From the NCBI GenBank assembly GCA_029204225.1, contig CM055095.1:26024503-26088502 (forward strand): 64,000 nucleotides of DNA, read 5' to 3'. This DNA comes from Diphasiastrum complanatum. Its lineage: Eukaryota > Streptophyta > Lycopodiopsida > Lycopodiales > Lycopodiaceae. The notes beneath the pieces were generated by a model. That model was not told the origin of the DNA and searched no databases. It saw only the letters and a program-made list of their open reading frames with translations. The position numbers and the translations under genes were made by a program. Below are positions 1 to 64,000 of this stretch, in pieces (positions within the stretch are counted from its first letter, which is position 1; every line of letters begins with the position of its first letter).

Positions 1-151
1 TTCTTGTGAACCTCGCCTTCACTTGCATAGCACGAAGAGAGTGGGAGAGGAGAGAAAAGAGAGAGAGAGTAGAGAGAGCGAGAGAGAGAATGCCTACGTT
101 GAGAAAGGCTTTGAGGGCTCGAGCGCCTATTCAAAGCTATTCGATCCCAAC

Positions 152-153
<2 letters not shown>

Positions 154-224
<71 letters not shown>
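154..224. repeat. (GA)n microsatellite
   Basis: Perfect GA dinucleotide tract of about 35 units, preceded at 43-90 by an imperfect GA-rich stretch. Open frames through it encode only Arg-Glu repeats and are not genes. Confidence 0.97.
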
Positions 225-228
<4 letters not shown>

Positions 229-907
229 AAGTGAACCAGCAGAGCTTTATTACGAAAAAGATGGAAGATACAATACAAAGGAAATGGCTCCCTCTTATAG
301 TCTTTAGAGGTGAGCCTCCTTCACTCTAATTGGCCACTTCATTGGGGCAAGGATTTTAATCCAAGTCTTTCAAAGAAACACAACTTAAATCTAATGGTTC
401 TAAGAAAGCACAAGACAAGTCACATGAATCATGTGAGTGTTACTTTGTGCAACTTAGATTCCTTATTTTTCAACTTGACTTTGTGAATTTGGGCCTCAAA
501 CTTATTTATTTACACCTAGGGCCCAAGTCACTAGGACACAACTTAATCTATTTAACTAGTGTGCTCATTGGGTTGGGCTTATACACGCAAGAAGCCAGTG
601 CCTCGCACTTATTGCTCTACTGTTCTATGGCGGGGACCATTTAGTAAGGCAAGGCCAACAATAGTTTTAGTGGTGGGACCCACTAATTTATTATCGTACA
701 AGAAATACCCACAACAGGGTCCTCTGCCCAAAGTAGTGCCAGTCCCTCGGCACTATGCCTGTATTTGTCATGGAGGAGTGCTGTTGTCGGTTCATTTATT
801 GTTGGGACGTGGATGCTTCAAGAAAAGTGTGGATAGAATTCGCTTACGTAAAACCTGGGGCTTTATTTGATGATGGTGAGCAGCAAGAACTTGGACTTGC
901 CAGATTT
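225..907. other. No gene seen
   Basis: Non-coding stretch downstream (in - strand sense) of the gag-like remnant that ends at 908. No domain, RNA gene or clear repeat was recognised. Confidence 0.5.
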
Positions 908-2802
908 TCAATAATACCCATAAGGGTCTGGTGGCCATTCCGGATAACCTTGTTCATCGACAATTGGGTATTTGAGGCATTCCATCAGAGTATCCCAAGA
1001 TAAAACTTGTTGATATTGCTCCTCATAGATTGGCGCAACTGGTCCCAATGTCCTAGACTATCCCAATTCGTAATGTGAATACGACGTGCTTGTTTGACTG
1101 CTTTGTCTATCCAGGTATTCGTGGTATGCTTGAACCTGACAACTTTCCTCCGCAGTCAAAGGCCAAGGTTTTGTCATTTTGAGCGCTGGTGCATGCTAGA
1201 CTGGAGGCCTATTCGGACTTGGATTCCCTGGATTTGGCCTTTTGAGAATGGATATACCCGGGTTTGGTGTTGGTTTGGGCTGCTGCATTGTGGAATAATG
1301 AGACTTTGGTTGAATCTTGCTCGTTGAGGGGCAACCATCAACTTTAGTCTTCCCCTGGTCATTGCACGTCCCATTTGAAGGCTATGTGACTGCACTTTCC
1401 TTTGGATCTTGTGCTGATATGCCTTCAAGTCACTCTGTTGCCTTTGTAATTCATCACTAATAAATCTGGGCATTGAGTGCGCCAAGAGTCTTGATAGAAC
1501 GTGTCGGAATTCCTTGGTTGCCAATTTCTTGAATTTCTCAGCTATCACTGGCTTGATGGATTCTACCATCTCTGTCTTCTGTGATGGTTTTTCTTGTTTG
1601 TCCGAGGGTATCTCAGCGTACTTTGGGACTTTTGTCAGATTGTCTTCTTCGTCACTCGTTTCATAACCTAGTGGCACTATGATTTTTCTTTTATAGTGCG
1701 TTTGAGGTGGAAGGGTCACCATAGGTGCATGTCGGTTTACATAGGCCAAATGTCTCCTTGTTAATTGTTGATTGATCAATGGACAATCTCGGCATGGATG
1801 GTTAACTCCGCATTGTGAACATGAGAAATCAAATGTTGATGAATCCCCTCGATGTGGACATTCAGCACGGCGGTGTTTTCCTCCGCATCCATAGCACCTA
1901 ATTGAGTGCAGTATGTCATCGCCTCTAATTTGATAGGCATACAGCGGTAACAGATGCCCCTTGGGACTTTCCACAAAGTAGACTGGTAGGCTGTTAAGGT
2001 CCTCCATTGAGTTCGGTGACATGCAAGATGATATGACTAAAACTTCCACCTTGCCACTGTTTGTTGATGAAACTCGCGATTTAGGTGGATCAATCTGGCA
2101 TCCATCCTTCTGGTGAGCTCCTTGTTGGCTTGATTCTGCTTGTGACCTTTGAACAATTGAATCTGGTTGTTGGGCCTTCTGCTCCACCTTTGGTCCATGT
2201 CGAGGATTCTTGATTGGACATCTTGCACTTGGATGATCTCCAAAGCAGCATGTACATTCAACTTTTTCAAGAAAATTGACCTTGCAAGCATAGGCCTGAG
2301 GACAACCTAAACTTGAAGTGCAAGGTTCTTAGTTTTCTGCTACACTTGATCTGCTTGACTCTACTGCACTTAGTTGCCTTTCATAGGGTTCCATTCTTGC
2401 TTGATCGTTGCCTGTTGATGACTTTTGTTCCTCTGATTCCCCATCTGATGATTCATCAGAACGATAGAAAAAATCCTTCATCTCATATGAGATTTCCATC
2501 ATGGCAGCATCCTTACAGAGTTGTGCAAGTGATGCATAGGATGCTAATTCTGCCATACCAGATCTGATTTTTTTGGACAGTCCGACATAGTATTTTTTCA
2601 TGATGATCTGTTCAGGAATTGGACAATCCTTCACTAGATGGAAGATCTGATAGGTGTAGTCTCGGATGTCAGGAAACTTATTTAGTTTAGATAACCCTAC
2701 AATAGCGGTCTCCATACAAGAATGTCGCAAAGTAGCCGGTTGGTGGATTGCTTCAAGGTTTGCATAATGTTGCTGGTGTTCCAACTTTTTTTTTTTTTTT
2801 TT
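908..2802 (-). pseudogene. Broken gag-like gene of an LTR retroelement
   Basis: Reads on the - strand from a poly(T)/poly(A) tract at 2785-2802. Residues from 2784 to 2332 look like the C-terminal half of a retrotransposon Gag core (a CP..E..M..Y..GL pattern). An in-frame TAA at 2329-2331 interrupts the frame, which continues unchanged to a TGA at 1174-1176. This second part carries three zinc knuckles of the form CX2CX3HX4C: CTCCFGDHPSARC, CYGCGGKHRRAEC and CSQCGVNHPCRDC. A further stretch starts at an ATG (1177-1175) overlapping the TGA and reads to 908 through a TAG at 1058-1060. No protease or RT follows. The knuckle spacing matches the gypsy gag at 61105-62854, so the two are probably related. 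The 5' part of Gag and both LTRs are missing. Confidence 0.6.
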
Positions 2803-5589
2803 AAGAAGACGAAGAAGAAGAAGAAGAGAAAAAAAATCAGTAAATGGTGGATCAGTATGGATGGAAACAGAACATAAATGGATTTAACAGATGAGCATGA
2901 TGAAAGTTATATAGTTAAGAGAAGATAGAAGATGGAAGATGGAATAGAGATGGAACAGAAAAGTGATGGTTGGTGACGGATGTGGATGGTAATTTATAAC
3001 TGGAGATCGAATTAAAAGAAAAAACTATACTCAAGCATCTATAGACCATAAACTATAGTAGAATAGCATCCACTAGATAAATAAAATAATGTCTGTGAGA
3101 TCCATAGGTTCTCAAAAAAAAATACTAGAGTAGAGAGATTCAAAAACACTGATTCGAATTCTTACTCAACAAAAGAATCCAAAATCGTACTTAATCATTC
3201 ACAAGATACTGGAGTATATGTTCCACATAACTCAGGAAAAGTAAGAATCATTCCAAAATCTTTCCACCAAGAAAATATTGGATTTAGGAATATTCTTCAA
3301 ACATGATTCTTTAACCGAAGTGCAGGATTCAAGGTTTATTAACCACTGGTAATTAAAGACTGAACGCATACCAAAATGACAATCATCTTCAACTACAAAA
3401 ACTTTAGATTACAATCTAGAATCAAATCTAGATACCCAAAGTCCTGCTGAATATCAATTCAGATATTATTCTTAGATTCATTATGATTTGTTATCCAATT
3501 GAGCGCAATCACTAATGAGTTGAGTCTAATCCTTAACTAAGGAATACTCTATCCCAAGAATACTGTATATCCAATGCACACAATTTTAACTGATGAACCC
3601 AAATGATTCACTAATCATGCGTCTTACAAGCAATATAATTCAAAATCATTAGTTCCTAGTGAATCCACATCACACTGATCGTTTTACCAATTAACTTCAT
3701 CTTGGAGTAATCAACTACTTTAAAGCTGTTGACATGATCAATCATCGATTCATTTTCTAACCTTCATAGTGAGAAGAACTTTTTACATAGAGATAATTTA
3801 GCAAAAATATCTCTAACATCGTAGAGAGATGTGTTCAAAATGTCTCATACTTATATGGAAGTTTGGGCTTTGCTTACATGACCAAGCAATGAAAAGATTA
3901 GTAAATCAAAGTCTTTTCCATCCTTTACTTTCAACTTGATGAGTGATCGCTAATCTATTAAAGGTTTTTCCTTCATTTTTTTATGACTTCCCATAACTCT
4001 TTAGCCAATATGATGACTCTCATTCTGAACCTTCACATGGTAGTGACTTCCATCCAGTTTGTAGATCATCAATACTGTAACACTGGAGGAATCCATTTGT
4101 GTATAATATTGACAAATAGAATAATGAATGAAATGCTGTCACTAGCTATTCTCAATTTGAAACGATTCAAGCAATCTATTAAGGTTCAAGCTTGGGACCA
4201 TGAATATGATGTACTTAAGGGACTCACTCTGAGTAGGAAAATTTTAATACCCTATTCTAAATGATTAGATATATATAACTACATATTAGTTCTAAATTTT
4301 TATAATTTTTTTCTCAAATTGACTATCATGCTAACAATACTATAATCAGATGAGCAAGATAGCTAGATCTTTGTGGTAGACTTGTTTGAGCATGAGAGTT
4401 CACTCTCTTGCTTGGGAGTAGATCAACTCTTATTGTACATTATTTTTGGAGCATGAGAGGAGATCATCTCTTATCCTTTGATGCACATTATTCTTTGAGT
4501 TGTTGATATACATGTGGAAGCAAAACAAAAACTAAAAACAATGGGTAAAATGCTAACATGACTTGCATATCAAAAATTGATTAAATACAAAGCAAGGAAG
4601 TAGCACATGGTGAAAGACATAGCCACCACTCCAATTCATTCAGCAGCAGCCTTGTGGAGATAGCTATGGTGATAGCGACTGACGATGCCGATGGTGGTGC
4701 AAGAGCGAGTCTGCGTGCAGGCGAGGGGGGTCAGGAATATAAGAAGTCCAAGCTGTTTCTGCATGACAGCCAGAGCACGAAGAGAGGGACCCAATCTTCA
4801 TCCTTTTTCTCTTTTTGCTGCTGATATGCACAATGTTTCATTATCAATTGTTAAGTATGGATTTGTATCCTTCCTCTCTTTTGCCTGCAACATCTGCATT
4901 CCACTCTTCCACACCACAGGTGACAGTACCAATCCTGCTTTCTTTCTGACCTGGCCCTCCTTTTCTCTTTGGCTTGCACATGCTTCTTCAGTTTTGCAGT
5001 ACACCACCATCACCTGTACAGCACTCTAAAAGGTCAGAAACGGGTACAGTATGTAGCTTCTGTTTCTGCCTAACTGACACCTGCTGTTATATGTCGGATC
5101 AGCCGTGCTTGTAAGGCAAGCTTTGTAGCTATGTCGGCGCTCTTGTTAAATTATAAGCCTCGAAAAGCAATTGGCTGCGTCTCACGGTGCGCCTACTGAA
5201 GAACTCATCTAAAATGGAGCAATTTAAAGAGTAGATATCTAGCAAAAGAGTATGACGGAGCTGGATTTCTATGTCTTTTTCGTTTCTTATATGCATAGCA
5301 TTCCTGAAGAGTGTGAAGCTCAAGTATTTGTGATATAGAAGGCAAGCACAAAGAGCTAAATTTATTTAGATACAGAAGCTGGGTTGATCGCCAGTTTGAA
5401 AGGATATATCGATCTGTGATCACTAAAAGCTAGCGCTGATGATAAGAGGGGAAGAATCGATTGATTTGGGAAGGTTATCGTTAGTTAATTTGCACCTACC
5501 ATAGATCGGATCTGCTCCCACACCGGACAATTCGTTACTTCCTGTGTGGAAGCAGTGCGGCTGCGGCTGCTAATCTTGTTTTCGTTTTG
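2803..5589. other. Intergenic, with presumed upstream region of the RRM gene
   Basis: Starts with a short GAA-rich tract (about 2803-2830), then AT-rich DNA with no convincing coding frame. An open frame at 4685-5029 (+) has no recognisable domain and looks fortuitous. The last few hundred bases should include the promoter and 5' UTR of the gene starting at 5590. I could not fix a TATA box. Confidence 0.5.
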
Positions 5590-7085
5590 ATGACGCAGCA
5601 GCAGTCTGAGGCGGGCGTTGGTGGCAAACAGGCCCTGGGAGATACCACCTTCACAAAAGTTTTCGTGGGTGGGCTGGCATGGGAAACGCAACGCGAGACT
5701 ATGCGCCTGTACTTCGAGAAGTTTGGAGATCTTGTGGAGGCGGTTATCATCGCCGATAAAAACACAGGAAGATCCAAAGGCTATGGATTTGTATGCTCTC
5801 AATATCTCAACTGATCATCTATCTCTTCTCCCTGCATTGGACTGTAATTGATCCTAGGAGCTTGCTGATCGGATTTGCTGTGGTAGGATGCACGCGGGGT
5901 TGTTCATCTGATTTTATGTCTGGGTGGGCGTTGCAGGTTACTTTCCGAGATGCAGAATCAGCTCGGAGAGCTTGTGTGAATGCAACGCCGATAATCGATG
6001 GGAGGCGAACCAACTGCAACCTTGCATCGCTGGGCTTGGCCGCCCGGCCTCGTTCTCCCTTTCTCCAAGGCACGAGCGATCCAACCAACAGCGCCATTGA
6101 CTGCTACTACTTATCACTCATCTCTTTTCTGGATCATGTGTGCTGCTCACGACTTCTGTTAAAGATCAAGTGAAACTGAGAAGCTAATCATTTGGATGAT
6201 GTGTCCTTGATTTTCAGGCACTGTCTTTCGCCCAAGCAGTATCCCATTCGCGGCACCTCTTCCAACAGCAACCTATAACAACTGGCCAGCTCCCACCTAC
6301 GCTCAACCTGGATCAGCAAGCTTTCTCTTCCCATCTTTTCCTGCCTATCCACCTGTCTGCCACTATGGGTAAGTAGACGTAATAGTCTACCTCGCTGTTT
6401 CATGTATGATCATTGATAATGCTTCAAGCCTTTACGATGATGCTAGTTAGATCACTGACACGGTGTTGGGTGTAGCTCAGATATCCAGCTTATTCCATCG
6501 ACTACGCTTGCCCGCAGGTATGCACATGTAGGGACAAGTGCATTGAACTGATTGATTAAGAATTTGATCTGACATTATGCTTTTAAATCGGCTTAAATCC
6601 CTAGCCTCAACATTCCTTCTGACATATTTTGCACTTTGCAGTACAACGCTTATGCTGGGCTGGCGTCCCAATTCTACGGCGGTCATGTTAGCACCCAGCC
6701 CTTACCAGCGTATTCTGCACCCCCCAGCTATGGTGTTCAAGGAGCCCACATGCAATACGGCGTAGGAGGAGCAGGAGTGAGCATAATCAGCACTACAGCG
6801 CAGCACTATCCCGAAGGATTGCAGGCCATTCCGACGATGCCACCTTCCTCAGGTTATGTCCCGATCTGTCTGTCATAAGAAGGAACGTCAAACACTACGA
6901 TCAGCTTAACTTTTACAAGGATCTCATTTTGTGAGGCTATCGATGTCACAGGTTTAATGCTTTCTCAGCCAGCTGCTATCACTTCCGGACTCAACCTTGC
7001 TCCAACCCAATCCTTTGCGCTTGCTGGTGCACCAGCTTTTACTACATTCTTTCCTGTAGGCGCAACTAAGCAAGCAGTGGGCTGA
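5590..7085 (+). CDS. Single-RRM RNA-binding protein, ARP1/RBM24-like
   Basis: Predicted 288-residue protein from six exons: 5590-5790, 5937-6069, 6218-6368, 6481-6517, 6642-6852 and 6952-7085 (867 nt, frame closed). The RRM lies near the N-terminus, with RNP2 KVFVGGLAW and RNP1 KGYGFVTF; the RNP1 motif is split by intron 1. It is followed by RRM-distal residues typical of the plant ARP1 family and vertebrate RBM24/38 ([14 protein letters not shown]). The rest is low-complexity and rich in Pro, Tyr, Ala and Gly, ending in ...KQAVG. Such proteins bind RNA and act in post-transcriptional control; a specific target cannot be read from the sequence. The start is the first ATG of the open frame. 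Intron 2 has a GC donor (6070-6071) and exon 4 is only 37 nt; both are needed to keep the frame. All other introns are GT-AG. No lesion was seen. Confidence 0.88.
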
Positions 7086-8486
<1,401 letters not shown>

Positions 8487-8528
8487 GCGAGTTTTGCGAG
8501 TTTTTCCTCAAAAACTCGCAAAACTCGC
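8487..8528. repeat. Perfect 19-bp inverted repeat (hairpin)
   Basis: Arms 8487-8505 and 8510-8528 are exact reverse complements around a 4-base loop (cctc). Each arm itself contains a doubled gcgagttt motif. A partly similar 'cacttttgg' motif is repeated just downstream. Function unknown. Confidence 0.85.
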
Positions 8529-9099
8529 ACTTTTGGAAGGAAAAACTGGCACTTTTGGAGAAAAACTTGCAGAAAAATTACTCCCAAAAAGCCATGGATA
8601 GCAAATTACCTATGGATAGCAAATCTTTATGAATCTCGAATAATTTGCAAAGTGATTATAAGAAGCTTTTATTCTTGAAAGAAAAACCAACATTCAATCA
8701 TTTTAACTGCAATCAGAAATTTTTTTTAGGTTGTTTGGTTTACAAGTACTCAAATTTTTTTTGTTTTTTTAAGGCTACAAATTGCGTATCGGAGATAAAG
8801 TAATGGCAAAACGGAATGCAAGAGGTGAATCAAAATCTCTTCCTACATCACCATTCAAGATTATAAAACAACCAATCCATTGCAAACTTGGTAGTGTACT
8901 TACCACACAATCGATTCCTCTCGAAAATAGCGACTCACGAGGAGAGAGAATAAAAACCACACTAAGCCTTTTGCACAAAACTTTGTCTCCTCAAAGAGTA
9001 AAAAATCAGGGCCCCAACATGAAGATTCTGTTTGAACTCTTGCCTTCTTTTGAGTATCAAAACCGCTCTCATAATGCAGCAGGTGGAGCACTAGTGCAG

Positions 9100-10085
9100 G
9101 TTGCTCAACAGCTTGCTGCCCCTCCTAGCACTCTTGTCACAGATCCCTACTCTCTCTCCTCAACCTAATGCATTTGCTGCTCTAACAATCGAAACACCTG
9201 TCCCAACTCCAAACGAGTTATCTCTGCAGCAACGAATCGAAATCCGGGAATTTTCGTATCAAGACTTCGAAATTGTCTTTTCAAAGATACACACGTGCTT
9301 CAATGTTATCAAAGAGACTTTACACGTGCATGGAGAAAAGCTCGATAACTACAGCGCTCAAATCCAAGAGTGGATTCAATACGACACCTAGGAATCAGAA
9401 ACCCACCCAGGAGGAAACCTGCCAGATCTTCAAGTGGATATGCAACGATTGCGAGAGAAGCTACTCTCTCATGAGCGGCAACTGACAGACCTTCTTGGCA
9501 ACAGGGTGGTTCTTAATGGTGATCATTCTACTCTTGTTTCTTCCATTGTTGATAAAGTTAACCGTTTTCAAGATGTTTTCAATGACGTGAATACTTGTAA
9601 GGACCGGTTGAACATTATGGAGATGCATCTCAACAAAGACAATTGCATCTATTCAGAAGCTTCATGATGAGCTTCAAGAAGGGCTCACAAACATGAAGAA
9701 ATCTTGGGCTGACATTGCTAGGGGAACCACTAACTCTAAACAGGTAGTGGCGAAAGCTATGGAGGAACAAGAAAAACAAGCATAAAAAAGACCCTAAATG
9801 CAAGGCTACGAGGGGTAAAGTTTGAAGGGGAGGAAAACGTTATACTGAAACAAGTTAATGATTACATTTTCTGTTCCCGCGGATCCTGTGGTTGTAGTGT
9901 GGTATGGGAAATTCCAGCCTTCTCACATCTTCCTCTGTTTTAAAGACGAAGATTCTAGATGGACAGTTCTTCACCGGCGAGGCTGCGTTAGAGGCATCAA
10001 TCAATACCTAGAAGGAGATCTTCATGAAGGAGAAGAGATGGATGAAAAACCATATTGCCTTTTTGACAGTCAAATCACAATATCC
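9100..10085 (+). pseudogene. LINE ORF1-like remnant (RRM-type)
   Basis: Several overlapping frames on the + strand give the layout of a plant L1-type ORF1 when read with frame changes. There is a helical, coiled-coil-prone segment (about 9200-9670), then a KSWADIARG block (about 9700), then an RRM-like segment with RLRGVKFEGEENV (about 9810-9840) and FKDEDSRW (about 9940-9965), ending around a GDLHEGEE motif. The pattern RLxG.EGEEN ... FKxxxxRW ... L.G...Y...DL matches the ORF1 RNA-binding region. Stops at 9667-9672 and 9783-9785 and at least two frameshifts make it non-functional. No ORF2 (endonuclease or RT) follows; the - strand remnant at 10075-12224 takes over instead. It could also be a related RRM protein fragment, but the context favours a LINE. 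Confidence 0.5.
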
Positions 10086-12224
10086 TCGTTTGTCTGCTTC
10101 TTCGACATCGTAATAAATTGGACGATCTACCCAATTCCTTTAGGACGTCTGGCTGTGCTGGTCTGAATATTTTGTCATGTTGTTTGATAGTCACTTTGTT
10201 GCTCAATCCAAATGCTTTGATGATAACCATTAATCTTGAATTTGAAGTCTTAAGATCCCATGTGGAAGAAATATCATCATGATCACAACCCAATATAGAG
10301 ATAAATGAGATTGGACTGATCAACTTCGAAGATGACAAATGATATTCAAAGTGAATATTCATTTCCAACAAGATAAAGTGAATGAGGTGTTGGAAAAGAG
10401 TGATGACATCTCTTTCATTCCAAGTCTCTACAAAAAATCTTTCGTAGATTACATTATCATGTTCGAAAATATTGATATCACCAATATTTTGGACCACAAA
10501 CTGGAAATGGTGATATAATGGATCTTTGATTGTTTGTCCCATCTCATAGCTAGGACAATTTCCAGCTTGTATAATACAAGTTTCATCACATTCCTTTGTG
10601 CACTCCTATACTGAATGTAAAATATTCATATAGATCAGTTTTGTCTTGGTCTATTAATCCCATTCGCAAGACATTGTAGACAAATCTACTGGTGGAATGT
10701 GATGCGATAGTTCTTGTAATCTCAAAGAAGATGGGGTCCTTGAGCGAATTGTCTCATTGACAGCTTCATTGCCTGAATTGGCCTTTATATTGCTCAATCG
10801 AAGATCAATGTTGAAAACAAAATTATTGTCCTCATAATCCTCCGCATCGCCTTCATTATTATCACCAGCTGATTTGTGATGTCCTTGCATTGACGTTGTA
10901 TTCGCAACTGGAATTTTTTGGGTCGATTCAAATTGGGAATTACATTGGTGTTGCCAATTATCTTGTGTACACTCCATAGCAGTGCTTAAATGTTGATTGG
11001 CCATTTCTTGTGAATCCAATAGAAAATCAAGAGTTGCTGATAAAGTTGGTTGATCCACCTATTGAATAGGCATTTCCATCGTGGATAATTGTTTGTCTTC
11101 ATCAATTCGCTCTTCTGGTTCATCCTCTGATGATGTTGATGAAGAATCGTCAGATTCTCTTGAACTACTTTCCTGCATTGGATCTTCCATACTGGGCATT
11201 TTCTCTTGATCACTACCATTTTGATTCCCAAGACATGATTGTAGCGGTTTCCCAATGTTGACTATTCCTTTTGTATTAGTATCAATGTGCTCTCCTTGAT
11301 TCGAGTCCTGACTTTCACTATCAGGATGTTCATCATCCTCAAAATGTTGGATCCTTGAAGCTTCACCTCTTTGTTGGACATTTTGATGAACATTCGTTGG
11401 CACACCTCTGGTTGCTGTAGATTGTTGTGCTCATTTGTTCCAACGTTCTCTTGTCATTTTGAAGTCCAACCGGATATCCAATATGACTCTGTAATACATG
11501 TTTTCCCTTGTCCATGTCAATTCTTCGGACATCTTGAGAAGGTGTTAAATTTTGTGATGGAGATTGTAGTTGGAACGATGTAGATGGTGCATTACATCTT
11601 TGATCAGCTCCTGCAATCTTGTCTTGTCCAACATATAGGCTATCAAACAATCTGTCCCATTTCATCTTATCATCTTGCCAAACTTGTCTCATCTCTTGCA
11701 ACATTCCAACTATCAGCTCTTGTGTGGCCTTCAATTTATCTAGCACAATTGCTTGTTGGTTTGAAACTTGCAGTTCTTTCCGTCGCTTCTTCAGTAAGGC
11801 TCGATTGTCCATTGAACAATAATCAATCACATTGGGTATGAGGAATGGTATTATTGATAGTGTTATTCTACACATGAGAAGATGATTGTTCAAGTTGGCA
11901 CATAGAACTCATCTACCGCAGTGCGTGCTCATCACCTTGTGAATTGCGATGATGTTTTGATTGTCGTGAATATAGCTCATCATCACTGTCACTACCATAA
12001 AAACCACCATCAATATTAGATTGATTTGACTGGTATGCCTCATGGTTTTTATTTTGGTCAGAACAGTTGTCATCATCACTCAAACAGTCTCCATATGAGT
12101 CGTGTTGCTCATATTTATCTGAATTGCTATCATTGTGCTCCTCGTATTGATAATCACAATATGATTGGTCATCGCATTCAGATTGATTATCAAATTCCAC
12201 CTCATAATCAGAATCAGAATCCAT
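10075..12224 (-). pseudogene. Unidentified acidic coding remnant
   Basis: Not recognised. Reading on the - strand: a very acidic Asp/Ser/Gln-rich block (12224-11913), a basic helical block with coiled-coil character (11893-11363, including a KLKATQELIVGML stretch), an acidic Ser-rich block (11403-10654, interrupted only by a TAG at 11059-11061), and a hydrophobic, folded-looking block (10542-10075). The last two share one frame, with stops between 10653 and 10545. The length and organisation suggest a decayed mobile-element protein, perhaps the N-terminal part of a retroelement polyprotein, but no domain supports this. No introns were defined. Confidence 0.35.
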
Positions 12225-13294
12225 TTTGACAAATCAAGGGAGAATATGAGTATGAAAATTGCGAAGTTTGATTTTTGCAAAGAAATAAGCTTTTGACAGT
12301 TTCTCCACCCATTTAAAACTCAGAGTTCTACGATAAGTGAAACTGAGAATGGCAGGAAGTTGTAGTTCATATACAATTGAGCACTTTTGCTTTTTACAAT
12401 GTTCAATTCCGAACCCAGACGAAGATGATATGAGGATCGAAAATACACCAATAAAATACAAGGAAGTTTGACTGAGGGTAAAAAAGGGTTTTGGAAAAAA
12501 TCTGAAAAGTAATAATTACAAATTTCAATAACCTAGCAGTGCCAGGCTCATCGTTCTGATCACTTTTTGTTTTTACACCACTGGAATTTGAGCTCAAACA
12601 AGAAAGTTATGGAAGTAATATCAAGTTAAGAGTTTTGTGCACTTGATATCAAACTCAAGCACACACAAAGTACTAGGACAAGAGCAGAGCAGAAAACACA
12701 CGCTCGAAATCGATATTGGAGAAAAAATATAAAAAATAAAAAATAAAGTTTCTTTTTTTTGGGTATCGGTTTCAAGCGCAAATAGGTTAGCCGAACTTTT
12801 TGAATAGTCCACCTGTGCTTGAAAGCGATATTGCCAAAAAAAAAAAAATGAAAAAAAATGACGTAAAAGGCTTACAAACCTTTCAAAATGAAGAAACTGA
12901 AAACAAATTTATAGCAAAAAGAAAAAATTGAAATTTTGAAGTGCTTCTCTCTCACCAAGAAACACACAGAAATTTTTTCAGAATTCTAGCAAATCTGACC
13001 CAGCTTCACTAATTTGATCATAACTCTCTCAATATTGATCCAAATCACACAAACTTAGTATTTATGAAAAGCTAAGAGCAAGCTCTATCAGCCTAGAATA
13101 TCAGATCAATGATTGAAGGTAATTTGATATGTCAAATTTACAACAAAACAGATTTGAAATTTTGAAGAAAGAAAACTAGTAAAACTAGAGCTAGAAATCA
13201 AGATTTGTCATAACTTTTTGAATACTAATCCAAATGACCTGAAATATGGATCAAATCAAAGCTAAGACAATGCTCTAAAAGAGTATGTAAAGAA
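12225..13294. other. AT-rich region with an internal duplication
   Basis: No gene. Two similar segments, about 13019-13110 and 13207-13292, both contain a 'tcataact...gatccaaat...aaagctaag' pattern, about 190 bp apart. They lie directly upstream of the copia pol remnant and may be part of its internal region. Confidence 0.4.
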
Positions 13295-15952
13295 ACTAGC
13301 ATAAAGGCAAAGAACATCCTGGATTTGATCCACACAGATTTATGCGGGCCTATGAGGACCATGTCCTTAGGTAAAGCCTTCTATTTCATGACCTTTATTG
13401 ATGATATGTCACGTAAGACGTGGATCTACTTGTTGAAGAAGAAATCGGATGCATTTGACAATTTCAAGAGCTTCAAAGCATTGGTCGAAAATCAGACAGG
13501 TAGGAAGTTCAAAGTACTAAGATCAGATAGTAGAGGTGAGTACAAGTCTAATGACTTCAATGATCTTTGTGATCAATGTGGGATTAAAAGACAATTTACG
13601 TAAGCTCATACTCCTGCTCTCAATGGTGTAGCTGAGCGCAAGAATCGTACGATTGTGAAAAGTGCCAGATCTATGCTAGCTGAGATGAAACTACCAAAAG
13701 ATTTTTGGTCAGAAGCATGCAATACGGCAGTCTATCTTCAAAATAGAAGTTCTACCATTGCCATACCAAAGATAACACCTGAGGAAGCATTCACGAAGAA
13801 GAAGCCAAAGGTGAACCACTTGCGAATCTTTGGATGTAAGGCCTTTGTACACATTCCTAAGGAAGAGAGACGTAAACTTGATGTAAAAGCTATCAAGTGT
13901 ATATTCCTAGGATATGATGATCGTGTGAAGGGCTATAGATGTTTTCATCCAGTGGAAAACAAAATCCATGTAAGCCGCGATGTTATCTTTGATGAATCCA
14001 AGATGTATGAAGACAAGGATGCTGAGAAAATAGATACATCCAGTGGGAAAGATGGTTTAGTGAGGATACCTCCTGATGATGATCCATTCATTGACCTTCC
14101 AAGTGATGAACATGAGGATACATCTCAACATACTACTACTCAATCCCAAGAAACAGGTTGAAGAGGTAGAGATAAACCTTTTGGTGCAAGAAGGATTGAA
14201 GTTGCAGGTGACAAACGTAAGGAGAAGGATGTACCGTGGGATACATTTTCACCAGGAAGCCGATCACTTGACAGGAAGCTCCCTAAGTGGTTTGAGAGAT
14301 TGTTGGAGAGCCGCGACATGGATGACTTTCCAGGATCATCTATCCAGGGAGAGCTACAAAAATCAACAAGAGAGAAAACACAACCTGAAAGGTATGAAGC
14401 AAATTATGCTCTCTTATCTAGCATTATTCAAAGCAAAGAACCTTCGACTTATGGTGAAGCGAAGGATGATGACATTTGGGTCAAGGCCATGGGAGAGGAG
14501 ATGGAGTCAATTGCTAAGCATAGCACATGGGACTTAGTAGACCCACCAGTGGGCAGGAAATCCATTGGTTGCAAATGGGTATACAAGACTAAGTATCATG
14601 TAGATGGAAGTATAGCAAAGCACAAGGCAAGATTGGTGATCAAAGGGTATGCACAAAGTAAAGGCATTAACTATGAGGAGACCTTTGCACCAATATGTAA
14701 ATGGAATACTCTACGTCTACTTGTTGCTTTAGCTTCACATTTTGGTTGGCCTTTGCATCAGATGGATGTGAAATTTGCTTTTCTAAATGGTGAGTTAGAA
14801 GAAGAGGTGTTCATGGATCAACTTGAAGGCTTTGTAACGAAGGGACAGGAAAATAAAATATTTCGCTTGAAGAAAGCGCTTTATGGTCTTAAACAGGCAC
14901 CACGTGTGTGGTATAGCAGGATTGATGCCTACTTTGGTTCAAAGGGCATGGTGAGAACACGTTCTGATCCAAATCTATATGTCTTATGCTTTGATAGTAT
15001 TGTTGCTTTGATTGCTCTTTATGTTGATGACTTGATTATTACGGGAAATAATCAAGAGATGATAGATATGATCAAGAAAGATCTCATGGAACAATTCGAG
15101 ATGACAGATCTCAGCTTGATGCATTACTGCCTTGGAGTAGAGGTGTGGCAAAAAGGACAAGAAGTGGGTTTAACACAGGTGAAGTATGTCAAAGAGTTGC
15201 TGCACAGGTTTAGGTTGCAGGATTGCAAACCAGTGAATACTCCCATTGAACCAAGTAAAAAGCTTTCTAAGCTTGATGAGTCACAGCCATTTGATGCTAC
15301 GCTGTACAGGCAGTTAGTAGGGAGCTTGATTTACCTTACCACGACTAGACCAGATATATGCTATGTTGTTGGCATTGTAAGTCAATTTATGGCAGCACCT
15401 ACGGAAATGCATTGGAAGGCAGCTAAACGCATTTTGCGTTATATGAAAGGCACTTTATATTATGGCTTGATTTACAAGAAGCATGATGGTTTACCTAAGT
15501 TGTGTGGCTATGTGGATGCGGATTGGGGAAGTGACTATGATGATCGTAGATCCACCACAGGGTATGTATTTCAATTTTGTGGTAGTTGCTTTTCTTGGTC
15601 TAGTAAGAAGCAAAGTACAATTGCTCTATCCACCACAGAAGCAGAGTATAAGGCAATGTGTAGTGCAGCACATGAAGCTATATGGTTGAGACAAATCTTG
15701 GAAGAAGTTGGCATGAAGCATCCCACGACATTACATAGCGACAGTTAGAGTGGCATTCAGCTAGCAAAGAATCTAGTGTTCCATGCGAGAACCAAACACA
15801 TTGAGATTCAATATCACTCTATATGTGAAAGGCTGTTGAGTCGTGAAATTCATGTTGTTCATTGTAGCATAGAAGAACAACTAGCTGATATTTTCACTAA
15901 GCCACCTGTTCTAACATATATATTGAAAGGAGATAGAGCTTTTGCTACCTGA
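13295..15952 (+). pseudogene. Ty1/copia pol remnant (integrase-RT-RNase H)
   Basis: One reading frame carries the copia order integrase, RT, RNase H. Integrase Asp residues lie in IHTDLCGPM and LRSDSRGEY, and the Glu in NGVAERKNRT. The RT has the FAPI block and the catalytic YVDDLIITG box (about 15020-15047). RNase H has CGYVDADW and STTEAEYKAM. Three in-frame stops break it: TAA 13601-13603, TGA 14159-14161 and TAG 15746-15748. The last replaces a Gln normally found in the DSQSA motif. No frameshift was found over 2.6 kb, so inactivation is by point mutation and fairly recent. Gag, protease, PPT and LTRs were not found. Confidence 0.92.
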
Positions 15953-15991
15953 CTCAATAGGTTTGTTAGCCACCTGGGGAACGAGCACTTT

Positions 15992-17155
15992 TTGGAGTTA
16001 ACGCGTGATCAACAAGTAAATTTTAATCTCAAAAGTGTAGGAAACAAGTTCTTGTCAGGTGAAATTAGTGTGATTTTTTTGTTGAATGCATTTCCTACAA
16101 ATACCGTTGAAGAAAAACAGGATCCTAGCATGAACGTCAGCGAAATGAAAGAGCAAGAAGCAGAAGAGAAATTAACACCCGTGAAGGAAGCAGAGCTTGC
16201 ACGACAGATGGCTTCAGTTGCATCAACATCTGCCCAATCGGAGGACATAGACGACTCCAATCACATGCTGCGAATACGTGACCTTGTCCCAGTGATAATT
16301 AATGGCAAGAGTATTTGTTTCTGCATGACTTGCAACATATCCTCGTCTTACGAGAGGATGAGATGTTGGCAAGATTAGTGAAATTGCAAATGGCACCAAC
16401 ACCTTTGACCACTCAGTGCCAGACGATACATTTCGACAGTTGATTGGAGATGACGCAGATACTACTGAGCAAGCTCTGGCAAAAATTTTGTGTGAACTGA
16501 AGACTTTGCAACCATCGGAGGTTGAGCCTAAACAATTTGGGAAATTACCGATTTCCACAACTGAGATGCCATATAGAGGCCATGGAATTGTGCTTGCAAA
16601 AATTGAGAATGAGGATGAAGGATCTCAGACAAGTTCTTTGTCAACAAATACTCTCATCCATGCTTGTTCCCATTTCTGAATCTATTCATTGTAATTATAA
16701 CATTCTTATATAATGTATTGCAGTATGCAATGGAGATTATCAGTTTTGCAATGAAGAGCGGAGGTTCTCGTGAGGACCGAACAGAGCGAAGGCCAGATGC
16801 ATCCCTGGCATACTACATTGGACAATTCCCTGACAACTATATCTTATGTTTCAGCAATGAGTATAGTCCTGATGGGCCCACTGAGCTGGTCAAGTGCAAA
16901 AGATTATCAAAGCATCTTGCAGATGCTCCACTTCCACAAACTGCACCAAAGGCCTACTGTGTACAAAGGAGTGCTATCTTGCAGGACTTCTGCCCAGGGT
17001 TTGAGCCTAGATTACTTTTGGCCTCAGCGGTTGGACCTTATGAGGAGCATGCTGATGCTGCTAAGTTAGCATTGGAGTTAATGAAGCCAACAGTAGGACT
17101 AGAAAATAGATCAGAGTCACTGCTGGAAGCACAGGCTAATGTAAAAGAATTTTAA
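15992..17155 (+). CDS. Uncharacterised coding stretch, probably multi-exon
   Basis: Not recognised. Three open segments follow each other: 15992-16378, 16416-16679 (different frame) and about 16725-17155. A good 3' splice site (TATTGCAG) ends at about 16723, just before the last segment, which supports a spliced gene. The first segment is Glu/Lys/Ala-rich. The last contains ASLAYYIGQFPDNYILCF and ends in a stop at 17153-17155. No zinc finger, protease or RT motif is visible, so it does not look like a retroelement. It converges with the H3-like gene on the other strand. It could be a host gene fragment or a captured gene. Exon borders other than the one named are uncertain. Confidence 0.35.
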
Positions 17156-17310
17156 AGAAAAATGTGATTTTTTTTTCAAAAATATGTCAATTGAAACTGC
17201 ATGCGTTCAAAAATTTCATTCATTATGGTAGGTTATGAAAATTTCTACCAATCATCTAAATTTAAGGGCATTAAAGTGCCATTTTGAACTTCAAGCAGCC
17301 CCCCTCCGCA

Positions 17311-17475
17311 CCCTTGCGTCATTTGCACACAAGGGCGTGGATTGGGACCGTTTGACCCAGTCAAACTCCCTCTAATCATGCCCTTGCGTGATCTGCACGC
17401 AAGGGCGCGGAAGGGGACCATTTGACCCTGTCAAACTGCCTCTGTCCATGCCCTTGCGTGCAAATCAGCATTTGA
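17311..17475. repeat. 70-bp tandem repeat with internal hairpin
   Basis: The 10-mer cccttgcgtg (or its one-base variant) recurs at 17311, 17381 and 17451, exactly 70 bp apart, with matching intervening sequence ('gacc.tttgaccc.gtcaaact.cctct..tcatg'). In the second unit it pairs perfectly with cacgcaaggg (17381-17390 with 17396-17405). The array sits between the 3' ends of two convergent coding regions. Confidence 0.85.
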
Positions 17476-17622
17476 TATACACTCCAATAAAAAATTTAGA
17501 AAACCAAAAACATTAACAGAAACTTGTATTTCATCATAAAATGAATTCACACAATAATTCAACAGAGTCTGATGACAAAAATGATCTGATATTATTATCT
17601 GAAAATTTGAAGTACATCGTTT

Positions 17623-18886
17623 TTAATTCCTCTCACGTCTCAGCCTCTTTGCCAACAACATGCCCTGTGGAAGTATAGTAACTCTCTTACAATGGACAGC
17701 ACACAAATATGAGTCTTCAAACAAATTTGTGAGATACATTTCTGCCGCCTCTTGGATAGCCGATGCAGCCTCGCTCGTAATTCTAACCCCAAGGGAGAAT
17801 TCGTCCATGATCTCCTTGATCGTCCGGACAAATGGAGCTCTCGGTATGAGGAATTCCATAGATATTTGGTATTTTCGAATCTCCTTATGCCAGTTCGGAA
17901 TTCGGCTCTTCCTTCGGCGACGTGGTTGCGGAGGCTACATCCTTCTGAAGACCTTGCCTTGCCAGGGTGGTGGCGGTGTGGCTGCCCTTCTCCGTGTTGT
18001 CGGCTGGCTAGGTCCCGTCTCATCTTGCATGGGAGGGTCCTGCGGGGGGTCCTGCAGCACCTCTGGTGCTGACTGATCTCGAGGCACCTGGGGAGCTTCC
18101 GGCTGCGGCTGTGCTTGAGGAATGGTCCGCGAAAGGCGTCGAGGCTTCGAGCGACCTCTCTTTCGATGAACACATTTAGATTTCAACCGTGATGTGGGTG
18201 TGACATGCTGAGAAGCCTCCCCAACGGCTTCTGCGTTTGGTGTCTGGTCCGAGCCGATGAGCAAGGACATCATGGGCCCCATTACAGGCCCTTACACATG
18301 TCCGAGTGATTGTGTCAAAGTGGAGTCCCCTGAAGCTGCTCTGACTCCTGATGAACCAACCGCAAAGCCATCAAGAGGGACTTGTTCCTAAGCACCCTGA
18401 TCGTCGAAGATCCCAAGGAAATCATTGGGAATCGGCCTGGAAAGCCTGAGTGGAGTCGCGCTGGCTCTATGTTGGAGAGGGGTTTCCCAGCACTGACCTC
18501 ACACCAAAATCATGCAGCAGGACATCATCTGTTGCTCTGGCTATATGCTGCTCATCCAAAGGTGTTTGTTGCTGCCCCTGCTCCTGCCCCTGCTCATCCA
18601 TTGTCGCTTGCTGCTGCCCAAGCTCCTCCATTGCCACTTGCTGCTGCCCCTGCTCCTGCCCCTGCACCTGCTCACAATCCATGGGAACTTGCCCAGGATC
18701 ATCCACTGCTACCTACTCATATTGAGTTCTGTCCATTTCCTCCGCCACAGGTTCAATGCTGCTACTTCTGCTCCTACTCCTACTCCTTGAGCGCCTTTCT
18801 CGTGCTTCTATTGCTTCTAAAGCGGCTTGGTGCAATAACGCTGTTTCCCTTGGATTCTGCCTTGCTGTTTGTTTCGTACGTGCCAT
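17623..18886 (-). pseudogene. Divergent histone H3 variant, H3-type tail and complete fold
   Basis: The ATG at 18886-18884 gives MARTKQTARQNPRETALL. The first eight residues after Met equal canonical H3, and Lys9 is Gln. An RS-repeat (RRSRSRSRSRSSS) and Q/E/G-rich repeats follow down to about 18480, then a basic P/Q-rich stretch. The C-terminal part (17925-17623) is a full H3 fold: KEIRKYQISMEFLIPRAPF (alphaN/alpha1), IQEAAEMYLTNLFED and LCAVHCKRVTILP (alpha2/loop 2), then the last helix, stop at 17623. Long tail, LIP motif and divergence recall centromeric H3 (CENH3), but loop 1 has the canonical H3 length. The GTVALREI region is replaced by IPNWHKEI. Lesions: TAG 18714-18716, a frame change near 18470, TAG 18388-18390, TAA 18292-18294, TAG 17935-17937. 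All are in the tail; the fold is clean. It is either a pseudogene or a gene with unplaced introns. Confidence 0.8.
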
Positions 18887-19051
18887 AAACTAGGTCGCCA
18901 TGCGGATATAATAGAGTACTAATGTATAGGAATTGCAATAACGACACTAATTTGCACTTGTGTGAGCATAGCAGAATGATATCAACCTATGAAAAACAAA
19001 GGAAACTCTCTGACACTAAGGCTGAAATGGCAAAATGGGGACCCACACACC

Positions 19052-19060
19052 CTTATATAG
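19052..19060 (-). promoter_or_regulatory. TATA box candidate for the H3-like gene
   Basis: Reads CTATATAAGG on the - strand, about 165 bp upstream of the ATG at 18886. A start site about 30 bp downstream would leave a 5' UTR of roughly 140 nt. A retained promoter argues against a processed retrocopy. Confidence 0.5.
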
Positions 19061-19345
19061 TGTGCCATTCCAATTATAGCAAGCATTCCAAAAAGATCTC
19101 TTGATTGTTCAAAAATAGTAAAGTAAGAAATATATACACAATGAAATAATTCTATACGTTTCCAAAACATGTTATCAACAATTTCTTATAGAAAATGTCT
19201 AGTCAAAACATTTACATTGCAATTGCATACCAAACCAAACCATAGCTAATGCCCTAACAAACATGGAAATGATAGAGCCAAATCTATGACGAAATCCCAT
19301 CGGATAGATCAATGTTATTAGTTAAAGCTAGTACATAAATGCAAA

Positions 19346-20697
19346 TCATAGTTCATGTATTTTTACAGTGACCGAATCTAAAAATGATGTGCACTTTTGG
19401 TGTTTTTCCGCGCGCCACCTGATCTGCAAAACCAGACACTACCATTTCAATATTAAAATTCATTTTATATATGTGTTCAACAACCATTTACAAAATTTAG
19501 AAGCACGTTTATTGTTTACACTTACGGTTTGTCCGTTGATAGTGAACACAAAATTTGTGGGCACATCAGTATATATTAAACCAACCATAGCCCGTGCATC
19601 TTCCAGACTCCATTCACCATTAACACAGACTTCCCGCACTTCATCATTTGGCATATGGATGGGTAGTTCAAATTCTTGATGTCTCGTCTCTACATCCAAG
19701 CTATCCTGTCGACCGTGAGCAAACTTGAATTGCCTATAAACGAAACTGAAGGAGCACGTTTGCCGTGCAATGTGATATCTTATTGTCACCGTCTCACGAC
19801 AAATATCACACCTATTAAATCACCTTTGTGATCTACATTCCGTGAGTCCCAAGAAGTAAATACATTGTCCAACAATGAGGATTCCGTTGCTTTCCATATC
19901 CATAATGTATGTGTTTTACTAAATGGTATTGTTTTAAATATGGCAACAAATACAGCGACAGACACACTGGCACTAGTGTAAACACGTTTGGATCCGAATG
20001 TTGGCTTCATATTCATCGTAATCTCTTTGACGAGTTGGAATTTTGTCAATTCAATGGTCAATTCATCAACATAAGGCCAATTGTGAGAATCGATTGTAGG
20101 CTAAGAAAGAGGCAATAATTTGCCAGTTCCAAAGTTTTCCTTTGGAACTTCATACATGTGATCGTAAAAGTAAACACCCAGTCCTATGATTGCAGAAGAC
20201 TTGAGCCCATCATATATTAGTACTCCATATTTTGCATGTATTGTAGAGAAATTTCCCGTAAACGATTTTACATGCTGCCAGTCATAGCTATCTGAAGGAA
20301 AAACATATGCACAAGAGGTATTAGAATGAAGCAACAATAATTTACAAGTAAAATATCTTTGACATTCAAAGATGTAAGACTTACAATGCGAAAGTATATT
20401 TCTATCAGCAACTGCCGTGTCCAACAAAATATCTCTACGCACGTAGACGTGTTGCACTCTGGCTAGGTAATCTCCGTTGCAATCGACTTTGAATTCGTGA
20501 ATTCTTCCTCTCCAATGGTGCTCTTTGTTGTCACGTTTTCTCTTTGCAACCCTATGAATTCCTTTACTAGAGGGTTGCATATATACCCAATCAAGAGTCA
20601 AAAATGTCGTAGGCACCCAATGGTCATTGGAGTCTTTGATTGGTGCAACAACGGAGTTTAATTGAATCTTTGTTCTTCTTGGTTGACTAGAAGTCAT
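19346..20697 (-). CDS. BAH-like domain protein (gene or pseudogene)
   Basis: ATG at 20697-20695. The first exon runs to 20385 and ends at a strong donor (GTAAGT); the 93-bp intron ends at 20292 (TTTTTCCTTCAG). Joining these exons gives a BAH-like pattern: WRGRIHEFKVDCNGDYLARV, then VYVRRDI, then ILSHY...W..VKSFTGNF, compared with the family's I..I.....G...V...W.YR..D....E..LS.H.D.V....I.G...V. BAH domains bind nucleosomes and histone tails. A TAG at 20101-20103 follows, itself a good splice acceptor (CCTCTTTCTTAG). More coding sequence continues to about 19815, where a frame change or small intron is needed. A later exon ends at 19526 with GTAAGT, and the last exon would be 19423-19346. The two middle junctions are unresolved. 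The gene lies upstream of the H3-like gene on the same strand. Confidence 0.45.
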
Positions 20698-20800
20698 GAT
20701 CTATGAAAAGACAATGTGTTTGGTCTTGAGTTAGCGAGTGTATAGTATAGTGAAAAGATTGTTATGTTAATATGGAGAATGAGTAGAGTGGGAGGTCGTT

Positions 20801-20801
<1 letters not shown>

Positions 20802-20857
<56 letters not shown>
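20802..20857. repeat. (GA)n microsatellite
   Basis: Perfect GA tract of about 28 units, some 105 bp upstream of the BAH-like gene ATG. Confidence 0.97.
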
Positions 20858-20859
<2 letters not shown>

Positions 20860-21163
20860 TGAATATTTTGAACGAGTAGATAAACTAGCCATTAGGTGCA
20901 GGTATGTTGGGTCTAGTTAATAGCTATGTGATAGGTGTAGTTAGCCTCCCATGTAGAGTTAATGTAGGGTTAATGCTAGAGGTGTACTTAGTGGTCCCAC
21001 ACTTGATTTAATCTACACCATGCAATTTGCCATGTCATATGGGCCATTGATGCTCAATTGTCATTCTTTTATTGGCACATGTGTCGTCACTAACACTAAT
21101 CATGATTAGTGAAGAGGCCCTTTTTGAGTCCAAAAAGGGCCCTAATGATGTTCTAGTTAAATC
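20858..21163. other. No gene seen
   Basis: AT-rich spacer between the (GA)n tract and a copia-derived 3' end. Confidence 0.5.
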
Positions 21164-21649
21164 TTGATGTGTAAAATTGATGTAAGAAATAGTGAAGTAT
21201 CCAATTTGGACACTATTGTCTATATCAATTGTGGAAACTACTTTAGAACATTAGAAATGAGGTCTATACTTAGGATGGAGATCATTCTAAAGTTGGATCA
21301 AAGTAATATGGTTAAAACTATGCCAAAACTAGTCGAAGAGGGAGTGTGAGAAATCTCAACTAGTTTAGTCAAGTTTAGCCATATTTTGGTTAATTGTCAA
21401 ATATATTAGGCCAAAATGCATTTTAGACTTTGAGATAAACTTTATGAAAGTTATTTCAATCAAAGTTCATTTGAAGTACCACTTTTGAAAAGTGTGGGAA
21501 AGTTAGGAGGTCGAGTTTGGACACATTTAAATTTGAATGTTAGATGCATTGAATCTAGTCACATTGTTGATAGGGTTTTTGTTATGGAGGGAAACCAAAG
21601 ATTCATAAATGAGGCATGGACCTGCTATAAAAAGATGTAAACTCGTGAT

Positions 21650-21741
<92 letters not shown>

Positions 21742-22061
21742 CATGCTTATACATGAGTTCTCTTGGATTTGTCTATCCATTGGTGCACTATCTTGATGAT
21801 ATCTTGCAATCTTGTGTGTAGAATGCTCATATTTTGCCAGATCCACACGTGGGAAATACAGTAGAGTACTGTTAATGTACGGACAACAACTTCATTTTAT
21901 CATATATTTGATATTTGATCAAGTTCTTATTGAGTTTGCATCTCTTTCGTTGAGCAGATGCTCAGATTTTTCTACATTGGCAATGTTGTATGTTGTGTTG
22001 ACTTTCTAACCAAAGATCAAAGGGACACATTTTGGATCTTAATGATTTGAAATTCTTCACA
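21164..22061 (+). mobile_element. Copia 3' end: internal remnant, PPT and LTR
   Basis: 21345-22061 is homologous to the LTR at 54561-55207: same start (tgtgaraa.), same TATA context, and the same 'catttcatgcttatacatg' and 'ttctacattgg' segments. It starts with TG, ends ...cttcaca, and is preceded by the same polypurine tract gaagagggag (21335-21344). The 180 bp before it match 53811-53990. The RNase H segment present at 54000-54550 is missing here, so this copy has an internal deletion. The TATA box is at 21626-21632. No second LTR was identified. Confidence 0.85.
21652..21737. repeat. (CT)n tract inside the copia LTR
   Basis: About 43 CT units, 20 bp downstream of the LTR TATA box. The related LTR at 54561 has only a short interrupted CT-rich stretch (about 54862-54884) at this place, so the tract grew from an LTR pyrimidine patch. 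Confidence 0.95.
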
Positions 22062-22450
22062 GCTATACCTTACCAGGAAAGGTCGAGGACCTTCTGAAGC
22101 TGGCACCAGCCAACCTAGTTGCCCTTCTACATCCTCAACTAGATTGGTAGAAGGCGGTGTTCACGGGCAACCCCGAGCTTTTAAAAGAATATCTTATGGC
22201 TCTGATGGTAAAAAGGGAGATCCTACGTATCATCATATACCTAGATGAAATGCATGGTGCTCAAGACTCTCAGCGTCAAGGTCTATAACTGGCCAATCAT
22301 CAATTCTCAACATGGTTGGGACACAACTATTGATTTTACAAGAGCCCTCAATTAGTTCATGATCGATGCAGTTAACTTTCCAGATCCCATTGTTCTGGAA
22401 GCCTACTACAACGCGGAGACTTTGCTGACAATTGCTAAAGTCCAATAAAA
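22062..22450 (+). pseudogene. Unidentified element-like coding remnant
   Basis: Right after the LTR, + strand frames read a plausible protein with stops: LKLAPANLVALLHPQLDW then TAG, then KEYLMALMVKREIL, and further on VYNWPIINSQHGWDTTIDF and DAVNFPDPIVLEAYYNAE. A stop follows at about 22447. A pyrimidine-rich stretch and a PPT/LTR-like start (22750-22796) come after it, so this is likely the 3' end of an LTR element without visible pol. No domain recognised. Confidence 0.35.
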
Positions 22451-22753
22451 GACACTGATGGACTCATTTTTAATTTTATTGTCTTTCAACGTTTTTTCTT
22501 TTTATCCTTTTTAATTTTTCCATTATTTGTAAATACTTTTGTCCATACACACTCTCTATTCCCCCCCCCCTACCCCTCTTATCTCAGCAAATTGTCGCCA
22601 CCATTGTTTTTCTCATTTTTTATGCCATTTTCTCTTTTCCTAGTTTTTTTTCCACCTCCTTCACCTTTCTCCCATTAGCATTCCAGTTCACATCGCCACG
22701 CTAGCCAACGTCCAAGACAAACCTAGGTGCCAATGAATTGTCACCAAATTTGC

Positions 22754-22796
22754 ACTGGGGGCATGTTAGAAGATTTCCATGAAGATTCTTCTAACA
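22754..22796 (+). mobile_element. PPT and LTR-start hairpin
   Basis: A purine-rich run (actgggggca) is followed at 22764 by tgttagaaga, which pairs perfectly with tcttctaaca at 22787-22796 around a 13-base loop. The layout matches the LTR starts at 41073 and 44487. Confidence 0.5.
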
Positions 22797-24327
22797 GATT
22801 CCAGCTATAATGTTCGTACGAAAGATATCAGGGAGCGGAATGAAGGCCACTGGACTACATCAGAGATAGTCGACTTAGCATGGACAAGGGAGCTCAAGAA
22901 TCCAAATCTACCGGGAGCATCACCACCAACGAAGTCAACAAGTAGCGGACTGGCCAATGAGCGAAAACAAAGCTCAGCGCCTCACAACCATATTCTATGG
23001 CAACAGAAATAAAAGCATGGCCGAGTCGACAAAAGTACTAAAATTTCTATCAAAAATATAAAGACAAACCTCCATAAAAGGTGCACTGTACTCGCAAGCC
23101 AAAGGCACGAGAATTATAGATAGACTAGCTAGCTCTCAGACATGTCATAAAATTCTCAAAAAATCGTCGAGTTATTGGTGGATCCAAACCCACTCCATCG
23201 CATCATCTTAGGCGAGGGGGGTTACATGAGAAAGGTGTCCTAAAAGTGAGAGGCACATCAAAACATTACATTAGCATTTGCTGCCATGGACAAACTTTTG
23301 CCCGTCAAAACTGCCGTACATTTGAAAGTGGGGTGGGGTGGTTTGACGTGCAAAATGGCCGTCACACTTCAACACTGCATGAATGGCAGGCACTCGTGAG
23401 CATGCAACCCAATCAAGTCCTCTTTCCCTCTGCTGCATCAAATTCAAAAAAAAGGCAGACACGTGGCGGAAATTCATTCGCTATCACTCTCCAGCGTGGC
23501 AATAATTCAAAAAAAAAAAGAGAATTCAAAAAAAAGGAAGAGAGAAGCAGAAGAGGAAGGAAGAAGAGAAAGAGAGAGTGCGAGCAGAGAGGGAAGAAGA
23601 AGAGGGGAGCAACGCAGATCGAAGGATTTGATGGAGGAAGCTATGGCGAGAGTAGCATTCGGACAGGCATAGCGCTTGCAATGCATAGAAAAGACTCCAA
23701 AAGATGACAAGGAATAGCGAAGTTGAGAACTAAACCCACTCAAGAGGCCTGGATCTACCGAGGATGAGGGAATGAGAGATGAGGGATGCTGTGACGGAAG
23801 GCAAAACAGAGGTGGGTTTGTGTAGCTGAGAAAGCTTTGAAGGTGGCGGAGGGGCGTAGAAACAGGTTGCCTGCGTTGAATTTGAAAGTATAGTCAAAAG
23901 GTATTTTGCCCTCCGTGCTCAAACTCGGCAGCATGGGCTTCTTCTCTCACGTTATGCTCACCAATCTTAAAGTAATCCATCAATTCAGCTTTTGAAGTCG
24001 GTTTTCCATCCCAAGCATTTGCGATCTCATCACTATACTTGAAGTAAATTAAACTTAGAACCACCCGTTGTAACAGATCTAATTTCCTATATGTGAGGTC
24101 TTATGCTTGACTCCAATCCCTTGCACAAATCAAAAATACCAGACGAAATTTAAAACAGAGCTTACAAGAGAATCCTTCATAGTCTTATCGTGTCGAAACA
24201 CCTTTTTGCATAGAGTATTGAACACGTGGTCTATGACACATAGGTTTGTATTTTCTTGTGTTAATCAGAGCCTAGAGTTGAGCAAGCAAGACTAAGATCG
24301 CGAATAGCCACCGGTACTGCATTTAAA
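22797..24327. other. LTR-like or intergenic DNA upstream of MAP65
   Basis: No supported gene. 23500-23620 is A/G-rich (GAA/GAG runs). The final part should include the MAP65 promoter and 5' UTR. Confidence 0.4.
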
Positions 24328-27300
24328 ATGGTTTCAGTTGAAGAACAACTAGATCTGGAGGATACAACTTGCGGGTCATTGCTAAGGGAGCTGCAGGTAC
24401 CTTTTGTACTTTGTTCTCCATTGATATCTGTGCTGTTTCTCGTGAATGCATTTACATATAGAGAACTGTATTAATTCTGATTGCAATTTAGTGCATCCCG
24501 AACTCTGATTTTGGGATATGCTTGCATTTCCTTTTCCAGCTTTCCATCCATTTGGGTTGTGCTTGAATGCCCCTTTCCAGCTTTTCATCCATTTTGGGCT
24601 ATGCTTCACTCCCCCTTTCCAACTTTCCATACATTTTGGGCTATGGTAAATCCTCTTTTCCAGCTTTTCATTCATTTTGGCTGTGGTAAGATCACCCTTT
24701 CCAGCTTTCCATTCATTTTGGCTGTGGTAAAATCATCCTTTCCAGCTTTCCATCCATTTGCGCTATGTTAGGCATGTCCGGCTTTCCATCCATTTGCCCT
24801 ATGCTAGAACCGGCCCAGTTTTCCATCCAGATTTATTTGAGCTATGGTAGAATGGTCCTTTCCAGCTTTCCATTCCTTTCTAGTGTTCCACATATGGAGT
24901 ATAAACCTAGAGCACTTAGAAAAGCCTTGTTCTGCATAATCAGAGATCATTAGAAACCATTGTCTACTAGTAATAATTTTTAGCTTACAAACCATCTGCA
25001 ATCACTGAGTTTCTTTGTCTGTTGTTTACTACAAAATTTGGATTCTGATCTGGGAACGCAATCTGAATGTGATATCTTTATGGCCGTGGACTAGTCAGAT
25101 ACTGTAATGTTGCCCCTCATCATCCCAAGGAACAACACATGCTGACATCTTTCTGGCCCGCGTGGCAAGCATTGATCTCTTAAAATCTGAATAGCTTGCT
25201 GTTAATATTAGTTGGTAAACTGCTCACCAGCAATTGATAGACAGTTCTATTGTTAAATGGTTCACTGATCCAAAACTGATCTTTAAGTAAAATTTTACTG
25301 CGGAGCCTGCCAGTCAGAACCACTTTTCATTGAGAAACATGTTCACGTTAAAGTTTTGAAAACATCATCATTACTAGCCAAATGATCCACCTTAGACTTT
25401 CTATAAGCCAATGGCTGATGACTCACTTGGCATCTGTAAGGTCCGTAGGTGTATTCTGGCCATTGGATGGTAGAATTTTTAATCTATGAAGAAGACTCAA
25501 TTTATGCATCCCCAAAATGCGCGGTTTGGGATAAGTTCTGGTGCTATGCACTTGCAGCAGTCGAACAAATCATGATCGAACATATACATGCTGAAATTGG
25601 ATTGAGAATGCAAGCTGTGCTTTACTTGAGTTGAAATAGCGATGCTAAGTCAAAGGGAGTCAAACAATAATATCCTTATTTCTTTGTTTCTGTCTTCCTC
25701 AGCACATATGGAATGAAATTGGAGAGAGCGACGAAGATAGGGATCGGATGTTACTGGAACTTGAGCAGGAATGTCTTCTAGTATATCGGCGTAAAGTTGA
25801 GAATGCAAGCCTGAATCGAGCTCGTCTGAATAGAGCTCTTGCAGATTCAAAAGCAGAAATAGCAACTCTGTCCTCAATTCTAGGAGACAGGCCTATCTAT
25901 TTGCACGTAAGTGTTATTTTAATGTTGAAGCTTTTGCAGCTAGGGCTTCTGTTGCATGAGATAGCCTTGCTATTCTCAGGGAAAGCAAGCAAGCTGCTGC
26001 ACTCGGCTGAATTTGTGTTAACCTGTTGTACAGTTGGATACACGAGGTGCCTCTTTGAAAGAACAGCTAAATGCTGTGGTTCCAGAACTGGAGGCATTAC
26101 GCAGCAAAAAAGAAGAGAGAGTGCAACAGGTCATGGAGATAAAAACAAAAATTCAGGAGATATCTGAAGAGCTGTTTGGTTCTGTGCAATGTGAGGATGC
26201 AACTGTTTCTGTTGCTGAACAAGATCTATACTCAAAGCAGATAGAAGATTATCGACTTCAGCTGCAGGCTTTGTTAGAAGAGAAGGTATTGTTTTTATTT
26301 TGATGGATTGCATGTCTTAAAACTGGAAATATTAGAACGCAGTCCATCAGAGTTTTTTGATTGTGGAGTTTAATTTTATGGGGTTTTCTTCTCAAGCTAT
26401 CCAATTAAATTTATATTGGACACTTTTTGCAGAGTGATCGAGTGCACAGGATCCTTGAAAATGTGAAAGAAGTTCATGATCTCTGCTTTGTATTAGGAGT
26501 GGATTTTTACAGAACAGCATCGAACGTGCATCCAAGTCTAGTTGAGTCAGCAAGTGGTCCTAAAAGCATCAGCAATGATACGTTGGAGCAACTGAAGCAT
26601 GCCCTCAAGTCTCTTCAGGAGGAAAAGAAACAGCGAATAGAAAAGGTAAAAGTGCAGAACAGCTGATTGGTTTTCAAGTGTGAAAATTGCAGGTGTCCTG
26701 TAAGTTACTTATGTTTGTCTGTTTTGCTACTAGCTAAGGGACATTGGTTCTATGCTGAGGGATTTATGGACTCTCATGGACACGCCAGAAGAGGAGCAAC
26801 AACTATTTCAGAACGTGACTTGTATGCTTGGAATAGCAGATTCTCAAGTCTCTGCTCCACGATCTCTTGCATCAGAAGTGCTTGAACAGGTCATGTGCTT
26901 GAAAGATATGTGAAGCATCAACTCTTTATCTCATCAACACTCTGATTCAACTCAATGATTTGGTTTTTCATGGCTAACATGCACCATTGCAAAGAGCAGC
27001 AATCTGCCAGGTCTATAAAAGTCGATATAGATTTTTGAAATCTGTTTAGTTGTCCAGGCAACAGCGGAACTAGAAAGGCTTGACCATCTTAAAACAAGCA
27101 AGCTTAAAGAACTTGTGCTGAAGAAAAGGTTGGAGTTAGAGGAGATTTGTAGGAATGCACACATGGAAGCAGATAGGACCACCTCACGAGATAAGACGGA
27201 TGCTCTTATCGACTCTGGTAGGCTGCCAATAAAAGAGAATTTTGAGTTTGTTAGGTTGTAGTCTGTCTCCTGCAATCTGAGATTTCTAACGTAAGGACTG

Positions 27301-28623
27301 CCCATGTCTGACTCGATTGTTTTAAACTTAAAAATTGCTTGAAGGTATGGCGGATCCCTCCACGCTTTTTGCAAATTTGGAGGAGCAGATAGCAAAGGCA
27401 AAGGATGAGGCCCTCAGCAGAAAGGAAGTTCTGGACAAGATAGAAAAATGGTTAGCAGCCTGTGAAGAAGAAACATGGCTTGAAGATTATAACAAGGTAA
27501 GATTAAGAATGGACTTAAAATTGTTCAGTAAGTCACAGGAACCCGAAACCCTAAAAGAAAAGCTGCTCATGTCTGTTGTAATTTTTATAAGAGCTCTATT
27601 GATTGATTATGGTCTCTCAAAAATATAATTTCTTGGGCTTTGCAGGATGAAAACCGTTACAATGCTGGCAGAGGTGCTCATGTGAATCTAAAACGTGCAG
27701 AGAAAGCTCGAGTAACTGTGCAGAAACTTCCTGGTATCCCTTGTGAATACGTATCTTCTAGTTTAGCCACGTTTTCACTGCATGAAATCAGTGTATACCT
27801 CCGTGTATAGGCTTTCTAAAGCAGAACACATATAAGCATTTCTTTGTGATAAAGTTACTCTGAGTTTGCTAAATGCAGCTCTTGTCGAGGCATTGACTGC
27901 AAGAGTAAAAGCTTGGGAAGAGGAAAAATGTACGCTCTTCCTTTATGATGGGGTAAGCCCACTCTTACTTCTTTATCCACCTGGTTCTTTGTTCTCAAAA
28001 TATTTTTTTCCTATGTTATAATCGAAATTTTCATGAAAAGAGATGATTTCTCTTGTACAAGGTCCATTTACTCTCTATGCTGGATGAGTACAATCTGCTA
28101 AGGCAAGAAAAAGAGGAGGAAAAAAGAAGACTTCGGGTAATCATGCCCAAACTTTTGATTTTCTTATCATGTTAAAAAACTAAAAGATAAAGTATTTCGT
28201 TGAGAAAGCTGGTAAGAGGACACAAGCCCAAACTAATGTGTTTTGTTACAGGACCAAAAACGGTTGCAGGAGCAACTGATCAATGAAAAGGAAACCTTAT
28301 TTGGCTCAAGACCAAGTCCCTACAAAGTGAAGATTGGCAAGAAAAGCCAAGCTGGGCTACGTGTTAATGGTAGCCAAGGAGGAACACCTGGAAATCGTCG
28401 TTTATCAGTTGTTGGAGCCCACCATCCAGGAACTCCAGATACTCTAATGCCAAGGGTAAATGGTGTGACACCAGCTAGGCTAGCCACATCTGTGGGCAAA
28501 GAATTGAAGAAGGATAAATCCAGGCCAGCAGCTCCAGTCAATTTTGTGGCAATGCCCAAGGAAGACTTTGGATCAATTTTTAGTGGATGTAGGCATGATG
28601 AGAATTCCCTACAGTTTGTTTAA
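24328..28623 (+). CDS. MAP65: MAP65/Ase1 microtubule-associated protein
   Basis: Predicted 604 residues from eleven exons: 24328-24396, 25703-25906, 26034-26285, 26433-26645, 26734-26889, 27058-27217, 27345-27496, 27646-27733, 27879-27952, 28062-28136, 28252-28623 (1815 nt, frame closed, all GT-AG). The N-terminal two thirds are heptad-rich coiled coil that dimerises in this family. The conserved microtubule-binding block is present: [18 protein letters not shown], then [20 protein letters not shown], then [14 protein letters not shown] and [18 protein letters not shown]. The Ser/Thr-Pro-rich tail has GTPGN, PGTPD and VTPAR sites, likely CDK or MAPK targets. MAP65 crosslinks antiparallel microtubules in the spindle midzone and phragmoplast and in cortical arrays. 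Intron 1 is 1.3 kb and carries a minisatellite. No lesion; length is normal for the family. Confidence 0.95.
24522..24895. repeat. 41-bp minisatellite in MAP65 intron 1
   Basis: Nine degenerate copies of a pyrimidine-rich unit (cctttccagctttccatcca + ttttgggctatgg...). The 'ccag' anchor occurs at 24536, 24577, 24619, 24660, 24701, 24742, 24778, 24815 and 24862. The first six copies are spaced 41-42 bp apart, the later ones 36-47 bp. Confidence 0.9.
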
Positions 28624-31330
28624 GATCCTTAAGTGACATTCCTCCGATCTGAGTTGCATAATGGTCCCGTGGCTTACACCAGATTTAGTGATCTTTTGAG
28701 CTGGAATATGTATGACATTGATTCATGTGCTGTGGTGGATGTCCCTAAATTTATAGTGATACTTTATCTTTAAGATTAATTCTAGATTCTTCCAAGTACA
28801 ATGAGAAAGTCATGATTGTACTTTTCCTGATGTAATTACTATGTTACTGTTTTGACTGATGACCAAGCACCGTGATTTTGAAATCATGAGTTGCCAGGCA
28901 CCACTAGCAGGCCTTTAAACGATTCGTTGAAGCTTGTATCAGATTCAGATGGGCTACATTTTTCATGTCAAGAGTACTTGACAGTTTCACTCATGTGTCT
29001 TATTGGTTTCAAAATGAACTTCAAAACCTTGAAGGCTACTGGACATCAAAGCATCAAAGGTTAGCTTGAGAAATGGATTGGATTTTGTGCTGCTAATCAC
29101 TGTTGGTAGGATACTTCTTAGGAACAATTTTTTCTCTAAAATTCTTGGCTGGCTGAATGCCAGATAGCAGACCATAAATCTTGTAGAAATCACTATCAAA
29201 TTAATGTGAATGTATATAACAAAAGCATGAGATGCGAAATGTTTTTTGAATCTCCAGGTCTCTTTTCTTACGAACGTGGAAAATGCAACTTGAAGTCTCA
29301 TTGCTAGGAGATATTATGACTATTTTTTTTCAGATTGATTGTTTGACACAAATGTTCTAGGACATGAAATCTTAGACCCTAACTCTAAACCTTACACTGA
29401 GTTAGATCTTAAAATTATGCCAAAATCAAAAGGAAAATTTCTGCTTAAATGCTCTGTTGCAATGGACAAAAATTCACAGAGAACTTACCATACATGAATG
29501 GATTTATTCTGGAAATGGGCCACAATGAATAGAAAACATAACATTTGCTCGTGCTATCCATATTGTGCTCTGTCCATTTTCCTCTGCTATTTTATGATTT
29601 CAAGCCTCCTCCCACACTGAAGGTCTGAGTGGTTCCCACTCTTTCAGTGGTGTTAGGCTTTGATCCAGGAAACATCTTGTGTGTGGCCATTTTTCCCTGT
29701 CAGTGGTGCATTGCTCATCTTTTAGTATCTGTTCTGGTGATTACTTCCAAGCTCCAAAATCCAGATATTTATTTTCCAATCCGTCTTTAGTGGTTTTATC
29801 AAACCTTGTAGGGAAGCCATACTAAGAGACTTGTCCCTCACAAAGAAGTTGCCAAAATTTTATATGTTTATACTGAAAATTAGTGCAAAAGCGTGTTAAA
29901 AATTTCAGGCAGCATTCTCTACCAATTGATCTCCTGTAAATTGGTAAATAGAAAGGATTCACTAGTTCTAAGTGACGAGCTTGTAATTAGTAAAAGGGTA
30001 CTAGGTGTTAACTAGAGTCTACTGGACTAACCTCTTAAAATGTTGGAGTTGATTGATCAAAGGACCCATGTCATACTTAGATTAGGACATTTGGTCCAAT
30101 ACAAGAGTGACACATCGTCATAAGGTTTTAGCAACTTCCTACACACATGCCCATGTGTGTCAAGTGCTTGCCAAAGTGGTGTGCCCCATGTGGTCTGGCT
30201 TTAAGGTGAGTTAGGATTAAGGGGTGCTCGAGGAAATAAGAGTGAGCTTTAGTCAAGTAGTTTTGTTTGCCTCTCTTTGATGGCAACCACATGTTTGATG
30301 TATGTTTAGTTGGTAGACAAAATAAATTAGTTGTTTCAAGAATTGATATGTTTCAAAAGTTGACATAACCTTTGTCTATAGAATGTTGTTCTTTGTGAAG
30401 TGAAAAATGCTTATTGTAAGTGTAAATTATAGTTGCGAGGGCAATCACTCTAGTAAGTCTTATGTGCAGGCTTTTCTGCTTCAATTGTGTTCGCTCCATC
30501 CTTCCCCAAATCAGGCCTTTTGCTTTCAAAATGCATAGTTGTAATCTGTCGCTTGGTTGCAAGCAACCCCCATCTCAAAAATCTATTATGTGACTTTTCT
30601 TCCATTGGGAATGTAGCACTCTATTGAAGGAAATTCATGTGTTCCTTTTGTGCCACAGATTTGCAGTTCTTTGGATGATTTGGTTGACAGAGAACAATGG
30701 TAATCTTCTCTTACGCTAACAACCCACACTTATGTAGTTGATACTCACAGGTATTTTACAGCCGACAGTCAAGGCTAGTAGTTGGTTTTTACTTGGATGT
30801 TGTGAGAATTATAAATTAAGTATAAAATCCTATCTGCCGTCAAGGCTACTGGGGAGAGTTGGGTAAGATAGAATTTCTTGCTGTGTAACTGCAGGCTCAA
30901 GCCCTGCCTGCTGCATTCGTTGATATGCTTGGAGCCTTATGCTCACAAAGTTAGGTTAGTAAAACATTGTACATTTGTGCATAAAAAAGTGCAGCCTAAC
31001 AGAGTACATTTGAAAATAAGAAATTGCTAATGCGTTGTGATGTGAGTGCTCTATGCTCGCAATTGGAAAGAAAAAGTACTTACTTGCTAAGCAAGGGAGA
31101 AGCCCCCTCAAGTGATTGTTTCTTCACCCAAGTTTTGTAGAAAGTCCAAAAGATGAGTGACAATTTTTTTAGTTCGGAAAGTCAGACTGCAGCGAGGATC
31201 CAAGCTAAGAAAATGAACAATGAACCACTTTCAGCATACATGGCCATTTGCCGCCGGGATAACAAGTAAATACAGAAATAAATTAAATATAATACAATCT
31301 CCCCAAGAGGAGGCACACAAAAAGCTCATT
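28624..31330. other. Intergenic between two convergent genes
   Basis: About 2.7 kb between the MAP65 stop and the pTAC16-like stop on the other strand. No coding frame, RNA gene or repeat was recognised. It should hold both 3' UTRs. Confidence 0.55.
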
Positions 31331-34300
31331 TTATTCATCATCTACATAAATTGTTTCCTGTTTAAAAAGGCCGCCAAAAATGTTGTTAAACTGGGGTTTT
31401 GGGTCAAACACTGATACTTTGGATGTGGAAGCAATTGCAGCAGCAGGTGGGTCTTTTGTTCCTTTTCTTGAAGCAGACAATCCTGAGATTGTTCTGCTTA
31501 AAAGCTTCCCGGCATGGTTGTCCTGCTGCGTATCCAGTAATGAATTACTGGGCACATTTGGACTATCTAAGGATGCTACTGCTTCTTGTGCTCTGGCCTT
31601 AGCCCTCTGTGCTACAGCAGCTGCCTTTGCTTCTTCTTCTGCTAATCTTTTTGCTTCTTGTTTGAGGTGATATGCAAGCTCAGCGGCTTTGCGCGCTTCT
31701 TCTAAGGCCTTCTGTGCTTCTCTTTCAGCTTGAGCACGGACTTCCCTTTCAGTTTCCTCAGCTTCTGCTTTGGCACGTAACTCTTGTAAAGCCACCCTCC
31801 TTCCATCTGTGGGTATAGCACTGTTACACATGATCACCAAAAAATTTGTCAAAAATGAGATTAGACTATAGTAATTTAATCTCTAATACAGCAACTCTGA
31901 CCAACCAAACATTTCAAAAGTAGTCCTTACTCCTATCAAACATATTTCAAGAACACAAACTTGAAAAAGTAAATAATCCCAAGTCAATTCAAATCAGATT
32001 GATTCACTTTTTTTGGCTAGAAATCAAATCAAGCATGAAAGGTTTTCAAAAAGAAATTTCAAAGAAAACAAGGAACACTTGAAAGGAAAAATCTCTTTAA
32101 ATCTCAGTTTGAATCTTAAGTTGATTCCAAAACTTCAAAACGGGCTTCTTTGCTTCTATGAAAAAAATAGATGCACAAGTAGTTGAACACAACTGTGAAA
32201 AAATGCAATGAACAAAGTTGAAGTACCTTAAAAGGACATCAATCGAAGTTACTGGGGCATAATCCCTTGTGGCAACTTCTACGACCTGCACAACAGAGAG
32301 ATTATATAAGCTTAACAGGTCTGCTGGACAAAAACGCTTTCCTGTTCATACATAAAATGTGAATTCTTTCAATCTAATTGTACCTTGATGTTGCAGAAGG
32401 CAACAACCATACACACACCTTGTTTTCTGAGACTGCTGTGTTTAGAAAAACTCCTGCCACAACTGATGCAATCTGTGCTTTTGAAACCTGTTTCAAATTA
32501 TAGAAAAAGTAAAATTTCCAGATCTGAACAGCAAGCTGACCTGTTCCACAACTTGAACTTCTGAGGTATCAAAGAAAAGCAAGCTTAACATCAGGGTCCT
32601 TCAAAGAGGACTACCTTGCCTCTGCCTGCATCGGGGATCCCCTCCGTTAGCAGCACAAGGTTTTCGGTTTCTAGGGAATAATCGTCAATGCCCTCAGTTG
32701 AACTTGTCCTGATAAATGTAAAAGTTAGATCACTCTCGACTATGCCATCAATGAGATCTTCTGTTGAAGCTTCCGAATCTTGAATAAACAAGTTTCTGAA
32801 AAAAGCTGAAATGCCTGCAAATGGTCCATCGTTGACTACCCCAGTCCCAGCTTCAGATACAACAACCAGATGGCCAACATTGGCTAGTTTGGCTGCTTCT
32901 ATAACACGCAACGCATCTGATGGTGTCACCTTCGCCCGAGGTCCATCCTCTGTTGGACCAACAGTGACAACAATCTTTCCAGCATTGCCAACTGCCTTCG
33001 CTATGGACTCTACATCCTTGAAGTCAAACTCAACTGCATTAAGTCTCCTCGCTTCGTCTTTGCTGATGAACTGAATCCCACAAGCAGCCGCTATGAAACG
33101 TCACATTTGTGTTATGTTTTGAGGTTTCAAAGATAAAATCCTTCGCTAAAAAAGAGAATGAAAAAATCAAAATCCTTCCCTACTGCACTTGATTGAGGCA
33201 TTAAGATAAGACATACAACCTTAGTCGAAAGTAAGAAAAGGTGAAACTTGGAGGTGCCAATCATAAATACATCGAAACCATAAACTGAATATGAAGTGTG
33301 ACTAATCTCAAAAAAGTAGCATAATTGATACTGGTTGATTTCCTACAGTAAAACATTCTGGCATTCGAAGATGGAAAAGTTTTCTAGTAAGATTCATCTC
33401 GAAAGTTTAGAGAACCCACTAACTGTTTGCTTTAGATAAATCTAGGAAGAATGTAATGTGGATTGAAGGCCACAAAGGCCTATCTCGCCTTAAGTTCAGG
33501 TTAGTGAGGGTCAGAGAAATGAGTTAGAATTTAAACTTGTCAGGCAAATGTGGTTCTAAGCCTATAAGGGCAAGATCTCAAGAAAATGCATTCTATGATT
33601 TGTATCCATTCCATTTTTTGTTAACTAAACCATTGACCTATTGATCATTCCCTTGACTCCTAGAGAGTTGCCAAGTTCGGATTAGCTCTCCAACCCTCTT
33701 CATGTTGGTAGTGCCTTTGTTCCGGACTTGCACTCTAAGTTTTGCATCTTAATTGCCTCATTTTCATCACTCATATGCAAATGGCGATGAAAGTATGATT
33801 CTTACAATCAACAGATATCTGAGCTTGAATATGATGTAAGGTGTACAGTGGATTAAACAGTAGCAACAATAGATAAGAGGTTGCAAACACATAGCAATGT
33901 AGGATCCTGCATCGGAATCTACCAAGAAGGGAGAAGTTGCATTGCCAAGCTTTGAAAGTTACAATGAATGTTTTATTGTATTTCAAAATGAGCTTGATTG
34001 CAGACTCAGTTGAGCAATAAGTAATTGATTAAGAAAAGAGGCTGAAAAAAAAATGAAATTGAAAAGAAAAATGGACTAATGGAATGTTACACTCCAGTTG
34101 GCATTTTAATTTCCTAACACAGAGAGAAAGTTTCTGAAATCAGAACTCCCTTTATGATAGTAAGAAAAAACAATTTCAGTGAAGTTCTGGCAAAATTGGA
34201 ATGGGAATCGCGAAGAAAAGGACAAGGAAACTAACCCCATATTGTGCAGCAAACTCTGCAAGCTGCTGCGCGAAGTAGAGATCGCGCACACCCCCCCGCA

Positions 34301-34883
34301 CACTGAACCCATTTCGCAGCAGCTGTTGAGAAATCCGGGCACCAATCTGGCCTGTTGCTCCAGCAACAAACACTGTTCTGGGATCAGTCCTTCTAAGCCT
34401 CCCCAATGACACGCTTTCCAAGCCACTGGGGTCTTTCTTCAGCACCAGAGAGCTGCCTCCACTTGATAAACCGCCACTCTGGGTGGAGCCACCTCTCCTT
34501 GTTGCAAACTTGAGCAATTGTGTGCCAAAAGGTGGTTCCTCATCCTCCTCTTCCTCATGTTCCTCTTCATTTTCCCGCTTTTTCTCCCTGTTTTCAAATC
34601 GGAAGTGCTGGGTTCCTCCTAAAGCAGGCTTGGTGTCATTTTTCTTCTTCCGTCCTGCACTAAAAGACTGGGTTCCTGACCTTTTAACCGGGGATCCAGC
34701 TCTGATAAACATGCTCTTGTGCCTGCCATCACACATATGTGGCAACTGTGCTGCAAACAATTTACTATAAGAAAGCAAAAGTGCTTTGCTGCTGCTATAG
34801 ACAGGATGATCTAGAACAGTAACAGTCCCAGTATGTTTCACACCCTGCAGAGCCTGCAGAGATACTACCGTATTTGTTGGCAT
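31331..34883 (-). CDS. PTAC16: pTAC16-like NAD(P)-binding Rossmann protein, plastid
   Basis: Predicted 573 residues from five exons on the - strand: 34883-34236, 33070-32615, 32487-32419, 32285-32227, 31820-31331 (1722 nt, frame closed, GT-AG). Residues 1 to about 160 are a Ser/Arg/Lys-rich leader with an acidic Glu run, compatible with a plastid transit peptide plus linker. The Rossmann motif is TVFVAGATGQIGARI, followed by conserved stretches EARRLNAVEFDFKDVESIAK and KIVVTVGPTEDGP. The C-terminus is a long Ala/Glu/Arg-rich helix ending in FGGLFKQETIYVDDE, very like the end of Arabidopsis pTAC16. In that species the protein belongs to the plastid transcriptionally active chromosome and thylakoid fraction. 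A TIC62-type NAD(P)-binding protein is the alternative, but TIC62 ends in FNR-binding Pro-rich repeats, absent here. No lesion. Confidence 0.85.
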
Positions 34884-36477
34884 TGCTGCCAGGGAAAATG
34901 CAGGCCTGTTGATGCGCTTCCTGTCTTCAATCTAAAGACTGCACCCAATAGCCTGATTAAGAATCACACACACACTTTCACTTGGTCCCACAGCGATGCA
35001 TGAGAGGCATTAGATGGAGCTCCAATTGAATTGTTTGAGACATCAAACACTGTTGTCTTAACCAATTGCTCATCCATTCTGCAATTTCTGATCTACCAGC
35101 AGCACAAAGGCATGGCTGTGGAGGAAAGCACAGTTTTCTGTGAGCAAGCAACTCAATTTTATGATCTGACACAGTTTTTTTTGGTGAAGCAAGGAGTAAC
35201 AGAAGATGGGCTGCTGCTGCCAAAGGCAAAGGCGAAGGGGAGGGCGATCGCCATAGCCAGGACCTTGGAGAGGAGACGTCGATCGTATGATCGATCCCCT
35301 TCTGTTATTGGAACGCATGCTATTTTAGCCTGTTGCCGTTGGATCTACAGAGGTCATTCAGATTTTGCCACGCTTCTGAGGCCCATAACTTGCCAAGTGG
35401 CAAATGCACACGTGGCCCACATCCAGCGAGGAGGCTGCGAATTTAGATAGTGTCCTAAGAAATACTTAAGAGATCAGGTCAGGTCAAGGTTTAGGGTGTA
35501 TTTATATGTTACCCTAAATGATGATAAATATATCTATAATTTTGGATATCATCATTTATAATTATATTCTTTTTCTCGCGTCATTTCTATATCATTTAGA
35601 GCTTGGATGGATGATTCAGGTTCTTTTAAAACCTCAAAATCGCATATGGGTTCATCATATGTAGTGGGCCTTGAGCGAGCGAGCTTGCACAAGCGAGCTT
35701 CTGAGTGAACTTTTCACCATTGCATTTATTAAATTTTCTCTAGTATCTATCTTTATCTCTGTCATTTTTGTGCAGATTTTCTCTAAATCCATACTCTTAT
35801 ATGTTGATGGTGTGGTTATATTCATACTAAATATTTCGTAAATCTTCCATTTTTTGGACTTTTCCAAAAGCTTTTAATTGAGAGTCATCAAAAACAATAT
35901 CAATAAGCAACATCTAAGTGGCAATAAGAGAAATATGCATCATAATAAATATGCATGCACTTACTCATAAATAAATAAATATGCATTATAATAAACATGC
36001 ATGCACTTACAAGATAAATATATTTATATCTATTTGTGCCTATGACCAAGCAAGTTTGGTATGATATCCATGCTCTTAGAAGATAAATACATTTACCTTT
36101 AACTCTGCATATTGCCAGATCACTTTAGTATTTTGCATTATGCATGCACAAAGAGAAGCCACTGTCCTATTCACTTTAGAACATTCAAGCATATGGAGCT
36201 AAAATGTTAGTACAATATTCCAAAACATAAAATAAAACAAGAACGATGTGGTATTAACCACAAAGGCCTTGCCATGTCATAATAGCATGAATTCTAAAAT
36301 TTTAGGATTTGGATTGTTTCATATTTGAATTAGGCTTGTCGGTGTTTTTTTCAAAATAGCATGTGTATAGATGGTTGTTTTCTTTTTTCAACAAAAGTGT
36401 TTATTTGATGCTTATTATTTTAACTTAACATCTAGGGTGTTTGAACTTTTTGCAGGTTGGATGAGGAGTCGGAGTGA
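34884..36477. other. Upstream region of pTAC16-like gene, no other gene
   Basis: 34884-35100 should contain its promoter and 5' UTR. Beyond 35450 the DNA is AT-rich with short repeats such as 'ataaatatgcat' (35930-36010). Confidence 0.5.
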
Positions 36478-36672
36478 GATGTGAATATTGAAATGTGAAT
36501 ATCGTGAATATTGAAACGTGAATATCGTGAATACTGATCATGAAACTCTGAATACTGATCGTGATACTTTGAATATTGATCGTGAAGCTCTGAATACTGA
36601 TCGTGAAACTCTGAATACTCATTGTGATACTTTTAAAATATTGATTATGAAACTTTGAATACTAATTGTGAT
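36478..36672. repeat. 21-bp degenerate tandem repeat
   Basis: Unit tctgaatactgatcgtgaaac and variants repeat head to tail; the clearest copies lie at 36545-36640. Because the unit is 7 codons long, the opposite strand shows a SIQSFTI heptapeptide repeat, which I read as an artefact. Confidence 0.8.
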
Positions 36673-37139
36673 TGTTATGGCCATATGGCGTGTAGGAACA
36701 GAAACGCAACAGTTAGCAGCAGAAATATTCAAGTAGAAGAATTCATGCAGTTTGCGCAAATGAACGACGCAGTAGTTAGACAGAAATTGCACTATGATAA
36801 ATATCAACAGTGAGTACAATGGCTTGAAATATTAACTTCAGCTTGTTGAGCATGATAACGCTGGCTACAGATAACTCTGATTAAAAGAAAATTTTTAATT
36901 AACACTTACATAGCTTGATTCAGCTAATATAGAGATTTACAAGAGAGAAAATATCTTACAAGCCTTTAAGGCTATTTACGCCAGTCTTTGCATATGTACA
37001 AAGTTGGTAACCGCTTCACCGCCTTTTGGATATTTGGTTCAACCAGCTGTTTTTAGGTTTGGTGATATGTTGGGCAACGTCGGTTTGCCAATGTAAAAAA
37101 AATGTAAAAAGCCGAAAAACCCAAGGGTGTCCATTAGAC

Positions 37140-37319
37140 TAAAGGTATGTAAATCCTGAAGACGTCTTTAGATTTAAGACAACGAAGAAGCCTAAGGTGC
37201 CTTAGTTTAAGGCAACGAAAAAGACGAAGGTGCCTAAAAAATGGTTTTAAGGCATTCTGAGTTTTGTGTCGCATTTTCGCAAAAAGGCAAAACAGACGAA
37301 GGTGGTCCAGAAATGGTTT
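37140..37319. repeat. Short repeats with gacgaaggtg motif
   Basis: 'acgaagaagcctaaggtgcc', 'gacgaaggtgcctaa' and 'gacgaaggtggtcc' recur within 180 bp. The core gacgaaggt also recurs in the gypsy leader at 63.1-63.6 kb. Confidence 0.5.
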
Positions 37320-38115
37320 TTAAGTCAGTCTGAAATGCCACAACATATCAGTTGATTCAGAAGTGGCTGTGTGAAGAGCTTGACTGTTAGAAGAGTAGCA
37401 GTGGCTGAGTTTGTAAAGATAGCCACTTCTTCTTCCGTAGGCTAGCACCTTCCGGGATTTGTCAAGAATTGTGCAGCCATCCGTATCGAATTCGACCCTC
37501 CGACCTGAATCGGTGATTTTGCTAACTGAGAGCAGATTCTTGGTCAGATTTGGAACGTGGAGAGACCTCACCTCTTTTGAATTCAACTCTGACCGTTCCT
37601 TCACCTTTGATTAAATGTGATGAGTTGTCTCCAAGTTGCACAACTCGAGAGTGGGTGAATGACTTGTAGTCTTTGAACCAGTCTTGATGGTGAGTCATGT
37701 GTTGAGTTGCTCCAAAGTCTAGATACCAAGAATCGATTCTTCTTGTTCTCCGACTTTGGTCATAAAAGCTGCTCCATCTTCCTCTTCTTCTTCTTGTTGA
37801 TTTGAGTGACTGGTTGTAGCACTATGTGCTTGTTGTTGGAACTGCTTCTTCTTTTCATTGTTGTACTTCAAACTTCGGCAGTCCTTGATTTCATGGCCAG
37901 TCCTCAGTATCTGCAGAATAGTTTCTGCACAGGTTGGAATGATAAAGAGCTGGACTAGAATTTGGTCCAGACTGCATGTTGTTCTTCCTGTCAGTATAGC
38001 CCGACTTTGTAGATCTCTTGGATCTAAACTTCTGATTTTTTGAATACAGAGCTTGAGGATCCAATCCTGAGCCTAAGGAGGATGTTGATCTTCTAATCTC
38101 CTCTTGTAGGAGCAA
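37320..38115 (-). pseudogene. Ty1/copia gag-protease-GAGpreIN fragment
   Basis: On the - strand: remnant of a Gag zinc knuckle ending GHEIKDCRSLKYNN (about 37915-37870), a protease active-site region YLDFGATQHMT (about 37725) where the usual DSG is DFG, and a GAG-pre-integrase block HVPNLTKNLLSVSKI (about 37560). Frames change several times and stops occur. The 5' end is cut at about 38115 where the gag-only element begins, and the 3' end before the integrase. Confidence 0.75.
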
Positions 38116-38117
38116 CG

Positions 38118-41058
38118 AAATTACTCTTGATAGAGTGAGGTGCTCTTGGGTAGAAATCATCAATGTCTCTCCTAAGCATCTCCAGAGCATTGGCTTCCCT
38201 AATCTCGGAGAGACAATCCATGGCAAGGGCACCAGCTATGATGCCAAGTACTTTACAAAGTTTCTGACAGAGGACAACAAGACCATTGTCCAAACCAACG
38301 ACGGGATCGCCATACGCCTTATCACAGATCCCCATCTACGGGTCGCCTCAGAAATCTCGTCACCATGGTCGAAGTGCACACTACCAAGATGGATCGCATT
38401 CCACCAAGCGACCTCTTCTCTTTGACCCTCACCATGGATGATCCCACTCAACACTACAAGTGGGCTGAGAAGGTAGCAGAAAAGTTGTGCGGGGCCTTGA
38501 AAGCCAGAAAACCAACTACCAAGTGTGGATATCTCCTCCACATGTTGGTCACCAACCAGTTGGGGTCTAAGGCAGCTGCTGCCATCAAGGAGCTGGATGA
38601 TCTCTATCCAAGCACTAAGAAGCGAGCCACCCCCCAACCAACAGCAGAACCAGTCTCACCAGTCCCATCCACTAAGAAGCAGAAGGGGAAGGTGATCAGC
38701 ACAGAAGCTGATGTCTCTCACAACCTTCTATCCAGCGACATCGGGATTGAATATGCTGAATCCGGAGGGAGCCTTAAACCCTCTCAAGTCCCAAAGGAGG
38801 TCCTAGAGTAGCAGGAGGCTTTACTCCACCAAGTCCAACAATGTAGACAAGTAGTAGCGGTAGCAGCAGGCAACTCGGTGGCGGCAGACACTTCTGGTTC
38901 TGATCCTATGGGCATGGTTTCGTCCACATAGACAACCTCCATAACCCCAACTTCCTCACTTGCTCTCACACTCCCACCACCACCTCCACCATTTACTACC
39001 ACCTCCACACCATCACTAACTCTCAACATGGGCTTCGCTTCCACAATTTCACAAAAGTCCTCACCTGTACAAATCTCCACCCTACTTGACTCTACAGTCA
39101 ACATAGATGATTTTGCATTACAATTACTAACCGCACTTCCATCAACCACCATCACCACTAACCCAATCCACACATCTCCACCACGCAATATCTCCTCACC
39201 TCTTTCACCCATCAATCCTCAATCACATCCACCTACCTTTCATCCATCTCCATCTAACCCTGCTCCTGATTTTCTACCCTTTAACCCAATGTCGTATCCT
39301 AACTACACACGCATCCTCTCTGACATTTTTCCTTGGGAGCAATTACTCCTTGCAGCCCAAAAAGTGGTATGGTTGGTAAATGAGCTCCAATACAATCTAT
39401 TCGGCACCCTAGGGGGACAATATATTATGCGACAATTTGACGATTGTACCTTCAGAAAGAAAAAGCAAGGCTGGAGGAGGAAAACAAACAACAACAACTG
39501 CACATTTAGAACCTCACCAATTATAATCAACAACAGCAGCAGATGCTACTCCACCTCCAGAACCAGCTCCAACTGAAGGTATCCAACATGCAGCATACCA
39601 TCGATAACCTCAAAGCCGAAAGGGGTGAGGCTATAGCAGATGCACAAGCCACATGTTCCGCTATGAAGGAACAGTTGGAATTGGTGGACTTCAACGACTT
39701 CATACCACCAGCTATTCCTGAGGGAACTGCCATTCCAGTGGTGGCCTATTAAACGCTGGCCCAAAAGTTGAAAGCCATGATGGAGCAGCACACAAAATTA
39801 CAACAATCATACCTTGCTTTTGTCAAGGCCCTAAACCAGCACATTTCCACCCTGGAAGAATGATTAAAGACAGATGTCCAATCAACATCGTCTGTTCATG
39901 CAGAGCATGCCCAATTCCATGATTTAGGGCACCACTTTGATGGACCAGATGGTGGAGATGGAGCAGGATTCCAGCAGCCTCCTCCTGTTACTCAAGGCTC
40001 CTCATTTCAAGGCCAACCCCTGGGGCAAGGAGCTCAAACACCAACCAATTCATCAGGCTCTAGGGGTACCAGCTCCCAACATTATCTTTTTTCTTCCACC
40101 GCTTCTAACTCTCTCGACACCACTAACCCCCCATTTATTTCACGACAATTTTCTCCTGGGTCACAAAGAATTGCTGAAGCTAACCCCTCGCCTCCTCTCT
40201 CTCCTGAACTTGATCCCCAAATTCAACATGAGATTGCCTCTGAAGCACCAACCATCCGGCACAGAATCACGCCCATAGAACCAAGCAAGAAGTTGCGTGC
40301 CTCTCAGGAGTTTGCCAAGAAATATCCAACGACAAAAGAGTGAGGTGGCTACATATTGCCAAATTTGGACCAGAGTCAAACACATAAAGAAGCAGTCAAA
40401 CTTCTGGATCCACAACCTCTCTGGCGCCATCAGCTCTTCCTACAAAGTAAGACCTCAATGGCACGGTATATCGAAGCTCCCTCCTACATGCGCACAAATC
40501 CTTATTACTATCCAGTAGCGAGGTGAGAACAGTTTCTTGCCACCAAGGTCAAGAATAGGATATTTTGGCCCAAGCTCACAGGTGTCGATACCGACAACTT
40601 AGCCGAAGACATGGTCACCAACTACCGAGTATTCCACCAGAAGCACCATGGCAATCCTGATCGCGACGTCAGATATTTTGCGGATAATTGCGACCTGGTA
40701 GCATTTCTGGCAGAACTCAAGGGTTTTTGGGATCGAGGGCTACCCCCAATCGCCCTTGATATCAATAAACCACTGCGAACGCAAGACGACCATATCAGCG
40801 TAGCAACGCTCTATTATTGCGCTGCACTAACTTCCGCCGCACATGTTGATATGGTGGAGCTATGGAAAACCCATAACTTTCTACAGGGTATGCTCCATTA
40901 TTACAAATCCATGCCCTTCCTGAACAAACTACGGTGACAAATGATGGAGGGCATTAGCACTACAATCTACCACTCCCGACAGCAACAGTCTCGCCTCCAA
41001 GAAGCACAAAAGATCCAGGACGAAAAGGCTTCGATTGGTGTGGGACCACCAATCCAAT
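38118..41058 (+). mobile_element. Gag-only LTR element, copy A (body)
   Basis: A coding-like stretch with stops ends directly before a PPT and LTR start. Recognisable blocks: SIGFPNLGETIHGKGTSYDA (38190-38250); a folded-looking domain with KWAEKVAEKLCGAL and KCGYLLHMLVTNQLGSKAAA (38460-38590); a P/T/S-rich linker; a coiled coil LQNQLQLKVSNMQHTIDNLK (39550-39610) followed by VDFNDFIPPAIPEGTAIPV; and a C-terminal domain with GFWDRGLPPIALDI and VATLYYCAALTSA (40710-40840). None matches a protease, RT, RNase H or integrase, and no zinc knuckle is present. Stops include TAA 39749-39751 and TGA 40342-40344. The same blocks recur at 44488-46440 and 56115-57479, and more distantly at 46441-47661. I infer a non-autonomous LTR retrotransposon whose only gene is a long Gag-like protein. 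Confidence 0.6.
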
Positions 41059-41577
41059 AAGGAGGGGGATAATGTTAGCATATGTGCTAACATAGAAAAA
41101 AAATTAAAAAAAAGAGAAAAATAAAACTCCGTGGCATGTGTTTTGTAAGACCACGTGCAAGTGTTTGTTAATAAACTTCCGCCATGGCATGTGTTTGTAA
41201 ACCCATGAATAGAAGCTTAAAAAAATAATAAAATAGCTTAAACTTAGATTTAGAACTTAGACTTAGGAAACTTAAGATTAGAAATATTTTATCTTAAGTT
41301 TTCCTAAGCCACATTTTGAAGTTTCCCGGAAGGTGATATGTGTTTAAAAACGGGTGGGAACTCTGTTTTCCCTCCTTTACAATGAGAATTTAAAAAACCT
41401 TTGTAAAGTGTAGTCTTTTCTAAAACAACTTTTTTAGGAGTTTTCTTAACTTCATAAAGAAAAGCTTATCAAGAGTTTTGAAGCTTGGGCAAGTCAAAAA
41501 ACCTTGTTAATTGAAGAGATTGTTTATTTGTAGTATTTTGTGCTTAAGACACAACAAATCCAGATGAGGAAGAATCC

Positions 41578-41579
<2 letters not shown>
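41059..41579 (+). mobile_element. PPT and 5' part of LTR of copy A
   Basis: Polypurine tract aaggaggggga (41059-41069) and LTR start tgttagca at 41073. The first 20 bases form a hairpin (tgttagca-tatg-tgctaaca). The following 230 bp are about 85-90% similar by eye to the reverse complement of 44240-44487. The LTR 3' end was not found. Confidence 0.7.

Positions 41580-41661
<82 letters not shown>
41580..41661. repeat. (GA)n microsatellite
   Basis: Perfect GA tract of about 41 units, 507 bp into the copy A LTR region. As in the copia LTR at 21345, a dinucleotide expansion lies within or beside an LTR. Confidence 0.97.
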
Positions 41662-41665
<4 letters not shown>

Positions 41666-42099
41666 CAGCAATCGTCCCCCAGTTAGTGAATCCCTTCAGG
41701 GGCAGTTAGCTCCCCGTAAATGATAGCCAACTACCCGTCAAAAGACAATCGACATCATGTGGTAAAGAAGAAGACAAACCCAGAAAAAATTCAGAGATAA
41801 GTATATTATTGATGATAAGACATAGCTTATCCATCATAAATTCTTTTTTTTGAAAAGTGTCAACCAAAATTCCAAGCTCTTTTATGAACGTATCTTATTT
41901 GTTACAACAGTACATTGTGGCAATGACCTGTGAAACAATAACCTTATATGAATTATAGATTGGTCTATTTGAACCCAGATGTATGTATTGTAAAAAAGAA
42001 AAAGGTAATTTTGTTCTTTTATCAAACTTTGAGAGTTGTGTCAGACCAAAATTTTGATCAAAGACAATGGATATATTTAAAAAACTGGTAATGTCACTT

Positions 42100-43513
42100 T
42101 CTGACATTTTTCTTTCTATTTCTAGAAAGCAGGATAGATCCAGAATGGATTTTCAAGAGTTCTCATTTGTGTTTTGTCCATGAAGAGCTCAATATTAGGG
42201 TTATTGATGAAACATATGTCATCAATGTATTTGAATGAATGTATAAAGTTATTCATAAAAGTGGTAAGGCCTAATCTGGCAAGTCTCTTTATAAATTGTG
42301 CTTCAAAGAAGGATAAATGCCAATTACACTAGGTGGGTGAACATGAAAAACCCACAGGTATACCACGTACTTGTCTCCGGGTTTTGTTTCCTAGTCTGAC
42401 GATATAGTTATCAATCAGGAGATCATTCCATTGATAAAGTAAATTTATATCAAGAGCATGCCATTTGTGTGATTGCTTTTTATCCCTTGATCATTTGAAT
42501 ACTTCGTGTGTGTGATTCCATTTACAATAAAGTAGATCATGTTTGGAATGTTTGAAGGCGTATTTAATTGTCTTTTTCATGACAATTTTTAGTCCTTCTG
42601 GACCATCTAAAGATATATTATCATAACATTTAGAAATGTTTGCAACCCATATGTTGGTAATCAAGGGTGGTAGATTTAGATAGAAGTCCATAGATGACTC
42701 ACATTGCCAATATAGAATTTGCCTTAAGACCTGCACCTTCCATGAGGAATGGTGACAACATACCAAGAGCTCCTGTGAGAAATTTGGCAAGTATGGTAAA
42801 ACAGTAATCGTGAGCACTAGTAATCCATCTAAATGAACCCTTGTGGGCTTTATAGGTGTAGAGGAGGTAAGGTAGAGAATCATTCCCTAGGAAATTTTTT
42901 GGTAAAAGCTTAGTAGTAATATCCATTATATATGAAAGGGAATCCTTAACATAGTTAGACTGTTCATTGGGAAAAGGAGTAAAGTCTGGACTATTGAGTC
43001 TTTGTATGGCCAATTTTCGTGCAAAGAATTTACACATAAAGCAGGGGTTGTGTTGTGCTTTATCAATACCATTTACGTAAAGGAAGTTGGTAAGCCATTA
43101 TAGTTCATCATTGGCAATCCTATAGCAGTATTTCCATGAAGCCATTTACCCTTTATAATATAGCTTAATGCAATATCTTTACGAAACTCAACATGTTTCA
43201 TTTTTGTAGTTTCGTCTAAAAATGCATAAGAAGGTAGAAGTTTCATAAGTTTAAGCCAACCGTCATAAAGTTCGGAAGCAACTTTGTTCACATTAGCTTG
43301 TCTTAAAGTAATATGCTTTAGGCGTTTTTCTAATGATTTTCGTAAAAACGAACTTTTGACAATATTACAATCTGTGCATATGACATGACCAAATTTTTCT
43401 GAGAAATTTTTTTTGAAACGTTTAAAAGTAAGACAATGACAAGAATGTAGGTTTTCTATATCAAATTCGTAGAAAACATCATACGAAAAATACCATTCAC
43501 ATTTTACACTCAA
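42100..43513 (-). pseudogene. Penelope-like reverse transcriptase remnant
   Basis: On the - strand the order of RT blocks is: a Lys-rich N-terminal segment (43513-43075); LPYLLYTYKAHKGSFRWITS (about 42880), the counterpart of the 'lP.....KlHK.P...R.I' block of Penelope-type RTs; RGIPVGFSCSP (about 42360); EAQFIKRLARLG; and the catalytic box FKYIDDICFINNP (42222-42184) with YIDD. The GIPxGxxCSP...YIDDxxxINNP combination is typical of Penelope-like elements rather than LTR or L1 RTs. A TAG replaces a residue right after CSPT (about 42331), and frames change around 42720-42880. No GIY-YIG endonuclease was recognised. Confidence 0.6.
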
Positions 43514-43666
43514 TAGGTACGAGCAACCAAAGGTGATATCATGAAAGAGTTCGTCTACAATACCAAAATCCCTATGTCGCTGCTAGTGGAAAACTGGAGA
43601 CGGTCGATCGTTGTAGTACTGATTTCCCTTCTAATTGTCCCATCGTTGTCCTGCACATCGATTAAT

Positions 43667-44487
43667 GTTGGGTAAATATGGTTTGTCAATGTTTGGCTAT
43701 AATCTACTCACGATGTGGTGTAGTATAAAGAGGATCGTCCGCTTTCTAAGTTTTTTTTACCAAGCTTTAGACGGAGTGCGAAATATAACAATGATGAAGC
43801 ACTAAGGCTTACCCAACTTGTGCTCGAAATAGAAATGAAACTAACTAAGATGACAAAATACAAAAGCCTTACTAGGCTTACCCAACTAGCAAGGTGATAA
43901 AACTAAATCCTAGATTAACACCCAAAGGGTAATAAAATGAGATTGTGACTAATACTAAGCAAATAAGCAGTAATGAACATGCCACAATAAAAACGATGAA
44001 AAGGAGGCAAGAGGAGGCCCGAGCACCTTCCCTCAAGCTATGCACCTTATCAAGGGGAACACAAATGAAATAGAATGATAATTCTCCAAAATAGAGAGCA
44101 AGATAGCTTAATCTCTAAAGTGTTGTTTACAATGCAAATACCTCTCCTTTTATGGCAAGGAGAGTCTTCCATAAGTGTCTACTAACTTATGGGACTAATC
44201 TGTTTCTAGCTTTCTAGAACTTCTAACTTAAGATTTAGAGCTTCAAATTTCTTAACTTAGGAAAACTTAAGATAAAATATTTTTAATCTTAAGTTTCCTA
44301 AGTCTAAGTTCTAAATCTAAGTTTAAGCTATTTTATTATTATTTAAGCTTCTACTCATGGACTTACAAAACACATGCCATGGTTGAAGTTTATTGACAGA
44401 TACTCATACGTGGTCTTACAAAACACATGCCATGGAGTTTTATTTCTTTCTTTTTTCATTTTCTTTGTGTTAGCACAGTTGCTAACA
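43667..44487 (-). mobile_element. Presumed LTR of gag-only copy B
   Basis: LTR start tgttagca at 44487 (- strand) with the same hairpin as copy A (loop actg instead of tatg), preceded by PPT aaggaggggga (44501-44491). 44487-44240 matches copy A from 41073 on. The far end at about 43667 (...acccaaca) is only a guess from the CA rule. Confidence 0.55.
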
Positions 44488-46440
44488 TTATCCCCCTCCT
44501 TATTGGATTGGTGGTCCCACACCAATCGACGCCTTTTCATCCTGGATCTTTTGTGCTTCTTGGAGACGAGACTGGTTGTTGTCAGGAGTGGTAGATTGTC
44601 GTGCCAATGCCCTCCATCATTTGCCACCGTAATTTGTTCAGGAAGGGCATGGGTTTGTAATAATGGAGCATACCCTGGAGAAAGTTAAGGGTTCACCATA
44701 GCTCCACCATATCAACGTGCAGGGCAGAAGTGAGTGCAGCGCGATAATAGAGCCTTGCAACATTGATATGGTCATCTTGCGTTCGCAAGGATTTTTTGAT
44801 ATCAAGGACGATTGGGGGTAATCCTCGATCCCAAAAACCTCTGAGTTCTGCCAGAAATGCCATCAGGCCGCAATTCTGCAAAATATTTGATGTCGCGATC
44901 AGGATTGCCATGGTGCTTTTGGTAGAATACTCGGCAGTTGGTGACCATGTCTTCGGCTAAGTTGTCGGTATCCACGCTTGTGAGCTTAGGCCAAAAGATT
45001 CTGTTCTTGACCTTGGTGGTAGGAAACGGTTCTCGCCTCACTACTAGATAGTAATAAGGATTGGTGAGCATGTAGGAGGGAGCTTCGAGATACCGTGCCA
45101 TTGAGGTCTTACTTTGCAGGAAGAGCTGATGACACCAGAGAGGTTGTGGAACCAGGAGTTTGACTGATGCTTTATGTGTTTGACACTGGTCCAAATCTGG
45201 CAGTATGTAGCCACCTCGCTCTTTCGTTGTTGGATACTTCTTTGCAAACTCTTGAGAGACGCGCAACTCCTTGCTTGGTTCTATGGGCGTGATTTTGTAC
45301 CAGATGGTTGGTGCTTCAGAGGCAATCTTGTGTTGGGTTTGTGGATCGGGTTCAGGAGAGAGAGGAGGCGAGGGATTAGCTTCTGCAATTCTTTGTGACT
45401 CAGGAGAAAATTGTCGTGGAATGAAGGTGGGGTTAGTGGTGGCGAGAGGGTTAGAAGCGGTGGAAGGAAAAAGATAATGTTGGGAGCTAGTACCCCCAGA
45501 GCCTGACGAATTAGTTGGTATTTGAGGTCCCTGCCCCATGGGTTGGCCTTGAAATGCGAAGCCTTGAGTTGCAGGAGGAGGATGTTTGAATCCTGCTCCA
45601 TCTCCACCATCTGGTCCATCAAAGTGGTGGCCCGAATCATGGAATTGGGCGTGCTCTGCATGAACCGACGGTGTCGACTGGGCAGCAGTCTTTAAGCGTT
45701 CTTCCAGGATGGCTATGTGCTGGTTTAGGGCTTCGACGGAAGAAATGTATGATTGTTGTAATTTTGAGTGTTGCTCCGTCGTGGCTTTCAGCTTTTGGGC
45801 CAGCGTTTGATAGGCCACCACTGGAATGGCAGTTCCCTCATGAATAGCTGGTGGTGCAAAGTCGTTGAAGTCCACCATTTCCAACTGTTCCTTCATAGCT
45901 AAACGTGCTGCTTGTGAATCTGCTATAGCCTCATCCTTTTCGACTTTGAGGGTATCAATGGTTTGCTGCATGTTGGATACCTTCAGTTGGAGCTGGCTCT
46001 GGAGATGGAGTAGCGTCTGCTATTGTTGTTGATTGTAATTCATGAGGTTATGGATCTGCAACTGATGTTGTTTGTTTTCCTCCTCCAGCCTTGCTTTTGC
46101 TTTCTGAAGGTCCACCATAGCACCATCGTCGAATTGCCGCATAGTATACTATCCCCCTAGGGTGCCGAATAGATTGTATTGGAGCTCATTCACCAGCCCT
46201 ACCATTTTTTGGGCTGCAAGGGGTAACTGCTCCCAAGGACCAATGCAAGGAGGGTGCCTGTGTAGTTAGGATACGACACTGGGTTGAATGGCAGAAAATT
46301 AGGAGCAGGGCTAGACGGAGGTGTATGAAAGACAGGTTGGGGTGATTGTGGATTGAGGGGTACAAGAGGTGGGGAGATACTGTGTGGCGGAGATCAGAGC
46401 AAGATTGCACACATCTCCAAGGTGAATTGGATGCGACCAC
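44488..46440 (-). mobile_element. Gag-only LTR element, copy B (body)
   Basis: Reverse-oriented counterpart of copy A. The longest open piece (45971-44802, 389 codons) starts in the coiled coil (MQQTIDTLKVEKDEAIA), then VDFNDFAPPAIHEGTAIPV, a second helical stretch LQQSYISSVEALNQHIAILE, a Gly/Pro/Ser-rich linker, and the C-terminal part with ITPIEPSKELRVSQEFAKKY. A frameshift near 44870 separates it from the VARLYYRAALTSA end (44740). Upstream, 46440-46000 corresponds to copy A at about 39080-39560 but with stops. The N-terminal blocks present in A and D are absent. Confidence 0.6.
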
Positions 46441-47661
46441 CCTTGAGCGTGATGCGTATCTTTAGACGCAAATACCAGATCATCCGGTAACTCCGACGGA
46501 GATCACGTATTTGTTCAAAAAAGTTGAGACTTACAAAGTGGCACTTCAGGGATTCCAAGGCCGCTTTGACAAATACAAAGGTACAACTTCAACTGAGTTG
46601 GCAAAGGCTACAGCAAATATCAGTGCCTATGAAAAAGCTACCGCTCAGGTGTTGGAAGCCGGACCACAAATCTCAGTACCGGTCATGCCGCAATTCTCCC
46701 CCCCGCACCAAACTGCAGTACCAATGGATACAGGGCTAGATTCGGGCATGGACCAGGGTGGAGCTCCAGATGTTGAAGAACAACAACCAATTCCACAGGC
46801 AGTGCAAGCGGGTCCATCTTCATCAAGGACCACACCATCATTCAGAAGGCCAATCAGCATCAAGGACTAGATTCGAAAATTTTTAGTGCAACATCCTTAT
46901 GAGTCCTCGTGTGGTGGTTGGATTCTTAGACTTAAGACCTCTGAGATAGAGGCCGACAAAGAATTGGACAAAATACCAGCATTGGGAGAGCAGCCGACTT
47001 GGAGAGTTACCATTTTTGAAAAAACTCCGAAATCTATAAGGAGTTATGTGGGCAGCCCTCGCCGATTGCGGGTAGATCGCATTATGTACCAATGCCGCGA
47101 ATAAATAAATGGAAGGATTTGGGATTGCCAATGGACAGAATTACGATCCGTACACCAAATTGGCCAATCATCCATCAACCTTTCAGTTGGACAATATAAG
47201 TGGATTTCCACCGGGCCTTACAAGCGTACCAACGGGAGTATATACACTCTCTTGACCTGACAGTGAGACAATCGGCACTGTTTGCAAAAGATTTAACACT
47301 GTTGGCATCAGTGGCAACCAGATGGGATGATTGTCTTCCTCCTTTGCATTCGATCCAAATAAGCCAATGGCCTCAGAGAGTATCAAGGATCAACTGCCGG
47401 TTGCTCGACTATATTTTTGTGCAGCAATGATGGGAGGCTCCTGGGAATCTCGCTTTACGTCATGGACGACTTCCAAGTGGATTGTCGGAGCTTATCGTTG
47501 TTTTTTGCCGCACAATGTGGATTTCAACACTACCCGAGTCAACTTTATGGAAAAGGTGCAGTATCATTTAATAAAGATTCGTCGCAAAGCCAATAAAAGT
47601 CCCCAGTAACTGCATCTCGTAGGTGTCGTGGGACCGCCACCAATTTTGGTGAGGGATAGTG
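46441..47661 (+). mobile_element. Gag-only LTR element, divergent copy C
   Basis: Open pieces 46511-46870, 46886-47104 and 47331-47609 read as one decayed protein: a helical block (VALQGFQGRFDKYKG), a Pro/Gln-rich linker, RRLRVDRIMYQCRE, and a C-terminus with DQLPVARLYFCAAMM. The last aligns with VATLYYCAALTSA of copy A at the same distance from the 3' end. After it comes VGVVGPPP (VGVGPP in copy A), then a purine run and tgttaagg (47662), a likely LTR start. Same architecture, much lower similarity. Confidence 0.45.
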
Positions 47662-48569
47662 TTAAGGAGTTTGATGATTCCAAGGCAACCATAACCCTAG
47701 TTAATAAGTGAAAGGGATTGTTGGGAGAGAGGGAGGATGAATAAATGACGAACACGAACGAGAAACGAACTCGAACAGAAAATGTTTGTATGCAGCGGAA
47801 TGAGTTAAATGACTCCCTCCCTAAGCATGACTATGCCTATCAGAATGAATAGAACTTTAGTGATAGAAATCACAGTCATTCTAGATTATGTAGCCAAACA
47901 TTTAAATGGATGAAGCGCTAGATCAATAATTTGTCACGAATGATTCGCAAAGAGCTAGATTGTGCTCGATTGATAATTAGTTGCAAATTATTCGCGAAAG
48001 ACAAGACTAAAAGTTAATCGTCTATTACCAGAAAGAGCAACAAGAAAGATCAGATAGAATGAAGAATAAGCATAGCTATATTGACAGATCTAAAATGCAG
48101 AACAAATGAACTGTGCTAGATTAAGTATATCAAGTATACAAGTCAATAATGCGGTAGAGCACAAGACTGTAGCGGACAAAATCGCGTGCCCTATAAAGCT
48201 TATTTCTGTCTGTAATGAGGAATATAACCTCCTTCACTTAATCTAGACTTATCTTGCTTCATCAAAATTCATCATCATAGAATACGCAGATGGTATCCAA
48301 TATATATACATAGCATTACAGGTGTGTAGATGCGAAAGTACAGAGTGGATGTGCTGTCTGTAGGAGATCGTGGGTGGCTACAATCGTGGTCCAATCTGTT
48401 AGCGCAACTGCATGGGGTGAGCGTGAAAATGGTGCGAGGTCAGCCAGTATTGAAGTGAACGTTGGTGATGACGCAAAAGTGCATCACTCTTACGAATGGC
48501 CTTAGGATAAGATTTAAAAGGTGCCTTATCTATTAGGGCACCTTTGGCATTCAGTAAGGTAGTGTCCTC
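47662..48569. other. Presumed LTR of copy C and flank
   Basis: Starts with tgttaagg after the purine-rich ggtgagggatag. No coding sequence. The LTR end was not located. Confidence 0.35.
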
Positions 48570-49522
48570 TTCTTTCTTTGTGGAAACAATGAGAAGTTAG
48601 TTGAAGAAACTAAGCATGCACTTGGTATCGAGTTTAAGATGCAAGACTTAGGAGTTCTTCACTATATTTTAGGTCTTGAAATAGATTTTTGGAAAGGTCA
48701 TGCATTTATAAGCCAAAGTAGATATGCACTTTCCATGCTCAGGAAATTCCATATGGAGAACTGTAAAGGCATAGATACACCTATGGAGCACACTGTAGAA
48801 GTTCCTATTAAAGATGATGAAATTTTTTTTGAGGACATCACTCTTTATAGGAGTCTTATTGGCTCACTTATTTGGTTAACAGTGACTAGACCCGATCTAA
48901 GCTTTTGTGTTCATAAGCTAAGTCAACACATGCAGGATCCATAGTTATATCATTGGAAGTTGGCTAAAAGAGTCTTGAGGCATATATCTTCTACCTTGGA
49001 TTATGGACTATACTATGAAGGAGAAGATCTGACTTTGATTGCTTTTTCAGATTAAATTTCGCAGGAGACAGGTTGGATAGGAAATCCACAAGTGCTTACA
49101 CTATATTTCTTGGAGGAAATTTGGTTTTTTGGCTGTCAAAGAAGCAGGCAACTATTTTCTTATCATCCTGTGAAGCTGAATACAAATCTCTTACAACCAC
49201 AACAAAGGAGATTTTATGGATCAAAAGGCTACTTTTGGAGCTTAAGTGTTATGCAGATGAAGATTTACCAATTATCAAGAATGATAACATTTCTGCTCAG
49301 GCTCTTGCAAATAATCCAGTCTTTCATGCAAGGAGCAAGCATATTGAAGTGGCTCATCATTTTGTAAGAGAAAAAGTCATTGGAGGAGAGATCTCATTGG
49401 AGCATGTTTCATCTTCAGATTGTGTTGCAGATCTTCTCACCAAGCCTCTACTCAAGAATGTCTTTATGAAGATGAGGTCTAACCTTGGCCTAATTTCGAA
49501 GTCTATGTTGATAGGAACATAA
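48570..49522 (+). pseudogene. Ty1/copia RT C-terminus and RNase H fragment
   Basis: Begins inside RT (EETKHALGIEFKMQDLGVLH, then LGLEIDFWKG), continues through YRSLIGSLIWLTVTRPDLSF and, after a TAG at 48942-48944, WKLAKRVLRH. A further stop and a frameshift lie near 49055-49070. RNase H follows with SSCEAEYKSL and ARSKHIEVAHHFVREK, ending at the stop 49520-49522. The catalytic YVDD part and everything upstream are missing. The 3' end is intact up to the PPT and LTR. Confidence 0.88.
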
Positions 49523-49527
49523 ATTTT

Positions 49528-50269
49528 AAGGAGGATTGTGAAGATTATTAAAATATTATCTTCCTATCTCGAGTTTGGGGTCATGTCCATGGTGATTTTC
49601 ACTAAAATTCATGTTGTACATAAAAGGAGTGTGAATTGAGCACATATCCTTCTAGTGTAGCTCAGATTTGAGTTAGATAGGTTCAATTATGATGACATAC
49701 AGATGTTTAGATAGCATGCAAAGTTTTATAGTATGCATGCAAGCCACATGCAATCAGTGCATGCAACATGCAAAGTAGTTTCAGTGATCTACACATGTCT
49801 AGGCAGTTTTATGAGTTGACATGTAGTACATGCAACATACATGCATGCAGTTACACATGTGGATCTATGGTAGGTGAATTAGTTTAGTTAAGTGGACTTT
49901 CCATGCAACTCCACTGTAGGAATTCGAGTCTCTCTCATGTAGGAAAAGGTGGGCATGTTTTGCCACATTGTGAATATTGAGATTTTGGTATTTTGGACAC
50001 ATTCTCTCTCTACCCGAGTTTTCTATGCTTGATTTTCTCTCTCTACCCGAGAGCAGCCTCTTTTTTTCCCATACTGAACACTTAGAATTTTTTTTAGACA
50101 TTCATTTCTCATAGTGAAGAGTTAGATTTTTTCATCAGATGTATGCCATTGTGCTCTTGCCTTAGATGTTTCAAGCATACTATTCTTTGATCAATCTTGT
50201 GCAATCACAACACCTCAGTAAGATCCTGTAGGGTGTGTGGTGAAGTTCACACGTGCTAAAAACTTCACA
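49528..50269 (+). mobile_element. PPT and 3' LTR of the copia at 48.6 kb
   Basis: PPT aaggagga (49528-49535). The LTR starts tgtgaag (49537) and ends cttcaca (50269), a perfect 7-bp terminal inverted repeat giving about 733 bp. It differs in sequence from the 54561 LTR. Gypsy protease-region coding begins immediately after it (about 50274). Confidence 0.7.
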
Positions 50270-51535
50270 CCTAATAATGCCTATTCTTATAGATTACTGC
50301 TTGGTCATCCGTGGCTCACCAATGCACGAGTTGTTCATGACTGGAGCAAAGGCCGAGTCACTTTTGGAAATCGTGACAATTCTATCACCATTGACTCAAC
50401 GGGTAAACTCAAACCTACACGCATCCATGATGAGAGATCCTCAACCACCAAGTCAGTATTTGAGCCATACCAGTCCAGCCATGAAAAAAGTCATTATGTT
50501 AAATCTATTGATATCATAAACTGGAGTCACAGTCTAGCTACCATTGATTGTGTTAATGCCGATTATTGTGCCCAGCATCAAGATAATTGTACCTCTCCAC
50601 TCCCAATCAATCACGACCAATTACCTGATCTAGATACAACTATCATAAATATCAATTTTATTAATATTCTTCCACACCATAATGAACTGCTGAATGTTGC
50701 ATGGCTACCTACTAATGAATCAGACAATTCATTGATGACGAGAACGTCTTACGAATTCAGAATTGCCCAGAAGATATGGACATTTTTAATATTCAGATCC
50801 TCAACTATATGGAAGCACTCCCACCTAGGACCTATCCGCAACATGCTTCTAAGGAGGAACCAGTTGCCAAGGTTGCAATTGAAAAACCTGAGACAAAATT
50901 CTACTGTCCCAAACACCCACACTATCCATGGGATCTCTATGAGGAGGAGATTATCTTTCAGATTGATGACGAGATCCTCCATGATGTACCAATTGTCCCT
51001 CATCCACACACATCTCCACCACCGAAACCTCAACCACGTGGTCATACTATGAAAGAGAAAATGAAAAAACCACTTCAAATTCAACCGTCGGGTGACCTCA
51101 CCATTGTTCGGGAAGTTCCTGAGATTGCTTCTAGTCCTACACCAGTCCCCGAAAAATTCCAAGCACCATCTCAGCAAGATAAAGACAAGGCTCCCCTCGA
51201 ATCTCCAACCCATGATGTTCCTGCATACTTTAAGGACTATACGATCGAGGATGTCACAATCCAATTACCCCAAGCTCAACATGAGCCAACTGGTAATTCA
51301 CCCTACGAAGGCCCTGTACAAACCATAACCCTTTTCCTCAGTGAGCCAAATGGAACCAAAGAATATCTTGTCCACATCAAAGCTCATCTCAATCGCGAAC
51401 AACACAGACGGCTTGAAAAGCTCTTGCGAAAATATTGACATGTCTTTGCCTGGAACTATAAAGACATGAAAGGCGTCTCACCCCAAGTAGCTGTGCATCG
51501 TATCCCGCTTAAACTGGGTGCGAGACCCACTGCGA
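50270..51535 (+). pseudogene. Gypsy protease-to-RT linker fragment
   Basis: Starts within the protease domain: AYSYRLLLGHPWL matches NVYRVLLGRPWL of the gypsy at 60.7 kb. INWSHSLATIDC and LLNVAWLPTNE match INWNEALATIDC and VLNVAWISTE. After a frame change at about 50770 comes a Pro-rich linker, then VPAYFKDYTIEDVTIQLPQA (compare MPKYFKRYTLNDVIIMLPKA at 59.8 kb), and the start of RT (VFAWNYKDMKGV...HRIPLKLGARP), interrupted by a TGA at 51436-51438. At about 51535 it passes without a stop into a copia sequence. Confidence 0.8.
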
Positions 51536-52439
51536 GTCCATCTATTACCAAGAATTTGCTTAGTGTGAGTCAAATGCTAAGTAAGGGCCTCAAGGTGGAG
51601 TTTGATGGGGATGCTTGTTTGATCAAAAGGAAGGATGTCTTGATTGTAAAAGGTAAAAGACAAGGGAAGTTGTTCAAACTTGATGCTTGTGTTATTGCTA
51701 ACCAAGTTGGATGTGTTGCAAGGGAGCAAATTTCTATTCAAGAGGTTTGGCACAAAAGGATGGGACACCTCAACTTCAAGTCATTGGAGGTAATGGCAAG
51801 GAAGAAGGTCGTGATTGGTCTTCCAAGTTCCTTAAGTAATGACAAGCATGTTTGTGAGTCTTGTGCTTTGTCTAAGTCACATAGACTACCTTATACTAGA
51901 TCTATTTCTAGATCTACAAAGCCTTTTCAACTTGTACATTCGGATATTCAGGGATTTACTACAATTAGCAATAGTGGAGCTAAGATGTATGTAACATTCA
52001 TTGATGATTTTAGTAGATTTTGTTGGATCTATCTACTAAAGAGCAAGGATGAAGTGTATGATGTCTTTGTCAAGTTCAATAATGCAAGGGAGAACCAATT
52101 CTCCACAAAGATCAAGTGCTTGAGAGGTGACAATGGTGGTGAGTACATATCTAACAAGTTCAAGGCCTTTTGTGATGAGCATGGGATCAAGAGGGAGTAT
52201 ACAACATCAAGGACCCCACAACAAAATGGAGTGGCTGAAAGGAAGAATAGAACTTTATGTGAAAGTGCTAAAGCTATGAGGTTAAGTGCTAATCTTGACA
52301 AACCATTTTGGGATCAAGCTTTGTTGTGTGCCAATTTCTTGTGCAATAGGTGGCCGAGTGCTATTTTGGATGGAAGGACACCTTTTGAGATGCTATTCAA
52401 GAGGAGGCCGAGTGTCAACTTTTACTTGATTTTACAGCA

Positions 52440-53003
52440 AGATAACATCCATCCACTTGCATAGCTCCATGTACACAAGAAGATCCTCCAAAAGATGTTC
52501 CACTCTTCATAAGAGACCGATACTCAAGATCCATTGCTTGGATCCACTCCTCTTCTTTCCTTGCTTGATCTACACTTGTAGGCTCATCCAAAGAGGTTAG
52601 GAAAGCAACATAATTTCCAGAAACTACTTGCTTACCCTTTTGATCATATGTGAGCCTTGAAGGTACTTGTCTTTCTCTTGATGTTCTCCTTGGCTTTTGA
52701 CTTGATGAAGGTCCATCATCACCACCATCCAAAGTAGGATCCTTCTCATCACCATCAAGAATGTTAGAACCATCTACTTTACCATCAATCATGCTTGAAG
52801 ACACCTTTGGAATGTTTCCCTCATAAAAAATGACATCTCTACCAACAATCACTTTGTTAGTAGAAGGAATGTAAATCTTGTAGGCTTTACTCACCTCACT
52901 ATATCCAACAAAAATACCTCTTCTTGAAGATGGATCCTCCTTGGTCCTATCATCAAGAGTAATGTTGACAAAGCATGTGCATCCAAAGGTTCTTATTCTG
53001 GAA
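52440..53003 (-). pseudogene. Inverted copia segment (integrase C-terminus)
   Basis: Reads on the - strand as the direct continuation of the + strand integrase ending near 52425: RIRTFGCTCFVNITL, GIFVGYSEVSKAYKIYIP, VGRDVIFYEG, an acidic linker, and the block before RT (EEWIQAMDLEYRSLM). In an intact element it would follow 'SVN-' at 52420, so 52430-53000 was inverted in place. Confidence 0.85.
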
Positions 53004-53011
53004 AACAAAGT

Positions 53012-53692
53012 TTGTTCAATGACTTTGATGATCAAGTTGAAGATCAAGAAGTTGATCTCGAAGCACTTCAACTAGTCAAAAGGGAAGTTGGCAATTTGGA
53101 GCTAGTCAAGAGCATCAAAGGAGAGGTAATTGACAAAGGTATTATGGATCTGTTTTTACAGCATATTGAAGACTCGAGTAAGGTCAAAGGAGCAGCAAGG
53201 AAGTGGTGTTCAAGTTTACTTTACTTGTTCTATCTCATGTTTGAGCAATTTCATGTGGATGTGTGCAAATTGTCAAGATATGGTAAAACTAGCTACATTG
53301 GTGAGCATTGTTTTGATGTTGGATTTGTACTAGCATTCTTGGCTGATTTTGCTGATGGAAATGAAGCTATTGGAGGTTCATTATGTCACTCATCCATGGA
53401 TAAGTTCTCAAGTGTTGAGCTACTTGGTGCCAATACTTGGAGATTGTCAATTTTTGGTGAATTCATGGTCATTTTCTTGTGTCAAGTAGATCTTGAAGAT
53501 GGACTAGTGCAAACTACTTGGTTTATGGAGTCATGTGGTGCTGGATTTGCATCATTAATGTACTCACCTACTCATGGATTTCCAAGGTTTGATGGTTTCT
53601 TGTGGCAAGATGGGAGGCTCATTCATGGAGTATCATGGTGGATACAAGGCAACAAAGGACAAAGGAGGAGGAGACATGCAAGCAAAAGTTGA
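53012..53692 (+). CDS. Uncharacterised 226-codon open frame inside rearranged copia
   Basis: Open from 53012 to the stop at 53690-53692, where RT should be. The N-terminal part is acidic (DDQVEDQEVDLEALQLVKRE). The middle has KVKGAARKWCSSLLYLFYLM and the C-terminus is basic (GNKGQRRRRHASKS). No domain recognised. It could be internal non-coding LTR-element sequence that happens to be open, or captured DNA. Confidence 0.25.
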   Translation: MFNDFDDQVEDQEVDLEALQLVKREVGNLELVKSIKGEVIDKGIMDLFLQHIEDSSKVKGAARKWCSSLLYLFYLMFEQFHVDVCKLSRYGKTSYIGEHCFDVGFVLAFLADFADGNEAIGGSLCHSSMDKFSSVELLGANTWRLSIFGEFMVIFLCQVDLEDGLVQTTWFMESCGAGFASLMYSPTHGFPRFDGFLWQDGRLIHGVSWWIQGNKGQRRRRHASKS

Positions 53693-54550
53693 TCACTCAC
53701 ATTTATTGTTTGTTTGCTGTATTTTTCCAGAGAGTTCAGAGTTGGAAGCATGGTGAAATCATTTCATTTACATTCTATTTGATTCTTCATGTTCTAGTCA
53801 CATTTTTACATGTAAAATTGATGTAAGAAATAGTGAAGCATCCCAAGTGGACACTATTCTCTATATCAATTATGGTTGTTTCTATTTTGAGAATTACATG
53901 ATCATTGAAAGGAGATCTATTCTTAGGAAGAAGATCATTCTTATGATGGATCAAAGTTCTATTGGCAAAAACTATGCTAGGAGCATTGGAAGCTAGGAAA
54001 GCAATTTTTTGAGGTACATCATTGGAACTCGAGATTTTGGCATATTGTATGAGGGATCATCACCTAATATTTTTGGATTTTCAGATTTGGCCTATGCCGG
54101 AGATGTAATGGATAGGAAATCCATTAGTTCTAATTGTATTTTCATAGGTGATGGAGCTATATCATGGATGTAAAAGAAACAAGCCACTATCTCATTGTCA
54201 TCTAGTGAGGCCGAGTACAAAGCTCTTACACATTGCACAAAGGAGATGGTATGGATCAAGAGGATGATCAAGGATCTTCACTTGCTGGATTTTTCAGAGA
54301 GCCCAATCATCTTTTGTGATAATCAATCAGCCCAAAGAATGGCATCCAATCCTATCTTTCATGCTAGGAGCAAGCATATTGAGATACAATATCATTTTGT
54401 GAGGGAGCGAGTCATTGCAAAGGAGGTGGAGCTTCAACATGTGTCTTCAAGGGAATGTGTAGCTAATAGCTTCACCAAAGCATTGGGAAAAGACTTGTTC
54501 ATGAAGCATAGGACTTCACTTGGAGTATTATCAAAGTCTAAAACTAGTTG

Positions 54551-55207
54551 AAGAGGGAGTGTGAAAGATTCAACTAGTTTTCTCATTTTGCAATATTTCC
54601 ATATTTGGCATATTAAGGCCAAAACTTGTTTAAGACTTAGAGGTTGACTTTTCAAAGTTCATTAGTCTAAATTTCATTTGAATAAATACTTTTTGAAAGT
54701 GTGGGAAAGATAGAATGCGAGTTTGAGTAGATTCAATTTGAATAAGTTGGGTACATTGAATCTAGACCCAAAATTGGTAGGGTTAGCATTTTGGTGGGAA
54801 AGCCAAGCGGCCAAATAGGGTTTGGACCTCCTATAAAAGGATGTAACTCGTGGAGAGAGTCATCTTCTCTCTTCTCTATCTCATTTCATGCTTATACATG
54901 GTTCTCTTGGGTTCTACTATCCATTGGTGCACTATCTTGGTGATTGCTTGCAATTCTATGTGTAGAATGATCTATATTTGTTATTTTTGGATCCACACGT
55001 GTGAAATACAGTAGCTTGCTGGTTTTGTATGGACAGCAACAGTACATAATCATTTCATTCAAGTTTGATCAAGTTCTATTAGTGTTTGCATCTCAAATTG
55101 TGTGTAGATGCTGATTTTTCTACATTGGTGAAATTGATAGTGTATTTCTCTTTCTAACCAAAGATCATTCAAGTAGATTGGATCTTAAGGATCTGAAATC
55201 TTTCACA
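54551..55207 (+). mobile_element. PPT and 3' LTR of the rearranged copia
   Basis: PPT gaagagggag (54551-54560). LTR 54561-55207 (647 bp) starts tgtgaaagat and ends atctttcaca, a perfect 10-bp terminal inverted repeat. TATA box ctataaaag at 54831-54839, with a CT-rich patch just after it. It is homologous to the LTR at 21345-22061. Confidence 0.9.
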
Positions 55208-55443
55208 TGATCGATCATTGAAACTTAGAGATTTCCAGATTGGAGATAAGGTCCTGTTATACCAGGCCAAAGCCTTCAAAGGCAAACTGAAATTTTCTGG
55301 CCAAGGACCTTACGTCATTAAAAAAATCTTTGCCTCTGGATATGTCAAACTCCAAACCCTTCAAGGCGATATCCTTGACACTGTGGTCAATGGGAGTCGA
55401 CTGAGAAAGTACAATGAACCATGTTTTTATCTTGATATGTATT
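55208..55443 (+). pseudogene. Gypsy integrase C-terminal fragment
   Basis: Starts directly after the copia LTR: LRDFQIGDKVLLYQAK, then GKLKFSGQGPYVIKKIF and LDTVVNGSRLRKYNEP, the standard C-terminal end of a Ty3/gypsy integrase, stop 55443-55445. It is probably the other end of the gypsy at 50270-51535, with RT, RNase H and most of integrase lost between. Confidence 0.8.
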
Positions 55444-55445
55444 AG

Positions 55446-56114
55446 ATGTTTTCTTTCCTACTGTTTTTCTTCTTTTTTATTGTCTGCATGCCATTTCGAC
55501 AACATTTTTGTTGTGCTTTCTTGTTCCAACCATCAAGATACTATCAGATCAGGTATACCAACAGTCTTCTCTGAGAAAACCACAAAAGTCATTAGTTTCA
55601 GAAAAAAAAAATTTCACAACATCTCAGATACAATTTGCCTCACCCCTTTTTCATAGAGCACGATTCATTTTTGGCCTCCGCAAATTCTGTCTCAGATAAA
55701 AAAAATGCCTAAAAATAGAAAAATATAGTTTTATTCATCAGATATCCATCATCAGAATTCACAGACAATTCGCTGGAGCTCACATTGATCCTCACAATTT
55801 CTCTGCTATCTCTACGAATTCTGATCAGACACATTTTTGCACTGTCAGACGTTTTTTCTCTTTTGGCATAGAAAAATCACTTACAAGAATTTGCGAGCCC
55901 TCAGAACATTGCCTCAAAATTCGTGACCATCATTACCAAATCGTGAACACTGAGGACGATTTCTGGGTGAAGTTGCGAATTCTTGCCAAAAAAAGTCTAT
56001 ATATAGTCCTCCACCTTCTTCCACGAGTTCATTTTAGATTGCTGCTCTCGAGTTCATGCCAATTTTTTTTCAAAATTTTCAAGATTCTCAGAGCAATTTA
56101 AAATCACTACTATC
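55446..56114 (+). promoter_or_regulatory. LTR or leader region upstream of gag-only copy D
   Basis: AT-rich, non-coding. A TATA-like tatatata/tatatag at about 55999-56007 lies 110 bp before the ATG at 56115. LTR borders were not identified. Confidence 0.4.
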
Positions 56115-57479
56115 ATGGCTTCCCACGATTCCTCACTTAGCTTGCATCAACATAAACCCTCTCGTCCTTATTCAGGGAATATCGTCATGATCTACCTTGA
56201 GAATTACGCCGAGCAGCTCCCCTTGGCCAAGGATATCCTCACCAACCTTGGCTTTGATCTGACACTTTTCCGGGACCAGCAAAGCGAGAGCCTCATCCGA
56301 TCAGCCTACTCCACCTATTCGGATGAGTTCCAAACTTTTCGGATTACATCCAAGAGTGGCAGCTATTCTATTATCAACGTCTCTCCTGGGGATCTCCAGA
56401 GCATCGGCTTTCCTAATCTTGGAGAGACAATCCATGGAAAGGGCACCAGCTATGATGCCAAGTACTTCACAAAATTTTTGACAGACGACGACAAAACCAT
56501 TATTCGAAGCTGCCACTGGTATGCGAATGATGCATAATTATTTTCGTATTGGAGGAGTAGCTGTAGATTCGCCTTACGGTTGGGTAGACAAAGGCTCATA
56601 TTTTTGCAATTACTTCTCACCAAAAGTGGATCGCTATCCGCCTCATCACGGATCCCCATCTACGGGCTGCCTCAGAGATCCTCGTCACCATGGTCACAGT
56701 GCATACCACCAAGATGGATCGCATACCACCGAGCGACCTCTTTTCTCTGACCCTCACCATGGATGATTCCACTAAAAATTACAAGTGGGTTGAGAAGGTA
56801 GCAGAGAAGTTGTGCGGAGCTCTGAAAGCCTGCAAACCAACCACCAAATGTGGGTATCTCCTCCACATGTTGGTCACCAAACAATTGGGGTCTAGGGCGG
56901 CTGCTGCCATCAAGGAGTTTGATGCTGTTTATCCAAGCACAAAAAAGCGAGCCACCCTCCAACCGACAGCAGAACCGGTCTCACCAGCCCCACCTACTAA
57001 GAAGCAGAAAGGGAAGGCAATCAACACAGAAGCCAATGTCCCACATGACATTCTATCCAGTGACATCGGGGTGGGATATGTTGAATCCGGAGGGAGCCTT
57101 AAACCATCTCAGGTCCCAAAGGAGGTCCTAGATGCAGCAGGCGGCCTTACTTCACCAGGCCCAGCAACGCCGACAAGCAGTAGCAGCAGCAGCAGACAGC
57201 TCCGAAATGGCAAGCACTTCCGGCTCTGATCCTATGGGCGTGTCTGTCCACACAGGCAATCTCCTCTCCATCACTTGCTCTCACACTCCCACCACCACCC
57301 CCACCATTTACTACCACCTCCACACTCTCACTAACTCTCAACACGGGCTTCACTTCACACTTTCACAAAAGCCCTCACTTGTACAAATCTCCACCCTACT
57401 TGACTCCACAGTCGACGTAGATGATTTTGCATTACAATTACTAACTGCACTTCCATCAACCACTGTCATTTGCAATTGA
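56115..57479 (+). mobile_element. Gag-only LTR element, copy D (N-terminal half)
   Basis: The only copy with a plausible protein start: MASHDSSLSLHQHKPSRPYS at 56115, then MIYLENYAEQLPLAKDIL, and SIGFPNLGETIHGKGTSYDA shared with copy A. A frame change near 56530 leads to the second block (56690-57229: KWVEKVAEKLCGAL, KCGYLLHMLVTKQLGSRAAA, Ser/Pro linker). A further frame (to 57479) matches copy A to about 39150 (LQLLTALPSTT), then similarity stops abruptly near 57466. Confidence 0.6.
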
Positions 57480-57925
57480 CCTTGTAGCAACTGCACTTGT
57501 TGCTTTGCATCCTACACGACCTTGTCCACCTGATCTTGTGTGGTTGTTAGGGCATTCTACAAGGAGCTGACGTATTTTTCGAGGTGATCAGCCTGTTGCT
57601 GTGCCGTCTTCTTCTCAACTTCCGATTTTTGTTCATGCTGCTTGGCGATCTTCAATTCTCTATCCAGCTGAATAATCTTCTAACTGATAAGAGTATTTTC
57701 GGATCCCATATCCGAGATTCTCTGCTCCATTTTTTTTTTTTATCCAGCATAGACTGGATCACTTGTGCAAGGCTTGAGACCAAACCGAGAGCATAACCAG
57801 AATCTGCTGACATAGAGGTGGTAGCAACAGAAGGACCTGATGGTATTGTCCTTGGTTGGCGTGAAACAAGTGTCGATATCTCTTCTTCTTCAAAAAGATC
57901 TTCCTCTTCATAGCCCTCAGGCACT
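57480..57925 (-). pseudogene. Coiled-coil fragment, probably gag-only element type
   Basis: On the - strand: an acidic start (PEGYEEEDLFEEEE), a Ser/Ala stretch, then long heptad-type sequence in changing frames (IIQLDRELKIAKQHEQKSEV, EKKTAQQQADHLEKYVSSL) with stops. It abuts the gypsy integrase remnant at 57926. Its style resembles the coiled coil of the gag-only elements, but no direct match was found. Confidence 0.35.
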
Positions 57926-58640
57926 GTGGCACTTGCAAAAGTTTACGAACAGTAATATTTGTAGAGAAGTGTCCTCTGCGCATGCCATCATGTGAAAACA
58001 TGATTAAATCTGATATTTCATGTGGTAACACACATCTTCGTAGAATATTGTCTGATCCATGACGATATAGTTGTCCTGCAATCATTTGATAAGGTTGAGC
58101 CTTATGAATCAATTGTCTCTTCTATACTTTTGTCAAAGAGTCATTCGGTTGTCCTAGCATCAGGTACTCAACAATATCCGCTGCATACTCAGGTACTACT
58201 TCTACATAGAACAATGCAACATCTGGTAATTCATCATCTACTTCAGCATTAACTGGTGTAGATTCAATTCGCAAAACGTGGTCGACTAGATAATGTTGCT
58301 TCCCCTTTCGAACCACAATTCGAAAATCAAATTCAGTCAATAATAGTAACCATCTTGCAATACGTCCAGTATACCAAGTAAAGTAACGGCTGGTGATCCG
58401 TATAAAATGCAAAGTGCATTTCCATGAGATAGTGACGAAATTTTAGAACAGAAAAAATCATGGCTAACGGTTCATGTTCTGTTGTTGAATAGTTCTTTTC
58501 CGGATCTGTAAGCTATCTGCTTGAAAATCGTATAGGATAATCACCTGGCTGCGTCAAAACTGATCCAATGGCGTATTTTGAGGCATCCATGTGAACATGA
58601 AATTTGACTGTCCAATCTGGAGAACGCAATATTGGTGCTG
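57926..58640 (-). pseudogene. Gypsy RNase H and integrase zinc-binding fragment
   Basis: On the - strand: decayed RNase H (HGNALCIL.., YTGRIARWLLLLTEFDFRI, then VRKGKQHYLVDHVLR at about 58290) and the integrase HHCC region (QLYRHGSDNILRRCV, then MFSHDGMRRGHFSTNITVRK at about 57980-57930). It is cut there; the catalytic integrase core is gone. Several frame changes. Confidence 0.75.
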
Positions 58641-59640
58641 AAGTTAATGTTTTTTTTTTAATTCTCAAAGGCTTCTAACGCCTCTACTGTCCAAATAGGA
58701 ACAATAGTTAGTTTGTATATAGGTCTTGCTAAATCCGCAAAGAAGATAATAAAAATTTGATAGTAGTTCGCATGACCCATAAACACATAAACTCCACGAA
58801 TCATTGTTGGCAGTGGCAATTCCACAATAATTTTAATTTTAGAATAATCTGTGGCAATGCCATGTCTCAATATCATATGCCCAAGCACAACTCCATGGGA
58901 AATCCATATCTGGCATTTTTTTGGATTTAGAGAGATTTGATATTTGCGACATCTTTCAAATACTTTCTCCAATCGATCCAGGTGGTCTGTATTTGTATTA
59001 TGGACTCCCAGATCATCCAAGTAAATTTCAAGAAATTTTTGTAGATAATCTTTAAAAGCAAATTGTATTACTCTTTGGAATGAACTTGGTGCATTACAGA
59101 GTCCAAACGACATTACTTTGTAAGCATAGGTGTCCCATTCTGTTGAAAAAACTGTTTTGTGGTGATCAACAGGTGCAATTTTAACCTAGTTGTAACCACT
59201 AAATCCGTCCAAGAAACTATAAGCTTTCGCTCTAGCAAGGCGATCCAAAATGCTTTCAGTAAAAAGTTACGAAAAGTGATCCTTCCATGTCACTTTGTTC
59301 AAAGCCTTGAGATTCACACAAATTCTCAATTTTTCATTCTTCTTAGGAACAATGACAATCGGTGAAACTCATTTGGTATGCTCGATCTCATACATGAAAT
59401 CGGCGTCAAGTAGTCTCTGAAGTTCTTTCTTTATCAGATCCGCAACATTAGGATTACAGCGATAGAACTTTGTAACTTTTGGAACTGCATCAGGTACTAA
59501 AGGTATGGTATGTTCAATCACTAACGTCGGAATACCCTTCAGATCTTGATAAGTCCATGCAAAGCAATCTTGATACTTAGTAAGTAACATTTGGAGTGCC
59601 TGATACTGTTCAGGATTAAGTGTGATCCAACTTGTACAAT
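58641..59640 (-). pseudogene. Gypsy reverse transcriptase
   Basis: On the - strand: CFAWTYQDLKGIP, then KKELQRLLDADFMYEIEHTK with a stop at 59369-59371, VSPIVIVPKKNEKLRICVN, a short stretch with stops (59200-59320), VMSFGLCNAPSSFQRVIQ, and the catalytic EIYLDDLGVH (about 59030) with YLDD intact. The thumb and connection follow (CQIWISHGVVLGHMI, GHANYYQIFI) to a stop at 58658. At least three stops; not functional. Confidence 0.9.
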
Positions 59641-60904
59641 CTTGTCCGGTTCTCCTGGTTCGGCAAGATTAATTGGTTGTGTCCTAGTTGGGCCATCGTA
59701 AACATCTTTCGATTCTGGCACCTGGTCTTCGGGTTCACGATGTGCTTTAGGTAACATGATAATCACATCATTTAGTGTATAGCGTTTAAAATATTTGGGC
59801 ATATCATACTGGACTACATCTGTTTGTTCCTTTTCAAAAGGACTTGTCTTGGATCTTCGCTTAGCCTTCTTAGCAGGAACCGATCGTGGAGGTGATGACT
59901 TCCGAGATGATGATGTCTTGCTAGAATTCTGACTTGTAGAATCATCCTTGACTTTTCCTTTGCCTTTATCCAGTAAGGGTGGCACATTTTTTGAATCAAT
60001 CTTTTGAGGAGGATTTTCCCATTTCAGGACCGTATTATAATGTTGCTTGGCTTGTTTCTTCGTCATTGATCCTGTGATCCTGTCTTCCTTCAATATAACT
60101 GCTTAGTGTTGGTTCGTCAGGAACATTACGCACTCCAAATCTGGTTGGATCCATATGATCTAGAATCTGCTCATCAGTAAGTTCTGCATTGTCATCATAA
60201 GTCAAGGCATGACTTACAGGAATGAGGTCATCTTCAATCGGATCTGGTATAGGTTCCGTTGATATCCAAGCTACATTCAACACATTCAATGGAAAAGTGA
60301 TCGGTGTATCCAAGGTTCGATCCAATAATAAAATCTCACTCAAATCTGACTGATTATCTTGTTGATACATATATCCTGCTATACAATCAATCGTTGCAAG
60401 AGCTTCATTCCAGTTGATAGTATCTGTTTGAGAATCGTAATGACTTCCCAAATTTTTCTTTGGTCGGTCACAAGTATGGTCTGTTGTTGATGAATCATCA
60501 TCCTCTTTTTGAAACACTAGTTTGATAGTCCAAGTTGCAGGATCAACTTTGACTGCACGTTCTCGATTTTCAAAAGTGATTATTCCTGTACCCCAGTTAT
60601 GAATTACTTGCGCAACTCCTAACCATGGACGTCCCAATAGGACTCGGTAGACATTTGGTGCTTCTGGTAAGTCCATTACTACAAAAGTAATGACACACTG
60701 TACTCCCGCAATTCTGATAGGTATATCTTCAACCATTCCTTGCAGACGAACTGTCGTTTGATCAGCTATCTTAATGGCAAAAGTCACAGGCTTGATCTTT
60801 GTAAGGCCCCATTTTTCACATAGCTTTGTAGAAATCAGGTTAACTCCTGAACTACCATCTATCACAGCTGCTTCCTTAGGGAATTGTCTATGTTGTATCG
60901 ACAA
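59641..60904 (-). pseudogene. Gypsy aspartic protease and linker
   Basis: On the - strand: AAVIDGSSGVNLISTKL (about 60875-60825) is the retropepsin active site with Asp kept and the usual DSG or DGG turn written DGS. Then a flap-like IKIADQTTVRLQGMVEDIPI, and NVYRVLLGRPWL near the domain end. A linker with INWNEALATIDC and VLNVAWISTE follows. A frame change at about 60090 leads into a Ser/Lys-rich stretch, then MPKYFKRYTLNDVIIMLPKA, which leads into RT. Confidence 0.85.
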
Positions 60905-60928
60905 AGTGATATTTTTTTGTTCGCTTTT

Positions 60929-62854
60929 CTAAGCTGCTCCGACATGGAGTACTTCATTAGATTCTTCAAATCCAGCACAAAAAAATGGCTCTTGATGGAC
61001 TTCTAAAACTGCTTGAGCTAACTTTTGTGCTAAGACTTCTTTTGCTTTTGGCACCAACTTCAGGAACTCTCCCAATGAAATATTGATCTTGCTAGACAAA
61101 ATATTCATGAGCAACTATAATTGCGACACTTTTGGTTCAGTTTGAAGGGTTCTTCATGATGATGCAACTGATCATTCCTATCTGTACGTGAATTCCTTGG
61201 TGGCTGCAATTGTGAAGAACGTACTTCGGCTGTTGCCTTAGCAGCTTCAAGCTCCTCTTCTTCTTCTTGCAGATGTTTAATCCACTGTCTCATATCCTGA
61301 TATCTTCTTTTTTCTGCATGAAGATTTTGATAGACTCCAGATGCTGTTGGTATATCAGTTATCGGTATAGAATCAACAAGTACTAGATCCGCTACTGGTT
61401 CTTTCTGCTTTTGTGCTCTGGTGACCACCATCAAGGGTACACTTGATTTATTTTGAGGTACTGGTCTTTGCTTGATTGTTATCAAATTTACAGGAGCTGT
61501 AGTTGGTGGTGGCTTCGGTCTTGTTGGACAATCTTTATAGCAATGCCCATAACCATAGTCATGACAGAATGGTACAAATTTTTCTTTATTTGGACATTCT
61601 GCAACTTTGTGATTTTCTCCACATGCAAAGCATCCAAGTGGTGCTCTGTTCCAATTTCTAGATGCTTGTTGTTGCACAACAGCATAAATAGCATAATGCT
61701 CTGAAGATCCACCTTCTTGATCATTACCATAGTTCCATTGCTTGGTACTTCTGTACGGTTCTGGTTCCATGAAATTAGTAGGAGGAGCGGACTGCTTTGG
61801 TGGGGCAGGTAAGGCTAAACGTTTCGGGTATCCAAGAGCAGATTGTTGAGGTCTGGCTGCTGGATTTCCTCTATACTATGGTTCTCAATATCCCATTTGA
61901 ACATACAGTTGCTGAATTATCCAAGGATTAAAGTTGTAAAAGGCAGTTGCATGATCAAGCGAATTGCACAAATGGCGTACACTGATTTCCATTCGGTTTT
62001 TCAATTGAGGACACTCATTCACTGTGTGATTTCTTGTACAAATAGAACACTAGACATTTTTCCTGGTAGGAAATGTCTTCGCAAACTTCTCAGGTTCTTT
62101 GTTCGCTTTTCCATGGAAATTTTCCAATGCTTTGATCTTCTCATCAAATTGCAACTGCAATTTTTCCATCTGTTTCTGCTGGTTCTTCCCGAGTTTCTTG
62201 AACTCATTGAGCATCATTTCTGCAGTAGCATTGACATTTGTTAATGCAATGGTGGTGGATGTTGTAGTGGTTTGCCCTGCTGTATAAGACAACATATTGA
62301 TATTCGGCTCATCATCTGAATCTTCATCCTCCTCCCGAATTGCATCATCCATAGCATTTTGCAACATACTCATTATGGCGTTTAAGCTCACGTTTGATCC
62401 GTTTAGGTAAACCTGACAAAAACCACATAATCATGGCATTTTCGTTAATCAGCTCAGGTTTGCACTCAGATTTGATTTGTTTCACCATTCATTGTAATAT
62501 CGAACCATTTCCTACTTTCTCATTTTAATTTTACTTAGAAGTAGGAAAGGATCTTCCATAAACTTTCGAGGTTTGAACTATGTGATAAGGGCTCTTTTAA
62601 CAATCTCCCAATCTGGACGTTCAGTTTCATCTTGATTATAGTACCAATTTTGTATTGCGCCTGTTAAGGCCATAGGAAAAAGTTTAAGTTTATCTTGGGA
62701 AAATATTTCGCCATAGACTTGGCAAGATTCAGCATAGATATGAAGAAATCAAACTGGATCTGTTAATCCATTGTATTTTTGGTAGATCCAAACAGGGTGC
62801 TCTTCTAACAATAATTGGATTGACTTCCTGAGGGGCACCTCCAGGGGCAGCCAT
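60929..62854 (-). pseudogene. Gypsy gag with multiple zinc knuckles
   Basis: The ATG at 62854-62852 gives MAAPGGAPQEVNPIIVRRAP. After a one-base shift (about 62790) a standard retrotransposon Gag core reads QDKLKLFPMALTGAIQNWYY and RPDWEIVKRAL, with a TGA near 62740. An acidic linker (62391 onward), a helical stretch and a TAG at 62050-62052 follow, exactly before the first knuckle CSICTRNHTVNEC. Further knuckles are CFACGENHKVAEC (about 61630) and a degenerate one, CHDYGYGHCYKDC, whose second Cys is Tyr. A Glu-rich helix and a short block (61114-60929) lead to the protease. Spacing CX2CX3HX4C is one residue shorter than the usual retroviral knuckle. Confidence 0.85.
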
Positions 62855-64000
62855 CTTCACAGATTCAAATCAAGCAGACAATGAGATTGGATCTAGATTT
62901 TTTGATAAAAAAAACTATCTCAGATCAGATCTGCTAGATCTATTTTACTTTTCAAGAATCTGATTTCTATATCGTGAAAAAGATTTCAAAATTCAATCAA
63001 TCAATATTTCTCAAAAATAAAAAATTTCTCAGAATCCAAATCAGACTGTATCAGATTCGACCCAAATTTTGACAGAGATTTGATCTAGAAAATCAGAACC
63101 TAAAAATAGAACTGGCGAAGGTTGGCTCGGCGAAGGTTCAATAATGCTATTTTTGGAAGAAGAAAAAAAAAAAAAAAAAACTCTCTGATCAGACTTTTTT
63201 GACAGTTTCTATGAAAATAACCTTCGCCGAACTCTCAGACTAGAGATCTGACACAGATAAAGTTAGGGTAAATCCGACGAAGGTTTTCGACACAAAAAAC
63301 ATAGTTTGACGAGGGTAAAAATCAAGATTATCTATGATCTGGATAGGAAGAATGTTCGTCGAACTCAAAAATAGTATTTTACTATAAATAGAATGTTCTG
63401 GAAACTTGGCAAAGGTTTTGGTGAAGAATCAAGAGTAATACTGGTATTTTTGCAAAAAAGTGACTTTTTTTTGACAAAAATATGGCAATATGACAACTGA
63501 TCCTTTGAAAAAACCTTCTTTTTCTGGTAATAATCTTCGTCAACCTGGTAGTAGACAGATCTGAATCACACCTATGCACAGTGAATCAGACGAAGGTTCT
63601 TTTTCTATATTTTTAGGGTTTTGATGATTTTTTGGTGTTTTTTGATGATTTTTCTGATGTTTTTGAAAATCTGCTGGGAAGGATTGTTCGCCCTTCATAC
63701 TGAAGGTTTTTGATCAAAACCAAAGGTGTCTGCAACTCGACTGGAAGAGGGCAAAAAGTTATCGGCTCTAATGACGATTTTTGCCTCCTTTTGACCAAAA
63801 TCCGGCAGATTTGACCGATTTTTGTTGTTTTTTCTGATATCTCAGATCCAAATGGATCTTAAGATTGGTGATCTGAATAACTTTCTCTGTTTCACAATCA
63901 AATTAGATTTCAAACAAGCAAATCCACTCAAATCAAGCAAAATCACTCCAAAACTAACCCTAAATACAGATCTAATACTATTCATGCAACGACAAGATGC
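62855..64000 (-). promoter_or_regulatory. Gypsy 5' leader or LTR with repeated cgaaggtt motif
   Basis: Non-coding, upstream (- strand) of the gypsy gag ATG. ggcgaaggtt occurs at 63114 and 63129, its reverse complement at 63219-63230, cgacgaaggtt at 63275-63285, ggcaaaggtt at 63408-63417 and agacgaaggtt at 63588-63598, with weaker forms at 63309, 63354 and 63536. A poly(A) run lies at 63163-63180. No LTR border or primer binding site was pinned down. Confidence 0.45.

Follow-up and report, generated by a model that had tools for sequence, protein, structure and literature searches.

The H3-like histone gene in a 64-kb stretch of Diphasiastrum complanatum DNA (the whole stretch analyzed is called the window below) belongs to a DNA transposon with several genes that has multiplied in this species and of which the copy seen here has decayed. 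The histone is a regular gene of this element and not a recent passenger: several divergent lineages carry it, and it shows signs of selection. As a whole, the observations are best explained by a transposon that carries its own H3, the lack of Lys9 in which would serve an anti-silencing role; we assign a probability of roughly 0.55 to this reading.

Histone gene copy in the window

The histone gene of the window was delimited as follows:

17623..18886, minus strand: broken H3-like histone gene, with an ATG at 18886 and a terminal TAA at 17625-17623, collinear with the frame of the relative L009
17623..17934, minus strand: uninterrupted histone-fold part, 103 aa (Pfam Histone, 97 bits, 1.2e-27)

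The N-terminal read-through from 18886 (MARTKQTARQNPRETALLHQAALEAIEARERRSRSRSRSRS...) opens with MARTKQTAR followed by Q, that is, the eight residues after the methionine are those of H3 and position 9 is occupied by Gln in place of Lys. It continues through Q/E-rich and P-rich parts into the H3 fold and ends with RRERN and a stop. A previous reading of the sequence alone had described a highly divergent, long-tailed H3 variant without Lys9, and this description holds: the RS repeats, the Q/E repeats and the P/Q-rich part of the tail are all present, the tail ahead of the fold spans about 330 residues by read-through, the window-type histone contains the LIP motif, loop 1 aligns with that of ordinary H3 without any difference in length, and the H3 fold is complete. 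The best PDB H3 chain matched the fold with 92 bits; together, the Pfam and PDB scores rule out chance by a wide margin.

The window copy is not a working gene. In-frame stops begin at 18715 (TAG), 18390 (TAG), 18294 (TAA) and 17937 (TAG), and a single frame change lies between about 18501 and 18417. With these interruptions, what remains in the window is a dead relic of the gene. Splicing is not needed to explain the broken frame and was rejected, because L009 (on contig C156) encodes the same protein layout in a single uninterrupted frame. L009, an intact copy elsewhere in the genome, comprises 412 aa from the methionine, in the order MARTKQTARDPRVTALLH...RERRESRSRSRSRS..., Q/E part, poly-P, H3 fold and RRERN. 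The window read-through follows the same order along its length; with the low-complexity filter off, two parts of the alignment show 42% and 41% identity. The aligned stretch of the window contains no intron. The closest database match to the window fold, with 83% identity, was a D. complanatum protein (P0001), which is probably another copy within the same genome rather than an orthologue. When the full-length histone was used as query, low-complexity words swamped the search of the protein database, which returned one animal H3-type protein, one weak match and no plant relative.

A repeat family with divergent histone lineages

The genome was searched for the histone family, and 150 of 6,325 candidates were scored. 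Thirteen of these places are canonical H3 (E about 1e-45), and the other 137 score like element copies. Nearly all of the non-canonical rows among the matches listed have E values between 1e-28 and 1e-24, and open frames of 290-417 codons are common among them; the last three rows, at about 1e-20, include host H3.3 exons (two were read). Of 20 flanked copies selected for long open frames, 12 loci make up group A and 8 loci group B (L028 being a distant member), and each group shares several kb past the histone. The aligned stretches of A-type copies are about 90-99% alike among themselves. Compared with A, the window copy shows a similarity of 65-79% (about 72% on the gene X side); together with P0001, it forms a separate subtype W in the trees. 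When up to 3 mismatches are allowed, a 36-base segment of the A-type histone has 194 genome matches, against none for the reversed control, and with the L009 histone gene as DNA query, all 40 scored of 532 candidates showed 91-100% identity. The histone copies are spread over many large contigs.

The B-type histone is organized differently from the window type: a short start (MDRRKQTRRDFF) is followed by the fold and then by about 200 more residues. Six of seven B-type copies lack an in-frame stop; among the A-type copies aligned to L009, the same is true for three of 12, and nine have in-frame stops (frameshifts not counted). ORFs supplied the sequences of two further lineages, D (L054) and E (L055), and lineage C (L033) has a broken tail. 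Altogether, the H3 fold is still encoded by six divergent lineages (A, W, B, C, D and E), with a tail of about 300 residues in A and W and a C-terminal extension of about 200 residues in B and E. The suggestion that the window gene represents an undescribed H3 class is upheld for a transposon-encoded class and fails for a host H3 class, the window gene being a dead copy within a DNA transposon family.

Ends and genes of the element

The histone gene of the window is accompanied by the following features:

21111..21147, minus strand: outer end, terminal inverted repeat (minus strand CATTAGGGCCCTTTTTGG...), matching another copy's opposite end at 97%
19529..20697, minus strand: gene X, broken (tblastn of subtype-A X pieces, 60-71% identity; stop at about 20103, frame change at about 19800)
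15908..17152, plus strand: gene Y, broken and with its 5' end cut off (46-74% identity to subtype-A Y pieces by tblastn, the matches lying in more than one frame)
13238..15916, plus strand: copia-type retroelement coding sequence abutting the element (ORFs; copia by eye)

A-type copies start with CATTAGGGCCCTTTTTGGACTCAAAAAGGGCC, and the window copy carries the same end at 21147. In a 32-base form this end has 1,950 genome matches (979 and 971) at up to 3 mismatches, and its reversed control has none. Among the 100 matches listed, six end pairs were fetched, five of which face inward at distances of 1-11 kb; the sixth does not and was dropped. In one of the five, C3:64723712-64735091 (11.4 kb), the inward-facing ends enclose a histone match at 64729458. 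CATTAG...CTAATG is present on both ends of five A-type pairs, which had been picked by that end sequence; independently of such a choice, the B-type right ends carry CTCTAATG in all five cases read. The flanks were compared by eye for the five inward-facing pairs and L015: two to three bases are common to both ends in three of the six (AAT, TC, and CA for L015), and one or none in the other three. An 8 bp target site duplication was found at none of the six.

The similarity of the window to A-type copies ends at 15917, where the copy is cut by the copia sequence. Neither the transposase gene nor the second terminal repeat of the window copy was found within the 64-kb window (tblastn with four transposase relatives). 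In A (L023 with L031), X and the histone are followed by Y and then the transposase gene, both of which lie on the opposite strand. The order in B (L026 with L030, L018 with L029) is transposase, Y-type gene (other strand), histone and X (other strand). Gene X is common to the window, A and B, with a subtype B match of 28-31% and E values down to 3e-26. In D, a Y-type gene adjoins the histone, with 27% identity to that of B over 121 aa (1e-12). The A-type Y has no significant alignment for Y in the B element, and therefore the B gene is called Y-type by its position and by the match to D only. A BAH domain in gene X, an idea by eye, was discarded after a Pfam search, a PDB profile search and a single-sequence fold had given nothing usable. 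Gene X of B matched a TnsA N-terminal model weakly, with 18.5 bits and thus below the cut-off of 26.5.

Several other observations were made at these loci. Facing terminal repeats 1.1 kb apart at C1:67871296-67872435 are likely to be a short non-autonomous derivative. Just 3' of the A-type histone, several A copies contain a palindrome-like inverted repeat of about 137 bases (5425-5561 in the reverse complement of L015, and equivalents), which could possibly form a hairpin. Window positions 38193-38544 and 56304-56500 share 66-70% identity with DNA that lies immediately beyond the right end of the C15 A-type copy (L023/L031); this DNA is probably a repeat unrelated to the element. Judged by eye, the window also contains ORFs like parts of a MAP65/PRC1-type microtubule protein (25649-28623, plus strand; likely a host gene near the element), ORFs like an NAD(P)-binding, TIC62-like plastid protein (31331-34931, minus strand; likely a host gene), and ORFs like a Penelope-like or similar reverse transcriptase (42491-43582, minus strand).

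Transposase

The core of the element transposase is predicted to be RAG1/Transib-like, as modeled for one transposase relative. No Pfam family recognizes the protein. In the element A1 the motif order is KLDE, DLKT, CIYC, HFCTMH, and all four strict motif patterns of these types occur in 16 of 27 transposase relatives. A candidate third catalytic Glu lies in a QGME motif in three of the 27, most of the others apparently ending before it, in a region that is poorly modeled. An endogenous virus was considered and rejected, as the transposase alignment has no relative in IMG/VR.

The CMCT group comprises EnSpm/CACTA, Mirage, Chapaev, Transib, Plavaka, ESTA and Lanisha, and RAG1 derives from Transib; hallmarks of the group are C(2)C and H(3-4)H between the second Asp and the last Glu and a target site duplication of 2-5 bp (PMC12730594). 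The element has in common with this group the CA...TG termini in inverted orientation, the C-x2-C and H-x4-H motifs after the second Asp, and the RAG1/Transib-like predicted fold. It differs in that its transposase lacks a Pfam family and in its histone cargo, which is unmentioned for CMCT in the available parts of that source.

In the fern Adiantum nelumboides, two gene models contain related stretches (P0051/P0050): one combines a transposase stretch, an H3-like fold and a weakly Ulp1-protease-like end, and the other combines transporter and transposase stretches. The occurrence of a histone-bearing element in ferns depends on one such gene model, which may be a fusion error.

Lys4, Lys9 and the proposed anti-silencing role

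Lys9 is absent in all 19 element histone starts, some of which are duplicated stretches (L013/L014, L015/L021, L019/L020), and is present in all eight host H3 loci. In its place, A-type starts have Asp (7) or Gly (2), B-type starts have Asp (6), and the single starts of lineages C, W, D and E have Glu, Gln, Pro and Leu, respectively. Lys4 is present in 10 of 10 starts that came from ORFs not filtered for its motif; the remaining Lys4-positive starts came from a search with the Lys4 motif as a filter. A-type copies (L009, L010, L013-L016, L019-L021) have an in-frame ATG four codons upstream (MSEE-MARTKQTAR), which, if used, would mask the N-terminus that resembles H3. The absence of Lys9 may go back to one ancestral loss with subsequent drift, as little of the tail is conserved.

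Plants silence transposons by H3K9me2 and non-CG methylation. Under the proposed mechanism, the element would make an H3 that could still pair with H4 through its fold. The tail of this H3 retains the KQT motif with Lys4, with Asp, Glu, Gln, Gly, Pro or Leu replacing Lys9. If deposited on or near the element, this H3 would form nucleosomes unable to carry H3K9 methylation, and the element would thereby stay transcribable long enough to transpose. That a Lys9-less, Lys4-bearing H3 lets element chromatin escape the silencing mark is a tentative proposal from sequence features, to which we give somewhat less than even odds.

Histone class and possible roles other than anti-silencing

A single branch of a 20-row tree separates the nine element histones from the other rows with a support of 76/80, which is not strong; the element histones form the groups A+W+C (86/87) and B+D+E (85/85). 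In a 30-row tree, A+W was recovered with 92/89 and C joined them with 88/75, and B was not joined to them; the fern row forms a very long branch in this tree and was left out of the 20-row tree. A placement of the element histones with host H3, apart from the CENH3-type rows, was rejected (p-AU 0.013, post hoc test), in agreement with the expectation that the window fold does not lie inside ordinary H3.1/H3.3. None of the ORFs behind the nine element rows contains the RPGTVAL entry; RPGTVALREI is a feature of ordinary H3.1/H3.3. The A and W folds keep the equivalents of Cys110, His113, Lys115 and Arg116 of H3.

CENH3 characteristically has a LIP motif in its first fold helix. This motif occurs in Arabidopsis CENH3 and in A, W, B, D and E, that is, in five of the six lineages (C has LLL), and MPR/LPR variants are found in other divergent H3s. 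Because of this motif and of the longer loop 1 and the RW of lineage E, it is possible that the element histones derive from a CENH3-like ancestor. The element histones also share with plant CENH3 the MARTK start and a divergent tail. With a histone of centromeric descent, either the transposase or the whole element might be guided to centromeric chromatin, or CENH3 loading might be used, for safe insertion and persistence. We regard this role as unlikely. It is consistent with the LIP motif, with loop 1 of E, which is 4 residues longer than in H3 (Arabidopsis CENH3, +2) and ends with RW as in Arabidopsis CENH3, with the RW of D, and with the best tree, in which the element histones and four CENH3-type rows lie on one side. 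However, the support for this placement is weak (71/59), and of the CENH3-type rows, only Arabidopsis CENH3 is a known one, P0003, P0011 and P0013 having been assigned by our reading; the host CENH3 is not among the rows and was not recovered among the 150 scored places of the 6,325 histone-family candidates. Furthermore, loop 1 has the H3 length in the window, A, C and D (B, +1 residue), and the element histones are transposon-borne and multicopy, unlike plant CENH3. A survey of plant H3 genes describes H3.1, H3.3, CENH3 and heterogeneous H3-like genes (PMC4357034), and centromere drive is treated elsewhere (PMC11687628).

Alternatively, the histone might act together with X and Y in packaging or bending element DNA for the RAG-like transposase. 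The joint occurrence of histone, X, Y-type gene and transposase in A and B, and the Y-type gene beside the histone in D, would fit such a structural role. Yet neither X nor Y belongs to a family that is recognizable in Pfam/profile searches, and the single-sequence structure model of X failed (pLDDT 31). We consider this role, too, improbable.

Selection on the element genes

Selection was assessed with Nei-Gojobori estimates, pairs with a dS below 0.15 being classed as near. For the B-type histone, dN/dS is 0.27 in far pairs (10 pairs) and 0.88 in near pairs (11 pairs); the copies had been chosen from strong histone matches with long frames, which lowers dN and affects the contrast between near and far pairs less. 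The A-type histone has near pairs only, with 0.46 (66 pairs), and a run limited to ORFs gave overall values of 0.61 for A and 0.38 for B, with single near pairs up to 1.4. The near pairs are thus not uniformly neutral, because those of A are already at 0.46, or at 0.61 when limited to ORFs. The wrong-frame control (+1 frame of B) yielded 0.61 for 17 near pairs and has no far pairs to set beside them. Between the window and L009, pS is 0.93 and pN 0.20 across the 103 fold codons. For near pairs of the other B genes, the values are 0.34 and 0.72 (transposase exons), 0.46 (X), and 0.47 and 0.58 (Y-type exons), with 0.31 for the far pairs (6 pairs) of one of them.

These values bear on passive transduplication, by which a captured histone gene would be a functionless passenger. 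Capture of H3 by fungal hAT elements is known, and in one fungal species every one of the hundreds of copies is inactivated (PMC3538342, PMC6710886); damaged copies are also frequent here, as illustrated by the in-frame stops in nine of 12 A-type copies, and the near-pair ratios reach about 1. Nevertheless, the ratio of the far B pairs, the excess of synonymous differences between the window and L009, and the retention of the H3 fold in six divergent lineages argue against a passenger, and we judge this explanation very unlikely. An ordinary processed pseudogene, whether derived from host H3.1/H3.3 or from an H3 variant of the host, to which the intronless aligned stretch with its stops and frame change would conform, is refuted by the repeated multi-gene structure with terminal repeats, by the intact relative and by the lack of grouping with host H3, and its probability is negligible.

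Relation to known systems and significance

H3-like genes in hAT elements have been described in fungi, as H3L in Pyrenophora tritici-repentis, which fits neither H3 nor CENH3 fully (PMC3538342), and in Pseudocercospora fijiensis and five related genomes (PMC6710886). These elements are the nearest precedent: in both cases, an H3-like gene lies between terminal inverted repeats and has been multiplied to tens or hundreds of copies. The element described here differs in its transposase, which is RAG1/Transib-like by predicted fold, and in its lycophyte host, with a sign in a fern. In addition, it has a long tail (A/W) or a C-terminal extension (B, E) on the histone, two further genes, and divergent lineages with signs of purifying selection in which Lys4 is kept and Lys9 lost; none of its six end pairs examined shows the 8 bp target site duplication of the fungal hAT elements. 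Among the open-access papers listed in literature searches, only the fungal cases and no transposon-encoded histone of plants came up.

The anti-silencing protein of the Vandal family is named VANC. Anti-silencing genes of transposons include this MuDR protein, TET/JBP dioxygenases of fungal DNA transposons and SET genes of oomycete elements (PMC12730594). The putative function of the element histone would share with them the idea of a transposon gene that acts on host epigenetic silencing. The known genes encode sequence-specific regulators or enzymes, whereas the element would contribute a component of the nucleosome itself.

In its most far-reaching form, the preferred reading of a transposon with its own Lys9-less H3 would imply an old RAG1-related family of seedless vascular plants, present as at least six lineages that differ in their tails in one genome and also in ferns, that places a CENH3-derived, K4-competent, K9-null histone on its nucleosomes as an anti-silencing weapon; we consider the conjunction of all these elements doubtful. 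The finding adds a RAG/Transib-like lineage in seedless plants. Transposon-borne enzymes and DNA-binding factors that counter silencing are known, and a K9-less histone would, if the proposal is true, be a direct counter-move in the chromatin arms race. A natural K9-null H3 would then offer a way to test what H3K9 contributes to the control of transposons.
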